Of a stretch of 64,000 nucleotides of DNA, positions 1-64,000 are shown piece by piece. Position numbers and translations under genes: made by a program. Source of the stretch: Helicostylum pulchrum (Eukaryota > Mucoromycota > Mucoromycetes > Mucorales > Mucoraceae); contig JAIXMO010000047.1 in the NCBI GenBank assembly GCA_025677825.1, positions 168,585-232,584 on the forward strand, in the 5' to 3' direction. Position 1 is the stretch's first letter, and each line of letters opens with the position of its first letter. The notes under the pieces were generated by a model, which had not been told where the DNA came from, made no database searches, and was given only the letters and a program-made list of their open reading frames with translations.

Positions 1-213
1 TGAATCAGCAGAGGCATTGTTGATTGTTCCTGTGGCTCCGTAGTAAGCATTGGAGATAGGAAGTGTATTGGCCTTATTGATAAGAGGTGCGTAACCTGGT
101 CTTTGAGATTTATAATATTTTACGCTTGCAATGGAAATGATTGCCATTGACCATGCTAGAATGACCATTAAAAGGAAGCCGTCAATTACTCTAATGGTTT
201 TTATTTTTGTCAT
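1..213 (-). CDS. Membrane protein, N-terminal part only
   Basis: An open frame starts at the ATG at 213-211 and runs without a stop for 71 codons to the left edge, so the gene is partial. A basic stretch (MTKIKTIR) is followed by one hydrophobic segment at about residues 11-31, which reads as a signal anchor or first membrane span. A Tyr/Pro-rich hydrophilic stretch comes next. I do not recognise the family. The next gene on the same strand ends far to the right, so this gene has its own upstream region of about 1.4 kb. Splice sites may exist further left, outside the window. Confidence 0.5.
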   Translation of the reverse strand, partial: MTKIKTIRVIDGFLLMVILAWSMAIISIASVKYYKSQRPGYAPLINKANTLPISNAYYGATGTINNASADS

Positions 214-1617
214 TAGCACATGTGTATTATTTTTTAAAAATAAATAAATAAATACTAACGTTTCCCTAAAGCATGGAACGAAATCATCATTTATCCACGG
301 TTGCTATTAAAAAATACAATAAGAATCCAATTGAAGTTTATATCTTGTCTTTTTTCACTTACGGATAAACTACAATGATTCTTCATTCTTTTTTTTTTTT
401 TTGTATAAACTTTTATTGTAAAGAAGAAAAAATAAAAAGAATTACAATAAAAAATTTTATTTAGATCATCTTTTTTTTTTTTTTTTTTTTTTGGGAAAAA
501 GTGTAATTGTCCGAACAACCGCTCTTTTTGTTTAAAAAAAACTAGAAAGGAAAAAACGATCAAAAGTGGCGACAGCCTTTGTTTGTGCACCCATTAATCT
601 GGAGATGAAAATAAAGGTTTTTTTTTAGGGTTTAGTTCTAGTAAATTACTGCTATTTCCCTTTTTTTTTTTACAGCATGAATGAATACTTATTAAAACAA
701 GAACTAAAAAGATTATACTTTGGGGATGCATTGAATCGATGTTTCTTTCTCCCTAGAAACATTAATACTTAAAAAAAGGGGAGAGAAAAGAAGTACAATA
801 AAAATAAAAAAAACGTGCTGTAGTTTAAAAAGGTACACGAATTTAGTTTTTTTTTTGGTGTACAAACGTATTTTTCCTTTTTTTTGTTGTAGGCTCGACC
901 ACGTCCATTTACTAACTCTAGTGTTGTGTTACAAATAAGCAATTATAATTATCGTGTTTTATGCTTTTGTTAGTCGATTGTTTGTTACTCAAGCGCTTAT
1001 CATTTGATATCAAGTTACATATATCATTTTCAACAAAAAAAGAGCTCTTTTTTCAACTTGCAAAATGAACGTATTGTTCCCCCTTTTCCTTCTAAAAATA
1101 AAGTAGAGCTGGTGTTTAATGGTTTTGGAAATCAACTGTTTTTAAAAAGTCGGGTGACCTTAGTGCGGTTCTATCTGTCCTTTTATGGTCAATGCGTACC
1201 TTTACCAAAGAAACGACAATAAATAAAGAAAAAGGTAACTGTTATAGTTGCTTCTTTTAAAGATCTAAAATATTAATTACGTAAGTTGACGAAATAATCG
1301 TATTTTTTCTTTCTTTGTCGTCTAAATAAGTCAACTTTCATCTACCGGGGCCATTGAATTTTCACGCGACCTCTTTTAGTAAAGCAAATTAAAAGGTAGG
1401 ACATATTTACTGCGCAATCAGATTGTTTAGTTCTAAATTATTAGACACAGTTTTGTTTATAAATATGTTATTTATTATTGAAAATGTAATTTTTTTAAGA
1501 AATGTAATAGTAAGGTATGCAATTGAAGTTTTTTTTTTTTTTAAAAAAAAAGAAATAATTAGTTGACTACACTAAAGTGTTGTGATTAATTTCACTTGTA
1601 AATGAACGCGCAACATC
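214..1617. other. Intergenic, 1.4 kb, no gene seen
   Basis: This stretch is AT-rich with long A and T homopolymers, for example around 470-492 and 1530-1550. Open frames here are made of Lys/Phe codons from those runs or lack family resemblance. I see no tRNA, repeat or coding signal. It holds the upstream region of the partial membrane-protein gene and the 3' side of the repeat-protein gene. Confidence 0.6.
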
Positions 1618-4600
1618 TTACACCGTCATTGATTGATTTGACTGATTCACAGTTACGGATGGAGGTTCTTCCTTGTCATCATCGTAAACTGTAACTACCG
1701 AATCCTCAGCAAACACTGTTTCTACTTCCTCGAAAATAGTTACAAATCCATCTTCTAACGTAGAAGTAACTATGATTGTCGATGGTTCGGCTCTTGCGGG
1801 ATCATGATCATTTTCAGTGCTTGTGACAGGGCTGATGTTTTTAATTACAGGGATAGTTAACACTTGTGTAGTGGTAACGTGGACAGGGTCACCACATATC
1901 TCGCATAACGATGCTTGTGTCTTGAAAATATCCTAATTGAAAAACAAACAAATATATTAGATCTTTTTCTTTTTTTTTTTAAAAAAAAAAAAACTTACGG
2001 AACAGTATTGAAGCGAGCCTGGTGCGCCGTTTGTTAACGTCTCGCATACCGTGACTACTGTAGATACGCCATTGTCAGCATCTGGTACGAGAGAGCCATC
2101 AACCATACTTGGCGAGTTTGTGATCATCGAACCAAGTCTATCTACCGTGTTTGTAGATCCTATATTATTTAATACGGTGGTATAAACGGAGCAAACGGTC
2201 GATAACTTTTTTTTTTAAAAAAAAACTGTCAGTACATATTTAAATCAAATACACTAAAATTTAAAATAGCTTACGTGTTGTCCGGTTTCCATTGGTAGCG
2301 TAGTACTAGCAGATGGAGTACTAGCGGCCTGATCGCTAGCAGTGGCGACAAAAGATGTTATAGAGTTATCCTTTCCAACCGAATAAGTACTATACTCGAA
2401 ACCCAACATGTTTCCGCTATGCTTATTCTTATGGTTTCCATAATATCCTCCCTTCTTGTAGTTTTCATCATATCCTCCATGCTTACCGTACTTTCCGTGT
2501 TCGTCATAATGCGTATGATGTTGATGGAACATTGTAGCTGTAAGACCCTCCGAGACATACCCATGGTACTCTACAGAACCATTGTTACCGACACAAGTAA
2601 TTGTGGTGTCATTTTGGTTCAACACATGATCAGCGGTTCCTATATGAATATGGTATTCCGATGTGACCGTTTCAGTGGTACCTATTTCAACACTTGTTGT
2701 TGTGGCTGTAACTATTGAGGTCGTTGTTTCCGTATTAATTTGAGTGACATTGGCATTGATGGTAGCTGTAACAAGACGGACATCAACATCTGTTTTAATT
2801 TCAGTGGAAGTTGCAGTGGTTGTAGCTAACTCAGTTAAAGTACCAAGTTCAGTAGTGGTTAATGTGTTATTGATAAGTGCTGTCACCAGTCTAAAGTCAA
2901 CTTCCGTTCCACGTTCTGTTGCAGTAGTTGTAGCCATAACTGTTTCAGTATTCACTTGAGTGACATTAGCATTAATAGTAGCAGTGACCAGACGAACATC
3001 AACATCTGTCTCCTTAGCAGTAGTGGTTTCCGTAGTGGTAGCAAGTTGAGTCAAGGTACCCACCTCAGTTGTAGTCAATGTATTATTGATAAGTGCAGTA
3101 ACCAATCGAATATCAACTTCAGTTCCCTTAGCCGTAGTTATTTCAGTTATAGTAGCCAATTGAGTTAATGTACCGACCTCAGTTGTGGTTAAAGTGTTAT
3201 TGATAAGCGCTGTTACTAATCTAAAGTCAACTTCTGTGCCACGTTCTGTAGTTGTAGCAGTGGCAGTAGTAGTTTCTGTGTTCACTTGAGTGACATTAGC
3301 GTTGATAGTAGCAGTGACTAATCGAACATCCACATCAGTTTCCTTAGCGGTAGTCGTCGCAGTAGTTGTAGCTAATTCGGTTAAGGTACCAAGTTCAGTC
3401 GTAGTCAATGTATTATTGATCAACGCAGTAACTAATCTGAAATCGACTTCAGTTCCACGCTCAGTAGCAGTAGTGGTAGCCATAACCGTTTCAGTGTTCA
3501 CTTGAGTGATGTTAGCATTAATAGTAGCAGTTACAAGTCGAACATCAACATCTGTTTGTATAGCAGTAGTAACTAAAGTATTGTTGATAGTTGCTGTAAC
3601 CAATCTGACATCAACATCTGTCTTTGTAGCTGTAGCTGTAGCAGTAGTAGTAGCTAATTCGGTCACAGTACCCAACTCAGTTGTGGTAAGTGTATTATTA
3701 ATAAGTGCAGTGACCAAACGAATATCAACACCTCCTTCTTTTTCAGTTGTGGTGGCGGTTGTAGTCGCCAACAAAGTTTCTACACTGACTTGAGTGACAT
3801 TTGCATTGATAGTAGCAGTAACCAAACGGACATCGACACCGCCTTCCTTTTCAGTTGTAGTAGCAGTTGTTGTAGCTAATAAGGTTTCTGTGTTGACTTG
3901 AGTAACATTAGAGTTAATAGTAGCAGTAACCAAACGAATGTCAATATCAGTTCCCTTAGCCGTAGTTGTTTCTGTCGTAGTGGCTAATTGTGTCATAGTA
4001 TCAAGCTCGGTAGTAGTTAAAGTGTTATTAATAAGAGCAGTGACCAGTCTATAGTCGATTTCAGTTCCACGTTCGGTAGTAGTAGCGGTTGCAGTCGCTG
4101 TAGTAGTTTCGGTATTTACTTGAGTAACATTAGCATTAATAGTAGCCGTAACAAGACGAATATCAATATCAGTTCCCTTTGCAGTGGTCGTCGCAGTAGT
4201 TGTAGCCAATTCAGTTAAAGTACCAATCTCAGTCGTAGTCAACGTATTATTGATCAGAGCGGTAACTAATCTGTAATCGACTTCAGTTCCACGAGCAGTA
4301 GTTGTTGCAGTCGTTGTAGCCAATTCAGTTAGAGTACCAAGCTCAGTTGTGGTTAGTGTGTTGTTGATAACAGCGGTGACAAGACGAATATCCACCTCTG
4401 GTCGGGGCATAGTAGTCGTGAGAGTTGCTAATAATGTCTCTGTATTTACTAGAGTGACATTAGCGTTAATAGTAGCCGTAACAAGACGAACATCAACGTC
4501 AGTTCCCTTTGCAGTGGTCGTTGCAGTAGTGGTAGCCAGTTCAGTTAAAGTACCAATCTCAGTCATAGTCAGCGTATTATTTATCAAAGCGGTAACTAAT

Positions 4601-7409
4601 CTGTAATCGACTTCAGTTCCACGAGCAGTAGTTGTTGCGGTGGTAGTAGCCAATTCAGTTAGAGTACCAAGCTCAGTTGTAGTTAACGTATTATTGATAA
4701 GAGCAGTAACTAATCTATAATCGACCTCAGTACCGCGAGCAGTAGCAGTAGTGGTAGCTAATTCAGTCACAGTACCCAACTCAGTTGTGGTAAGTGTATT
4801 ATTGATAAGAGCAGTAACCAAACGAATATCAACACCTCCTTCTTTTTCAGTTGTGGTGGCGGTTGTAGTCGCCAACAAAGTTTCTACACTGACTTGAGTG
4901 ACATTTGCATTGATAGTAGCAGTAACCAAACGGACATCGACACCGCCTTCCTTTTCAGTTGTAGTAGCAGTTGTTGTAGCTAATAAGGTTTCTGTGTTGA
5001 CTTGAGTAACATTAGAGTTAATAGTAGCAGTAACCAAACGAATGTCAATATCAGTTCCCTTAGCCGTAGTTGTTTCGGTTGTAGTGGCCAATTGAGTCAT
5101 GGTGCCAACTTCAGTTGTGGTTAATGTATTATTGATCAATGCAGTAACTAATCTGTAATCAACTTCAGTTCCACGTTCTGTAGCAGTAGCTGTTGCAGTA
5201 GTAGTAGCTAACAAAGTTTTCGTATTTACGTGAGTAACATTAGCGTTAATAGTAGCTGTCACCAGTCTATAGTCAACCTCTGTTCCACGCTCAGTAGTAG
5301 TAGCAGTTGCTGTCGCAGTAGTGGTTTCAGTATTTATTTGAGTAACATTAGCATTAATAGTAGCTGTAACCATCTTGTAATCAACTTCAGTTCCGCGTGC
5401 CGTAGTAGTAGCGGTTGCGGTAATAGTTTGAGTGTCTACTTGAGTAACATTAGCATTAATAGTAGCCGTAACAAGACGAATATCAATATCAGTTCCCTTT
5501 GCAGTGGTCGTCGCAGTAGTAGTAGCCAATTCAGTTAAAGTACCAATCTCAGTCGTAGTCAACGTATTATTGATCAACGCAGTAACTAATCTGTAATCGA
5601 CTTCAGTTCCACGAGCAGTAGTTGTTGCAGTCGTTGTAGCCAATTCAGTTAGAGTACCAAGCTCAGTTGTGGTTAGTGTGTTGTTGATAACAGCGGTGAC
5701 AAGACGAATATCCACCTCTGGTCGGGGCATAGTAGTCGTGAGAGTTGCTAATAATGTCTCTGTATTTACTAGAGTGACATTAGCGTTAATAGTAGCTGTA
5801 ACAAGACGAACATCAACGTCAGTTCCCTTTGCAGTGGTCGTTGCAGTAGTGGTAGCCAATTCCGTCAAAGTACCAAGCTCAGTCTTAGTTAACGTATTAT
5901 TGATAAGAGCAGTGACAAGACGAATATCTACTTCTGGTCGAGGCATTGTAGTGGTTACAGTTGCAAATAGCGTCTCTGTGTTTATTTGAGTCACATTAGC
6001 GTTGACAGTAACCAACCTAACATCCACATCCGTTTTATACGCAGTTGTAACGTCGGTGAAAGTAACAGTTCCTAAACTTGTTGCGGTATCAGTTTGAGTT
6101 AACGTGTTATTGATAGTAGCGGTGGCAATACGAATATCCAATACAGAGCTGGTTTGAATGACTGTAGAGATATCAGAAACAGTAGAAGTAACTGTGTGCG
6201 TTGCAGTTGGCGCGTTTGTACAGCTGCCATAACATGAGCCGACAAAGGACTGGAGGGGGCCAAGGTATTGGGTCAAGTCGTCACATTTACGAGGTAAGCC
6301 AGTATGCAGACCAACATTTTGGAAGCAATCAACTACATCGGGTTGGCCCAACATATAGTCACACTCCATGCTGCCGCCAGAGGGAACTTCCACAGTTACC
6401 ATATTAACTTTGGTGGCGGTTATTGTCACGGGTGGCGGGATCGGTGCAGTTACGGTACTGACAACATGAGTACATTCAGCGGTGGCACTAAGGGGAGGTG
6501 CAGCGTTCTCACAGGTACTTGAACCGACAGAATCACATAAACAGTATGCGTCATCTTCAAAGTAAATCGTTTCGTAATCAGTACTTTCTTCATAACCCTA
6601 ACGTTAGAAAATCATATAAGAGAAAAGAAAAAAAAAAGGGGGGGGGAAGGAGGATAATTATTTTTTGTTCATCGATCTTTTTTCACTTACTGGATCATAA
6701 TCTAAATAGACGGTAGATGTTTCACGGAATGTTTCGGTTGAATCTTCCCTAACGGTTGACGTAGTGTAGTCTGTATAATAAAACTAGGAGAGAGAAAGAG
6801 AATACAGTTAATAAAAATAAATAGCTACTACTAAAATTCCATCTGTCTCTTACACTTGTAGTAGAAGTTGAAGTATGTGTAAGTATATTTGAGTTGGGAG
6901 GATCCAAACTAAGATCCACAAGGTAAGCAGCTAAAAATGGATCAGAATTAAGTTTTGCAGCAAAGAAATAATGAATAAATTGAAACAAGTCAGCACAACT
7001 AGGTTGAGAAATTTCATTGAGACATAAGATGATTAAATCTAAATCGATTCCAGTAGGGTAAATGACAGGAGGTCCTGGCCTAATGTTTGGGGTTGTGGAT
7101 TGGGCAGCTTTTAAGACGCCTTCCATTTCTTGTTCTGACGTAGGCGGGTTGACAAAGATATCTTCCAAAGAAAGTATAGGTTTAGTAGAAACTAAACTAC
7201 CATTGTCTAAACTTAAACCTAATGTTGTATCCGTCAATTCAATATTATCGGTTTCATTATCCGATTTTACACTAAAAAAAAGGTAAATGTTACGTTTTAC
7301 TTTTTCTTTTTTATTGTTCAATAAATATTTATGCATGTATAAACCTTTGTATAAATAAAAATACATAAAATAAAAAATAAGGAAAAACATAAAAATTGTT
7401 TAACCTCAT
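1618..7409 (-). CDS. Giant Thr/Val-rich tandem-repeat surface protein
   Basis: Five exons join in frame: 7271-6854, 6783-6691, 6597-2275, 2205-1999 and 1932-1618 (stop), giving about 1,780 residues. The first about 140 residues are non-repetitive. A Cys-rich stretch follows, with about ten Cys on both sides of the large-exon start. Then come more than 30 imperfect repeats of 37-38 residues of two alternating kinds. One has the core VDYRLVTALINNTLTTTE and the other VDVRLVTATINANVTQVN; each carries N-x-T sequons (NNT, NVT). The C-terminal about 250 residues are acidic with a few Cys and no hydrophobic GPI-type tail. Composition suggests a secreted or cell-wall adhesin-like protein, which is inference. 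The start is uncertain. An ATG at 7409 spliced through a weak GTTAAAC donor to 7271 gives M-S-V-K-S. An in-frame ATG at 7390 gives a hydrophobic N-terminus but reads through what looks like an intron. Confidence 0.7.
2700..6130. repeat. Coding tandem-repeat array, about 111-114 nt units
   Basis: Two related units alternate throughout the large exon of the repeat protein. Superimposed are near-identical higher-order blocks. 4141-4540 matches 5461-5860 at an offset of exactly 1,320 nt with only a few differences. 3721-3990 matches 4825-5094 at an offset of 1,104 nt. Both offsets are multiples of three, so block duplication kept the frame. Long open frames on the plus strand here are shadows of the repeat. 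Confidence 0.9.
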
Positions 7410-7508
7410 AATATTACAATATCAGAAATAATGAAATGAATATATAAAGTGAAAAGCAAGAACGAAACGGCAAAGGAGAAAAAAAAGTAATTTAACTTTT
7501 TAATTACT

Positions 7509-8911
7509 TCAGGACCAAAGAGTATTTATCGCGTTTTTCGGCCCTCCAATTTTATCAGAATATTTACAATGGTAAGCAGTATCAATGAATTGCCTACAAC
7601 AGTTATCTTGATCGTTTAAACCATTAGAGACAATTTCCACACACCTAACAGCCTGAGTAATATCTTCTTTTTGGTTTGGATCCGTACCAAATGCCGTGAT
7701 ATATTTTGTCGCGGAATGGATCAAGTTGTTATTGTATACATCAAAGCCATTGTCCTGAGCCAATTCCGATAAAAAGAGTATTGCTTGCATATTGAAGGCT
7801 AAATAGTGTAACGGTTTAGCTCTTTTAGCTTCAAATGGTTGGTTTCCAGTGGCCGAATCAATTTGTTTATGCAAATCATTCTTAAAAAAGTTAATAATGA
7901 TATTTGAAGCTTGTACAGATATAGGGTTTAAGAAATGGTCAATGGAAGCTATTTGAACAATATACCAAGTACGTATATTGTTTTTGGCTCTTGACGCCTC
8001 TAAAGCGACAGGGCTGGTTTTTAACCAATCGAGGTACTTGGTGAACCACAGTTTAATAGATTGATTTAATGCATAGTAAGCATGGAATGCGTCTAAAATA
8101 GGCAATAAGTTCGCGATACGGGATAAACTACATATAAACAAAAAGTAAGTCATTCTTGCCAGTTAAATAAATATATCCATGTATACAATGTTTCTTACAC
8201 TCTTGAACTTATTACTCCTTCACCACGGCCAAATTGAGATTTATTTTGAGCACCTCTTACAAATTGAGCATAGTTTAAATTTGGGTTCATTCTAGTGGTC
8301 TCGTTCAAAAAGAACGTGTCTAATAACGAAACTGCATGAATAGCGTAATTTTCATTATTTAGAAAATAGTACCCAAGGCATAAATATGTAAAGTTTTCCG
8401 CGAACAATTCCAACTGAGACTGATCTTTTATGTTTGTAATGTCTATATGTAATAGTGTTAAATGACAATAGGCTTTAAGAAGCATTTTTTTTTTTTTTTT
8501 TTTTCTTTTACCTGGATTTCTTTTTCCATCTTTCCTTATATAGTTGGTATTGGTTTCGTCCTATTTTTTTTTTACTCTTTTAAATAAACGTTTTTATTGG
8601 GATTAATACTTTAAATTTGTTTACCGGCCACCAGTATCTATGTTTTTAATTTTAATATACACGTTTAAATAAACATTCTAAACAATACTTTACGGTGCAT
8701 AACTAAGAAAATCACGGACGTCACCACTTGGTGCTGTATGCTCTACTGTTTTTCCGAATGTAATGCTAAATGGACCACTTTTTAAAGCTTCATTAGCAAG
8801 CTTTTCTAAACAAATATAAGCGTGTCTTGTTGTTTCTGTAGGTCCTATTTCTTTTTGTATTCTTAACTTTCGCAATGAAATGTACTCTACTTCTGGTTTT
8901 CGTGGGCCCAT
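7509..8911 (-). CDS. Alginate-lyase-family protein with 13-nt microexon
   Basis: Five exons, 8911-8694, 8637-8625, 8560-8512, 8442-8199 and 8127-7509, splice in perfect frame to about 380 residues. The joined protein shows the hallmarks of the PF05426 (alginate lyase) fold: GPFSITFGK and PSGDVRDFLSYAP near residues 45-73, YWWP supplied by the microexon, YIRKDGKRNP, RMNPNLNYAQ, GRGEGVISSR, and an NNIRTWYIVQ segment near residue 222. In the family as I know it the last motif reads NNH followed by [RG]-x-W and holds the catalytic His; here that position is Ile. The R-x5-HY segment downstream is present (KRAKPLHY). There is no obvious signal peptide. It lies 67 nt beyond the end of tptA on the same strand. 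Function may be polysaccharide binding or altered catalysis (inference). Confidence 0.82.
8625..8637 (-). other. 13-nt microexon of the lyase gene
   Basis: The sequence between a TAG acceptor (ending 8638) and a GTAAAC donor (starting 8624) supplies one base completing Pro plus codons for Tyr-Trp-Trp-Pro. That is the family motif expected between SYAP and the next exon. Without it the upstream exon would hit a stop, and the gene would look truncated into three pieces. Confidence 0.75.
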
Positions 8912-8978
8912 TTTTTATTTTTATAAGATACGAAGAAGAAGAAGAAGAAAAAAAAAAAAAGTATTGTCGGGCAAATAA

Positions 8979-10261
8979 CTAGTTTAATTTTGTTTGTCGA
9001 GTCGGCAATAGATTATGGTGGTTTACTTGTTCGAGATTAGTTTTAGCTTTTTGATACATCCATAAGCCAATAAAAGTTAATAAAATACCAACAGATTGAG
9101 TCCAAGAAATAACCTGACCAAACCAAAGTATACTCATTACAATAACAAAAATTCTCTTTAAAAGAGATAGAATGGAATACGTAACTGGTGAAGTTAAACT
9201 AAGTGTTGTAAAAGCAAACCAATTTTGAAAAAAGTTGGTTGTTCCGTTCAATAAGAGATACACCATTAGTCTATTACCAGATATTTCTGGGCTGACAGTT
9301 ATACTTGTAGAGTCATAATATATCCATAACGGTATCATCATTAAAAACGATATCAAGGAGGAATAAAGTAACACGTTCAACTTATCCAACTTGTTTGGAT
9401 TCCTGTCTCCTAATTTCGATTCTTGAAATAATAACTTTTTGCTAAATATGTTTTGTACAACAAATACAAAGCAAGATCCTAAAGCACAACATAATCCAAT
9501 GACATTAGCAGAATATGTGAATGAACAAGCTAAAATGACTCCAATCGTAAGTGGTATCAATGAGATATATACACTATGAGGGTATTTGGTATCAAATACA
9601 AGTCGATAAAACAATACCGTGAACAATGGTGCCAAAGCCTATTATATCTGAATGTTATATTTAACCATTTACAATTTACAATGTACACTATATTTACCTT
9701 GATTGTATGAACTAAACTAACCGGGATTCTACTAATAGCTACACTCGAAAATATATGCCCAACAATCAAAAATACAGCCAATGGTGCAATTGTCTTTACA
9801 ATCACTGCTGTAGGGCTTCTAATATTTTTAGATTGAAATACAAGAGAAAATACAAGACTCCAGAAAGCAACCAATCCAAACTGAATAAATGTAAGCGTGA
9901 CTGGAAATACAAATACGTTCATGATACTCTTGCCAATGTTATTTGTAACTGAAGACGATATATACCACATACAACAGTTGAGAACAAATTTCACATTATC
10001 CGTCAAACTAAACCTTGTTTCATTCCACCATCCCAACTTTTTAATCCACTCTTCTTTTTCTTCACTTTCTAAATGTCGCGTTGAGAGGTCGCTTTGCATA
10101 TCTGGTTCGAAGCTCGTACCCTTAAAAAATGAAAACTTCTCGGCTCCTTCCTCGTTTGCTATTCGTCTTGGTTTAGGGGAGGTTGATTTCGTCTCACCCA
10201 TTTCATATTCTTCTAAGCTAGATCTCGTCCCATCTCGAGAAAGGTCTTTGACAACAGACAT
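8979..10261 (-). CDS. tptA: Triose-phosphate-transporter family carrier (sex-locus flank)
   Basis: Two exons, 10261-9698 and 9638-8979, are separated by a 59-nt GT-AG intron and give 407 residues. After a hydrophilic acidic N-terminus of about 90 residues come roughly ten hydrophobic spans typical of the drug/metabolite transporter fold. TPT-family signatures are visible: VSLVHTIKALAPLFTVL across the splice, and SPVTYSILSLLKRIFVIVMS near the C-terminus with the conserved Lys-Arg. The family exchanges phosphorylated C3-C6 compounds or related solutes in Golgi, ER or plastid membranes; the substrate here is unknown. It is divergent from the HMG gene, with 253 nt between start codons. This neighbour relationship is the conserved left boundary of the Mucoromycota sex locus. 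Confidence 0.92.
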
Positions 10262-10311
10262 ACTTTAGCAAAATCATAGATAATTTTTCTCCTATGTCTC
10301 ATGGGGCTATA

Positions 10312-10319
10312 TGACGTCA
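10312..10319. promoter_or_regulatory. Palindromic TGACGTCA (CRE/bZIP-type) site
   Basis: A perfect 8-nt ATF/CREB-type palindrome lies in the 253-nt divergent spacer, 51 nt upstream of the tptA start codon and about 195 nt upstream of the HMG-gene start codon. It is followed directly by CGTAAT, so an overlapping half-site is present. That a bZIP factor uses it, and for which gene, is inference. Confidence 0.45.
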
Positions 10320-10514
10320 CGTAATTATTCGCTACTGGAAGGAGATTACTGCTAGTCAACTCATTGTAAACCAGAAGTATACTCGTACAGATTACAAAAT
10401 TCAAACAATGAATGTGTGAAATGATCGTCCAACCAATTAAAATTGTAGTTCTTTATTTAAAACCTGAAAGAAACCAGAACAATTATTCGTCTCCTTCTTT
10501 CCTATAAAATAAAG

Positions 10515-11477
10515 ATGAAAAATTCGCTCTACTCAAAGTCAACTCCATTTATTCGACAATTAAAGCCAAAGTTATCTCTTCCAAAGAAAACTCTTCCGAT
10601 TCAAAATTTATCTTTTAGCAACGACCTAGAAGGAAAGACCCTTATAAAAATATATCCTAGCCAGGTATTAATCACATCCCAAGAATTAATTGAAATGATT
10701 GAAGAAAAGAAAGAAAGTATACAGGTGGAGAAGAGTGCTTGTGTTCTTCGTGAAAACATACTGGTTGCAATTCAAAACTTTGCCTGCGAAGAAGATACAT
10801 CCGTTCCTATAAGTCAAGACTCTGTTCTACCAAACGTAGAGCCTAGACGTCCTACCAACGCTTTTATACTCTACCGAACTGCTTTAAGAAAAAAAATTAA
10901 ATCATTGTTTCCGTCCTTTAGCAACAATGATATCTCAAAATTCACTGGTGCTATGTGGAAGGCGGCAGATAAAGAAGTCAAAGACAAATACATCAAACAA
11001 GCAACGGAATGTAGGATTCTTCACAAACAAATGTATCCTGATTTCGAATATAACACTAAAAAGGAAATCTCGGAGAAAGCAGTTACGTACGGAGAGGATT
11101 ATCCTTTCACGAGCGATAACTGGGATGAGTACTTCAACTGGTGTATGCAAAATGTCACGACAGGAATAGTTACCGATGAAACTCAGCCTTTAGATGGTAC
11201 AAACTTGATGCCTAATTATATGGATTGGAACAATTTAAACATTACAAGAGAAGTACCATTCGGGAGTCTGCTGGGAGAGGGTTATCACGAAAATAATGAA
11301 TGGAAAGAAGTCTGCAACATGGTTAATCAATTTTTCCCGGAAGATTCAGGCCAGAATACGGTAATTGACGAAAAACTATGGTTAAATATCGGAGGTACAG
11401 AGTTGACGAATATCGAAGACATCAGTTCCGCATCTTACTTTAAACTTAATCAAATTGGTTCCTTCGAACAACACTGA
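10515..11477 (+). CDS. HMG-box mating-type transcription factor (SexM or SexP)
   Basis: A single uninterrupted frame of 320 residues. Residues 111-182 form a MATA-type HMG box: RRPTNAFILYR opens it, then SFSNNDISKFTGAMWK, then KDKYIKQATE and a basic/Tyr-rich end. The N-terminal 110 residues are basic and the C-terminal 140 residues are acidic with Trp/Asn-rich segments, resembling no domain I know. Position between tptA and rnhA identifies it as the sex-determining gene of a Mucoromycota mating-type locus, which controls mating identity and the response to trisporic acid (established for the family). M and P alleles differ strongly outside the box, and I cannot assign the allele here. The stop lies only 92 nt before the rnhA start codon on the same strand. 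Confidence 0.93.
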   Translation: MKNSLYSKSTPFIRQLKPKLSLPKKTLPIQNLSFSNDLEGKTLIKIYPSQVLITSQELIEMIEEKKESIQVEKSACVLRENILVAIQNFACEEDTSVPISQDSVLPNVEPRRPTNAFILYRTALRKKIKSLFPSFSNNDISKFTGAMWKAADKEVKDKYIKQATECRILHKQMYPDFEYNTKKEISEKAVTYGEDYPFTSDNWDEYFNWCMQNVTTGIVTDETQPLDGTNLMPNYMDWNNLNITREVPFGSLLGEGYHENNEWKEVCNMVNQFFPEDSGQNTVIDEKLWLNIGGTELTNIEDISSASYFKLNQIGSFEQH

Positions 11478-11569
11478 TAAGTTCACCGGAATTTATAAGA
11501 TCTTTTTGTAAATAAATTATCGGACTTCTTAATTGTCTTTTCCTCTCTTTGTTACACTTTTTGATAAAT

Positions 11570-14500
11570 ATGAACTCGCGAAAGGAATCTTCTCGTTCGC
11601 GTTGGGAAAACATCGACTGGGAATCACCAGAGTAAATAGATCTTTTTTTTTATAAAAATAAAAAAAGTTCTAAAAAGGTTGACTTATGTGTATAACATCC
11701 TTCTAGTTTATCAAGTGCACCAACAGTGGTTAATGCAACACTTAATTCTTTGACAAATGAATTTGAAGTTTCCAAAACCAAAACTCCATCACGTTCCAAA
11801 TTTGATTTTGGATCAAACAAAAATTCAAATAGTTGGATATACGATGCAGAGCGAGGTTGGGATTCCAGTCCAAACGTACAAGAAAAGAGTTGGGATCCTT
11901 CTTGTTATGAACCTGTACAAGATTCGAATAGCGGACAACATCATAAGTTTAGTTCTGGTGAGACTGCTGTCTTTCGATTAAATATGGACATGGAGGATAC
12001 ACCTGTGTTTTCTAAAGTGGTAGATTATACTGCCTTTCGTGATCAAGATATTATTCCTGACTATGATGACATTATCACTGCAGAAGAGTTGAAGGATCCT
12101 GAAGTTTGGGAAAACAGAAATTTTAGGACCCCTTTACCTGATATTCCTATTAATCGTATAAAGACTCCTTACGATAATGCCGATCAGTACCTTTATACAC
12201 ATTTCGAATTGATGCGTCAAGATTTTCTTATTCCGCTTCAAAAAGCTGTCAAAGCTTATAAGGAAGTTTATAACTATACCAAAACAAAAGACGATCAGGG
12301 TTTAGCTATGGAAACGGCGTCTAATCAACAACCTTATAGGCTATATGAACATGTAAGTAACAATATAAAAAATTTATGTAGAATACTTACATTTTTTTTA
12401 TATCTGTATATAGGTGCGTTTGAATGCTATTGTGTTTGGTAGTAGACAACCATTATACAGAATTAGTTTTCGATTGCCGTATTATTGTCGAGTTAATTGG
12501 CCTCAGTCTAAAAGATTAATGCCTGGTACACTTGTCTTATTGTCAAAAGATCATTTCGATAAAGATTTAAAGATAGCAACGATTGTTGAAAGAGGAGATG
12601 AACCTATGCGTGGAGCCAACCGATTTGAATACCTTTTGGATTTATACCTTGAGCGAGATAATGAGAATCAACCGTTTGGATTCGGTGATCCAACCATGAT
12701 GAATGATGATACCTATGTGATGATTGAAGCCACAGATGGGTATTTTGAAGCTTACAGACATGTCCTGAACGTCTTTCAAAGAATCAAACCAACCGAGCTT
12801 CCTTTTAAACCTTACTTGGTCGATTTATCAAATGAGGTTATGTTACCCCATTACGCAGCAAGAAAAGGGAGATATGATATTAACGTGCGTAAAAGAGAAA
12901 GAGGACGCGAAAGGTGGGACGTTGATATCAATCGTGAATGGCCCGTTTATAATACTGGAATGGATAAAACTCAAATGGATGCATTGAAAACAATTCTCTC
13001 TCATAATCTGTCTATTGTACAAGGTCCTCCTGGTACTGGTAAAACTTATGTTGGTACTTATGCAATGCAGGTACTTTTAAATAACTTTGATTCTTCTTTG
13101 GGTCCCATTGTTTGTATTTGTCAAACAAATCACGGTAAGATAGAGAGACAGGTACATATAAATATTTATTCATACTAAACAATATATATATATATATATA
13201 TAGCTTTGGATCAATTCTTGGAACATATTTACAAGTTTGATGAAAAGATCGTTCGTGTTGGTGGTAGATCCAAATCAGAATTATTAAAGAATAATACTTT
13301 ATACGAATTAAAAAAAGTACACGAAAGACCAAGAGGTATTGGAAGAATGTATCGTTCAAGAGACGAACTCGGTAAAGAGATTCAAAAGACACTTGTCGAA
13401 TTATACGAAGAACCTTGTGTTTCTATTGATTTCATTACATCTATCAAGGGCTTAACTCCTAGACAGATTGAGAGTCTTAAACGTATCAGTGAACGTAACA
13501 AGAATCGACCCAAACCATCAGCCGCCAATACGTTTATTAACGATGATTCAGATTCAGATGATGATTGGGAAATTAGTTCAATTGAACCCGTAGCAAAAAA
13601 GGCACATAAAGGGCCCGTTAAAAACACAAGAGGAAATCCTGCGTCAACTGCAAAACCAAGAAACGGTGTAAATAATTCATGGGAAGGTGGAAACCCTAAT
13701 CAGATTGAACCTGTTAAAGAAAAACAAACTAACCCAGTCGAGATTTGGTTAGCAGATGCTATGGATTTTATTAACGATACGGGCATGATGTCTACCATTG
13801 CAGAAGAGATGAAGCAAACCCTATTAGAAAAAGAAAAGGGCCTCATATTTGACGAAGATCCAGATGATCGAGATTTAATTGAAGAAGACGAGCTTAAAGA
13901 AGTAACACAAGAATTTAGAGGTGATGATGACAGTAGAGCGTTTAAAAACCCATTTATTCAAATCGGAAAGGCCTATAAAAAACAAAATGAGCCTGGTCCA
14001 GGTGAAGGTCCCGAAAGAAAAGTGGTGAATTATCAAAAGATCAGAACTGCTACGGATTTCGAACCTCAAAAGTTTAATTTCTTTGATGATAGTGGTGATG
14101 ATGGTTTCTTTGAAGAAGAAAACAGCAAGTATTCTTTAGAGAGATGGACAAAAGAAAGCGATGTATCAATGTGGCCACTTCCTGTTCGATTAAAAGCTCA
14201 TAAAATCTGGGTTGATCAAAGAAATGCAATGTTAGAACAAAAAATGAATATGCTTATGAATCGTTATGTCGAACTTTCAAATGAAATTAGAAAGACTACT
14301 GCTATCTTTGAAGCTAAAATCTGTAGAGAGCATAGAGTTGTTGGAATGACTAGTACTGCTGCTGCTAAATATCACGATTTATTGGAAGAAATGCGTCCTA
14401 GAGTCATGGTTGTGGAAGAAGCTGCCGAAATGTTGGAATCGCATATTATCTCTGCATTGACCAGATCATTAGAACATCTTATTTTAATTGGTGATCATCA

Positions 14501-15699
14501 ACAATTACGACCTTCAACAGCTGTTCATGCATTAGCAGAGAACCACGCATTAGGTGTTTCCTTATTTGAAAGATTAGTTAAAAACGATTTCCCCTTCACA
14601 AGACTCTCTCATCAAAGACGTATGAGACCCGAGATCCGTACAATGATTAACCCTATTTATATCGATCCACCACTCAACGATCATCCAGACGTGTTTGATT
14701 ATCCACCGATTAAGGGTATGGAGCAATCCTTATTCTTTTTAGCACATAATGAAGATGAAACACATTTAAGTGATTCTGCTTCTAAAGTCAATGAACATGA
14801 AGCAAAGATGGCCGCCAAGTTATCAGTATACTTAATGCTACAAGGATACCGTACCGACGAAATTACCATCATTACCATGTATGCAGGTCAAAAATCCCTT
14901 ATTAAAAAGGCTCTTCGAGAAGAAAGAAGAGCGTATACAGATCCTGAAACTATTCAAGTTAGTAGTGTTGATGGTTTTCAAGGTGAGGAAAATAAGATCA
15001 TTATCTTGTCACTTGTACGTAGTAATGCAAATGGACAAATTGGGTTCTTGAAAGTCGTGAATCGTGTGTGTGTATCTTTATCCAGAGCTAAACATGTAAG
15101 TAGCATTTTTTTTCTTTGTTTTTTTGTGTACTTATGCAATATGTATATACAAATATAGGGTTTTTATATTCTTGGTAATGCATCACTCTTATGTGAAAGA
15201 AGTGATCTCTGGAACGAAATTATTGGCAACTTGGAGAACCAATCTACCGAAATGATCGGAACAAAGTTACCCTTAAAGTGTAAAAAACATAATGTAATTA
15301 CTGAAGTTCAATGGCCTGTTGATTTTACTGAAGTAGAAGAAGGTGGCTGTACAAAGCCTTGTGGTGAATCTTTACCCTGTGGGCATAAGGTAAGAAAAAT
15401 AACATGTTCTTTAAAAAAATAATTAGTAATATCTAATTCAAAGAAAAAAGTGTTCATTTAAATGTCATCCATTTGATCACATGGATATCCGTTGTAGCCT
15501 ACAATGTCAAAAAGTCCTTCCATGTCGTCATACCTGTATCCGTCGCTGTTGTGAACCTTGTGGTCCCTGTATAACAAGAATCAGTGTTCGTCTCCCTTGC
15601 GGGCATACTATGGACGGGGAATGCAATTTCTTCCGAGAAATCGCAGGCTCAAAAAGAACGGGTAAATGTCCTGTGTGCAAGACTACTATTTCCGCTTAA
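11570..15699 (+). CDS. rnhA: NF-X1/ZNFX1-like RNA helicase (sex-locus flank)
   Basis: Six exons, 11570-11631, 11707-12352, 12414-13134, 13204-15095, 15159-15389 and 15451-15699, join in frame to 1,266 residues. Superfamily-1 helicase motifs appear in order: Walker A GPPGTGKT near residue 440 followed across a splice by TNHALDQFLE; VVEEAAEM (DEAG-like motif II) near 878; SHQRRMRPE near 945; and DGFQGEE with SLSRAKHGFYILGN near 1065-1100. A Cys/His-rich tail (about 1130-1266) carries NF-X1-type zinc-finger spacing, such as CGHK, CSFKCHPFDH, CRHTCIRRC and a final CPVC. Between motifs I and II lies a long acidic, low-complexity insertion. Upf1-like enzymes of this type act in RNA silencing and surveillance. 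It forms the right boundary of the sex locus. Confidence 0.93.
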
Positions 15700-18213
15700 T
15701 AGATTATTTTATTTGCTTTTTTATTATGGTATGATTTTTTATAACTAAGAGAAATAAAAATATCAACGGGGTTTATCTTTTTATGTAAACTTACCAAAGT
15801 ATTTGACGAGTAAAAAAAAACGATACTACTAGTTAAGAGAATGGAAAGTTTTGGCTCAAACAAAAAACATTTCATTATGTTTATACCAGACTATATTAGT
15901 AACTGTATAATATACATATGGTTCTTTTTAATCCGCCCTTTGTTGTAATATATTTGGTCTCGACAATTCATTGAGGTTACCCGCAACTTTTAAAAAGGTA
16001 TTTAAACTCGAAGTTTGAAAAGAGTTAAATGTATTTATTTATAGCATAGAATATAATAATGGAAGGATAAAAAAGTATGCAAAGGAATGAATTATGTGTG
16101 CAGAAGAATATGTATAAATTTTCATCAAGTTTTTGATTAAATGAATAAAAAAGCCAATAGGGAAAAAAAAAGCTCACTGAGATACCTGAGTTTAAATAAT
16201 CGCTCACATAAGAAATCACTGCTGAAATTAGCAGTTATAATAAATATTGGTTTATATTTTTTAAAGAAACAGGAAACACTTTTTGGACTCAAGTTTTTTA
16301 ATAAAAAATAGTTGTTTTAAATATATCTTTGATAAAAAAAATTAAAAACAAACTTTTTCGTTTTTTTTTTGATTTTCATTTTTGGGGGTCAACCCTTTTT
16401 GTGTTTTGGTAGTTATTTTATATTTGCTTCGGATCCAATTTGCTTATCTTTGTGAAAAAATTATGTATGGTATAACACTTGTTTATACGCTTTTAATCCA
16501 TTTTAAATCATATTTTTAATGCAAAAATTGAAAGAGTAATCGCTGTTTTAGACGTTTTTTTTTTTGGGTAAAAAAACACACTTTTTAGTGTAACCATTTT
16601 CAGAGCTTCGCGATTACATAGAATATAGTTTTTTATTACCGTGTTTGGTTATAGCACCGAATGTAAATATTTAAAAACTATATATTGGATGTTTATAAGT
16701 AAAAGTGCCACATTCCAAACTGGACGAGAAAACGCGCTTTAAAGAAATCGCTAATTTAAGGACCGCTTAACTCAAATTTTAGCGAAAAACAAATGTCTAA
16801 AACGGTGATTACTCGGTCAGTATTTTTACTAAATATATACTTTTAAATGGATTAAATTCGCCTAAAAGAGCACTTTATTATCATTATTTTTTCTACAAAC
16901 AAAAGAAAAGTGGAAATTAAGTAATTTTAAAATAACCACAAAAACACAAAAGGGGTTGACCCCTCAAAATGAACTAAATGCCAAAAATGACCAACCAAAA
17001 AAAAAGTAGAAACAATCGAGAAAGATATCAAACAGCAAGCGGTTTTTAATAATTAATCTTAGAAAAAACATCTTAAGGAGTAACTTTCACTAAGTAACTT
17101 GGATAAAAAAACATTTCCTGACGTTTAATTACATAAAGAAAACACATTATTTCGATCACCGAAAAATGACCTTTTTTAGAAGTTACTTCTAAACCTTCAC
17201 TTAAAAACACGCGTTTTTAAGAAGATAATAGACAGACAATAATAGATTACAACACTTTAAATTGTTCTTAAACTTTTCCAAGTAATTGTACAAAAAAATA
17301 TGGTGTGTATCTTTTTCTATAAGAGCTCAAACATTAAAATTATATTAATTTCTATTAATTTTTTTTTTGCTGTCAATTAAGAATTTGAAGAGCTATTTAT
17401 CAGAATACCATATAACAATGCATCTACACACTACTTTCTATGGTAGATAGGACTAAAAAGAACCTTTTTGGTCACTTTATTTGGTTTAGACTGCATCCTT
17501 CTTTAATCTTTCATCGCTTAGCGGCCATATGTATTTAACTACTTTTCCTAGTTAATTTTCTAGTGATCCGGAGATAAAAGAAGCAAGAGTTAACTTTGTC
17601 AACCAATTGATAATAGCCTCGCTTATTACCAACGAAAACGTATACGATTTATTTTATAACTGTCTTGTTTTTGGACGATTTTTGTGTACCACGGATGGAA
17701 AATAGCTTCAGGGGAAATTCCTCTATTCGCCTGGTCGATTCTAAAAAAAAGTATGATGCATTATTATTTTTTTGTTTAACTACTTTCGTGTGCACATTAT
17801 TTTTATAGAAAAGGACTTATAAATCTAGTTGGAGCAATAGGGGGATTCTTGGTTCCAATTTTTTTTTTGCCTGAACGTGTAAATAAAAGTTGTGGAACAT
17901 GTACATAAAAATGATCAAACGGATCACATGAGAAATATATTTTGGGAAGGATATTATTATGAAGCACAGAGTTAATAAAAACAACAGCTCGATTTAAGTG
18001 AGTACCAGACTGTATAGTTGTCAATTAGTTATGAAGATTATTTATTTAGTTTATATAAATGGTATTAGGATGTACAACATTACATGTGATGTAATACGTC
18101 GTTTTCCTAAACCTCTCTAATAAAAACTTACCCTGTACTATTTAAACCAATTTTTTAATGTCCAAGCAGTTGTCTAGAATTAGTTATGTTTATAAAAAAA
18201 GGAAAAGGAAAAT
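15700..18213. other. Intergenic, 2.5 kb, non-coding next to rnhA
   Basis: No convincing gene. The strongest structure is the inverted repeat at 16384-16963, entered separately. Around 17894-17940 lies a stretch similar to 42955-43000. Short open frames at 16025-16219 and 17803-18024 have Phe/Ile/Tyr-rich composition and no family resemblance. Confidence 0.6.
16384..16963. mobile_element. MITE-like foldback element with long inverted repeats
   Basis: The left end (16384-16421) begins GGGGGTCAACCC followed by a TTTTTGTGTTTT tract. The right end (about 16930-16963) is its imperfect reverse complement, ending AAAAGGGGTTGACCCC. Further in, 16490-16557 (TAATCCATTTTAAA through GAGTAATCGCTGTTTTAGA) pairs with the reverse complement of 16796-16862. 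The arms are therefore about 170 nt with a 230-nt AT-rich centre and no open frame of note. Weaker pairing seems to extend outward to about 16320 and 17030. Size, foldback form and lack of coding fit a non-autonomous DNA element; I do not see clear target-site duplications by eye. Confidence 0.65.
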
Positions 18214-18858
18214 TTATGTTTGCCGTGAGAGATCAGTTTGACCGGGCCTTCCAATTTTCTCAATCAAAGCAACTGATTTTTCCAAGGATTTCACCAACTC
18301 TCCTAGACCAGCAAGATCAATATCATCATGACTGATCGTAGGTATTTTTTCAACCCCTTTTTTTAATAGATCCGTATACTTTTGCGTTTCTTCTACAAAA
18401 GTAGCAACACGGACCGATTTATCATCCGCGTTTCTCTCCACAACCTGCTCTTTTACAGAACGTCTCTTTCTACCCACTCTTGACTGAAAAACAGCAGTAT
18501 ACGGATCGTGATACTCGTGCCTCCAAAAGTACTTTATAAAAACCGACCCACTGTTTTGCTTTACCACGTTTAACCTAGCAGGACACCCTACTTTAATCGA
18601 CGGTTTTACTTGCCTTCTCTTATCTTCCGGTGTTTTCAAGTTTTTTTTCTGAGGTTTACAAGCGTGTCTGCAAGCATAATAAACAACGTCTTCGTTGTAC
18701 GAGTTTTTGGTTTTCTTGGAAATAATCCAGGTAACGTGCTTCGAAGCTGTGGTTTCTAACCAAAGAGTAAACGCTTCGTCGTTTTCAAACGTTTGCACAT
18801 GAGGATGTCGTGTGTAGTCTGTAACAGAATGAGGTGTGGTGGAGGAAGAACTAGCCAT
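18214..18858 (-). CDS. FAR1/FLYWCH-type DNA-binding-domain protein
   Basis: A single-exon frame of 214 residues. Residues about 25-115 form a Mutator-transposase-type zinc-binding module: FENDEAFTLWL, then YYACRHACK, VGCPARLNV and YFWRHEYHDP, giving a C-x(n)-C-x(n)-H-x-x-H pattern as in FAR1 and WRKY-GCM1-related domains. A basic RVGRKRRS patch follows, then a helical charged C-terminus. No transposase catalytic core is present, so this is a stand-alone domain of transposon descent, of which Mucorales carry many. The role is unknown; a DNA-binding regulator or relic are both possible. Confidence 0.7.
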   Translation of the reverse strand: MASSSSTTPHSVTDYTRHPHVQTFENDEAFTLWLETTASKHVTWIISKKTKNSYNEDVVYYACRHACKPQKKNLKTPEDKRRQVKPSIKVGCPARLNVVKQNSGSVFIKYFWRHEYHDPYTAVFQSRVGRKRRSVKEQVVERNADDKSVRVATFVEETQKYTDLLKKGVEKIPTISHDDIDLAGLGELVKSLEKSVALIEKIGRPGQTDLSRQT

Positions 18859-19495
18859 TGTAAAAGTTTGTGCAAGCGAAAAATAAATAAATATACCAGT
18901 GCCCCTATTTTTTTTTAAAAAATAAGCATGCCCTGAATTTTCGTGTCATTTGTGACTTCGAGTAAGTGAGGTCTCTGCATTTCCATCATAATTAATTAAA
19001 AACTACATACTTGTTACAAAAAAACAGTTGCCTTCCATCCAAAAAACGAAAAGGATCAAATTTTTTAAATCTGAATAAAAATAGAGAACAAAAAATAGCT
19101 TTCAGTGTTTGATGTTAAACATATATTTCAAACGACTAATTCGTGTTACACGATATAAGCAAAAGAAGTTATTTCTAATTTTAAATTAACTGTCAAAATC
19201 ATCTCTTTTTTAAGAGTGATTACATACTACCGACACTGTATATCTTACCTGAGTATGTACTATATCAAGTTATAAAATAACAGTGACTGTAAGGTTATGT
19301 TTAAAAACACACGCATGAAAAAAGTACCTACTGCTTCCGTTGTTGAATCCAACTACTGAATGTATTAAAACGGGGTTTTTTTAAAAGGACGTTATTATCC
19401 AGTGACCGCTTCTTACCGCCCAGATATAATTAAAACAAAACTCCAACAAAAAAAAAAAAATCCTTTCTTTTTTCTATTTACAGTCGTACGAAAAA
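18859..19495. other. Divergent spacer, 0.64 kb, nothing recognised
   Basis: AT-rich sequence between two divergently transcribed genes, presumably holding both promoters. A T-rich stretch precedes the downstream start codon. No repeat, RNA gene or further coding signal seen. Confidence 0.5.
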
Positions 19496-20642
19496 ATGAG
19501 TTCCAGGCATTGTGTTCCAGAAGCATTTAACCCACAAATACTTGACACATTTTGCTTCCACTGGCCCGACTTGCACTCATACGTGCTTGTCCGAGTACTG
19601 GACCGAACCATCGCCATCCTGCCACTCCATTCCCGCCTCGCCTTTCTCTACTTCCACAAAGCCCCTTTACCTCCGCACCCAACACCCAAGGATTTCCGTA
19701 AAGCCTTCACAATGCACTCATCCAAACGAATCCAAGACGTGTTTAAAAACTGGAAGCATACGCTGGTTTTAGACGAACGAGAGCCCGAGACACCCCCGAG
19801 CACCCCATCTAATGTCAATGTAACACTAGCTGATGTAATATCCTACGAACAGGATTTGAATTCAGGTTGGCTTCATGCACCTTGTACCGTAAACGACGAT
19901 CTCAACATATACGACAATACGGTTATTTTAAACACTAAACATACTTCGCTTAAACTTACAAGTCGTTGCTTTTCTGACAAAATGGCGTTTATGAATCTAG
20001 TTCGATTAAAGCAACGCATGAACCATGTCGACATGGACGAAAACACACATGTCGATTCTGACCGCTCAGAGGACGAAGAAGAAGAAGAAGACGAAAAATG
20101 GAACTTGGATAATATAACTCCAACTTGTATTATAACCCAACTGCAGCGAAAAATGAATTATCAACTAGACTCGATACAAACCCTAACCACGCAAATAGAC
20201 TCGGCCAAACAAAATATATCGAATTATACAGCGCAGCTTTTAGAATTAGACAGGTCGTTGGATGTGTTAGAGGATAGTACCAGCATCATTCAGTTTGGTA
20301 CGATGGAACGGATACTGGATTACGTCAATCATCAACTAGCTAGCTCAATCACTACTCTAAGCTCTGATAAAGAACGCATATCTAATTTACAAGAAAAAGT
20401 ATCGTCGCATGATGCCTTTTTGATACGTACCAGACAAAGATTTGAACGTATTCAGGTACGCATTAAAAATCATGGTTGGTTTCCTTGGTTTTACACATGT
20501 AAGTTTTTTTTTTCCCTTTGTAGGAGATTTTTTTTTTACGAGTAACCTTTTTTTTTTTTTTTTACAAATTGTAGCAATGGCTGGTATTGTACTTATTTTT
20601 TCTTTTATACTCTTCTACTTTTTATACAAAAAAATGAAATAA
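19496..20642 (+). CDS. Coiled-coil, tail-anchored membrane protein
   Basis: Exons 19496-20498 and 20575-20642 join in frame to 356 residues. The first about 110 residues are a compact hydrophobic/His-rich domain I do not recognise. Around residues 180-205 is a strongly acidic run. About 215-325 is heptad-like coiled coil. The second exon encodes a single hydrophobic segment at about residues 336-352 followed by YKKMK, giving a tail-anchor topology with the bulk of the protein cytosolic. Reading past the first exon instead would yield an unspliced tail rich in Phe, so I prefer the spliced form. The organelle is unknown; SNARE-like or contact-site roles are only guesses. Confidence 0.68.
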
Positions 20643-20770
20643 ATATATTTTTTTTAAAAAAAAAGTGAATTTTTTTTTTATTTATTATTTATAGACTATA
20701 TTACAAGAGGTAGAGGAGGGAGAGAGGGGGGAGGAGAGAGAAATAAAAAGATTACGAAAAGGGGGAGAGT

Positions 20771-23291
20771 TTAACCGCTACAGCTAACACAAACTTCTTC
20801 ATCACATACAACAGGCATTCTACTTTGCCCTTCATCTTGAACCTTTTCAACCGCAACTTGCTTTACTTCATTCTCAGCGTTATAAGTGTTGATAGCACTT
20901 TGATCCACGGTAAACTTAATAGCATCGACAGCAGGACGAATACGAAGATAATACTGACCGGTCTTCAACCCCTTCTTCCAAGCATAGAAATGCATAGACG
21001 TCAAACGACCTAAGTTAGGACTACCAATGAACAAATTCATCGACTGACTTTGATCGATAAACGCGCCACGATCAGCGGCCAAATCAATAATCGTACGTTG
21101 TGAGATTTCCCAAACCGTCTTGTAGAGGTCCTTGAGATGCTGAGGGATTTCAGAAACATTTTGTACGGACCCGTTATCATGCATGATCTTGTTCTTGACC
21201 TTATCGTTCCAAATACCGAGCTCGACAAGATCGCGCATCAACCACTGGTTGACAATTTGGAATTCGCCAGATAACACACGACGCATGTAGATGTTGGATG
21301 TATAGGGCTCGAAACATTCGTTGAACCCAAGGATTTGAGAAGTGGAGGCGGTAGGCATAGGAGCTAACAAGAGTGAGTTACGAACACCGTGCTTGGCAAT
21401 CTTGGCCTTGAGAGCATCCCAGTCCCACTTTTCAGTAGGTGTGACATTCCACATATCATATTGCAAGATACCCTTGGACACAGGACACCCTTCATAACTA
21501 GAATAAGGACCGTGCTTTTCAGCAAGTTCACAAGAAGCTTCTAAAGCAGCATGATAGATAGTTTCAAAGATTTCCAAGTTTAATTGCTTGGCTTCCTTGG
21601 ACTCGAAAGGATAACGCATCAAGATGAACGCATCAGCTAAACCTTGTACACCTAAACCAATAGGACGATGACGCATATTGGAGTTACGAGCCTCTTCAAC
21701 GGGGTAATAATTAAGATCAATCACCTTGTTCAAATTCTTTGTCAACACCTTGGCAACATCATGCAACTTTTCAAAGTCATAAACACCGTTCTTGATATAC
21801 GAAGCTAACGCAAGAGACCCCAAGTTACAAACAGCGACTTCATCCGGACTAGAATATTCGACGATTTCCGTACACAAGTTACTACACTTGATGGTACCCA
21901 AGTTTTGCTGATTACTCTTTCTGTTACAAGCGTCCTTATAAAGCAAATAAGGATTACCGGTCTCAGTTTGAGCCTCCATAATAGCATACCAAAGCTTTTG
22001 AGCAGGGATAGTTTCACGTGCAAGACCTTGACTTTCATACTTGTTATAGAGCGCAACAAACTCGTCACCCCAGACATCAGATAACCCAGGTGCTTCATTA
22101 GGACAGAACAAAGACCAGTTTCCGTTTTCTTCTACACGTTGCATGAACAAATCAGGAATCCAAAGAGCGTAAAACATATCACGCGCACGAATCTCGTCAC
22201 GACCCACGTTCTTGCGAAGTTCCAAGAACATGAATACATCAGCGTGCCAAGGCTCAAGATAAATAGCAAACGCACCAGGACGCTTATTACCACCTTGATC
22301 AACGTAACGCGCAGTACTGTTGAAAACCTTGAGCATTGGTAATAAACCATGAGACTCACCACCGGAACCGGCAATATACGAGTTGGTAGCACGAATATCA
22401 TGAACGTTCAACCCAATACCACCTGCACTCTTTGAAATCTTGGAACACAACTTTAAAGTTTCAAAGATACCTTCGACCGAATCGGATTTAGGGGTCAACA
22501 AGAAACACGACGATAATTGAGGACGAGGTGTACCTGCGTTGAACAAGGTAGGACTAGCATGCAAGAAATATTTTTGCGACATGAGGTGGTAGGTCTCAAT
22601 AGCAGCCTCAATATCATCGGGATGAATACCAATCGAGACACGCATAATCAAATGCTGAGGTCTTTCAGCCACCTTACCGTTAATACGAAGTAAATAAGAT
22701 CTCTCCAAAGTTTTGAACCCAAAGAAGTTGAAGTTGAAATCACGGTCGTAAATAATAGCAGAGTTTAAACGGTCGGCGTTGTCTTGAACAACCTGGTACA
22801 CGCTGTCCGAGATCATGGGTGAGTGCGTGTTGTTCTTGGGGTTCACGTACGTGTACAGGTCCTTGACCACGTCAGAAAACGCTTTATGGGTCTCCTTGTG
22901 TAAGTTGGATACAGCAATACGAGCAGCAAGAATAGCGTAATCAGGGTGAGCAATAGTCATGTAGGCCGCTGTTTCAGCTGCTAACGTATCAAGCATTTGT
23001 GTAGTGATGCCTTGGTAAACACCGGAAATAACTTTTTGGGTAACAGTAACTGGGTCCACATAATTGGTATCTAAACCATAACAAAGTTTATTGATTCTAG
23101 CGGTAATCTATAACCGTATTGTTAGTTGTTTTGTGACAAAAAAAAAAGGAATTTTTTCTCTTTTTCTCTTACCTTGTCGAAAGCAACAGTTTCTTTACGA
23201 CCATCTAATAATAAAATTATCGTGTAAGAGGAAGGATGATGTAGTATGATGGATTCAATTATTTACCTCTCTTTACAACATGCATAACCAT
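20771..23291 (-). CDS. RNR1: Ribonucleoside-diphosphate reductase large subunit
   Basis: Three exons, 23291-23267, 23204-23173 and 23107-20771, give 797 residues, close to the usual class Ia length of about 790-890. The small first exons complete the N-terminal ATP cone ([16 protein letters not shown]). Catalytic and redox residues are visible: Cys in [10 protein letters not shown] near 219, [14 protein letters not shown] near 424-434 with the radical-site Cys, PMPTASTSQ near 602, and the C-terminal CVSCSG pair that re-reduces the active site. It converts NDPs to dNDPs with the small subunit, which is not in this window. MluI-type boxes upstream suggest G1/S control. Confidence 0.96.
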
Positions 23292-24118
23292 TTTTAATAT
23301 ATTAAAAAAAAGAAAAAAGAAAAAGATAAAGAAAAGGAAAAAGGGGAGAGCTCGCGTTAAAAGAAGCAGAAGGAAAAAAAAAAAAAAAAAGATTTTGAAT
23401 TCACGCTTTTTAAATTTTTTTTTTTTATACGCGTTTTTATTTTTATTGTATAAACGCGCAGTCAAAAAAACGGGAACATTCCAAAGTCCCTTTTAACGCG
23501 TTGATTGAAAAGTAGGTGGCTTGATTGTAACAAACAGATTAAAAGAACTTGGTAGATTAGAAATTTCCTTTTTTTTTTTTTACTAAGCAAAGTTTTACTA
23601 AGCCAACTTTCAGTAACAGCTATCATCCAACTCTTTTTTTTTTCAAAATGATATATAGATGTATTCGTACATGTTCCTATAGTTAAATATTTTTTGTTTT
23701 GTTTACAGAAAAAAGACAACTATTCTTCATTTAGTTACTGTCAATTTTTATTTATCTTGGAGTTCTGTTTTCTCACCCTTAAATACCTTTGCCGTATACA
23801 CTTTAACTGTATTCAACTGACACATGTTCAATAACCCGTCAAAACCTAGCAACACATAGCCAACCATAAGTAACCACAGCAACAAAAGTAGTGATAACGC
23901 GAGTTCGTTTATATGTCAAACAAAGTCATATACGAAGCGAAATATACTAGACGTAAACGTGATACTATGTCTTTATCAGCTATTGATTCGATCACGTTAG
24001 TGACATAAGTTCCTTCTGAATTTAAAGTAAATCGAAAAAAAAAAGTGACTGTGTGAGTGCTCTAAAGCAAAATTACCTTTTCTTTCTTTTTAAGAACAGT
24101 TTTATTTATTTTTTACAC
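23292..24118. other. Divergent spacer, 0.83 kb
   Basis: Spacer between the RNR1 and TAD2-like starts. Besides the MluI boxes it holds purine/pyrimidine runs near the RNR1 start. Lys/Phe-rich open frames at 23259-23719 are products of these runs. Confidence 0.5.
23429..23501. promoter_or_regulatory. MluI cell-cycle boxes upstream of RNR1
   Basis: Two perfect ACGCGT boxes (23429-23434 and 23496-23501) and one ACGCGC (23454-23459) lie 138-210 nt upstream of the ribonucleotide reductase start codon. ACGCGT is the MBF (Mbp1-Swi6) site that drives RNR1 at G1/S in budding yeast. Conservation of that wiring here is inference from position and clustering in an AT-rich background. Confidence 0.6.
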
Positions 24119-24754
24119 ATGTCAAAATACGATGCCACCTTTATGAAAGAAGCACTTGTTGTAGCTCAAGAAGCTTTCGACAACCTAGAAGTACCAGTCG
24201 GTTGTGTATTTGTTTTAAACAACCAAAAAATTATCGCACGAGGTTGTAATAAACCTAACGAAAGTTACAATGTAAAAAAAAAAAAAAAAAAAGTTTTCTA
24301 CGTTTTTGCACACGCAACTAAAATAAAATAAAAATATAGGCTACACGACACGCAGAATTTGAAGCAATTGATTTGATATTAAAAGAGCACGATAGAACTA
24401 TATTCCAAGACGTAGACTTGTACGTTACGGTCGAGCCCTGTGTTATGTGTGCTTCTGCTTTACGACAAGTAGGTATTCGTCACGTTTACTTCGGCTGTGC
24501 AAATGAAAAGTTTGGAGGCAATGGATCTGTATTTAATATCAATACCGAGTAAGTACAACCAAGCACAAAGTTGCTTTTTTTTCAAAAAAAAAAACGAAAA
24601 CTTTTTGACAGCTCTGTCCCCAAATAGCTCTAGATTAGATACAACTGAATCCAAAGGATATCCTTCAGAAGGAGGATTCTTTTATGAAGAAGCAATTTTG
24701 ATGTTACGAAAATTTTATATTCGAGAAAATAAGCATGGTAAAAAAAGAAAATAA
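24119..24754 (+). CDS. TAD2: tRNA-specific adenosine deaminase, catalytic subunit (apparent frameshift)
   Basis: Exons 24119-24271, 24340-24548 and 24612-24754. The protein starts MSKYDATFMKEAL and has the cytidine-deaminase-type zinc site H55-A-E57 plus P84-C85-x-x-C88, the arrangement of Tad2/ADAT2. With its Tad3 partner this enzyme makes inosine at tRNA position 34. The C-terminus EEAILMLRKFYIREN also matches the family. Standard GT-AG splicing of exon 2 to exon 3 leads to a stop after a few codons. If the CCCC run at 24618-24621 had three Cs, the family sequence would continue without a break to about 167 residues. This is either an assembly error or a real 1-nt insertion; the gene is essential in yeast, so error is more likely. 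Confidence 0.85.
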
Positions 24755-24994
24755 TATATAAACAAGAAGAGAAAACTAATATATAAAAACGTTTTTTTTT
24801 TTTAAAAAAAAAAAGCACCAGTGCCAAGAAAAAAGACAAATAGAGTTCTCAAAACCGAGACTATACCCATGAATAAATAAATAAAAAAAGCGTAAATAAT
24901 TGTAGTGGTAACGAAAGTGTGTAGCAGTAGTAATAGTAGTAGTAGTAGTAGTTTGCAGTAGTTGCAGTGGTAGTATTATTTTTTCCTTTTTAAT

Positions 24995-26147
24995 TTACAA
25001 ATTTATGGTTTGAGCAACACCGACGACATCATTACCTAACCCATCCTTCTTTGGAGCCGCCGTACGCGCAACCATCCAATCATACCACTCATCCTCCGAC
25101 TTGCCATTTAAAATCGCCACGATTATCACCGACATGTTATCACAGCCCACACCTCCACCATCGCTATCGGGTGCCAAACAATGATCCATCATCTGCTCAC
25201 AGATCTCCTCCAGTTTTGTCCTCTCTGATAACGCCTGACGCACATAATTCACTACTTGTTGGTTCGTCATACAGTCCCAAATACCATCACACGCCAACAC
25301 AAAGAACTCGTCTTCATCCATAATTGTATGCTCAATGACATCGGGGTCGCACGTAACCGCTTGTAGTTCTGCAGGCAATGTTGCGTTTTGTTTGAACTCA
25401 AAGTCTCCAATAGCACGAGAGAGCGCAAGGTTGCCGTTCACACGTCCAAATTCAACAAACCCGCCCGCGTTCACAATACGTTTATTTTCCTTGGGGTCCA
25501 CTGGTTTATGGTCATATGATAATGGTTTGCTTTTACCGGCTGTGCTGATCACCGATCTGGAATCACCCGCATTGGCACAATAAATATGCTTTTGATCAGG
25601 TGTCACGAGGATAGTTACTGCTGTACATCCAGAAGGATCATAAGAGAAGTTTTGATCTTTTTATATATGTGAGAATGTTGTTTACTTTCTTTTTTTTTTT
25701 TACTTGTGTGTTTTACCTTTTATAAGCTCTCTATCTAATCCCAGAAAAGATTGGACCAAAGCAGAAGTATAGTCTCTCTTTTGAAAGAATGGATTTTCAA
25801 TTACGCGATGATGCAGTGTTTGTCCTGTATATTGCGCAACTGTTGAACCTACATATAACACGTCAGAAAAAGTTTTCTCTCTTTTGCTTAAGTATATATA
25901 TACCTCCGTGACCATCATAAACGCCAAAAAAACTAGCGGTTGTGCCATCCAAATCTAATTCTGCGCAATGAGCATCTTCCATAGCTACGATTTAAAAAAT
26001 ATAAGTATAAAAAAGACGAAATATGTGTGTTATGAAAAACTTACTTAGCCTCCATCCTTGCATGCAAGAAAGTCCGTACATTAAGTTCTTGTTCTTTCCT
26101 TCATGTGTAGTCTTTTCAGTAATAGGTTCTGAAAGTGTTTGTCCCAT
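24995..26147 (-). CDS. PP2C-family serine/threonine phosphatase (Ptc2/3-like)
   Basis: Four exons, 26147-26045, 25984-25904, 25848-25717 and 25656-24995, join in frame to 325 residues. The N-terminus MGQTLSEP carries a Gly2 that could be myristoylated. The PPM motifs follow in order: GLSCMQGWR and MEDAH, VYDGHGG near residue 58, [33 protein letters not shown], and [10 protein letters not shown]. The metal-binding Asp residues of these motifs are present. The family dephosphorylates stress-MAPK and checkpoint kinases in fungi; the specific target is unknown. A (GTA)n-like run at 24915-24955 lies in the 3' region. Confidence 0.93.
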
Positions 26148-26735
26148 GATCTAAAATATATTTTATATTAAAAGAAAAAAAGAGAAAAAAAAAAGATTAA
26201 AAAAAAAAAGGGGGTCGCCTTTTTAACAAAAAAAAAATCTCTGTTTTAAAAAAACCCAAATTATGTTTTAGTTCACTTTTTTTTTTTTTTTTTACGTCAA
26301 AAGTATATACGCTTAGGCCACCCTTTTTCCTTCAAACACTGGTCATTCTATTTTGGAAACTATTACCGATCGATGACGATGATGATTGCATTTTTATAAA
26401 CGCCGAGAAATTAAAAAAAAAAAAAAAAACTTGTATTTCCTTCAAGAGAAATTATGTCATTTCACTCTCCTCATTATGCGTTCTCTTCTGTTGACATATC
26501 TGGTGTAATAAACAACCGATAAGCTTTTTTTGTGTGTCAAGAAAAAAAAACACGTCAGGTCTACGCGCACACACCTAAAAGAAAAGCCCATTTTAAGAAC
26601 TACTTTTTTTTTTACTTCCTGGTGTTCCGTAACTTCCAAAAAAAAAAAAAAAAAAAACTTGTACAATTAAAAAACGAAAACCTACCTGATTAAGGCAACA
26701 ACACTCCCCCCAAAAAAATTTTTTTTTATTTTATT
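26148..26735. other. Spacer, 0.59 kb, homopolymer-rich
   Basis: Upstream of the phosphatase and downstream of the hydrolase gene, both on the minus strand. It is dominated by A and T runs. The open frame at 26457-26666 is Phe/Lys/Val-rich with no family resemblance and is not called. Confidence 0.5.
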
Positions 26736-28492
26736 TTACGAGGATTTTCTTTCAAGTACATCTTCTACCTTTTGACGTACACCGAATTTACCATTTCTAT
26801 CTTTCTCAAACCACGCTACCGTATCCGCAACTGTTCTATGTACCTTCTTGACCTCCAAGATCTCCTTTTCACTAGGCAACGCGTATCTTCTAAACGGAAG
26901 AAGATGGAAATCATCTGTATGCGTAAAATGCAACCTTCTCTTCACATTAGCATGAAAGTATCGCACGCGAATATCTTGCTCTAAATCCAGGTCTTCCAAT
27001 CTACTCGGGTTCCATTTTGGTTGGGTCTTATTCACCACATGAGAAGTGACACCTTCAATAAAATCATGCGAAAACTACAACAACAAAAAAGCCCAATTAT
27101 AAGTAAAGTATCGAAATAAGAGGGAGAAATATAAATACTTTACAGGTACAGTTTGCCATAAACGATGCTCCATTTGAAGACATTCCTTCAAGGATAACCT
27201 AGACCCTTTACGAATATGCTCATGCGTAATTTTAACACTAGTAGGCGATCTTTTCAAGATTGCGTCCATTGTATCCTTTGAAAACTGGCTCCCGTCTTCT
27301 TTTAACGCATCCATGACATCCTCCATCTTTTCATGCTTAAAACACTCATCCATCCTCTTTCTATCTTTACCTTGCAAAGTATACATACCCGGTGTATGAT
27401 CTCTTTCCACCTCGAACTCTTCAATGGCTCTATGCACCATATCATGTGTAGCATGATCTAACTCTGCTAAACGAGCTTCTAAAGCTTCAAGTCGAGACGA
27501 AGGTACAAAATGAGTAGCCAGCCCTGCAAATCTATTTTTAACTATTAGCCAACTTACACGAACACACACACACAATTAATGACTACTTTACAAAGCATCT
27601 TCTCCCTTCACAATTCTACTCGTGGCACCCATATACGCACCTAAATGTCCATCTAGTCGAGATAAAAAGAAACTTGCGCCTACATCGCAGAATAATCCAA
27701 TGGCATTTTCAGGCATAGCAAACTGTGTGTTCTCTGTAGCGATTCTAAATGGAGCAAAACTACAAAACCCACCACCTGCACCCACTTTACGCAAACAAAA
27801 ATAAATAAAACTATGCGCGCGCTAAAGTAGAAAAAACTTACTGGTGATTCCGTCCATGACTGCAATATAAGGTGTCTTCATCGTTCCCATAAAGTGAAGC
27901 ATATCGTACTCGGTATCAATTTGGTGCTCCAAGTCTCTATGTTTAGCAGGATCTTTCAAACTATTCACCACATCTACCAGCAAAAAAACAAAATTATATA
28001 AACTTCTTGCCTTAAAAAGAGAAGTTTTTTTTTTTTTTTTTTACCTTTGACATCTCCTCCTGCACAAAGAGCTCGTCCAGTACCTTTTAAAAAAACGATT
28101 TTCGCTTGCTCCGAAGCTTCCCAGGCCTAAAAAAAAAAAGAGAGAAAAAAGCTTAACTTTTTTTGGTTTCGTGTTTATATGTTTATATGTTACCCTTAGG
28201 TTGGGATAGATGATATCCACCATTTCCATATCAATAGCATTCAATCGACGCGGCCTATTTAAAATCAATTGTCGAGCCCCAAAATTCTTCTTGATAAGCA
28301 CGGATGACTAAACACACATGATTTATATACACAAAATAAAAAATAAAAAGTGCCCATATATATATTACCTCAATAGTACTTTGCTGCGCAAACTAAAACT
28401 ATTTTGTTAAAATAAACAATAAAACCCCCAAAAAAAAAACTCCCACTACTTACACCTCTTTTAAAGACTAATGGTAAACTTCGACATGTCAT
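26736..28492 (-). CDS. EHD3: 3-hydroxyisobutyryl-CoA hydrolase (HIBCH-like), mitochondrial
   Basis: Eight exons, 28492-28454, 28392-28369, 28307-28194, 28126-28045, 27973-27842, 27784-27592, 27531-27144 and 27074-26736, all join in frame to 436 residues. The N-terminus (MTCRSLPLVFKRGFA) looks like a mitochondrial presequence. Crotonase-fold motifs include ILNRPRRLNAID, GTGRALCAGGDV (oxyanion-hole region), MPENAIGLFCDVGASFFLSRL, and the hydrolase-specific long C-terminal half with KRSPTSVKIT and ECLQMEHRL. The enzyme frees 3-hydroxyisobutyrate in valine catabolism. The substrate-binding segment after DGIT reads MGAGGGFCSFAPFRI, a mild departure from the usual MGGGVGLS pattern. Confidence 0.92.
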
Positions 28493-29119
28493 TTTTTTTC
28501 GAGAGCAAAAAAGATATGGAAAGATGTGTTTGTTTTTTTTTTCTCACATTGAAGTTTTTTAAATTCAGTGCGCTTCAAAATATATGATGACTGATTGTAT
28601 TTACTACTTTTGTCGTTTAAAGCCATGTGGTAGTGGTACAACAGATAAACTTTTGGGGTTAAGAAATAGGGGATGAGCTCTTTTATTGATTTTTTTTTTT
28701 TTTTTTTGTAATAAAAGAATTAAATATATAGGGGGGATAAGAAATATACATGGTAATGATTTTTGTGTTTGAACTGTTAGCTAGAGTAATATGTAATTTT
28801 TTTTGGTTGTTGTTGTTTTTTTTTTTAGTTTTTGTAGTTTTTTTTTGTTGTTTTCGTAGTTTTTGTTGGTTTTTTTGTAAAAAAAGTTGAACTGAAGAAT
28901 ATATATATATATTTTTTTTTGTTATAGAGTAACCTTGAAGGTTGATAGAGTAAGTCTTGAAGGTTAATAGAGTAAATCTTGAAGGTTGATTAAAGATTAC
29001 TATAATAGGCTTGAAACAAAATATTTTAATTGATAAAATATTTTTTTGTGGTGGTTGTAGGCTTGAAACAAAATCTTTTAGTTGTAAAAAGATTTTTTTT
29101 TGTTTGTTGGTGAATAAAA
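28493..29119. other. T/G-rich spacer with small repeats
   Basis: Spacer between two minus-strand genes. 28760-28910 is strongly T/G-rich. Three tandem copies of a 21-23 nt unit (TAGAGTAA plus CTTGAAGGTTGA) lie at 28924-28990. Two copies of a 22-nt GGCTTGAAACAAAATNTTTTA-like unit lie near 29008 and 29059. These would fall in the 3' untranslated region of the gene at 29120-29707. Confidence 0.6.
28924..28990. repeat. Three tandem copies of a 21-23 nt unit
   Basis: Units begin at 28924, 28945 and 28967 and share TAGAGTAA, two variable bases, then CTTGAAGGTT. No coding potential. Confidence 0.75.
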
Positions 29120-29707
29120 TTACTTGCGTAACTTCATTAATCTTCTTGGTGGCTTTGGCTTTGGGGGAGAATCCTTAATTGTGTCCTTGAACTGAACAGA
29201 TAAATCATCATAGTCGATGAATCCCCAATTATCATCAAAGGGTCTTTTGAGAGGGCGATATTGTTGTCCATCTTCACTGATAAATGTCGACCTGGACAAG
29301 ATATCATTTTCCAATGCGTCATTAAATTGTTCACTATCAAAGGACTTCTTAGTACATATATTTTGCTCAAAGAAGTGTTCAATATTCTTCTTCTCGGTCC
29401 AGATAAGATTAGCTAAAGCAAAGGCTCCGTACGCGAAAGTATGAGTTACATTATCGGCAATGTTTGTGGCGATTGTCTTTACACGCTTGCTTGGTGGTAC
29501 ATATGCATATAAAAGTCTGTCCATACTGTGTGTTACCACATCGGGGTACCAATAGAATGAGTATTTGGAGTCCATTGCATGGCGTTGATACTGGTGGGCG
29601 TCATAGCCAGCGGCGTAAGCTTGATAGTCCTTGAAAGAGTTCTTTAAGCTCTTGAAACAGTTGTACACGTAATCAAGACAACCCCCTTGACCTGCTTTAG
29701 ATTCCAT
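29120..29707 (-). CDS. Uncharacterised 195-residue protein
   Basis: One uninterrupted frame from the ATG at 29707. The first 75 residues are rich in Tyr, Gln and His (YDAHQYQRHA, YSFYWYPD). A mildly hydrophobic segment HTFAYGAFALANLIW sits near residues 90-105. The C-terminal part is charged, ending in a Pro/Lys-rich KPKPPRR tail. No signal peptide, catalytic motif or family is recognised. Codon use and amino-acid balance look like a real gene. Both flanks hold short repeats: CTTTGGTGCTT-type units upstream (29757-29862) and the tandem units downstream. Confidence 0.6.
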   Translation of the reverse strand: MESKAGQGGCLDYVYNCFKSLKNSFKDYQAYAAGYDAHQYQRHAMDSKYSFYWYPDVVTHSMDRLLYAYVPPSKRVKTIATNIADNVTHTFAYGAFALANLIWTEKKNIEHFFEQNICTKKSFDSEQFNDALENDILSRSTFISEDGQQYRPLKRPFDDNWGFIDYDDLSVQFKDTIKDSPPKPKPPRRLMKLRK

Positions 29708-31356
29708 TATAACTTTGCTTAGTGTTTGAGTAGTAAATATAAAAAAAAAAGAGACGGTTGGTGCTTAAAGAAAAAAAACTTTGGTGCTTTGGTGCTTTTA
29801 AAAAAAAGACTTTTGCTGCTTTAAAATAAACTTTGGTGCTTTAAAGAAAACTTTGGTGCTTGTTATAAAAAAGATAAAAAAAGGTGGGATACAATGGAAG
29901 TGATAAACGATAAAAGAAAAAAAGAAAGAGAAAGAAAAAGATCCTTTTTTTTTTACCTTATATTCAAAAGGGGGATGATTGTGAGAACAAAATCACAAGA
30001 CTTTTTGGCTGTTTTTATTTTATATTAACCAGTTTTGTGCAGTGTGGTATATTTTTATCATCAATTTCTAAAATAGGTTATTTCAATTATGGCCTACTAC
30101 TGTTACAATCAACAAACTGTTAAATTCATATATCCCATTCCAGAGTTTTTTAAACTTTTCTATCACCCCTTCGTTAACTCCTTTGCTAGTTACTATAGGC
30201 TTATTCGGTAAAAAACACACATCCTCTCCCCCTTTTTTTATAAAACATTAACTCGAGACCTAACGAACCCTTACTTTTTCTGATAGCACGACACCCGACA
30301 TATATACAACTATACAGAAAAAAAAAGTACCATCAAACTGTATCTCAGCTTTATTAAACCCGTACATAATAAGGTACTTGTAAAAAAATGATGCACTTTG
30401 TAAACAGTATTTCATATTAATGACATAACACCTTTCTAGCTAAAAAAAAGTTGGAACAAGAATGTTTGAACCGTCAGATACACGTTTTTTTTTCTTTATA
30501 AGCCAGCTATAAGTTTATCTCACCATGACGGCAGTTGTCCGGTCAAGGGTATAATCAACCGAAACATATAAAAGTACTTTATCTACCTGTGACAAAAAAA
30601 AAAAAAAAAAAAAAAACCAAGTAAAATCCAACGAAAATATGTGATAGAAAAAACACATGTAGGAGAGGATATGCATTATAATCACATTCGTTTATAACGC
30701 GTTCACGGGTGATGAGAAAAGAATCAAATCTTCATATGTACAGTTCCAAACCTATTTTTAGTTAAACAGATGAATTTACTTACCGAGTACCGACTTCAAA
30801 CTCTTACAAGCTGTACTGACACGCTCTTTTTTTTTTTGATAAAAAAAGGGGGGAGGACGGGGGGAGTAGTTTTTTTTTTTCTACGTGTACTAGGAGAACT
30901 TTTAAAATTCAAATTTTATAACTTGATTTAATTTATCAGGTCAATTAGTACCTTAATAAGACCTATATCACTCAAACTTTATCATTGATATGAAAACATT
31001 GAAACAAAATCAACTAAAAACATTCGGATCTTATAAACGGGTCATAAAAGATCACATCACTAAAAGGAACTTACAATCCCGAGAGAGAAATAGATGACCA
31101 GTATACAAGAACAAAAAAAAAAGCTGTTCAGGGATTAAGTGGTCTCATGCTTAAGCCTTTCATGAAATCTGAATGGGGAAGCCGGAAACATTTATTAATA
31201 CACATGATAAAAAAAAAAAAAATACCGTGGTTGTACTTTTTTTTTCTGCAACCATATAGTCTGTGTGCTTTTTTTTCAATCGTTACACGCATATCTGTGG
31301 TCACCCATCGGCTCTTTAATCGCATTTCCGTTAATTTATTTATTTTAAAAAAAAGT
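29708..31356. other. Intergenic, 1.65 kb, no gene seen
   Basis: The first 160 nt upstream of the start codon at 29707 hold five dispersed TTGGTGCTT units (29757-29862). The remainder is AT-rich with T and A runs. Overlapping open frames at 31128-31422 on both strands are Phe/Lys-rich and are not called. Confidence 0.55.
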
Positions 31357-34300
31357 TTAAATGGTTGGTTTGTAAAATCCTATAGCCTTCCATTGCTCAA
31401 AGGATTTACTAAACAATCTTGAACCAACAACAGGTGCTTTATCAATAATTGACGTAACCGCTACCGTCTTCTTTGTTTCCCAAACAGGCATCTTGAGCGA
31501 CGAGTGCAAGAAACTATCTTGATAAAACGAAACCAATTTAAACGCGGGGTTACTTTCATCCTTGGCCAATGCATCTAACCACTCTACCGGAGACACGACC
31601 TCAAACCTCATCCCTGCATCTTTAACCGAATCTAACACATCTCTCCATTGCACAAGACGAGGGTTTACAATATGATATACGGACTGATCCTTATTCGCAG
31701 TAAAGTACGCTGTCTTGAGCATAATCTCCGTGATGGCCGCAGCAGCATGATCCACCGTAATCCAATCCACTGAGATACCCAAATCTGGAAACTTACGCAA
31801 TTAAGATCCTCCCACAAGCATCAACGGATACTGCTCAGAGCTATTCCAAACGCCCTTTTCTGAATCACCACAAACCTGCGTCACTCTTTCCACATAGCAC
31901 GGAATATTTTTCTCCGTCGTCAAATAATTTAACAACACTTCCACCACAAACTTTGATTGCGCGTAACCCATAGGCATCGCCACCCTTGAATCCAACCTTA
32001 CCGGCTCTTCAAGAATACTATCACCATTACCACCGTGCCCGATACTAGCAGAAATACTGGATACAAAATGAACATGCATCGGGTTGACTTGACGGTACGC
32101 AAACCTGATCAAATTATAAAACGGCGCAACGCACTCTTTCTCATAATGCTCAATCGACATATTGAAATCCAACAACCACCCACAATGCTGTACAATCGTC
32201 ACTTCACTCTTCACCTCAAAGTATTCTTCATCACTCAGCCCCAGGAACGGCTCACTCAACTGCATGCGCAATACTTCGACTCTCTCACTTTTTAAAAGTG
32301 ACGTATCCAAAGACCGGGTTTCAAACGCTTGCATTAACCGTGCCATCATCATCGTCTGCTGCCCTGTCTTCTCACGTACCATCACGTACACTTTCTTCAC
32401 AGACCTGTCAAGAAGTAAATCACGTAGTATAAACGAACCAAGGGACCCAGTTGCGCCTGTCAACAAAACCACCTTACTACCTTGCTTATCACTGTACGTG
32501 TTTGTAGCTGCAGTCAGAAAATCTCGTTTTGCCCGTTTAATGTAGTCAATCGCTATCTGCTGCGTCTGCTGATACCTCCCCTCTATCACCTCGTCGTGCT
32601 CTTCCTTCGTATCACCGATCAGCGCCTTACACACGGCCTCAACGCTCGTATACTGATATAAGAAATTCAACGACCCGTTATCAAAATACTCTACAACCAA
32701 GTTCCGAAACTGAATCGCCGTCAGTGAATCAAGTCCGTAATAAAACAACGATTGCGATCGATCCACCATCGATCCCTCGTCAATATCATCCATTACCTTA
32801 ACCGCGCACGACACCACAAACTCTTCTACTTGCTCGTACGTCCAACTCGATGTATTTTTATCAAAATCTCTTGACGAAGGTCCCTGTAAAAACTCCTTAT
32901 ACATCTTTTCAACCATACCAATATACTCCAACTCGGCCTTCTTTCGCATCACAGTACCTTTATCCGTAGACGGCAACGTCTTTTCCAACGGTAAGATCTT
33001 GACCATCTGCGGCAGTATGATGCTGTGCTTGCTGCCGGACTCTTTATTTGCGCGCTTGATCGCCACATGCACGGTCGATACGATATCTTCGGGCGAAACA
33101 CGCTTCGCATACGCCATATCAATTTCAATAAGAGCAGCTGTGCACTGCCGCCCATGCCCAACCACCGCAACCTGTTTCACAATAGCTTCTTGTCGAATAA
33201 TTGCTTCCATCGAGACCGGGTCTGTCTTTTTTCCGTTTTCCATGACCAGCATATCGTCACGTCTTCCTACGTACCGATAATACCCCGGGAACTTGACATC
33301 CTCTCTGAACAAATCGTTGGTATCGTACCCGCCATCCTTTCAATTTGAAATGCCCATAGCTAAATTAGGCGACCCTTTACGAATATACAAGTGCTTGATA
33401 TCGGGTTCTGCCTCATCGTCGGTTTTAAAGACGTGGTAGTAGTGACCGTGTTCGTCCTTCAAGAAGGGTGCGACAGACGTCCAATTCTCACTGCGCGGGT
33501 CTAAATTGGATGACATGGACCCGCCTGTTTCAGTAGACCCGTACATGTCGCGTACATTGACACCGTGCGTCTGAAGCCAGTGAGCAGACTCGTACTTGAG
33601 TGGAGCTCCTCCAAACGCTGCAACTAAAAGTCGCTTGACCGTAGAAAAGTCCTTAGTTTTCTTTAGGTACTCGATCATTTGCTCGTAGATGATAGGCTGT
33701 GCTGACATAATCGTGTATTTATTAGTCTCTAGTGCAAAATGAAGTTCCTCTTGTGATGATTGAAGCTTCTCCATAAATACTGCTTTTCCACCTACAAACG
33801 ATGCACCAAAAATAGGAAAAAACCCAAAAATATGATATCTGGTATAAATATTTATTAGAACAACCTCCCCCTTTTTTTTAAAAACAAATATCTTACTTAC
33901 AAAGACGTACAAGCAAGAAATGTATCGTTCGCATTGAGATCACGTAACCCTTTCTCCTTCGTAACAAGCCTATGAAACGGACTCATTATATTAAACAAAT
34001 ACATATTACTGAGATAATTAGGTTTAGGTAACGAAACCGAACCGGACGTATGAAAAATTAATGCCGTCTTTTCAATATCCTCATCCAAAAATTTGTAATC
34101 CAACAACCGTTTATGGTTCACATCCCTAGATTTCTTTAACAACCGATTCATATCTAGAGCTTCCAACACAGCTGTCTTGATCAGAACCGAGCATTGCATC
34201 CGTACACAATTCGCCATCGCTTCATAATTGGGTGTAACAAACAACAGCGTAGTACTTGTCTTTTTTAACAAATTAACAACGCCTGCTTCAGAAGTACGAG

Positions 34301-34625
34301 GTGAGATGGCTACCACGGGTATACGCAGCTTCAACATCGCCAACAAGGTAATCAGGTACTCTGCGCCATGGTCTCCAATAAACGATATGGTTTCAACGTC
34401 TCTTGTAGCATGTACCAATTGACAGGCGAGATTGGTGGCGAGACGATCGACTTGCGCATACGTCAAGGTTTCATACCGCCTGTTGGAATAATAGTAAACG
34501 TAAGGGGTATTGGCATACAGAGCGCACTGGATGTTCATAAAGTTCGTAAGTGACTTATAGTACTCTGGAATAGATTGTCCATTAGAGAAGCTAACATAAG
34601 AAGGTATCTTTGGTGGTTTTGCCAT
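31357..34625 (-). pseudogene. A-T-R adenylate-forming reductase with two nonsense codons
   Basis: Exons 34625-33901 and 33838-31357 (62-nt intron) mirror the intact paralogue at 38567-41809 in exon structure. Domains are adenylation (HTSGSVSLPK, MYGSTETGG, VGRRDD), a phosphopantetheine carrier site (GLDSLTAIQ), and a thioester reductase with TGATGSLGS and the YAQSK catalytic pair. The frame is continuous except for TGA at 33342-33340, where the paralogue has Arg, and TAA at 31803-31801, where the paralogue has Ile. No indels are needed. The coding sequence is visibly more GC-rich than the paralogue, so it is not a recent copy of it. Either it is young in its decay, or the stops are tolerated or recoded. 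A translated product would stop after the adenylation domain core, at about residue 407. Confidence 0.82.
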
Positions 34626-35803
34626 TTTGTTTTTTTTAAAACAAGGGAAGATAAAAAAATGGAACTTATATACGAAATCTGCGTTGTCTTTGCAAAAATC
34701 TTAGATGTAAGTGATTTCCCATTATATTCTGTGCAGTATAAAATCTTTTTTTTTTAGCTCTAGAATAACGACAGACGCGAAACTACATGTTACCATAGTT
34801 TCTGCACAAATGTCTTAAAATATGTCCCCCCGTCACGTTTTGGTCGAAAAATCAATTTTTTTTTTATTGTGAGGAAAAAGTAGTAAACATTTTTTTTTTA
34901 AAAAAAAGGTTCACGCTTTTTAACTTAATTCTTGTATAATGCATGAAATATACTTATGGTTCAAAGTAGCTCGGTCTACGTAATTAAGCCAACTGATAGC
35001 TCCTTTAACGTCGTTTAAAATGTCGCATCGAAAAAAAAAATCGTAGTGGTAGTAGTTTATAAACTAATTTTTTAAAAAAAATAAGTGAAATATATTCATT
35101 ATACTCCGGAAAAAGTAAAGAATGGTAATAGCTCATTGGTCTCTTACTAAAAAAAAAAGAAACGAGATGCCGTCATATGACAAGTTACCAAACGATGAGA
35201 AGCCTCGACTCTCAAGTCTATCAGAATTCAAAATGGAACCATAAAATATATCACGTCGTACAATTCCTCTTTTGTCCTAGAAGAATAAAAATGATAACTA
35301 CACAAACGAAATGAGATACTCAGCTAGTTCTATAATTGGAAAGGAAAAAACTATGCCTTCTTTTTTTTTCCTTTCGATAGGTATCTATTAAAAGTTGAAA
35401 AGTTGGCTATTTCCAGTACCTATGTAGTTTTTACTGGTAGTACAAACTTACTCGATCTTGAATTGATCCAGAATCTTTTTTTATAGGTATAAATCGTAGT
35501 GATTAGTGTTTCTATAAAGTATCGACACTAATAAAATAAACTAGAGGTATATCATCTTCAAAGGACAAAGTAACTTTCGAATAAGAAACCGTATCGAAAA
35601 AATTGAGAATCGGAGCTTCTGTCTTACTCCCAAAATAATGGGCTCACTTAGAAATTACCCAATAAGATTACTTTGTAATGCGTTTCTGGTTTTTTTTTCC
35701 TTGTTTGAACTGGGGACAATAAAAGAAACCCCAAATCCGTTCTTTTCTTCTTTCTTTTTTCTCTTCCAAGATATTCTTAACAACAAAGTATAACAAAAAA
35801 AAA
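34626..35803. other. Divergent spacer, 1.18 kb
   Basis: Separates the interrupted A-T-R gene from the CBS-domain gene. AT-rich with short homopolymers; no RNA gene or repeat recognised. Confidence 0.5.
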
Positions 35804-37194
35804 ATGGCACACAGAGAAGGTATCACAACAGAAACAAAAGACTGGACTATGATCCAAGCCTCTGACTTAGTTCAAAACCAACAAGTCATTCAAATGTATT
35901 GTGTCTATTTTTTTTTAAAAAAAATAATTCTTGTACACGGATAATTCTAACCACTTTTTTTAATAGTAACGGAAATGTATCCGTTGAAGAAGCCTGTCAA
36001 ATTTTAGTTGATAATAACATTTCATCCGCTCCAGTATACGTAGAAGGTGAAAAGGGACATTATATTGGCATGTTCGATTATGGAGACGTAATTGCCTATA
36101 TCCTTTTGGTCTTGCATCGTAAACCAGGTCAAAAAGATAGTAGTGATTCCATCGATTTGGATTCTCTCGAAATTAAGGACATCGTTCGTAGAGCATTAGA
36201 CGGTCAAAAGGTACCAGTTAGAATGGCAAGTGGTAAGTTTTGATATATACAACTAGTGTAATACGCGTCATGTTTGTACAAAAAAGAATCTTACTTTTTT
36301 TTGTCACACCTTAGATTTGTCACGTAAAAACCCATTTTACTCAATCTTGGAAGAAGCAACTTTATTATCAGCAGTTGAAATATTTGCTTGTGGAACACAT
36401 CGAGGTGCATATTTTCTTTATTATAAAAAAAAATAATTATTTTGTGTCTCTAATTCGTCTCTACAGTTAGTATATTAAAACCTGATGGTGAAATTGGAGG
36501 TATTTTATCACAATCAACTGTTGTAAGATATCTTTATGAAAACAGAAAGCAGTTCCCTATTTTGGATGAAGTGATGAATAAGACAGTAAGTTTTTTTTTT
36601 TCATGCACCTCTGTGGGAGTTATAATTTACTTACTTTTAAATTTACAGATCCTTCAGTTAAAACTTGGTGATGAACCAGTGGTAGGAATTGATGCTGACG
36701 CAACAGTCTTGGATGCTTTATCTTTAATGAGCTCCAAAGGAGTATCTTCAATAGCTGTACTTAGAGGTGATAAATTTGTGCTGGGAAATATTAGTATGAC
36801 TGATGTCAAGGTAAGTGAGCGAGTTGAGAGTACTCGAAGCAAATAATATTCTGGGCGAATTATTAATCACGTCTTATTATAGCACGTTATGAAAGTTAAC
36901 AGTCATCGTATGTTATGGAAAACTTGCTTCCAATTTGTAAGTCATATCAGAACTCAACAAGGTATAACTGATGGCCAAGATCGCTTACCTGTATTCGATG
37001 TTCACCAAGGAACTTCATTGGGATTCACCATTGCTAAATTACTTGCCACGAAAGCACATCGTGTTTGGGTTACAAATGAAGCGCACCAAGCGATTGGCAT
37101 TGTCTCTTTAACTGATGTCACTAGTGTCTTTGCTTCTTTGGTAGGCATTGAAGTTCAAGAGCGTCGTGCCAGTATGGCTGTATTTAGAGTTTAG
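35804..37194 (+). CDS. Four-CBS-domain protein (AMPK-gamma/SNF4 or Sds23 type)
   Basis: Six exons, 35804-35895, 35967-36232, 36315-36404, 36467-36585, 36649-36810 and 36883-37194, join in frame to 346 residues. CBS-type beta-alpha-beta repeats can be followed as NGNVSVEEACQILVDNNISSAPVY, then LEEATLLSAVEIFACGTHR, then DADATVLDALSLMSSKGVSSIAV, and finally FTIAKLLATKAHRVWVTNE ending IGIVSLTDV. These form two Bateman modules that bind adenine nucleotides in related proteins. The length fits a nucleotide-sensing gamma-type subunit, but the paralogue class is not certain. It sits between the two divergent A-T-R genes; no functional link is implied. Confidence 0.85.
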
Positions 37195-38566
37195 TCAGTA
37201 AAAACAACTCTCTCCCTTGTATTATTTCTTTCTCATAAACCCTGATATCAATATAAATATATAAATATAAACTTCAAAGTAAATAATGTGTTACTTTCAC
37301 TGTAAGCTTACAACATGAATTGTTGATGGTATTTCTCATTTTAATATAAGCTTGCACTGATGCAATTAAATGTATAATAATTATTCTGTTCCATGAGAAT
37401 TGTTATTATACCTAGAAATAGAAAATAAAAGGCTATACGACCACCACTTCTTGCAGCTAACGATTATTAGGGCCACGTTCAAGCGATTAAGTTAAACTTA
37501 CTATCCTAAATCAAATAAAGCTTTTACTATAATCATAAGATACTCTCGGAGTCAGCGATCGAGCGTTTTTTTATATAAAAAAGACTAAAATAAGCTAATG
37601 ACGACATCTAATATTACTGAACAAGTAATAAACGTTCATGATAGTTATCGTAGAGGTAAATGGCCCAGATGAGTCTAACTCGACCATTTCTACCTTTTAA
37701 TCGATTGGACGATCATCTACGAAAAAAAAAACTTAATTCGGTTAAATTATTATGTCCTATCTCGGCGATAAAAACATCAACTATTTGAACGGCGACTACA
37801 GGCATTATTAAATGTTGCCATATTTATGCGAAAAAAGAGCATATAACGTGAATCAGCAAAGCAAAAACAAAAAACCGCCAAGCAACAATAAAGATACCAG
37901 CGCTCGTTTTTCTTACATGACTCGTAAAAGTATTTTTTAGTTAAAATTGATCTGGAATCGTGTTATTTCAAATCATCTGGTGACAAATAAAATTTTGCCT
38001 GCAGAAGTGTAAAGCTAAATAGGTTGAAGTTACCGGCGGTGCTAGAATTATTACCCGGTTTAGCAAATAGGAAAAAAAAAAGAATTGGGATTAATCAAAT
38101 TACATAATTTTGGTATGATTTTAAGCGTTGATTTACGAATTATCAGAGTACCTAGTAAGTTATTCGTGCAATTCTCACCAAAGTCGAGTGCTAGAAGCAG
38201 AGAAATTTGTAAGTAGTAAATTGATTTACCGGTTGCCAGCAAATTTCTATTACGTATATTATGCATGATGTATGTATTCTTTATTATGAATGCGTTAGTA
38301 CGATTATGCTAAAGCGCGAAAAAAAAAGAAGGTATATTTAATTACTCTCATGAATTATCACCCGCTCAAACGATGTGTACACCAAAAATTGAAATAAATA
38401 ATTTAACCGAACTCCTAATTTGCCTATATTAGGCGAATTAATCTCAAGGAAAAACTATTTTAAAAAAAAAAACCTGAATTTCAAAGGAAAGTGTATATAT
38501 ACCTGAGACTTTTATACAAAAATAACCTTTCTTTATTAAACACTTATACATTGCTTTAAATAAACA
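37195..38566. other. Intergenic, 1.37 kb, no gene seen
   Basis: AT-rich, without open frames of family resemblance. A TATATATA stretch about 75 nt before the A-T-R start codon could serve as its TATA element. Confidence 0.5.
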
Positions 38567-41500
38567 ATGACCGTACCAACAGTTCCATCTGATATTAGCT
38601 TTAGCAAACCTCAATCTGTATATAACTACTTTAAATCAGTTACAAATTATGTTACCACTCAATGCAAAATTCATGCCGATAAAGACTTTGTTAGTTATCC
38701 TACTAATAACGTATTCAAGACTTTAACTTATGCTGAAATTGATTTAATATCCACCAACTTGGCATGCGAATGGTCTGAAGCCGCTAAAAATGCAGAGGTT
38801 GTTTCTTTCATCAGCGATCACAATGTTAACTATCTGATCGCAATGTTAGCGTTGCTGAAATTACGTGTAACAATGTTGAGTATTTCTCCCCGCAATTGCG
38901 AGGCCGCCATAATTAATTTATTGGAAAAAACTCAATCTAAACTTGTAATCACTAGTACCAAGTATGAATCTATTGCCAAGGCTTCTGCTTCTCAAGTTCC
39001 CAATGTCAATCTCCTTGTTATTGATACTGCTTTCAATATCGAGGCCCTTGTCAAAAAGCCTCTTCATCATAACTACAAAAATTTACTTGATACCAATTTC
39101 TCGGATGAAGATATTACAAAGACTGCTTTGATTATCCATAGTTCTGGTTCTACCGCGTTTCCTAAGCCAATCTATCTTAGTAACAAATACCTTTTTAACA
39201 TGCTTCACCCTTTCCATGTTAATAACGGCGAAAAAGGTGGCCCCAGTAAGGTTGATCATAACGATAGTTTCCTTAGTTGTACACCACTGTAAGTACATAT
39301 TTTTTTATTCATTTATTTTTTTACCTTGTTAACCCTAAAATTTATTTTCAGCTTCCATATTTTTGGTTTCTTTACGGTCTTTACTATGCTCACTGTTGGC
39401 GGTAAGGCAGTATTCTTAGAAAAGCTTCCATCTTCTCAAACTGAAATTGACTACGCCTTGGAATACAATAAGTGCACTGCTATATGTGCTACTCCTGTAA
39501 TCTTTGAGCAGATGATTTCTTATCTCAAAGAAAAAAATGATTTCTCCACAGTAAACCGTCTCAAATTTGGTGTTTATGCCGGTGCTCCACTCAAGGCCGA
39601 GGCTGGCAAGTGGCTTCACGATCATGGTTTAAATATTAAAAACTCGTACGGTACAACTGAAATAGGTGCTTGTATGAACACTAATTTTTATTCCAAGGAT
39701 TCGAACTGGGCATTAATTTCCCCTAACCAAAAGGATGATTTAAATAACTATTACTGTGTCTTTGAATCTGATGACAAAAGTGATCCTACTATTAAACATT
39801 TATATATTCGTGCTGACTCCCCTAGTATGGCCACTGGTGTTTCCAACCGTTCTGATGGTGGATATGATACCAACGACTTGTTTAGAGAAGACGCTAAGAA
39901 TCCTGGTTACTATGTTTATCTTGGTCGTCGTGATGACACCCTAATCATGGAAAATGGCGAAAAGACTAACCCTGTTCCTATGGAATCTACTATCCGTATG
40001 CATCCTATTGTCAAGCAGGTTGCTGTCATTGGTCAAGCTCGTCAGTGTACTGCCGCTCTTATCGAACTTAACACAGAGCATGCCATACGCCTTAGTCCAG
40101 AAGACATTATTGCTGAAGTTAACGAAGCTGTTAAAACTGCCAACATGGAATGCCCCGGTCATAGTGTTATTCTTCCTCAAATGATTAAAATTTTACCGTT
40201 TGATCAGACATTACCTTACACTGATAAAGGCAATGTAATGCGCAAGAAATCCGAATCTCTGTATTCTCAAGTTATTGAGAAGCTTTACAAGGAATTTCTA
40301 GAAGGCCCCGCGAAGAATTCATTTACAGGAGACAAGGACACATCTACTTGGACTGAGAAAGAAATTGAAGACTTTTTAGTAAACTGTACAGCAAAAGTCC
40401 TCGATATTCCAGCTTCTTCATTCATGGATCTTAGCCAATCTCTATTTGACCACGGTCTTAGTTCACTTACTTCAATTCAACTCCGTAATAGTATAGCTGA
40501 ATACTTTGGGGATGTCCCCCAAAATTTTATATTCGAACATTCTAGTATTTCATCCATGTCTAAGGCCCTTATGAATACAAAAGAAGAAAACCCTATTTCT
40601 CAAATCGAAAAAAGATATCAAGAAACTCAAGAGTTAGCTATAAGTTATGTCAAGAAGGCCAAGGATTATTTCCCTGTTGCTACTAATCGGTACGATAGTA
40701 CGCAAGACAAGGTCATTATGTTGACAGGTGTAACTGGCTCTTTGGGCTCGTTTATGTTACACGATTTATTATTAGATCCTTCCGTCAAAAAGGTTTATGC
40801 TATGGTTCGTGGCAACCCTGATCACTTAAAGAGTCGCTTGATTACTGCTTTCGAATCCCGTTTCCTAGATATTTCGCTTTTAGAGGATAGTCGTGTTGAA
40901 GTTTTACCCATGCGTTTTAATGAACCTTTCCTTGGCTTTACTGATGAGAAATACTTTGAACTTAAGAACGAAGTCACTATTATTCAGCATTGTGCTTGGA
41001 TGTTAGATTTCAATATGACTGTTGACCATTATGACAAAGAATGTATTGCACCATTATACAACCTGTTGAAATTCGCATATCGCAAAGCCAATCCTATGCA
41101 TGTCCATTTTATTTCCAGTATCTCTGCTAGTGCTGGTTACGGTAGTATTATTCCTGAAGAGCCGTTGCCTCTGGATTCTCATGTTACTATGCCAATGGGT
41201 TATGCTCACTCAAAATTCGTCGTGGAAGTTCTATTTAACTATCTTACAACCGAAAAGAACTTTCCTTGTTATATCGAACGTCTAGGTCAAGTGTGTGGAG
41301 ATTCAGTCAATGGTGTTTGGAATATGTCTGAACAATATCCTTTGATGTTTGTAGGCGGTGGTTCTATTATGCATAAGATGCCAGATTTAAATACTGTTAT
41401 CGATTGGATTACCGTTGATTATGCTGCAAAAGTAATTGCAGATATCATGCTCCGTACCGCTTACTTACCTGCAAATATGGATCAATCTGTATACCATATA

Positions 41501-41809
41501 GTTAATCCTAATATAATTACCTGGAATGATGTACTCGAAGCCATGAAAGATGCCGGTATGAAATTCGACATAATTCCTCCCTCTGAATGGGTTGATATAT
41601 TATCCAAAGATGATGCCAACCCTGCTTTCAAACTTATGAGTTTCTATGAATCCAATTTTAGGGGAGCTTTCAAAATGCCCGTTTGGGAAACAAAGAAGAC
41701 AAGCGCAATGGCACCTCTTATTACGAAGTCTCCTATTCTCGATACAAATTTATTTAGCAAGTTTCTAACTCATTGGAGCACTATTGGATTTTATAGCCCT
41801 TCTATTTAA
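38567..41809 (+). CDS. Adenylation-carrier-reductase (A-T-R) enzyme, intact
   Basis: Exons 38567-39288 and 39352-41809 join in frame to 1,059 residues. The adenylation domain has SSGSTAFPK near residue 190, YGTTE near 340 and GRRDD near 437. The carrier domain has GLSSLTSIQ near 607, where the usual Asp before the pantetheine Ser is Ser. The thioester-reductase domain has TGVTGSLGS near 700 and Tyr-x3-Lys (YAHSK) near 858. Such enzymes activate a carboxylic acid, load it on phosphopantetheine and release it reductively as an aldehyde or alcohol. Lys2 shares the plan, but this protein lacks its N-terminal extension and is shorter. Substrate is unknown; a role in secondary metabolism or pheromone-type chemistry would be speculation. 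Confidence 0.88.
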
Positions 41810-44219
41810 AATATGAGAAAAAAACTAAAAAAAACGCATTTCTTAATCCAATAAATAAACTATTATTGTTATCATAAAGTACTTTATGTTTCCCCGTTGA
41901 ATAAATGTATTTATATAGCTTTATATTGGTACTTAAAAATGTAACATGTCGTCAGTTATTTAGAGAAAATTAAAAATTGCTTGACCAATAAAAGATATAT
42001 TTTTTTTTATCAAAAATAAACAACATATACGAATTTTTTAAGGTAGTTACTTGCATCCTAGCGAACGAGCAGTTTTTTTTTTTGCTCGAGCTGTTTGGAT
42101 TTCCTTTATTCTGCGCTTATACGGCTCAATTTAGGACAATTCTACCCCAGAAGAATTTCTGCACTTTAGATCGCAATGGAGAAAACCTTTCCTACTGTAA
42201 TGAAAAGTTCGGTTGTATTTTCAGTTATTTGCAACACTTTTAAGCAATACCCATCTACGTTTATTGGGTAAACCGACAATTAACAAAATTCAGTATTTAG
42301 TTACCGACATTCACTAGATTGCGCAGGAGCCACGATTACAGATGTCATGCTCAACACTGTGTAGACTTCTACCAATCATAATGGATTGTTTTACCATATT
42401 GTGAATCCAAACCTTATTAGCCATGGAGACGTGCTTCGATCTTTGAATAAATTAATATTGTATCACCACATGTCTTGACAGAATAATCGAACGACGGTGA
42501 CACGAACCTTGCCTCGAAGTTTTATAAGTCTTTCTTCGTTGGGATCTATTGTAAATCTCTGACTCAATTAAAGCACGAAAAACTATATTGAAATATAAAC
42601 ATATAATATATATATTCTTTTATAAAAAAACTCGTTAGCGATTACATACAAGTTTTTTTTTCTTACTGACTTGATACTTCTCGCATCAGCCGGTTTCTGT
42701 TATTTAAGTAACTCATAACGCGTGGTACAAGTTGCCTTTTTTAATGTATTTGTATCTATAGGGGTTTCGGCCCTCTCTCCAAGCCTACGGTTGGAAAAAG
42801 GTAATTTAGCCTATCTTAAAGTTTGAAAAGGTAATTTAGCCAATAAACGACAGGCATCGAGAGTTATTTTACACATTACATGTGCTATAAGGTGAAAACA
42901 TCTACTGATACCAATTTGCTTTTTTTTTTCTTTTTTTTTCTTTTTTTTTTTTGCATGAAACATGTGTACATAAAAATGATGAAATATATCACATGAATAA
43001 AAGTGACCATCCATTTTATCAGCCCAAGATGTATTTTAGAATAGTTAGATAAATAACTTTTCTTCCTCTTTACTTATCTTTATTACAATGCATACCACCC
43101 GTAAGTATTTTTTTTTTCATGTGTATACTTTTTAATAGAGCTTATATCGTATATTCATTATGCTGCCTTTTTTTTTAGAGCTGAAAAAAAAAGTAAAGTT
43201 AGCGGAACTCATGGTCTTGTGCTAGCTTATGCACAGCAGTTACTTTAAGAAGAATCGCGAACGAAAAAAAAAGAAGAAAAAAAAAAAATGGTTATAAAAG
43301 GTACGTGTACTCCCCAATAAATGTCAAAGACTTGCTTTTTATCTCATTCTAATCCAGGTATTTTTTTCTAAATCTAGAAACCAAACCGTAAATATGGAAT
43401 GGGGGCCGGGGTTTCTTGAAGAATCGTCTGAAAATATCAAGCTGTTAGGAGACGACCATATCAAAAAAATGATATCAGTTCGATTCACGAACAACATTTC
43501 GCACTCTTCTCTTTTGTATTTCGTAAATCCTTCAATTTTAAGACTTTCGGAAGAAGACGACAAGTCTGGTATGGGAAAGTTAGGACCTTTTTTTATTTAG
43601 GTTTTTGCTGTCTCTTATAAGTATAATTAATCCAAAGAAACAAAAAATAGTATAGTTATCAAACAAAAAAGACTTCTGCTTAAAATTTGACTCTTGAAAA
43701 TATAGGCTAAGATGATTTTATTGTCAAAAAAAAAAGGTTCATATAATGGACCTCCAAAGAAGCTCTTTTTTTTTCTTTTTTCTTTTTTGTATTAAGTGTA
43801 AACTTTATTGATTAAAACCGAAAGTTAGAAAAATTAAGTAAAAGGCTATATGTCATATTAACTAGCCAGTCGAAAAAAGATGAATAATCGAGCCCCATCC
43901 TTCAGTGGGTGTGTATGTCGATTTAAAACTATTAATGGTGGTGTTAAAACATTCGTGTAATAGCTATATGGTACCAGGCGTTGTCGTTGATAACACAGAA
44001 CCAATGGTGTTTCCAAAGGATAGAGAACGCAGTTCCTACTATGATCAGTATATCATTTGGTATATTCACTCTATAGTTGACAGTAAATGAATAAAGGCGA
44101 TTAAATGCATGAAATAGTAGTTATTCTTAATATTACCTGCAGCGTGTAGAAAAAACACTTTTTGTTTTTTCAAACAAATCCATTGCTACCAGAGGAGAGC
44201 CGTTGATCTTTAAGATGAA
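41810..44219. other. Mostly non-coding, 2.4 kb
   Basis: Contains the decayed A-T-R fragment (entered separately). It also has a 43394-43600 open frame of 68 codons with plausible amino-acid balance, and another at 43905-44090. Both may be upstream exons or remnants of the degenerate gene that follows. Stretch 42955-43000 resembles 17894-17940. A T/C-rich run lies at 42920-42952. Confidence 0.5.
42310..42535 (+). pseudogene. Relic fragment of A-T-R reductase domain
   Basis: Reading the plus strand from 42313 gives residues aligning by eye with the reductase C-terminus of the intact gene: DCAGATITDVML (for DYAAKVIADIML), then FYHIVNPNLISHGDVLRSL (for VYHIVNPNIITWNDVLEAM). After a frame disturbance, DGDTNLASKFYKSF appears where the intact gene has DDANPAFKLMSFYES. 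At least one in-frame stop interrupts it. Nothing resembling the rest of the gene was found around it, so this is a third, 5'-truncated decaying copy downstream of the intact one. Confidence 0.65.
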
Positions 44220-45134
44220 GATGTTAAAGAAATTCTAGATGGTTCCCTATTTGATCAATTAAAGCAAAAGACAGATATTCAAGTATGTAATCTTTCTACA
44301 ACTACGCTGTCTTTTTTAGCTATAACCAGCCAAGAAAATATCAGTTTTTTGCGGTTAAGAAAAAGGATCAAACATTTCGAATCTTCCTTAGACCAAGAAT
44401 TTGACCTTGTTGAACGCGCTGATGTTAATTTCATTGAAACCATCGGCCTTCATTTGTGAGTACCTTTACTTTATTTTATATGTAATAAACTAAACCTCTT
44501 TCAATACATATATAGTGTCAATCTGGCTCTTAGCCCCCGTAATTCCTTATTGGTCGAAGCTCCAGAAAGAATAGCCGCTGTCCAAACGACTGGAATTGTG
44601 GCTATCCACGAAATCCTGGTTTTTTGGTAATTACGGATCTTATTTCAAATATAAATATACATATTTAACATTGTTTATAGGATCGAGATCGAAACTTTGG
44701 TTACCGAAAAGACCAAGTGGGATGTGGGCTTTTTCCCAACTCTTGAAAACAAGTCGGAATGGTGTTTCTCGGATTCGCAGGTGGAATAACATGGAGTAAA
44801 ATAGAGCGAAAAGCTGTTGACACTCTGCAAAAAATTGAAAAGGGCGTCATAGATTTCATGGCATTTTCCAACTTAAATACAGGATACTTCATCCGATATC
44901 ATGGCAAGTATTTTTTTTTTCTCTTTACTCAAAAATTTTCAATTAACCTCTTTAATAGATATGCGTTTGTACTTTGAAACGATAAAAAATGTGGATAATA
45001 TACACGTTAAAAGAATGCGTTCTTGTTTACGGTTCCCTACCACACTTGCCGAATTTTCCCTTTTTCCTAAGCAAACTCCTCGTATTTTAAGTTGGAAGGA
45101 ATCTCTGATCAAGGAAGTCGTTGCTTTCTGTTGA
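44220..45134 (+). pseudogene. Degenerate unidentified gene, copy 1
   Basis: A long open stretch (44220-44455) is followed by a GTGAGT donor and a second exon, 44516-44624, that joins in phase (ALSPRNSLLVEAPERIA). A third follows from 44682 across a GTAATT intron (IEIETLVTEKTKWDVGFFP). It ends at an in-frame stop after FSDSQVE near 44790. A shifted frame then continues through 44911 and, via a GC-AG intron, to SWKESLIKEVVAFC and a stop at 45134. There is also a stop just before 44220. The frame shift and the stops suggest a pseudogene. I do not recognise the family. It is homologous to the inverted copy at 49409-50058, sharing the intron sequence nearly base for base. Confidence 0.6.
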
Positions 45135-45373
45135 AGGTCTTGTCTTTTTCCCTTACATCTTCTCCCTGAAGATTTCTTCTGAAGGTCTTTTTTAAAAAAA
45201 GAAGACAATATATTACAATTTATCAAAATAAAAAACACGGAATGAAAGCCCGACAGAGTTTTTTTTTTCAAGAGGCGCAACGCTTGACTGACGTCCATTT
45301 TGACTATTCTATCCACTCAAAGAGGGGATCATATAAGGAAAGATAGATTTTGTAAAATAATACAAGTCTCTAA

Positions 45374-45445
45374 TCCCGCAGGGCGACGGCGACGATGCCA
45401 CCGAGCGAAGCGAGGTTAGGCGGGTAGTAAAAGTAAACGGGATTT
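45374..45445. repeat. GC-rich hairpin-flanked patch
   Basis: About 70 nt of clearly higher GC, including GGGCGACGGCGACGATGCC and GAGCGAAGCGAG, sits in AT-rich DNA. It is bounded by ATCCCG on the left and CGGGAT on the right, which are reverse complements. It looks like an inserted short element, but I cannot see other copies in this window. Confidence 0.45.
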
Positions 45446-46122
45446 TTCTTTTCTTGTTCCCTTTGATGTTGCCACTTAATGAAATAAATATGAGTATCAT
45501 TAAATACTCCATTGTATGAAGTACTTACCCCTCTGTCAATGCTCTTTTCTTCTTCTTCTCCGTGCTATAAGATACTGCATTTTTTTAGTACTTATAACCG
45601 TCAAAGTAGGGCTTTAGTATACAAACGTACATCGTATACATATGTAGTTATATTTTACTACGGTGTTGTTAGTTGTTTAGGTTAATGTTGTGGCAAATTT
45701 TAACAGAATTGCAATCTTCAATAATGCAAAAAATTATATTTTAGGTTAGTCTAGCTTCTGCTGTCTCAAAAATATGTTTGATTTTTTTATAAAGTGAAAT
45801 GGTTCCGTAAAGATAATAATATGTATAGCGTGTTGTCTCTTATGATTTATAAAAAAAATGGATATCTTTTTCAGTATACTTTGCACTATTTTCCTCACTG
45901 TTTTCTTAAAATCGTAACGCACTGGTTTTTCTTTTCTTGCAAAAAGGTATATAAATATTACTTTAATCTAAATCAAGTAAAGTAGCATAGACTCATAAAA
46001 AAATAAGATAGAAGCTCTAGAAAATATTAATTGATCCATGTTACAAAATTTCCTATTCAAATATAAAAAAAAAAAATCTCGACATTATGATCATTGGATT
46101 GATAAATCTCACCTCTACCCCC

Positions 46123-46128
46123 CACGTG
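46123..46128. promoter_or_regulatory. CACGTG E-box far upstream of phosphate transporter
   Basis: CACGTG, in the wider context CCACGTGTGG, lies about 1.14 kb upstream of the phosphate symporter start codon. Pho4-type bHLH factors (NUC-1 in Neurospora) bind CACGTG to induce phosphate-uptake genes. The distance is long and a single site could be chance. Confidence 0.25.
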
Positions 46129-47268
46129 TGGAGACATATGAAAACTTTCGCTTGATTTGAAAGCACCGCGGTACTAATTAGTAGCTTCAGCTATCCTAGA
46201 AGACGAAACCAATTAGATTATGACCTATACAGTATAGTTATGTTTAAAAGTAGAAATTCCGTTACTCCCACATAGTGAAAAAAAAATATTCACTTATACA
46301 TGTGATATAAATCTTGCCTTCTAAAAAAAAAAAATTCGCAGAAGAGAAAATTCGTTTAATTTTTAAAATTATGATGTATTGAATGATTTTTTTTTTTATA
46401 GTTTGAAATATGTTACGATAGGATGATGGTACAGAGAAATAAAAATACAATAACACGCTAAACTCGAGTAAAAAAAAATAGTCCGTCAAATAAAGTATGA
46501 TCTTTAATTTATTGGATTATCAAGGTATGTAAAAATGATAGGTGGAAAGTTAAAGGTCGTGTGGGACATGGTGATAATTCCATTTTTTGAAAAACTGATT
46601 GATTTGCTGGAAACATCAGGCATGTAAGGAAATCTTGTACAGCTGGTTTGATTGTGTTACACCATACCATAAAATGCTAGTATCTTTTTTTTTTAAACAT
46701 TATAATCTGATTTTACAGAATCTCTCCAAATTTATACGCAAATGTATCTCTAGTTTATACGAACTGAATCCGAACATAACAAAACTTTTTTTTTTAGAAT
46801 AGTGGATCTACTCGTTATGAATATATATATATATAAATATCATTACACTATATTTTTTCGTGACAGATCGGAAAACTGCAATAAATTCAGCGAACCATAA
46901 TGCAGAACGTCTACATGCATTATTAAAATGCCCATATACGAGTAATAAAAATGATTTCCGTTAAAAGTACAGACAAGTAAAAAAACATAAAAAAGAGGAA
47001 CACAGTCTAGATATTCTACCGAAAATTTACCTGCAAAACTGAGTTTTGATTCCGGCGTGGATTGAAGATCTTCTTTCATTGGCGAGTTTCATACGTAAGA
47101 CAAACTATTTGCCACACAATCAAACAACACCTTTAATGCAAAGATCGATATAAATATAAGGCAAAAAAATCACAAATTTATTTTATTTTTTATTTTACAA
47201 ATCATCTTCTTTAAATAACAATCAATCAAATTACGACCTCAACAAAAGGGATTTGACTTTAATATAAA

Positions 47269-48911
47269 ATGATGCTTCCTTATGATTACACATGGATGTT
47301 TGCCGTGACAATGGTCATCGCATTCGCCGATGCTTACGGTATTGGTGCTAACGATGTTGCCAATTCATTCGCTACCTCTGTCGCTTCCGGCTCTTTAACA
47401 CTTGCTCAAGCATGTATTGTTGCTTGTTTCACCGAATTCTTAGGCGCCTTCTTGCTTGGTGCCAATACTGCCGATACCATCAAGGGTGGCATTTTATCTG
47501 TCTCTCGATTTGCCGATACTCCTGAACTTCTCATGTTAGCCATGACCTGTGCCATTTTTGGATCTGCTGTCTGGGTTCTCTTTGCCACCTACCAAGGCTG
47601 GCCCGTTTCTACTACTCACTCCATTGTCGGTGCTGTTCTCGGTGTCGGTATTGCTGCTTTCGGCGGTAACTCCATTAACTGGGGATGGAAGGGTGTTGGA
47701 CAAATTATTTGTTCTTGGTTCTTATCTCCCGTTATGGCCGGTATCATTTCTGCCATCATTTACTCTATTACCAAGTACGGTATTCTCCGTCAAAAGGATA
47801 GTGTCAAATGGGCTCTCCGTATCATTCCCCTTTATTTCTTCTTCACCACCGCTATTGAAGCTTTCTATTTAATCTACAAGGGTGCTCCCGGTACTTCTGC
47901 CTCCAAGATGTCTGTTGGTGTTATTGTTGGTATTGCTTTCGGTATTGGTGCTGTCTTCGCTTTATTTGCCGTCTTCTTCTTCTGTCCCTGGTTAAAGAGA
48001 CGTGTCGTTGACCGTGAAGAACTCAAATGGTACCATATCTTTGTCATCCCCTTTGTTGGCTACCGTGCTCCCAAGGAAATCCCTACCGAAACCAAGGAAA
48101 CTATCAGCTCTAGCTCTTCTGGAAAGGAATATCCTTCTGATATTAAGGATGCTGAGGGAGGTGTTGTTCAAACCGACGAAACTGCTGAAGATATGGAACC
48201 CAAGAAGATTAGTTTAAAGGACAAGATCCTCAATGTTCTCCTCCACGGTATTAGAAAGGATGTTCGTAACTTGGATAACGCAAACGTTAAATCTGTTCAT
48301 GCTGCTGCCGAAATTTATGATAGCGATGTCGAATATATGTTCTCTTTCCTTCAAGTTATCACTGCTTGTATGGCCTCATTTGCTCATGGGTAAGCGTATT
48401 TATAAATTACACATGTTAAGATTTTAGTTTATTAATATCATATTTGTATAGTTCTAACGATGTATCCAACGCTGTTGGTCCTTTGTCATCCGTTTTCGAT
48501 ATATGGCGGACTGCCCAAGTTGATATTACCAACAAGGTCCCTGTTCCTCTTTGGATTCTTGCTTATGGTGGTGTAGCTATCGATATCGGTCTTGCTACTT
48601 TTGGTTACAGAATTATTCGTGTCCTCGGTAACAATATTACTTTATTTACTCCCACTCGTGGTTTCTCTGCCGAATTAGGTGCTGCCTTAACCGTCTTAAC
48701 TTGTACTAAGCTTGGCCTTCCCGTCTCTACCACTCATTGTATCACTGGTGCTACTGCTGCTATTGGTTTATGTAACGGAAAGTTGAGCGCTGTCAACTGG
48801 AAGATGCTTGGTTGGTGTTTCGGTAGTTGGATTTTAACCTTACCTGTTGCTGGTACCATCGCTGGTTTGTTATTCTCTTTTGCTGCTTATGCCCCTGCCT
48901 TAGTCAAGTAA
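47269..48911 (+). CDS. PHO89: Sodium/phosphate symporter, PiT family (PHO89/pho-4 type)
   Basis: Exons 47269-48389 and 48452-48911 (62-nt intron) give 526 residues. The two inverted-repeat signatures of the PiT family are present: GANDVANSF near residues 26-34 and GSNDVSNAVG spanning the splice at about 374. Each is followed by a PVSTTH segment (WPVSTTHSIVGA and LPVSTTHCITGA). About 12 hydrophobic spans surround a central acidic/Ser-rich cytosolic loop (about 270-340). The protein imports inorganic phosphate with sodium at the plasma membrane. Its 5' half is more GC-rich and codon-biased than its neighbours, which fits a well-expressed gene. Confidence 0.95.
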
Positions 48912-49408
48912 ATCATTCATTAGCTATTATTATTACCATTATTATTATTTTTTCTGCTCACCTATTTATTATTAATTATTTCCATCATTCTACCTTTTTA
49001 ATTTCCTAATTTTTTTCTTTTTACCTATAATTACTTTTGTAAACATTAAAAAAATCATTTTCCCTCCCTCCTACTTGCTTCAGTTTTTTTTCAGTGTTTG
49101 TATAATGTTTCACTTTATTTTTTAAATGAATATATCAGTTGTTTAAAATAATTAATATTCAGATAGAAGACGTAGATACAAAAAAATAAGCAACTATCGA
49201 ATCAAAGGTGATTGCAATGTTAATGCTAGATAAGCTTTTCAGAATCGTAATATATATTTACTATTACTTACTCGAAAAAATATTGATTAAGTAATTGTTT
49301 TTAGAAAAAGAAGACCTTTGGAAGGAAGAGGGTACAAATATACACGGAAGTCATAGAAAAACGGTACAAATCTTCAGGGAAAAGAAGAAACCAGAACAGA
49401 TAAAACCT
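48912..49408. other. Convergent spacer, 0.5 kb
   Basis: Lies 3' of the phosphate symporter and of the inverted degenerate gene copy. 48925-49020 is ATT/T-rich. Sequence just left of 49409 still resembles the region after 45134, so the duplicated segment extends slightly into it. Confidence 0.5.
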
Positions 49409-50000
49409 TCAACAGAAAGCAACAACATCCTTGATTAAAGACTGCTTCCAACTTAAAATATCAGGAATTTGTTTTGATAAAAACGAAAATTCGGCAGGTG
49501 TGGTGGGGAACCGTAAACGCGAGTAGGTTCTTTTCAATAGTTGGACAAAAGCCCACTCCATCCCACTTGGTCTTTTCAGTAACCAAAGTTTCAATCTCGA
49601 TCCTATAAATAATGTTAAATATGTATATTTATATTTGAAATAAGATCCGTAATTACCAGTTAAATGCGATTTTGTCATTGACAGATAGAAACAGAGAATT
49701 TAGAAAGAAGATGGTGGTTTGTTCTTTCCGGAGCATTGACCAAAAGGGGATTACGGGGGCTAAGTGCCAGATTGATGATATATATATATTAAAAGATTTT
49801 TAGTTTATCAAATATAAAATTAAGTAAAGATACTCACAAGTGAAGGCCGACTGTTTCGATAAAGTTAACTCGTCGGCGTGTTCAACAGGGTCATATTCTT
49901 CATCCCAAGATGATTCGAAATTTTTGATCATTTTTCTTAATTTCTAAAAACTGATAGTAGAAAGAGTACTTGCTTTCATATCAGTTTTTTTCTTTCATTG
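49409..50000 (-). pseudogene. Degenerate unidentified gene, copy 2 (inverted)
   Basis: The minus strand reads MIKNFESSWDEEYDPVEHAD near 49930, aligning with IKHFESSLDQEFDLVERAD of copy 1. It continues with NLALSPRNPLLVNAPERT near 49760, then the same GTAATT...TAG intron sequence, and ends SWKQSLIKDVVAFC at 49409. Stops interrupt the middle (after SVSICQ). A block of about 300 nt present in copy 1, from SEWCF to the last exon, is missing. It is clearly a decayed paralogue; the family is unknown. Confidence 0.65.
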
Positions 50001-50006
50001 ATTAAA

Positions 50007-50468
50007 TCACGAAACTCCAAGAATTTCTTTAACGCCGTTATCGTCACGATCAACGGCTCTAAAAAAAAAAGTCAAAAGATAAGTAACTCAACCATTGTTT
50101 TCGGTAGCTTACTTTTTTTTAGATACAGATAGATTGTTATCTACTGCTTCTGCTGTTGTAGTAGTAGTAGTAGTAATATCTGTAGCTTCTGGTTCTGTGT
50201 GTGTGGCTACAGATCTTGCTGGTTCTGCGGAAACTGCTTCTGCAGCAGCTAAAATTCTAGCCTACATAGTGAAAGAAATACCAAAGTCAGTTTGTTTGTT
50301 TTTATTTTTATATTTTTAAATTGAAAGCTACCCTTTTAGAAGTACTGACTATATTTTCAATGAAGTCATTCCGTACAGATTGTATAGCCTCGTACACTCT
50401 TTTTCTAGCCTGTCTGGTATTATTAGCAAGCTCTTGTCTTTCCTCTTCTTCACGTCGAAGTGAACAAT
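50007..50468 (-). CDS. Spliced coiled-coil gene fragment joined to copy 2
   Basis: Three exons, 50468-50332, 50261-50113 and 50058-50007, join in frame. They encode a charged helix (LRREEEERQELANNTRQARK), an Ala/Glu then Thr-rich segment, and AVDRDDNGVKEILGVS before a stop. The stretch DRDDNG-V resembles an EF-hand-like loop but is too short to call. The third exon aligns with the DNA just before 44220 in copy 1. No convincing first exon is visible before the Bem3-like gene ends at 50696, so it is probably a 5'-truncated relic of the same gene. Confidence 0.5.
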
Positions 50469-50695
50469 CTTAAAGCGAGACAAAATTTTATTTTTAAAAA
50501 GAATGTCTTTTTTTTTAAAGGAAAGTCTGTATTTGTTTATAAAGTATAATTAAAGTTGCAAACGTAAATATGCATAGTATATAATAAGGTATGGTAGGGT
50601 GTAAGGTAGAGAATGTAGAGTGAAAGTAGTAGAGTATAGGGTAATGAGTGTAATATAATATGGATGCAGTTAAAGGTGGGGGATTAAATTAATGT

Positions 50696-53530
50696 CTAGT
50701 CTTCTAAAGGGTGTCTTGAATTAGCGGTATATCTTGAAGCAAAATAAGCAACTTCAAGTTCGCCGTCACTATAGTAGGATTCATCTTCAAGAGGAGAAAT
50801 ATCATCAATAACGGCTAGAAGAAGAAAAAAAAACAATTAGTAATTGAAAATATATAATAATCAGTAATGATAATGATTAACTTACCGTTTAATTGTTTTT
50901 CAAGTAAAATGAAATCTTTTGGGGTATTATCTTGATAATGAATACTATTTCTTTTAGAGCGACAACTTTCATCTCTTACCAAGTTCTTGACTAAAGGATG
51001 CGTAGTGACGGGTACTGTTTGGTCTAGATATCGATCAGTCCAAAATATATAATCAAATTCGACCAAGAGTAAATTGAATATACTAGAAGGAATACCTAAA
51101 GTAGCAGAGAATACAATACTAATATTACGAAGTGTCATTTTGTTTTTATCAGCATTTTCAATTACGCGAATTAAATGCGCACAAAGGGACCTCAGCAAAG
51201 TATAATTGACCAAAGGTAAATAGGAGACGAGTTTTCCAACCTGGGATCTTTTAGTATCACGGTCCTGTATATCTAATGACAAAGAGAGAAAGTTTAATTT
51301 GTCGATCCTCACACATGAATATGTATAATTTCAATTTACCGATACTCTGTGAAAAATCCGCCAATAAGGCATCTGTAAGAATATTTTCAGGCATTTCACG
51401 AAGCCACATCTTCAAAAGGCCAGCAATTGCATGAACATCGTGATAATCATCATCTTCTAAAAGTTTAATATCTCCTTCATTGTTAAATCTTTTTTTCAAC
51501 TTCTTCATTAAAGCGGAGCTACCACTCGATCTATATATTCCTTCCTCTACCAAGCCATCTTTTGCCTCCATGTATTCTATACACCGATGTACGATAGCCG
51601 GTAACTGATACTGATCGCATACCCGCGCCACCATGACAGCGTTCTGTAAAGCGACACCAAACACTTGAAAGTCACCTTTCGTTTCTTCAAAATCATCTTG
51701 AATATACTTGAACTCATGAGCCAAAGTATGATTGGCAAACATTTTCTTTCCCCAAAACAGTCTTTTACTTGTACGGTGTTTAGATTTCTTATCTTCATCT
51801 TCTTGTTGCTGATGAAGATGACTAGCGAAATCTTTTGAAAGCGAAGACCTGCGTCGAGTGCCGAAATTTTTAAATAAATGTTCTACACTAGGTCTTCTTC
51901 TGGCCATGGGTGTAGTCTTTGCACTTTCAGTAGAAGAAGAGGGCTCGACTATTAATTGGTCTGACATATCTGTATCCTCGCTGAAAAATGAATTCATAAC
52001 GTCTTCGGTGATGTGGACCTGATGTGTATAGTAACGAAGAGCGTCAACCCAATCATCTCTTTCTAAATCGGAGTTGGCGCAAAAAATGTGCCTCTGATGA
52101 GATCCATTGGATCGCGGCTCCAAAATCAAAAAGGCATGTCTGTAACTATCATTCTCTTGTGGTTGACAGCCAATTTGGGAATCCATGAGTTTAATTTTCC
52201 CTAAAAACTTGCCGTCCTTCTATATGGAATATGAATTACATTAGTCAGAGGCTAAATATGCATGATGAAGCGCTTTCTTACGTTTTCGTAATACTTGAGT
52301 AAACCGGTGTGGTCCAATACAAAGTATCTAGATATCCAAGCTCCAAAATTCTTTCCTCTTTTAGTAAGATAGCCATGCTTGATTGTATCCTAAATAATAT
52401 AAAAAACCTTAATATTTGTATATATGAAACAGTAATGGTTTTATACATACGTTTGCCAAACTGGATAAATGACAAATTTGATCGGAACTCAAAAAATCAC
52501 ATAAAATTACCAAATTAATAGTTTTTAACGAAATAGCATGCTGCAAATAATCTTCAATCATAGTCTTATAAAAAAAAATTGTCAGAAAAGATCGGCCCGG
52601 TTATACATCAGGGAAGAACTATTATACCTTTCTTTCATCCACTTTGGAAGGCGCATGACTAATGGCCTTCTCTGGTAATTTTTTAAAATATGCATTTGAA
52701 CCATGTTTCAACTAGCAGCAGCAGTAAAAAAAAAGTTAATAAAAAAACTTCAAGTATTTATAAACTTGTCTTACTTGTGAATCTAAGTTTAAAATATCAA
52801 TTAAATTCTTCTCGATTCTCCAAATTTCATAATTTTCCTTTTTCTGTATAATGCCGATAATAAATAACGGGAATTCTTTTCCTTTTGCATCAATATGATT
52901 ACTAGAACTAATAACTTTAATTCTGATGTTTGATAAATTTGTTAATACAGGAGGTGCGTTTTGATCATTTAATTGAGGCATCATTAACGATTCAAAGCGA
53001 GGCGTGCGTGGTTTAACAGGTGTAGAAGGTTCAGATTTACTGGCCTTCATGACAATTTTTTCGTGTTGAGACTCTCTTTTTTTATGGCGAAATGCTGTAC
53101 CGCTCGGTGATACAGACGAACGACGGGTAGTACCACGTTTTGGCGACGGTACCGCAGGGTATTCAAACGAGACATTTGAGCTGACACTTTGAGGCGATAA
53201 AGGGCCGATGATTTTACGATGATTCGATACCGACAATTGAAGTACAGGAGGTCTTTTAGGTTGATCGCGATGAACTCGATAGGGTGATCTTGGAGGTAAA
53301 ACTGGTATACTCGACTCGACAGACAAATGTGCTACGTTCTTGACGTCTGGAATACTCGCTTCTAATTCTAGGTTTTTTTTAATGAGCTGTTCATTTTCAC
53401 TGGTTAAACTGGAAAGCGATTTTTGTAACGTTTGAATGATCTTTCGTTGTTTTTCAATTATTTTCCAGTACTGTTCACTTTGCTGTTTGAAATTTTGTAC
53501 ATGTTCTATAGAGGTAGCATGAGGTGACAT
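50696..53530 (-). CDS. PX-PH-RhoGAP protein (Bem3-like)
   Basis: Seven exons, 53530-52775, 52711-52628, 52564-52451, 52389-52282, 52219-51340, 51272-50886 and 50814-50696, join in frame to 815 residues. The N-terminus has a coiled coil (about 15-60) and a Ser/Pro/basic linker. A PX domain lies at about 205-318 (FPLFIIGIIQK, then YFKKLPEKAISHAPSK). A PH domain at about 319-410 contains KHGYLTKRGKNFGAWISRYF. A RhoGAP domain lies at about 550-760, with the arginine-finger region EEGIYRSSGS near 580 and GLLKMWLREMPENILT. This order matches fungal Bem3, a GTPase-activating protein for Cdc42 at sites of polarised growth. The tail is acidic. Confidence 0.93.
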
Positions 53531-54879
53531 GTCAATTAAAAAGAATGAATAGGCGTATATTTATATTTTAAAAAATGAAATGAATAAGAATAAAAGTGAA
53601 TGTAATTGAAGGCCTTCTTTTTTAATACAACTTTTTTTTTGACAAACAAGAAAAGAACTAAAAAAAGAAAATGGGGTTTATATATTGACAAGCGTGGGCA
53701 ATAAAAAAAAATTCTAATTTTAGTAGCTCCGAGACTAGGCATGTCTTGGGTTGTACAGACATGCGATAAATAATGATGAAATGCTTAGCTATTTAAGATT
53801 TGATAAACCCCAATGATTCATCATGCATATGAAATCATTACTGTCAATGCGTGCAGTGCTTATACTCAAAACAAAGCAACACGGCAGAAAAGCGCCACAA
53901 AATATACAGCGGGCTTTGTACAACAGCAGCAATAGCGTTTCACAGCTATTACTATATTCCAGGACCTCTTTTATTTTCACCTCAGAATAGGCTGAGTTAT
54001 TAGAAAGAAATTTTTTAATAAACTTGGTTTCGATGTACAGTGCTGACTGATTTCTTAGGCCCAAATGACGGGTTATAAATCTCCAAAAGAAACCTTTAAC
54101 AAAAGAGACATTCACGCAGCAATTGCTGATGCATGTTGAACCGCATATGATAATCATGAAAAAAATCCGAGTTCTCTGCTGCCGCTTATTCAAAACATTA
54201 AAATAGAAATAGTGTACATCGTTTGGGGTTAAGCAATCCGTCATTTGAACCTGTCAGCATTATATGTAAGCTGCAGTATTTTAAAAAAGTTATCTAGCCC
54301 TCCCCCTTTTTATATTAGCTTCCTTTATGTATTAAAATTAACCGGATAAAGTCAATCCAGTACTTTCCGAACAGAATAACTCAATTGGAACTCTACCTTG
54401 ATAAGCAGGACTCTACGATTCTTTTCGTCGCCTTCAGCCGATATTTCGCACTGGCCCCTTACTCAATTGAAAAACTCTTTTGTCCAACCTTCAAAAAAAA
54501 AAAGGACAGAAATAAAATAACGAAAAATCCCCAACATCGTCGTGTAACATGTAGCACGTTTTTTTTTTTCGATTACAAAAGACCTACGTCTCTTTTTTCT
54601 CATTTTCGGGGTATCTACTTTATTCAAGGGCCTACCCTCTCGGAAAAAATTGATCCAGGTCCAAAAAAAAAAAATCAAGGGGAACCAAAAAGAAGTTTTA
54701 AACGGTCTGTGCAGGAAAAAAACTAATATTTTTTTTTTAAATCGGAGCAATATTTTTTTGACGTGTAAGTCTTATGTCATTTTATTATAAGAGTAAGAGT
54801 TACAACACACTATTCTATAGGGTAGCATTGAGTAACATTTGAGTAGCATAGATTATTATGGATAGTAATCGAGTTAAAA
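53531..54879. other. Intergenic, 1.35 kb
   Basis: Between the Bem3-like gene and the small secreted-protein gene. A 151-codon frame at 53789-54244 (minus) is Cys/Phe/Ile-rich without recognisable family; the opposite strand is also partly open, so neither is called. Frames at 54385-54750 come from A/T runs. Confidence 0.45.
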
Positions 54880-55154
54880 TTAGATAAGAGCGTATACAGC
54901 GGCGACAGAAGTTAAGGCAACGACCAACATATTTCCATCAACAGTAGTAGCAGCATTTTCACCTCTTGGATGATCGACAGTAATACTAGCAGTAGCCACA
55001 GTTCCACCCATTTGGTTAGGTACAGTACTAAAAAGAAAAAGAAAATTAAGTACATACACCGAAAAAAAAGGGAGCAAAATAACGTAACTTACGTATTAGT
55101 TTGAGCCATAGCAGTAGCAATAAGAGTAAAAGCAGCAATAATAGTGAACTTCAT
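54880..55154 (-). CDS. Small secreted protein, possible GPI-type tail
   Basis: Exons 55154-55093 and 55027-54880 join in frame to 69 residues. MKFTIIAAFTLIATAMAQT is a clear signal peptide with a likely cut after AMA. A short Thr/Val/Asn-rich mature part follows. The C-terminus DGNMLVVALTSVAAVYALI is hydrophobic and ends at the stop, as in GPI-anchor signals, with candidate omega Asn/Gly residues before it. Such miniature wall-associated proteins are common in fungi. Function unknown. Confidence 0.8.
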
Positions 55155-55660
55155 TGTAATTAGAGTTTGAATGATTTATTTAGTTTTCTTTGGTAAAAGA
55201 CCCTTATCTTTATATATATGCTAATATTTTATCTTTTTTCATGTGACTTTACGTACGTTTGCTTTATACTTTTCACATGTTCTGGTACTGCCCTCGTTTT
55301 TATAAATACTTCCATTTTTGTATCTTTTCTCTCTCTCTTTATTACTTGTGAAATTTTCCTGATTCGTGCCTTTTTTTTATAGTATAGAAATTATGATTTT
55401 TTTTATATATGTAATACCAGGTAAAAAAAAACGCTATCATACATGGTACCTGATCTATTTTTGAGCAGGCTATTAGGGAAAATGTACAACACGGACACAA
55501 CAAGTTCTGTTATTCACGTTCATTAGCGTCATTATCGTATTCACAAAATAATCTCTTGCTCAAAAAAACATTATGACGAAAAAGATATAATACATTGTAC
55601 AGTTTTTATTAAATAATAATACATAAAAAAAAGGAGGAGGGGGGGGGGGGGGGGAATAAT
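55155..55660. other. Spacer, 0.5 kb, with poly-G tract
   Basis: Holds the upstream region of the small secreted-protein gene. An uninterrupted G run of about 16 (55638-55653) lies just 3' of the flippase stop codon. No other feature seen. Confidence 0.6.
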
Positions 55661-58600
55661 TTATCCAGAAGGTTTTTGTTGTGTAGTATCATACATGCGA
55701 ATAATTCTTGATTGATCATTATCATTTTGAGCAAACGCAAAACCTCTTGTTTGCTTCAATCTTTGAATCTTTCGCACTTTATTAACGGCACGACGGAACC
55801 TGTCCATACGAGGTCTATAATCGGGGAAATTATACTTTTGGATTTCTTGAATGTAATGGTACGATTGAGGTCTGTACATACGTTTAACACTAAAAAAAAG
55901 AAAAAATTAGAAAATGAGATCATATTAAAGCGGGAAGCGGTACGAAAAAAAACTTACTATTTCCAAATATAATCACGAAGAACACAAGCAAGTGGTACGA
56001 TTATAAAAAACAACCAGAAATTAGCGTTACCCATTAATTGAGGTACGATATCGTTGTATTCCATAAACAGTTGCCATGGAAGAAGCGGTCCGACATAGGC
56101 CGTGATTACCAAGAAGATAAACCAGATAACCATTGAACCTGGAATACAAATCCAAGAATATTTTGTCCAAGTACTGAAAAAAAAACATATTAATAAAATG
56201 AAAATAATAATAATAATAATAATTACTTACTCTGTAATTAAAGCAGCTTTCCATAAAATTGTAGCTAACGTAGCGGAAAAGATAGTTGTACCAACCCACC
56301 ATTGGCCACCAGAAAGACCGTTTTCGAACACGGAATCATCAACAAATGCAGCCATACCAATAAAATACAACAACTATAAATAATAAATTAATATAAAGAA
56401 TCATCATCGTTTTTTTTTTATCTTGTATTACTTACAGCAGAGTGATAAACAGCGTTAATGATCCAACCCCAAAATCTCTTTTGGTTAAAGAACTCGTTCT
56501 TTTGACCCAGCACATACATTTGAGGGTACTTATCCAAAAGACGAGCTGACGCAAACTGATCGAATAAACCAATAGCCATAGGCGGTAAAAACGTAAAAAA
56601 CACATTAAAGCAAGCCATCGTCCACGACTCGTATAAAGTTTGTCCTGAGAAACCGTTAAAGATAGCATACCAGAACTGAGTCAAGTACATGGCAACATTC
56701 TTGTAGAAATAATAAAAGATCATTTTACTCAGTCTTTGGTAAGCCCAAGAACCGTGTACCAATAAAAGCTTGCGAAGGAATCTAAATTGAGAAATAGCGA
56801 AATCTGCACTACGGGCTGCTTGTAAACCTTCGACACCGCTGATACCAACTCCAACATGAGCTGCTTGGATCATGGAAACATCGTTGGCTCCGTCACCAAT
56901 AGCTAATAAAATCGATTTAGAGTACTTTTTAACCGCCTTGACAACCAATGCCTTTTGTAAAGGTGAGACACGGCAACATACAACTGCTTTACAACGAGTA
57001 GCAAGATCATAAAAAGTCTTTTCCATGTCTTTTTCAAGTGCAAAAGTAAGTGCTTTTCCTTCAATAACAAAAGCAAAAGGCTATATATATTTGTGGTGAG
57101 TATACATAACAAAAAAAAAAAAAGGCAGAGATGTACAAAAAAAAAACTTACGTCGTGTTGCATATGTTCAGTAACCGATAAAACTTGGGCTAATTTTTCA
57201 TCCATGAATTTCTTTGTAGATAAATGATCTTCTTCATTACAAATAATCAATTCCATTTCATCAGTTAATAATTTACAGCTGTATCCAATATTGATTGCAG
57301 TTTCTTGTCTATCACCTGTCAATACCCAGATTTTAATATTTGCCTCGTGTAAAGTGGCGATCGTTTCAGGTACGCCATCTTGAAGTTTATCTTCAATAGC
57401 AGTAGCGCCCAATAAAAACATATTTCTTTCAATTAATTCAGCTGCATGATCTAATTCTTCAGAACGGTCGACAAGTGTAGTAGATGCCTTTTCATAGATT
57501 TGAGACCATTTAGCGTATTCATCATCGGAGATTTCTCTCATTGCAAAGCATAGTGTACGAAGACCTTCACAAGCATAACCCTATTTTATCCGTTAGCATA
57601 ACTAAAAAAAATATATGTGAACAACAAAAAAATATTTACCTCTAAATGTTCTAAAGTTGATTTAACAAACGGATTATCATCAGATAATCGTTCCAAAATA
57701 ACCGTATCAGCACCTTTACAATAAAGTTTAATTTTACCATCGGGACCACGTAAAACAATTGACATTCTCTTTCTAGTCGAATTAAACTCACACACATTTA
57801 AAATCTGAAATTCTTCTTGAATACCCTTTCTTGAACACATGATCGAGTGAGGTTTTCTAGCCATAAATCTGTACGAAAATACATCACTAGCACCGTTAAC
57901 AAGCGCACCTTCATCCGGCGAAGAAGCCTGGTAGACAATATGATCGGTTTCTTCATTGACTTCGGGGATAACCGTATGACACGTCATTAAAGAAGTAAGG
58001 AATTCATTAATCACATAGGTGTCTTGAGAAGTTTCTAAATGTTGCTCCAATTGTTGAAAAGAGTATTCGGCGTTAGAATCAGAATCGGAAGTAGGACGTT
58101 TGTCAGGGTCAGGTGATAGCGAGTAAGATAATCCACTGATAGAGCATTGTCTAAATTCCATCTCGTTACAGGTCAACGTACCCGTTTTATCGGAGAAGAT
58201 ATATTCAATTTGACCTAATTCTTCAATTAAACTACTACTTCTGGCGACTGCTGGTGTATCCGTTTTCTCGTAATAAATATCCAAGTCATTATCAATCATG
58301 ATTGCTTGAATATACTTTACAATTTCCATTGCAACCATTAAACTACATAAAAAAAAAAGCGCATTAGTAAAAAAAATAATAGGCTAACGATTTTTTTTTC
58401 TTTTTTACCTGATGGGAATAAAACTATTAAATAAAATCATAAATGTCAAGATATTGAATCCAAATTCTTTTCCAAGTTCAGTTGCCGAAATCATAATATA
58501 ATCTCTTTTATCACCGTTACTTTTTGACATTGCCAAATTACCACAAGAGCATAAAACACTCATGGTGACCAACATACCAAACAAGTACAAGATGTTTCTG

Positions 58601-59157
58601 TTTGTGATACGAGTAACGTTTGATAATTTAGTAGGTTTTTTACTGGAATTCAACATCAATTTTGTTTCATGACCCGTAAAGACGACCAGCCCATAAATCC
58701 AGCTTGTATTTCTTAACTGAGCACCTCTTAATAACAGCATACCAGGATCCAAAGGATACTTTTTACCGTTTACGGCCGGTGACAAAGTACCATCATAATT
58801 GTACAATCGATTGTTCGGTTGTTCTGATTGTACTACACCGCTTAAAGTAGATAGCTGGGCTGGGGAGATATTTTTAGCTGTCTCCGGTAACGCTTGCTTG
58901 ATCTTCAAGTTGACTTCTCCATCTAAATTACTGGTTTCGATATAACATAACCCTTCTGGTTCTGAACTACTGATTAAAATCAAATCGGCTGGAAAGAATT
59001 GTGAATTATCAATACGACAAATATCGCCTACTTTTAAATCTCTCCATGCTTTCTCTATAAATTGCGATCCGTCAAATATTTTACATTTACGATTATTTAA
59101 TTCTCGATCAGATTTATGCACACCCTATATATGTAATTTGTCAGTTTCCGTATACAC

Positions 59158-59212
<55 letters not shown>

Positions 59213-59965
59213 TACCTACATAATCTTCGACAATTTCTTTAATAGCAGTAATCAATAAGACAATGACCAAAGGTAAAACTGTGGTGTATCTCGAAGTAGG
59301 TGAAATATTTGGAATTTGCTACTATACTCGTTAGTGTATATGCATATAAAATAAAATGACAATAAATAACTTTACTTGAATACCAGAAATAAATAAGAAA
59401 AATATATTTGCAGATTTACTAAATTCATCATATAAAAACTTCGGTAAAAAAGAGGCTGCGTTGTATTTCGCAGTCGAAACTGAGTTGGACATAAAACCTT
59501 GATTTAATTCGTTTTGGTTAATATGAATAATTCGTGGCCCATCGCTCTTTTCGTTACGACGAAATATCGATTTCCAAGAGAAGCCAGGTTTTTTGCTTTT
59601 AAAGTTGTCAGTTTCTACTTTGGAATTGATAGGTGGTAGCATTTCGGTTGATTCATGGACATGTTGGTTTCCCAACGTTGAAAAAGAATAGTCAGGTACG
59701 AATTGGTTACGTGGTGTGTTGTTTAAAAGTCCAATGCCTTCCTCATATTCCTCTGGTACTGTACGTCCATCCTCAGAAGAAGTAGCTATTAAAGTTTATT
59801 TTTATTTTAGTACTTGGAAGTGAACTATATATATAAAATACTAATAGTAAAAAAGGAAAACACACCATTCATACCTGTGTCAAAAGAACGAACTTTCTTT
59901 AGTGGAGGTTTTAACTGTTCTTTATTATTATCGTTAGACCATTGAGAAGATGAAGGGTCATTCAT
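55661..59965 (-). CDS. DRS2: P4-ATPase phospholipid flippase (Drs2-like)
   Basis: Ten exons, 59965-59875, 59785-59376, 59318-59220, 59124-58409, 58342-57640, 57580-57152, 57080-56436, 56373-56231, 56173-55958 and 55889-55661, all join in frame to 1,226 residues. P-type motifs are intact: SDKTGTLT with the phosphorylated Asp near residue 490, [22 protein letters not shown], and [11 protein letters not shown] near 874. The family-specific N-terminal VSTAKYN and [14 protein letters not shown] are present. The C-terminal RGFAFAQ near 1199 matches the Drs2/ATP8A class motif. These pumps move phosphatidylserine to the cytosolic leaflet at the trans-Golgi with a Cdc50 partner. A (CA)n run sits in intron 3. 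Confidence 0.95.
59165..59210. repeat. (CA)23 microsatellite in a flippase intron
   Basis: An uninterrupted dinucleotide run of about 46 nt lies inside the intron between exons 3 and 4 of the P4-ATPase gene. Confidence 0.95.
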
Positions 59966-60880
59966 TTATAAATGGCTCTTTATTCTAGCTTTATACGTAT
60001 AAAAAAAAAGTAAAATAAAGGGGGCTGAAAAGAAGAGAGAGAAAAGAGAGAGACTTAAAAATATTTCGCCCGGGGAACACAAGTTTATTTTTATACATTG
60101 TTCTACTACCGTCACATGGAGCTGAATTATCGAATAAAAAAAAAGGTACACAGTGCGCGCTATCTAAAAAAAACAGTCTGGCTCTTTTGTTCTTATTTAA
60201 CAGATTTCATCACTTTGTCATTTTACGTATAAAATGAATGCTTGACTACTTGAAGAAATAAGGAGCAAACTAACTATAAAGAGTGAAAAGACAAGGGAAT
60301 ACAAAGATTTTTTTTACTTTGCTTTCTCTCTTCCATCTTCATTTGGGTGGTTGGATCACAGCCTCTTTTTTTTTTAAAAAAGTGTGTTTTGTAGTTAGAC
60401 ATCCTCCAGCAAAGCAGCAGCATCAGTACTTACTTTATAACTTTCAAAGTGCTAGGCTTGGGATACGTCTGCCATTTAGTTCGATGTAAATCTCGAATAT
60501 CTACCTATCATATATGTACCAAGTAGATCCAATCATGATCTATTCGATCGACACGATATATAATACATCAAACAAGTAATGCAAAATATACATGTGTAAC
60601 TACTTGAAATGCCACAATAAATCGCGATAATCTATTTATAAAAAAGCCACTGTGGTTGATATAAGTCAATACACCACTCTATCTCTTTCTCTTTCATTAG
60701 CCTCTACTTGGTTAGAATTAATTTATTTAAGAGGAGCGATTTTAAATAACGTTTGCGTTAAAAAAAAAGAAGCTTTTTCAACCTGGCAATCAATAAATAG
60801 TCCTTTTTTGGATATAATAATAAGTTTATTTTTAAAAAGTGATACAACAATAGATTTATTTTCTCTTGGCAAATTGAAAA
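59966..60880. other. Spacer, 0.9 kb
   Basis: Upstream of the flippase and downstream of the SNARE gene. AT-rich; nothing recognised. The frame at 60652-60912 lies antisense to the SNARE 3' region and has no family resemblance. Confidence 0.5.
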
Positions 60881-61895
60881 TCACATCATTATCACAAGTA
60901 CTAATAAGATAATTAATATAATAATAAGGCAGCAAATACAATAACCAGACTTTGATTCTATTATATACGTTTTTTTTTAATACGTGTAGTTTCATTTTAA
61001 TATATAATGTAATACCTTCTTCCTTTCTTAATATAGTCGTCACTCGTCTCATCGCATTCTTTAGTTTTCCTTCAGAGCGATCCACTTGGTCTCCCAAATC
61101 ATCCAATAAACTACAATAGTTTTTAAGTAGCCACCCTTGATTATTTATTTATTTTCACATATACTATTACTTACATCACTTGGTCGTCTATCTCTCGATT
61201 CATCGTACCTGCTATTTCTTTTAAATTAACCAATGTACCTCCCATAGCATCCAAGTGTTGATCTTGATCTTGCATAATCATCTATCCATCAAAATCAATA
61301 TCTATACCTTATATACATACACACATATATATTTATACCATTTGTTGTTGTTGTTCGCTTTCGATAAATAGACTGTTATCATTTTGCCGTGCTGTTTGAT
61401 ACGACCCGCTAGCGTTATTATTATTATTATTATCACTACTACGACTCTATATATAAAATATTATTTAACATACAAAAAAAAAAGTCAACTTTTAATACCT
61501 TTTTACTAGGAGGATTAGCTAATGTTCTACGTATAGATTGAATAGTATTACGAGAGTTATCTAAAAACTTCTTTCTCGCATTTAAATCTTTGGCAGTTAA
61601 GTGAAACTGAGCAGGGTTATTTTGTGCAGCTTGTAAGGCTTCTTGTAAATCCTCAATGTCCTGTTCAATAGCTTCCAAGGTTGAATTTAATTCATCCGCT
61701 GTCCACAAAAGCTCTTGATTCTTGGGAGAAGAGACTGTTTGTTGAATACGTTTCCAAGATTCAAATAAATTAGAAGCATTCACTAAAGACTCTTCAACTT
61801 GACTTTTTTTTTAAGATGTTAGGTTTTTTTTATTTTTTTTATTAGTATTTGGTTTATTTTTACCTCTTCACAATTAAGAACGGGTCGTCATCCAT
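60881..61895 (-). CDS. TLG1: Syntaxin-6/Tlg1-like SNARE
   Basis: Six exons, 61895-61864, 61802-61499, 61446-61339, 61281-61175, 61110-61016 and 60957-60881, join in frame to 240 residues. MDDDPF, then a helical region with LFESWKRIQQ and QDIEDLQEALQ, and FHLTAKDLNARKKFL match the N-terminal domain of syntaxin-6. A Ser/Asn/Gln linker leads to a Qc-SNARE helix (LDAMGGTLVNLKEIAGTMN, IDDQVILLDDLGDQVD). The last exon encodes a 20-residue membrane anchor (ICCLIIILIILLVLVIMM). I chose the ATAATAG acceptor for this exon because the next AG shifts the frame and loses the anchor. It acts in endosome-to-Golgi fusion. Confidence 0.9.
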
Positions 61896-62228
61896 TTTTT
61901 TTATAAGCTGGTTTGCATAAACTGCTTTTTCTCTTGGGTGTGAAGATGGGCTTTTTTCTTCTTTTTAAACCTCAGCGAAGAACTGGGTTATTAAAGAAGC
62001 GGTCACCCTTTCAACATCTCTAGTACTGATAGTGCATTATTACCTTAGTATACAAGTATATAAGAATTTATCTAACACTAGTGTGTGTATGTGTATGTGT
62101 GTGTGTACGAGAAGAAATATTTAATTTATTCATAAATCTCCATTAAAAAAGTAAAAATATATATATACAATTGAGTGTGAAGGGATATTAAATAAGGTGT
62201 GTGTGTGTGTGGGGGGGGGGGTATGTAC
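61896..62228. other. Spacer with TG-rich microsatellites
   Basis: Between the SNARE and permease genes, both minus strand. (TG)n-like stretches lie at 62080-62107 and 62196-62210, the latter followed by a G run to 62220. No gene seen. Confidence 0.7.
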
Positions 62229-63908
62229 TTAGACTTGCTTAGGTTCACTAGCATCTTCAACTTGACAAATAACGCTCTTCTTTTCAGCTTGATCACTGTA
62301 CAAACGACTATGTCCACTAATCGATCCTGAATCACCCAAAATATTTTCAGGTAAATTCTCAGGAAGAATCCAGTTAAGAATAATAGCGAAAAGACCTGCC
62401 ATGATATAACCAGTTTCCACAATAGTATTAATCGAGTCATAGAAGCCTTGTGCTGCTTCATTGGTAGTGGTAGGCAAGACATGAGTAAACCATTCAGGAA
62501 CAAGTGAAACACCAAGACCGACAGCTAAAGCAGAAGCAACAATAACACGATCACGACGGTCCCAATCAAGATAACCCAAGATACGAATACCAGAGGTACC
62601 AACAGATGCAAAGATAAACAAGGTCATACCACCAACAACAGGGTTAGGAATAGCCAAAAATGCGGCAGAAATCTTACCGAATATACCGCAAAGAATCAAA
62701 AAACCAGCACAAATAAGACCTGCTGTTCGACTAGCGCATCTGGTCACAGCAATAACTCCATTGTTGTTACTGTACGTGATAACACCCATGGTAGAGCACA
62801 AGCCAGCCAAGATAATACTGACGCCATCACAAAGAAGACCACCTTGAGACCGTTCTTCAAACGCCTTTCCTTCTACAGGCAACCCAGAGACATCACTAGC
62901 TGCAGTTAAATCGCCCAAGCATTCAATCATCATATCAAGACAGGTAAACAGAAAAGGTAAAATAGCCGGAGGATAAATACTGTACTTGAAAGACTTTACC
63001 CAAAGAAAAGTAACAGCGGGGGCTGTAGCAATACCAGCACTATCAAACATACCAAGCGAAATCGTAATAATGACACCGACGATCAACCCAATAATAACCG
63101 AGATATTTTTCAAAAAGACCGAGCCCAAGATTTCAATCAAGATAATAGACCCAAATACAGCTGCACCAATTCCAAAATTCATTGGGCTACCCCACGCATG
63201 CGGATTGGGTGCGTAGATATCGGGACAAAGCACAAAGTCTCCGGTTGTAGGACGTTCCATACAACTTCCTGATCCACCAGCCCAGTTCTTCATAGCGTTA
63301 CTGATCAACGAGGCTCCAATGACAACCAAAACAGTACCAGTAACAATCTTGGGGAACAGTTTACGAAGTATACGGTGAGGTAAGAAACTAATTGCAATGT
63401 TTAAAAGTGCGCAGACCATTTGTGTACCGAGAATAGCTCCGTATGCGTCAGGGCAAGGTAAATAACTTGTTGTACCATCAGGTAATAGTTCTGTAGGGCA
63501 ATGACCATCTAATAACAAGAGAGAAAGTGCGTTAAAATAAACCCCACCTTATACGAAATTGAATCATAAGAAAATTTACTTTTATACATGTTACCAACAA
63601 CTGCTTGAGCAGCAGGCATATTAGCAAAGGCAACACCAGCAATTTGAAGTAAACTTTTTTTTTATATATACATAAGATCTTTGTTTGATATATAATTAAT
63701 TATGAAGTAACATACCCAATACCAAAATAGTAGTTTGTCTTTGGAATTTTGAATCGAACAATTTGAAAGATACTCATGATACCGCTAACGATCAACGAAA
63801 CAGATACCATATATTGACGTGTAGCTTCATCCAAGTTTAAATTATTTGGACCAGACCCGGATAAAATGATTGTAGGTGTAATGATACCACCGATAACAGC
63901 TAAAAAGT
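62229..63908 (-). CDS. NCS2/NAT nucleobase permease, 5' end off the window
   Basis: Exons 63908-63716, 63653-63580 and 63508-62229 join in frame to about 515 residues. At least one upstream exon must lie beyond 64000, as the first exon here starts inside a codon after a TAG acceptor. The family pattern is clear: FLAVIGGIITPTIILSG, QIAGVAFANMPAA, AILPFLFTCLDMMIECLGDL, and the NAT signature region YSNNNGVIAVTRCASR, plus about ten hydrophobic spans. Fungal members (UapA, UapC) import xanthine and uric acid with protons. In UapA the signature begins with a Gln that sets purine specificity; here that position is Asn, so specificity may differ (inference). Confidence 0.92.
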
Positions 63909-64000
63909 CTATTTACAAATAATAACGTTAAAATCATCTTTTTTTTGTTTGCGGAATTTTTTAAAATGTATGAAACAAAAAAAGATGTAGAAAAAAAAGA
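63909..64000. other. Intron of the permease gene, running off the edge
   Basis: T-rich minus-strand sequence ends in the TAG acceptor at 63911-63909. No donor is visible before the window edge. Confidence 0.5.

Follow-up and report, generated by a model that had tools for sequence, protein, structure and literature searches.

Gene organization of the locus

The window, a 64,000-nt stretch of DNA (C111:168585-232584) in a host genome of 32.2 Mb and 168 contigs, contains a run of four genes in the order agl (-) / tptA (-) / HMG-box gene (+) / rnhA (+). The last three are intact, and together they occupy positions 8979-15699, from the stop codon of tptA to that of rnhA. The features of the locus are the following:

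7509..8560, minus strand: agl, alginate-lyase-family gene; matching ORFs at 7509-8162 and 8195-8560, with the gene extent taken from these two ORFs alone
8979..10261, minus strand: tptA, TPT-family carrier of 407 aa; exons 10261-9698 and 9638-8979, from a splice model and PF03151
10423..10437, plus strand: CCAAT-type motif GATCNNNNANCCAAT; exact match to the published M. irregularis sexP promoter motif
10515..11477, plus strand: sexP-type HMG-box gene; intronless, one exon, 320 aa
10575..10784, plus strand: SexP-type N-terminal conserved domain, about residues 21-90; from alignment, conservation and structure models, with no Pfam family match
10842..11045, plus strand: HMG box, residues 110-177; PF00505, E = 2.4e-18
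11289..11393, plus strand: SexP-type C-terminal conserved motif, about residues 259-293; from conservation and a low-confidence model
11570..15699, plus strand: rnhA, ZNFX1-like SF1 helicase of 1266 aa; from a splice model and the ZNFX1, AAA_11 and AAA_12 domains

In Pfam searches the two agl ORFs matched Alginate_lyase (PF05426; E = 4.6e-23 and 4.1e-15), the tptA exons matched the TPT family (PF03151; E = 4.9e-13 and 1.9e-41, one match per exon), and rnhA matched a ZNFX1 domain (E = 7.3e-17) together with the AAA_11 and AAA_12 helicase domains. All five introns separating the six rnhA exons (11570-11631, 11707-12352, 12414-13134, 13204-15095, 15159-15389 and 15451-15699) are of the GT..AG type. 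The start codons of tptA and rnhA lie 1308 bp apart, with 253 bp between the ATG of tptA and that of the HMG gene, and 92 bp between the HMG gene stop codon and the rnhA ATG.

The initial annotation described a complete Mucoromycota sex locus composed of a carrier, an HMG gene and a helicase, and all three genes are indeed intact and supported by Pfam. The presence of agl beyond tptA makes the neighbourhood one gene longer than first described. The initial annotation called the helicase NF-X1-type; the NF-X1-like Cys/His pattern at the rnhA C-terminus was read by eye from the translation and corresponds in Pfam only to a sub-threshold RING match.

Comparison with known sex loci

We compared this layout with sex loci as described in the consulted parts of published sources (PMC7928374, PMC5982828, PMC3116813, PMC5587739, PMC3000332, PMC3834313, PMC9233402, PMC2866331). 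The general Mucorales order, agl/tptA/sex/rnhA, is given for most genomes of one study, for example Thamnidium elegans and Mucor plumbeus, with a DUF2405 gene in the place of rnhA in two Umbelopsidales genomes, and with agl/sexP/rnhA, tptA being absent there, in Mucor saturninus (PMC7928374). In Rhizopus, the tptA/sex/rnhA trio is often altered. The window shares the agl/tptA/sex/rnhA order with T. elegans (PMC7928374), and the HMG proteins of the two loci are 81% identical over 99% (T. elegans INT48_007452); however, T. elegans is a different species, and its allele is not stated in the consulted passage. The (+) loci of M. irregularis and M. circinelloides also resemble the window in gene order, in the inverted tptA and in the intronless sexP. 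M. irregularis additionally shares the CCAAT-type promoter motif, but its SexP is only 45% identical to the HMG protein, and intergenic DNA totals 345 bp here as compared with 570 bp (0.57 kb) in the M. circinelloides (+) locus. The initial annotation counted the flanking genes of the window as part of a sex-determining neighbourhood, which would be a putative role for them. Among three M. circinelloides forms, the region that diverges between the sexes includes the tptA promoter only, or both promoters, while strong conservation from one sex to the other is seen in the genes tptA and rnhA proper.

Likewise, tptA, sexP and rnhA occur together in the (+) loci of Phycomyces blakesleeanus and Rhizopus oryzae. 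In P. blakesleeanus, however, sexP lies in the opposite orientation and intergenic DNA amounts to 5.33 kb, and in R. oryzae a BTB gene is inserted and all genes point in one direction. The order and spacing had been likened to those of both Mucorales and Phycomyces; the arrangement matches that of Mucor, and the likeness to Phycomyces is not exact. A similar trio is also found at a microsporidian sex-related locus, but the genes flanking it are reported to be paralogous and no idiomorphs were found there. Because microsporidia carry such a trio with reportedly paralogous flanks, the trio alone is insufficient to fix the lineage, as had been proposed, although the outcome, Mucorales, was right by sequence similarity, on which we would place the locus near Thamnidium and Pilaira. 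The locus is an intact, ordinary Mucorales sex locus of a Thamnidium-like pin mould. It does not represent a novel type of such loci, and the current understanding of how sex is determined in Mucorales stays as it was.

The HMG-box protein resembles SexP

A protein search with the HMG protein (E <= 0.001; 832 candidates) led to 15 proteins, the query among them. The 14 others are 42-83% identical to it over 83-100% of its length, and include proteins of Pilaira anomala (71%) and M. saturninus (60%), the latter presumably the sexP product of the published agl/sexP/rnhA locus, as well as a M. irregularis protein that bears the name SexP (45% identity, covering 91% of the length). A profile built from the 15 proteins led from 6239 candidates to 81 proteins, 31 of which, the window's protein included, stood at E = 5.1e-50 or better and covered 73-100% of the query (hereafter the SexP-type set). 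Beneath this set the E-values fall off from 5.1e-50 to 6.3e-16, and the proteins beyond the gap are other HMG proteins, such as MAT1-2 of Aspergillus and of Rhizophagus. Fitting names are carried by 3/31 members (SexP of M. irregularis, SexP of Syzygites and the sex plus protein of R. microsporus), and no SexM-named protein occurred among the 15, 81 and 4 proteins listed for the HMG protein, the profile and the Syzygites SexP as queries, respectively. A search of NCBIfam gave nothing close to the cut-offs. The initial annotation had suggested that the protein resembles nothing known outside its box and may represent a new allele. Both suggestions are contradicted by its alignment over most of its length with 14 proteins, one of them a named SexP, and by its membership in a set of 31 that includes named SexP and sex plus proteins.

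The gene is intronless and its 320-aa product falls within the traits published for SexP (intronless, about 258-326 aa, the lower figure being read from a table cell that carries a footnote mark) and outside the range of 188-249 aa given for SexM in one table. The box begins with RPTNAFILY, which fits a motif published for both SexP and SexM and therefore has no power to tell the two alleles apart.

Upstream of the gene, we found a counterpart of a published promoter element. In M. irregularis, the CCAAT-type motif GATCxxxxAxCCAAT occurs 73 bp ahead of the SexP start codon and is shared with the SexP genes of further Mucorales; the promoters of SexM and SexP in M. irregularis are reported to have no conserved sequence in common. 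In the window, GATCNNNNANCCAAT is located on the same strand as the HMG gene, 77 bp ahead of its ATG. The window has no further exact match, and 0.11 were expected (11/100 shuffles had one); nine matches with one mismatch, as compared with 4.17 expected, are weak evidence. Genome-wide there are 71 exact matches, and 36 for the reversed motif used as control; from the 71, we calculate that the 253-bp promoter would contain a match by chance, counting both strands, with a probability of about 6 in 10,000.

We further examined the position of the box by building a tree from 57 HMG boxes over 71 columns, comprising the 31 SexP-type boxes, 13 others from the same genome and 13 chosen outside boxes, and holding no SexM. 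The tree program warned of few columns and long branches. A branch supported at 74/81 separated all SexP-type rows from the rest, and the window's box grouped with those of Thamnidium, Pilaira and one unnamed protein with support 99/92; a long genomic HMG box (C125) was placed beside the SexP-type group. In this tree the window's box groups with SexP boxes, apart from the 13 tested genomic HMG boxes.

HMG boxes are common, with 25 matches in this genome, 24 of them besides the window's gene, and a gene unrelated to mating could in principle have come to lie between tptA and rnhA by chance. However, the similarity to SexP extends over the full length of the protein, the box stands apart from 13/24 of the other genomic boxes (the remaining 11 were too short for the tree), and the gene order is as published; we regard such a coincidence as scarcely credible.

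A second alternative is that the gene is sexM or SexM-like and the strain (-). Our comparison set was free of SexM, and in a published tree the SexM of M. irregularis is nested within the SexP group, showing that the separation of SexP and SexM is not always clean and that a tree alone may not decide the allele. Against this reading stand the identity to the M. irregularis protein named SexP, the low fraction of amino acids shared between SexP and SexM of the M. circinelloides forms (7-14%, from rows of a table), the length of the protein as compared with published SexM, and the SexP promoter motif, which together make it extremely unlikely. The HMG protein looks like an ordinary SexP, as judged by its similarity to SexP, its length and its promoter in comparisons made with SexP sequences and other HMG proteins.

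Conserved regions outside the HMG box

The alignment of the 31 SexP-type proteins highlights conserved regions outside the box that may be relevant to SexP action. Measured as the mean majority-residue frequency over the 31 sequences, conservation is 0.75 in the HMG box, 0.63 in residues 259-293, 0.57 in residues 200-216 and 0.55 in residues 21-90, as compared with 0.28-0.29 in the linkers (0.28 in the one preceding the 259-293 motif). Two of the 31 sequences start late, so that in the alignment the N-terminal region is missing its beginning in them. Structurally, the modelled HMG box corresponds to DNA-binding boxes of the SOX type. The models of the N-terminal region are of high confidence, both within the whole protein and alone, and no fold match stood out for it in the model comparison, where a chromodomain fold was one candidate considered; the C-terminal motif is modelled at low confidence (pLDDT 52-68). 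In Pfam, the window's HMG protein matched HMG-box families only, and across the 31 proteins any other family matched at most five members (best E = 0.0016).

SexP-type proteins have in common, outside the box, a domain near the N-terminus and a motif near the C-terminus, both possibly unrecorded before; among the literature titles and abstract openings consulted, none concerned this locus or an N-terminal domain of SexP. These elements might be (+)-specific working parts of SexP, serving for example to bind a partner for nuclear entry or for targets, a suggestion that we consider speculative and rather unlikely. If true, it would touch on the very mechanism of SexP, because SexM, unlike SexP, is reported (in a second-hand citation) to have a nuclear-localisation sequence, and the N-terminal domain would gain interest from being (+)-specific. 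Expression of sexP in both single and mated culture is also reported second-hand.

Copies elsewhere in the genome and mating type of the strain

When searched against its own genome, the HMG protein gave one full match and two further matches of 31% and 27% that cover the box only. No second close copy of rnhA was found with most of its exon 4 as query. A search with tptA exon 2 revealed a single close paralogue, on contig C1 (71% identity in exon 2); in the 9.9 kb around it, tblastn with the three window proteins detected TPT only, with no HMG or rnhA match. The gene beside this paralogue is, as we recognise from its translation, presumably a phosphoglycerate-mutase gene.

These results bear on the possibility that the strain is homothallic, with sexP at this locus and a divergent sexM at another genomic site, as reported for Syzygites. 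Both genes have been described in one genome in Syzygites and in R. microsporus var. azygosporus, and the 24 other HMG-box matches offer room for such a gene. However, there is no second close rnhA match, the only close tptA paralogue lacks HMG and rnhA matches in its surroundings, and the genomes of published relatives, including T. elegans, have a single sex locus (PMC7928374). We consider homothallism of this kind very unlikely, and the finding of one full HMG copy and no second close rnhA fits a heterothallic (+) strain.

The best explanation, which we hold with high confidence, is that a fungus of the Mucorales, near to Thamnidium and Pilaira, has its sex locus in the window, and that the allele present there is the (+) allele sexP. 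Since sexP is the known (+) gene at this locus, the sequenced strain is probably (+), as far as can be told from sequence. The analysis thereby provisionally types the strain, points to Thamnidium and Pilaira as its neighbours and extends the available SexP proteins by one well-preserved example.

By analogy with published relatives, the locus would determine sex. SexP would act as an HMG-box transcription factor whose box binds and bends DNA at target promoters, the nature of which we infer, and it may recruit the transcription machinery; our guess is that the conserved C-terminal motif could have this predicted role. Hyphae would then play the (+) part when trisporoids are exchanged and zygospores form, SexP setting the (+) programme by analogy with Mucor, and sexM would be expected in this position in strains of the opposite sex. 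In Mucor, according to the sources, deletion of sexM leads to sterility, and mating is poor in a natural isolate that is altered upstream of SexP.

Elsewhere in the genome, we observed one match each for the Spo11-type family TP6A_N and the Hop2-type family TBPIP and, counted exon by exon, 12 matches to the carotenoid-oxygenase family. We take these families to be tied to meiosis and trisporoids, and the matches, which are at family level, would be consistent with a capacity for trisporoid-mediated mating.

Repeats and genes around the sex locus

A noncoding AT-rich repeat begins ~460 bp past rnhA, the ZNFX1-like helicase gene of the sex locus, and extends from about 16163 to 17200-17560. It contains two inverted arms of 189 nt each (16375-16563 and 16785-16973; complementarity 74%). 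Most of the interval 16180-17000 was matched by all 40 copies scored from 324 candidates, a set that includes the window's own copy, to which the 39 others were 84-88% identical. The left edge near 16163 was common to four of five compared copies and the right ends differed; the repeat may represent a MITE-like element. An ORF at 18214-18945 (-), with sub-threshold matches to both FAR1 and ALS2CR8, is possibly transposase-derived.

Two diverging genes have the same domain content, consisting of AMP-binding, a phosphopantetheine site and an NAD_binding_4 reductase:

31801-34700 (-), carboxylate-reductase-like gene
38564-41809 (+), carboxylate-reductase-like gene

The two are related and form an inverted pair.

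The ORF at 2254-6597 (-) (1447 aa) is composed mostly of repeats rich in threonine; the DNA that specifies them is arranged in tandem units, roughly 108 and 114 bp long. A Pfam search at E 0.01 returned no match for this ORF, whose product is perhaps a cell-surface protein.

Away from the sex locus, a paralogue of the carrier gene tptA was observed on another contig of the same genome, C1, at about 4734-5790 of a 9.9-kb piece (L037; C1:688500-698400), which matches the window tptA in two segments, one at roughly 54% and the other at roughly 69%. The gene beside it appears to encode a phosphoglycerate mutase.
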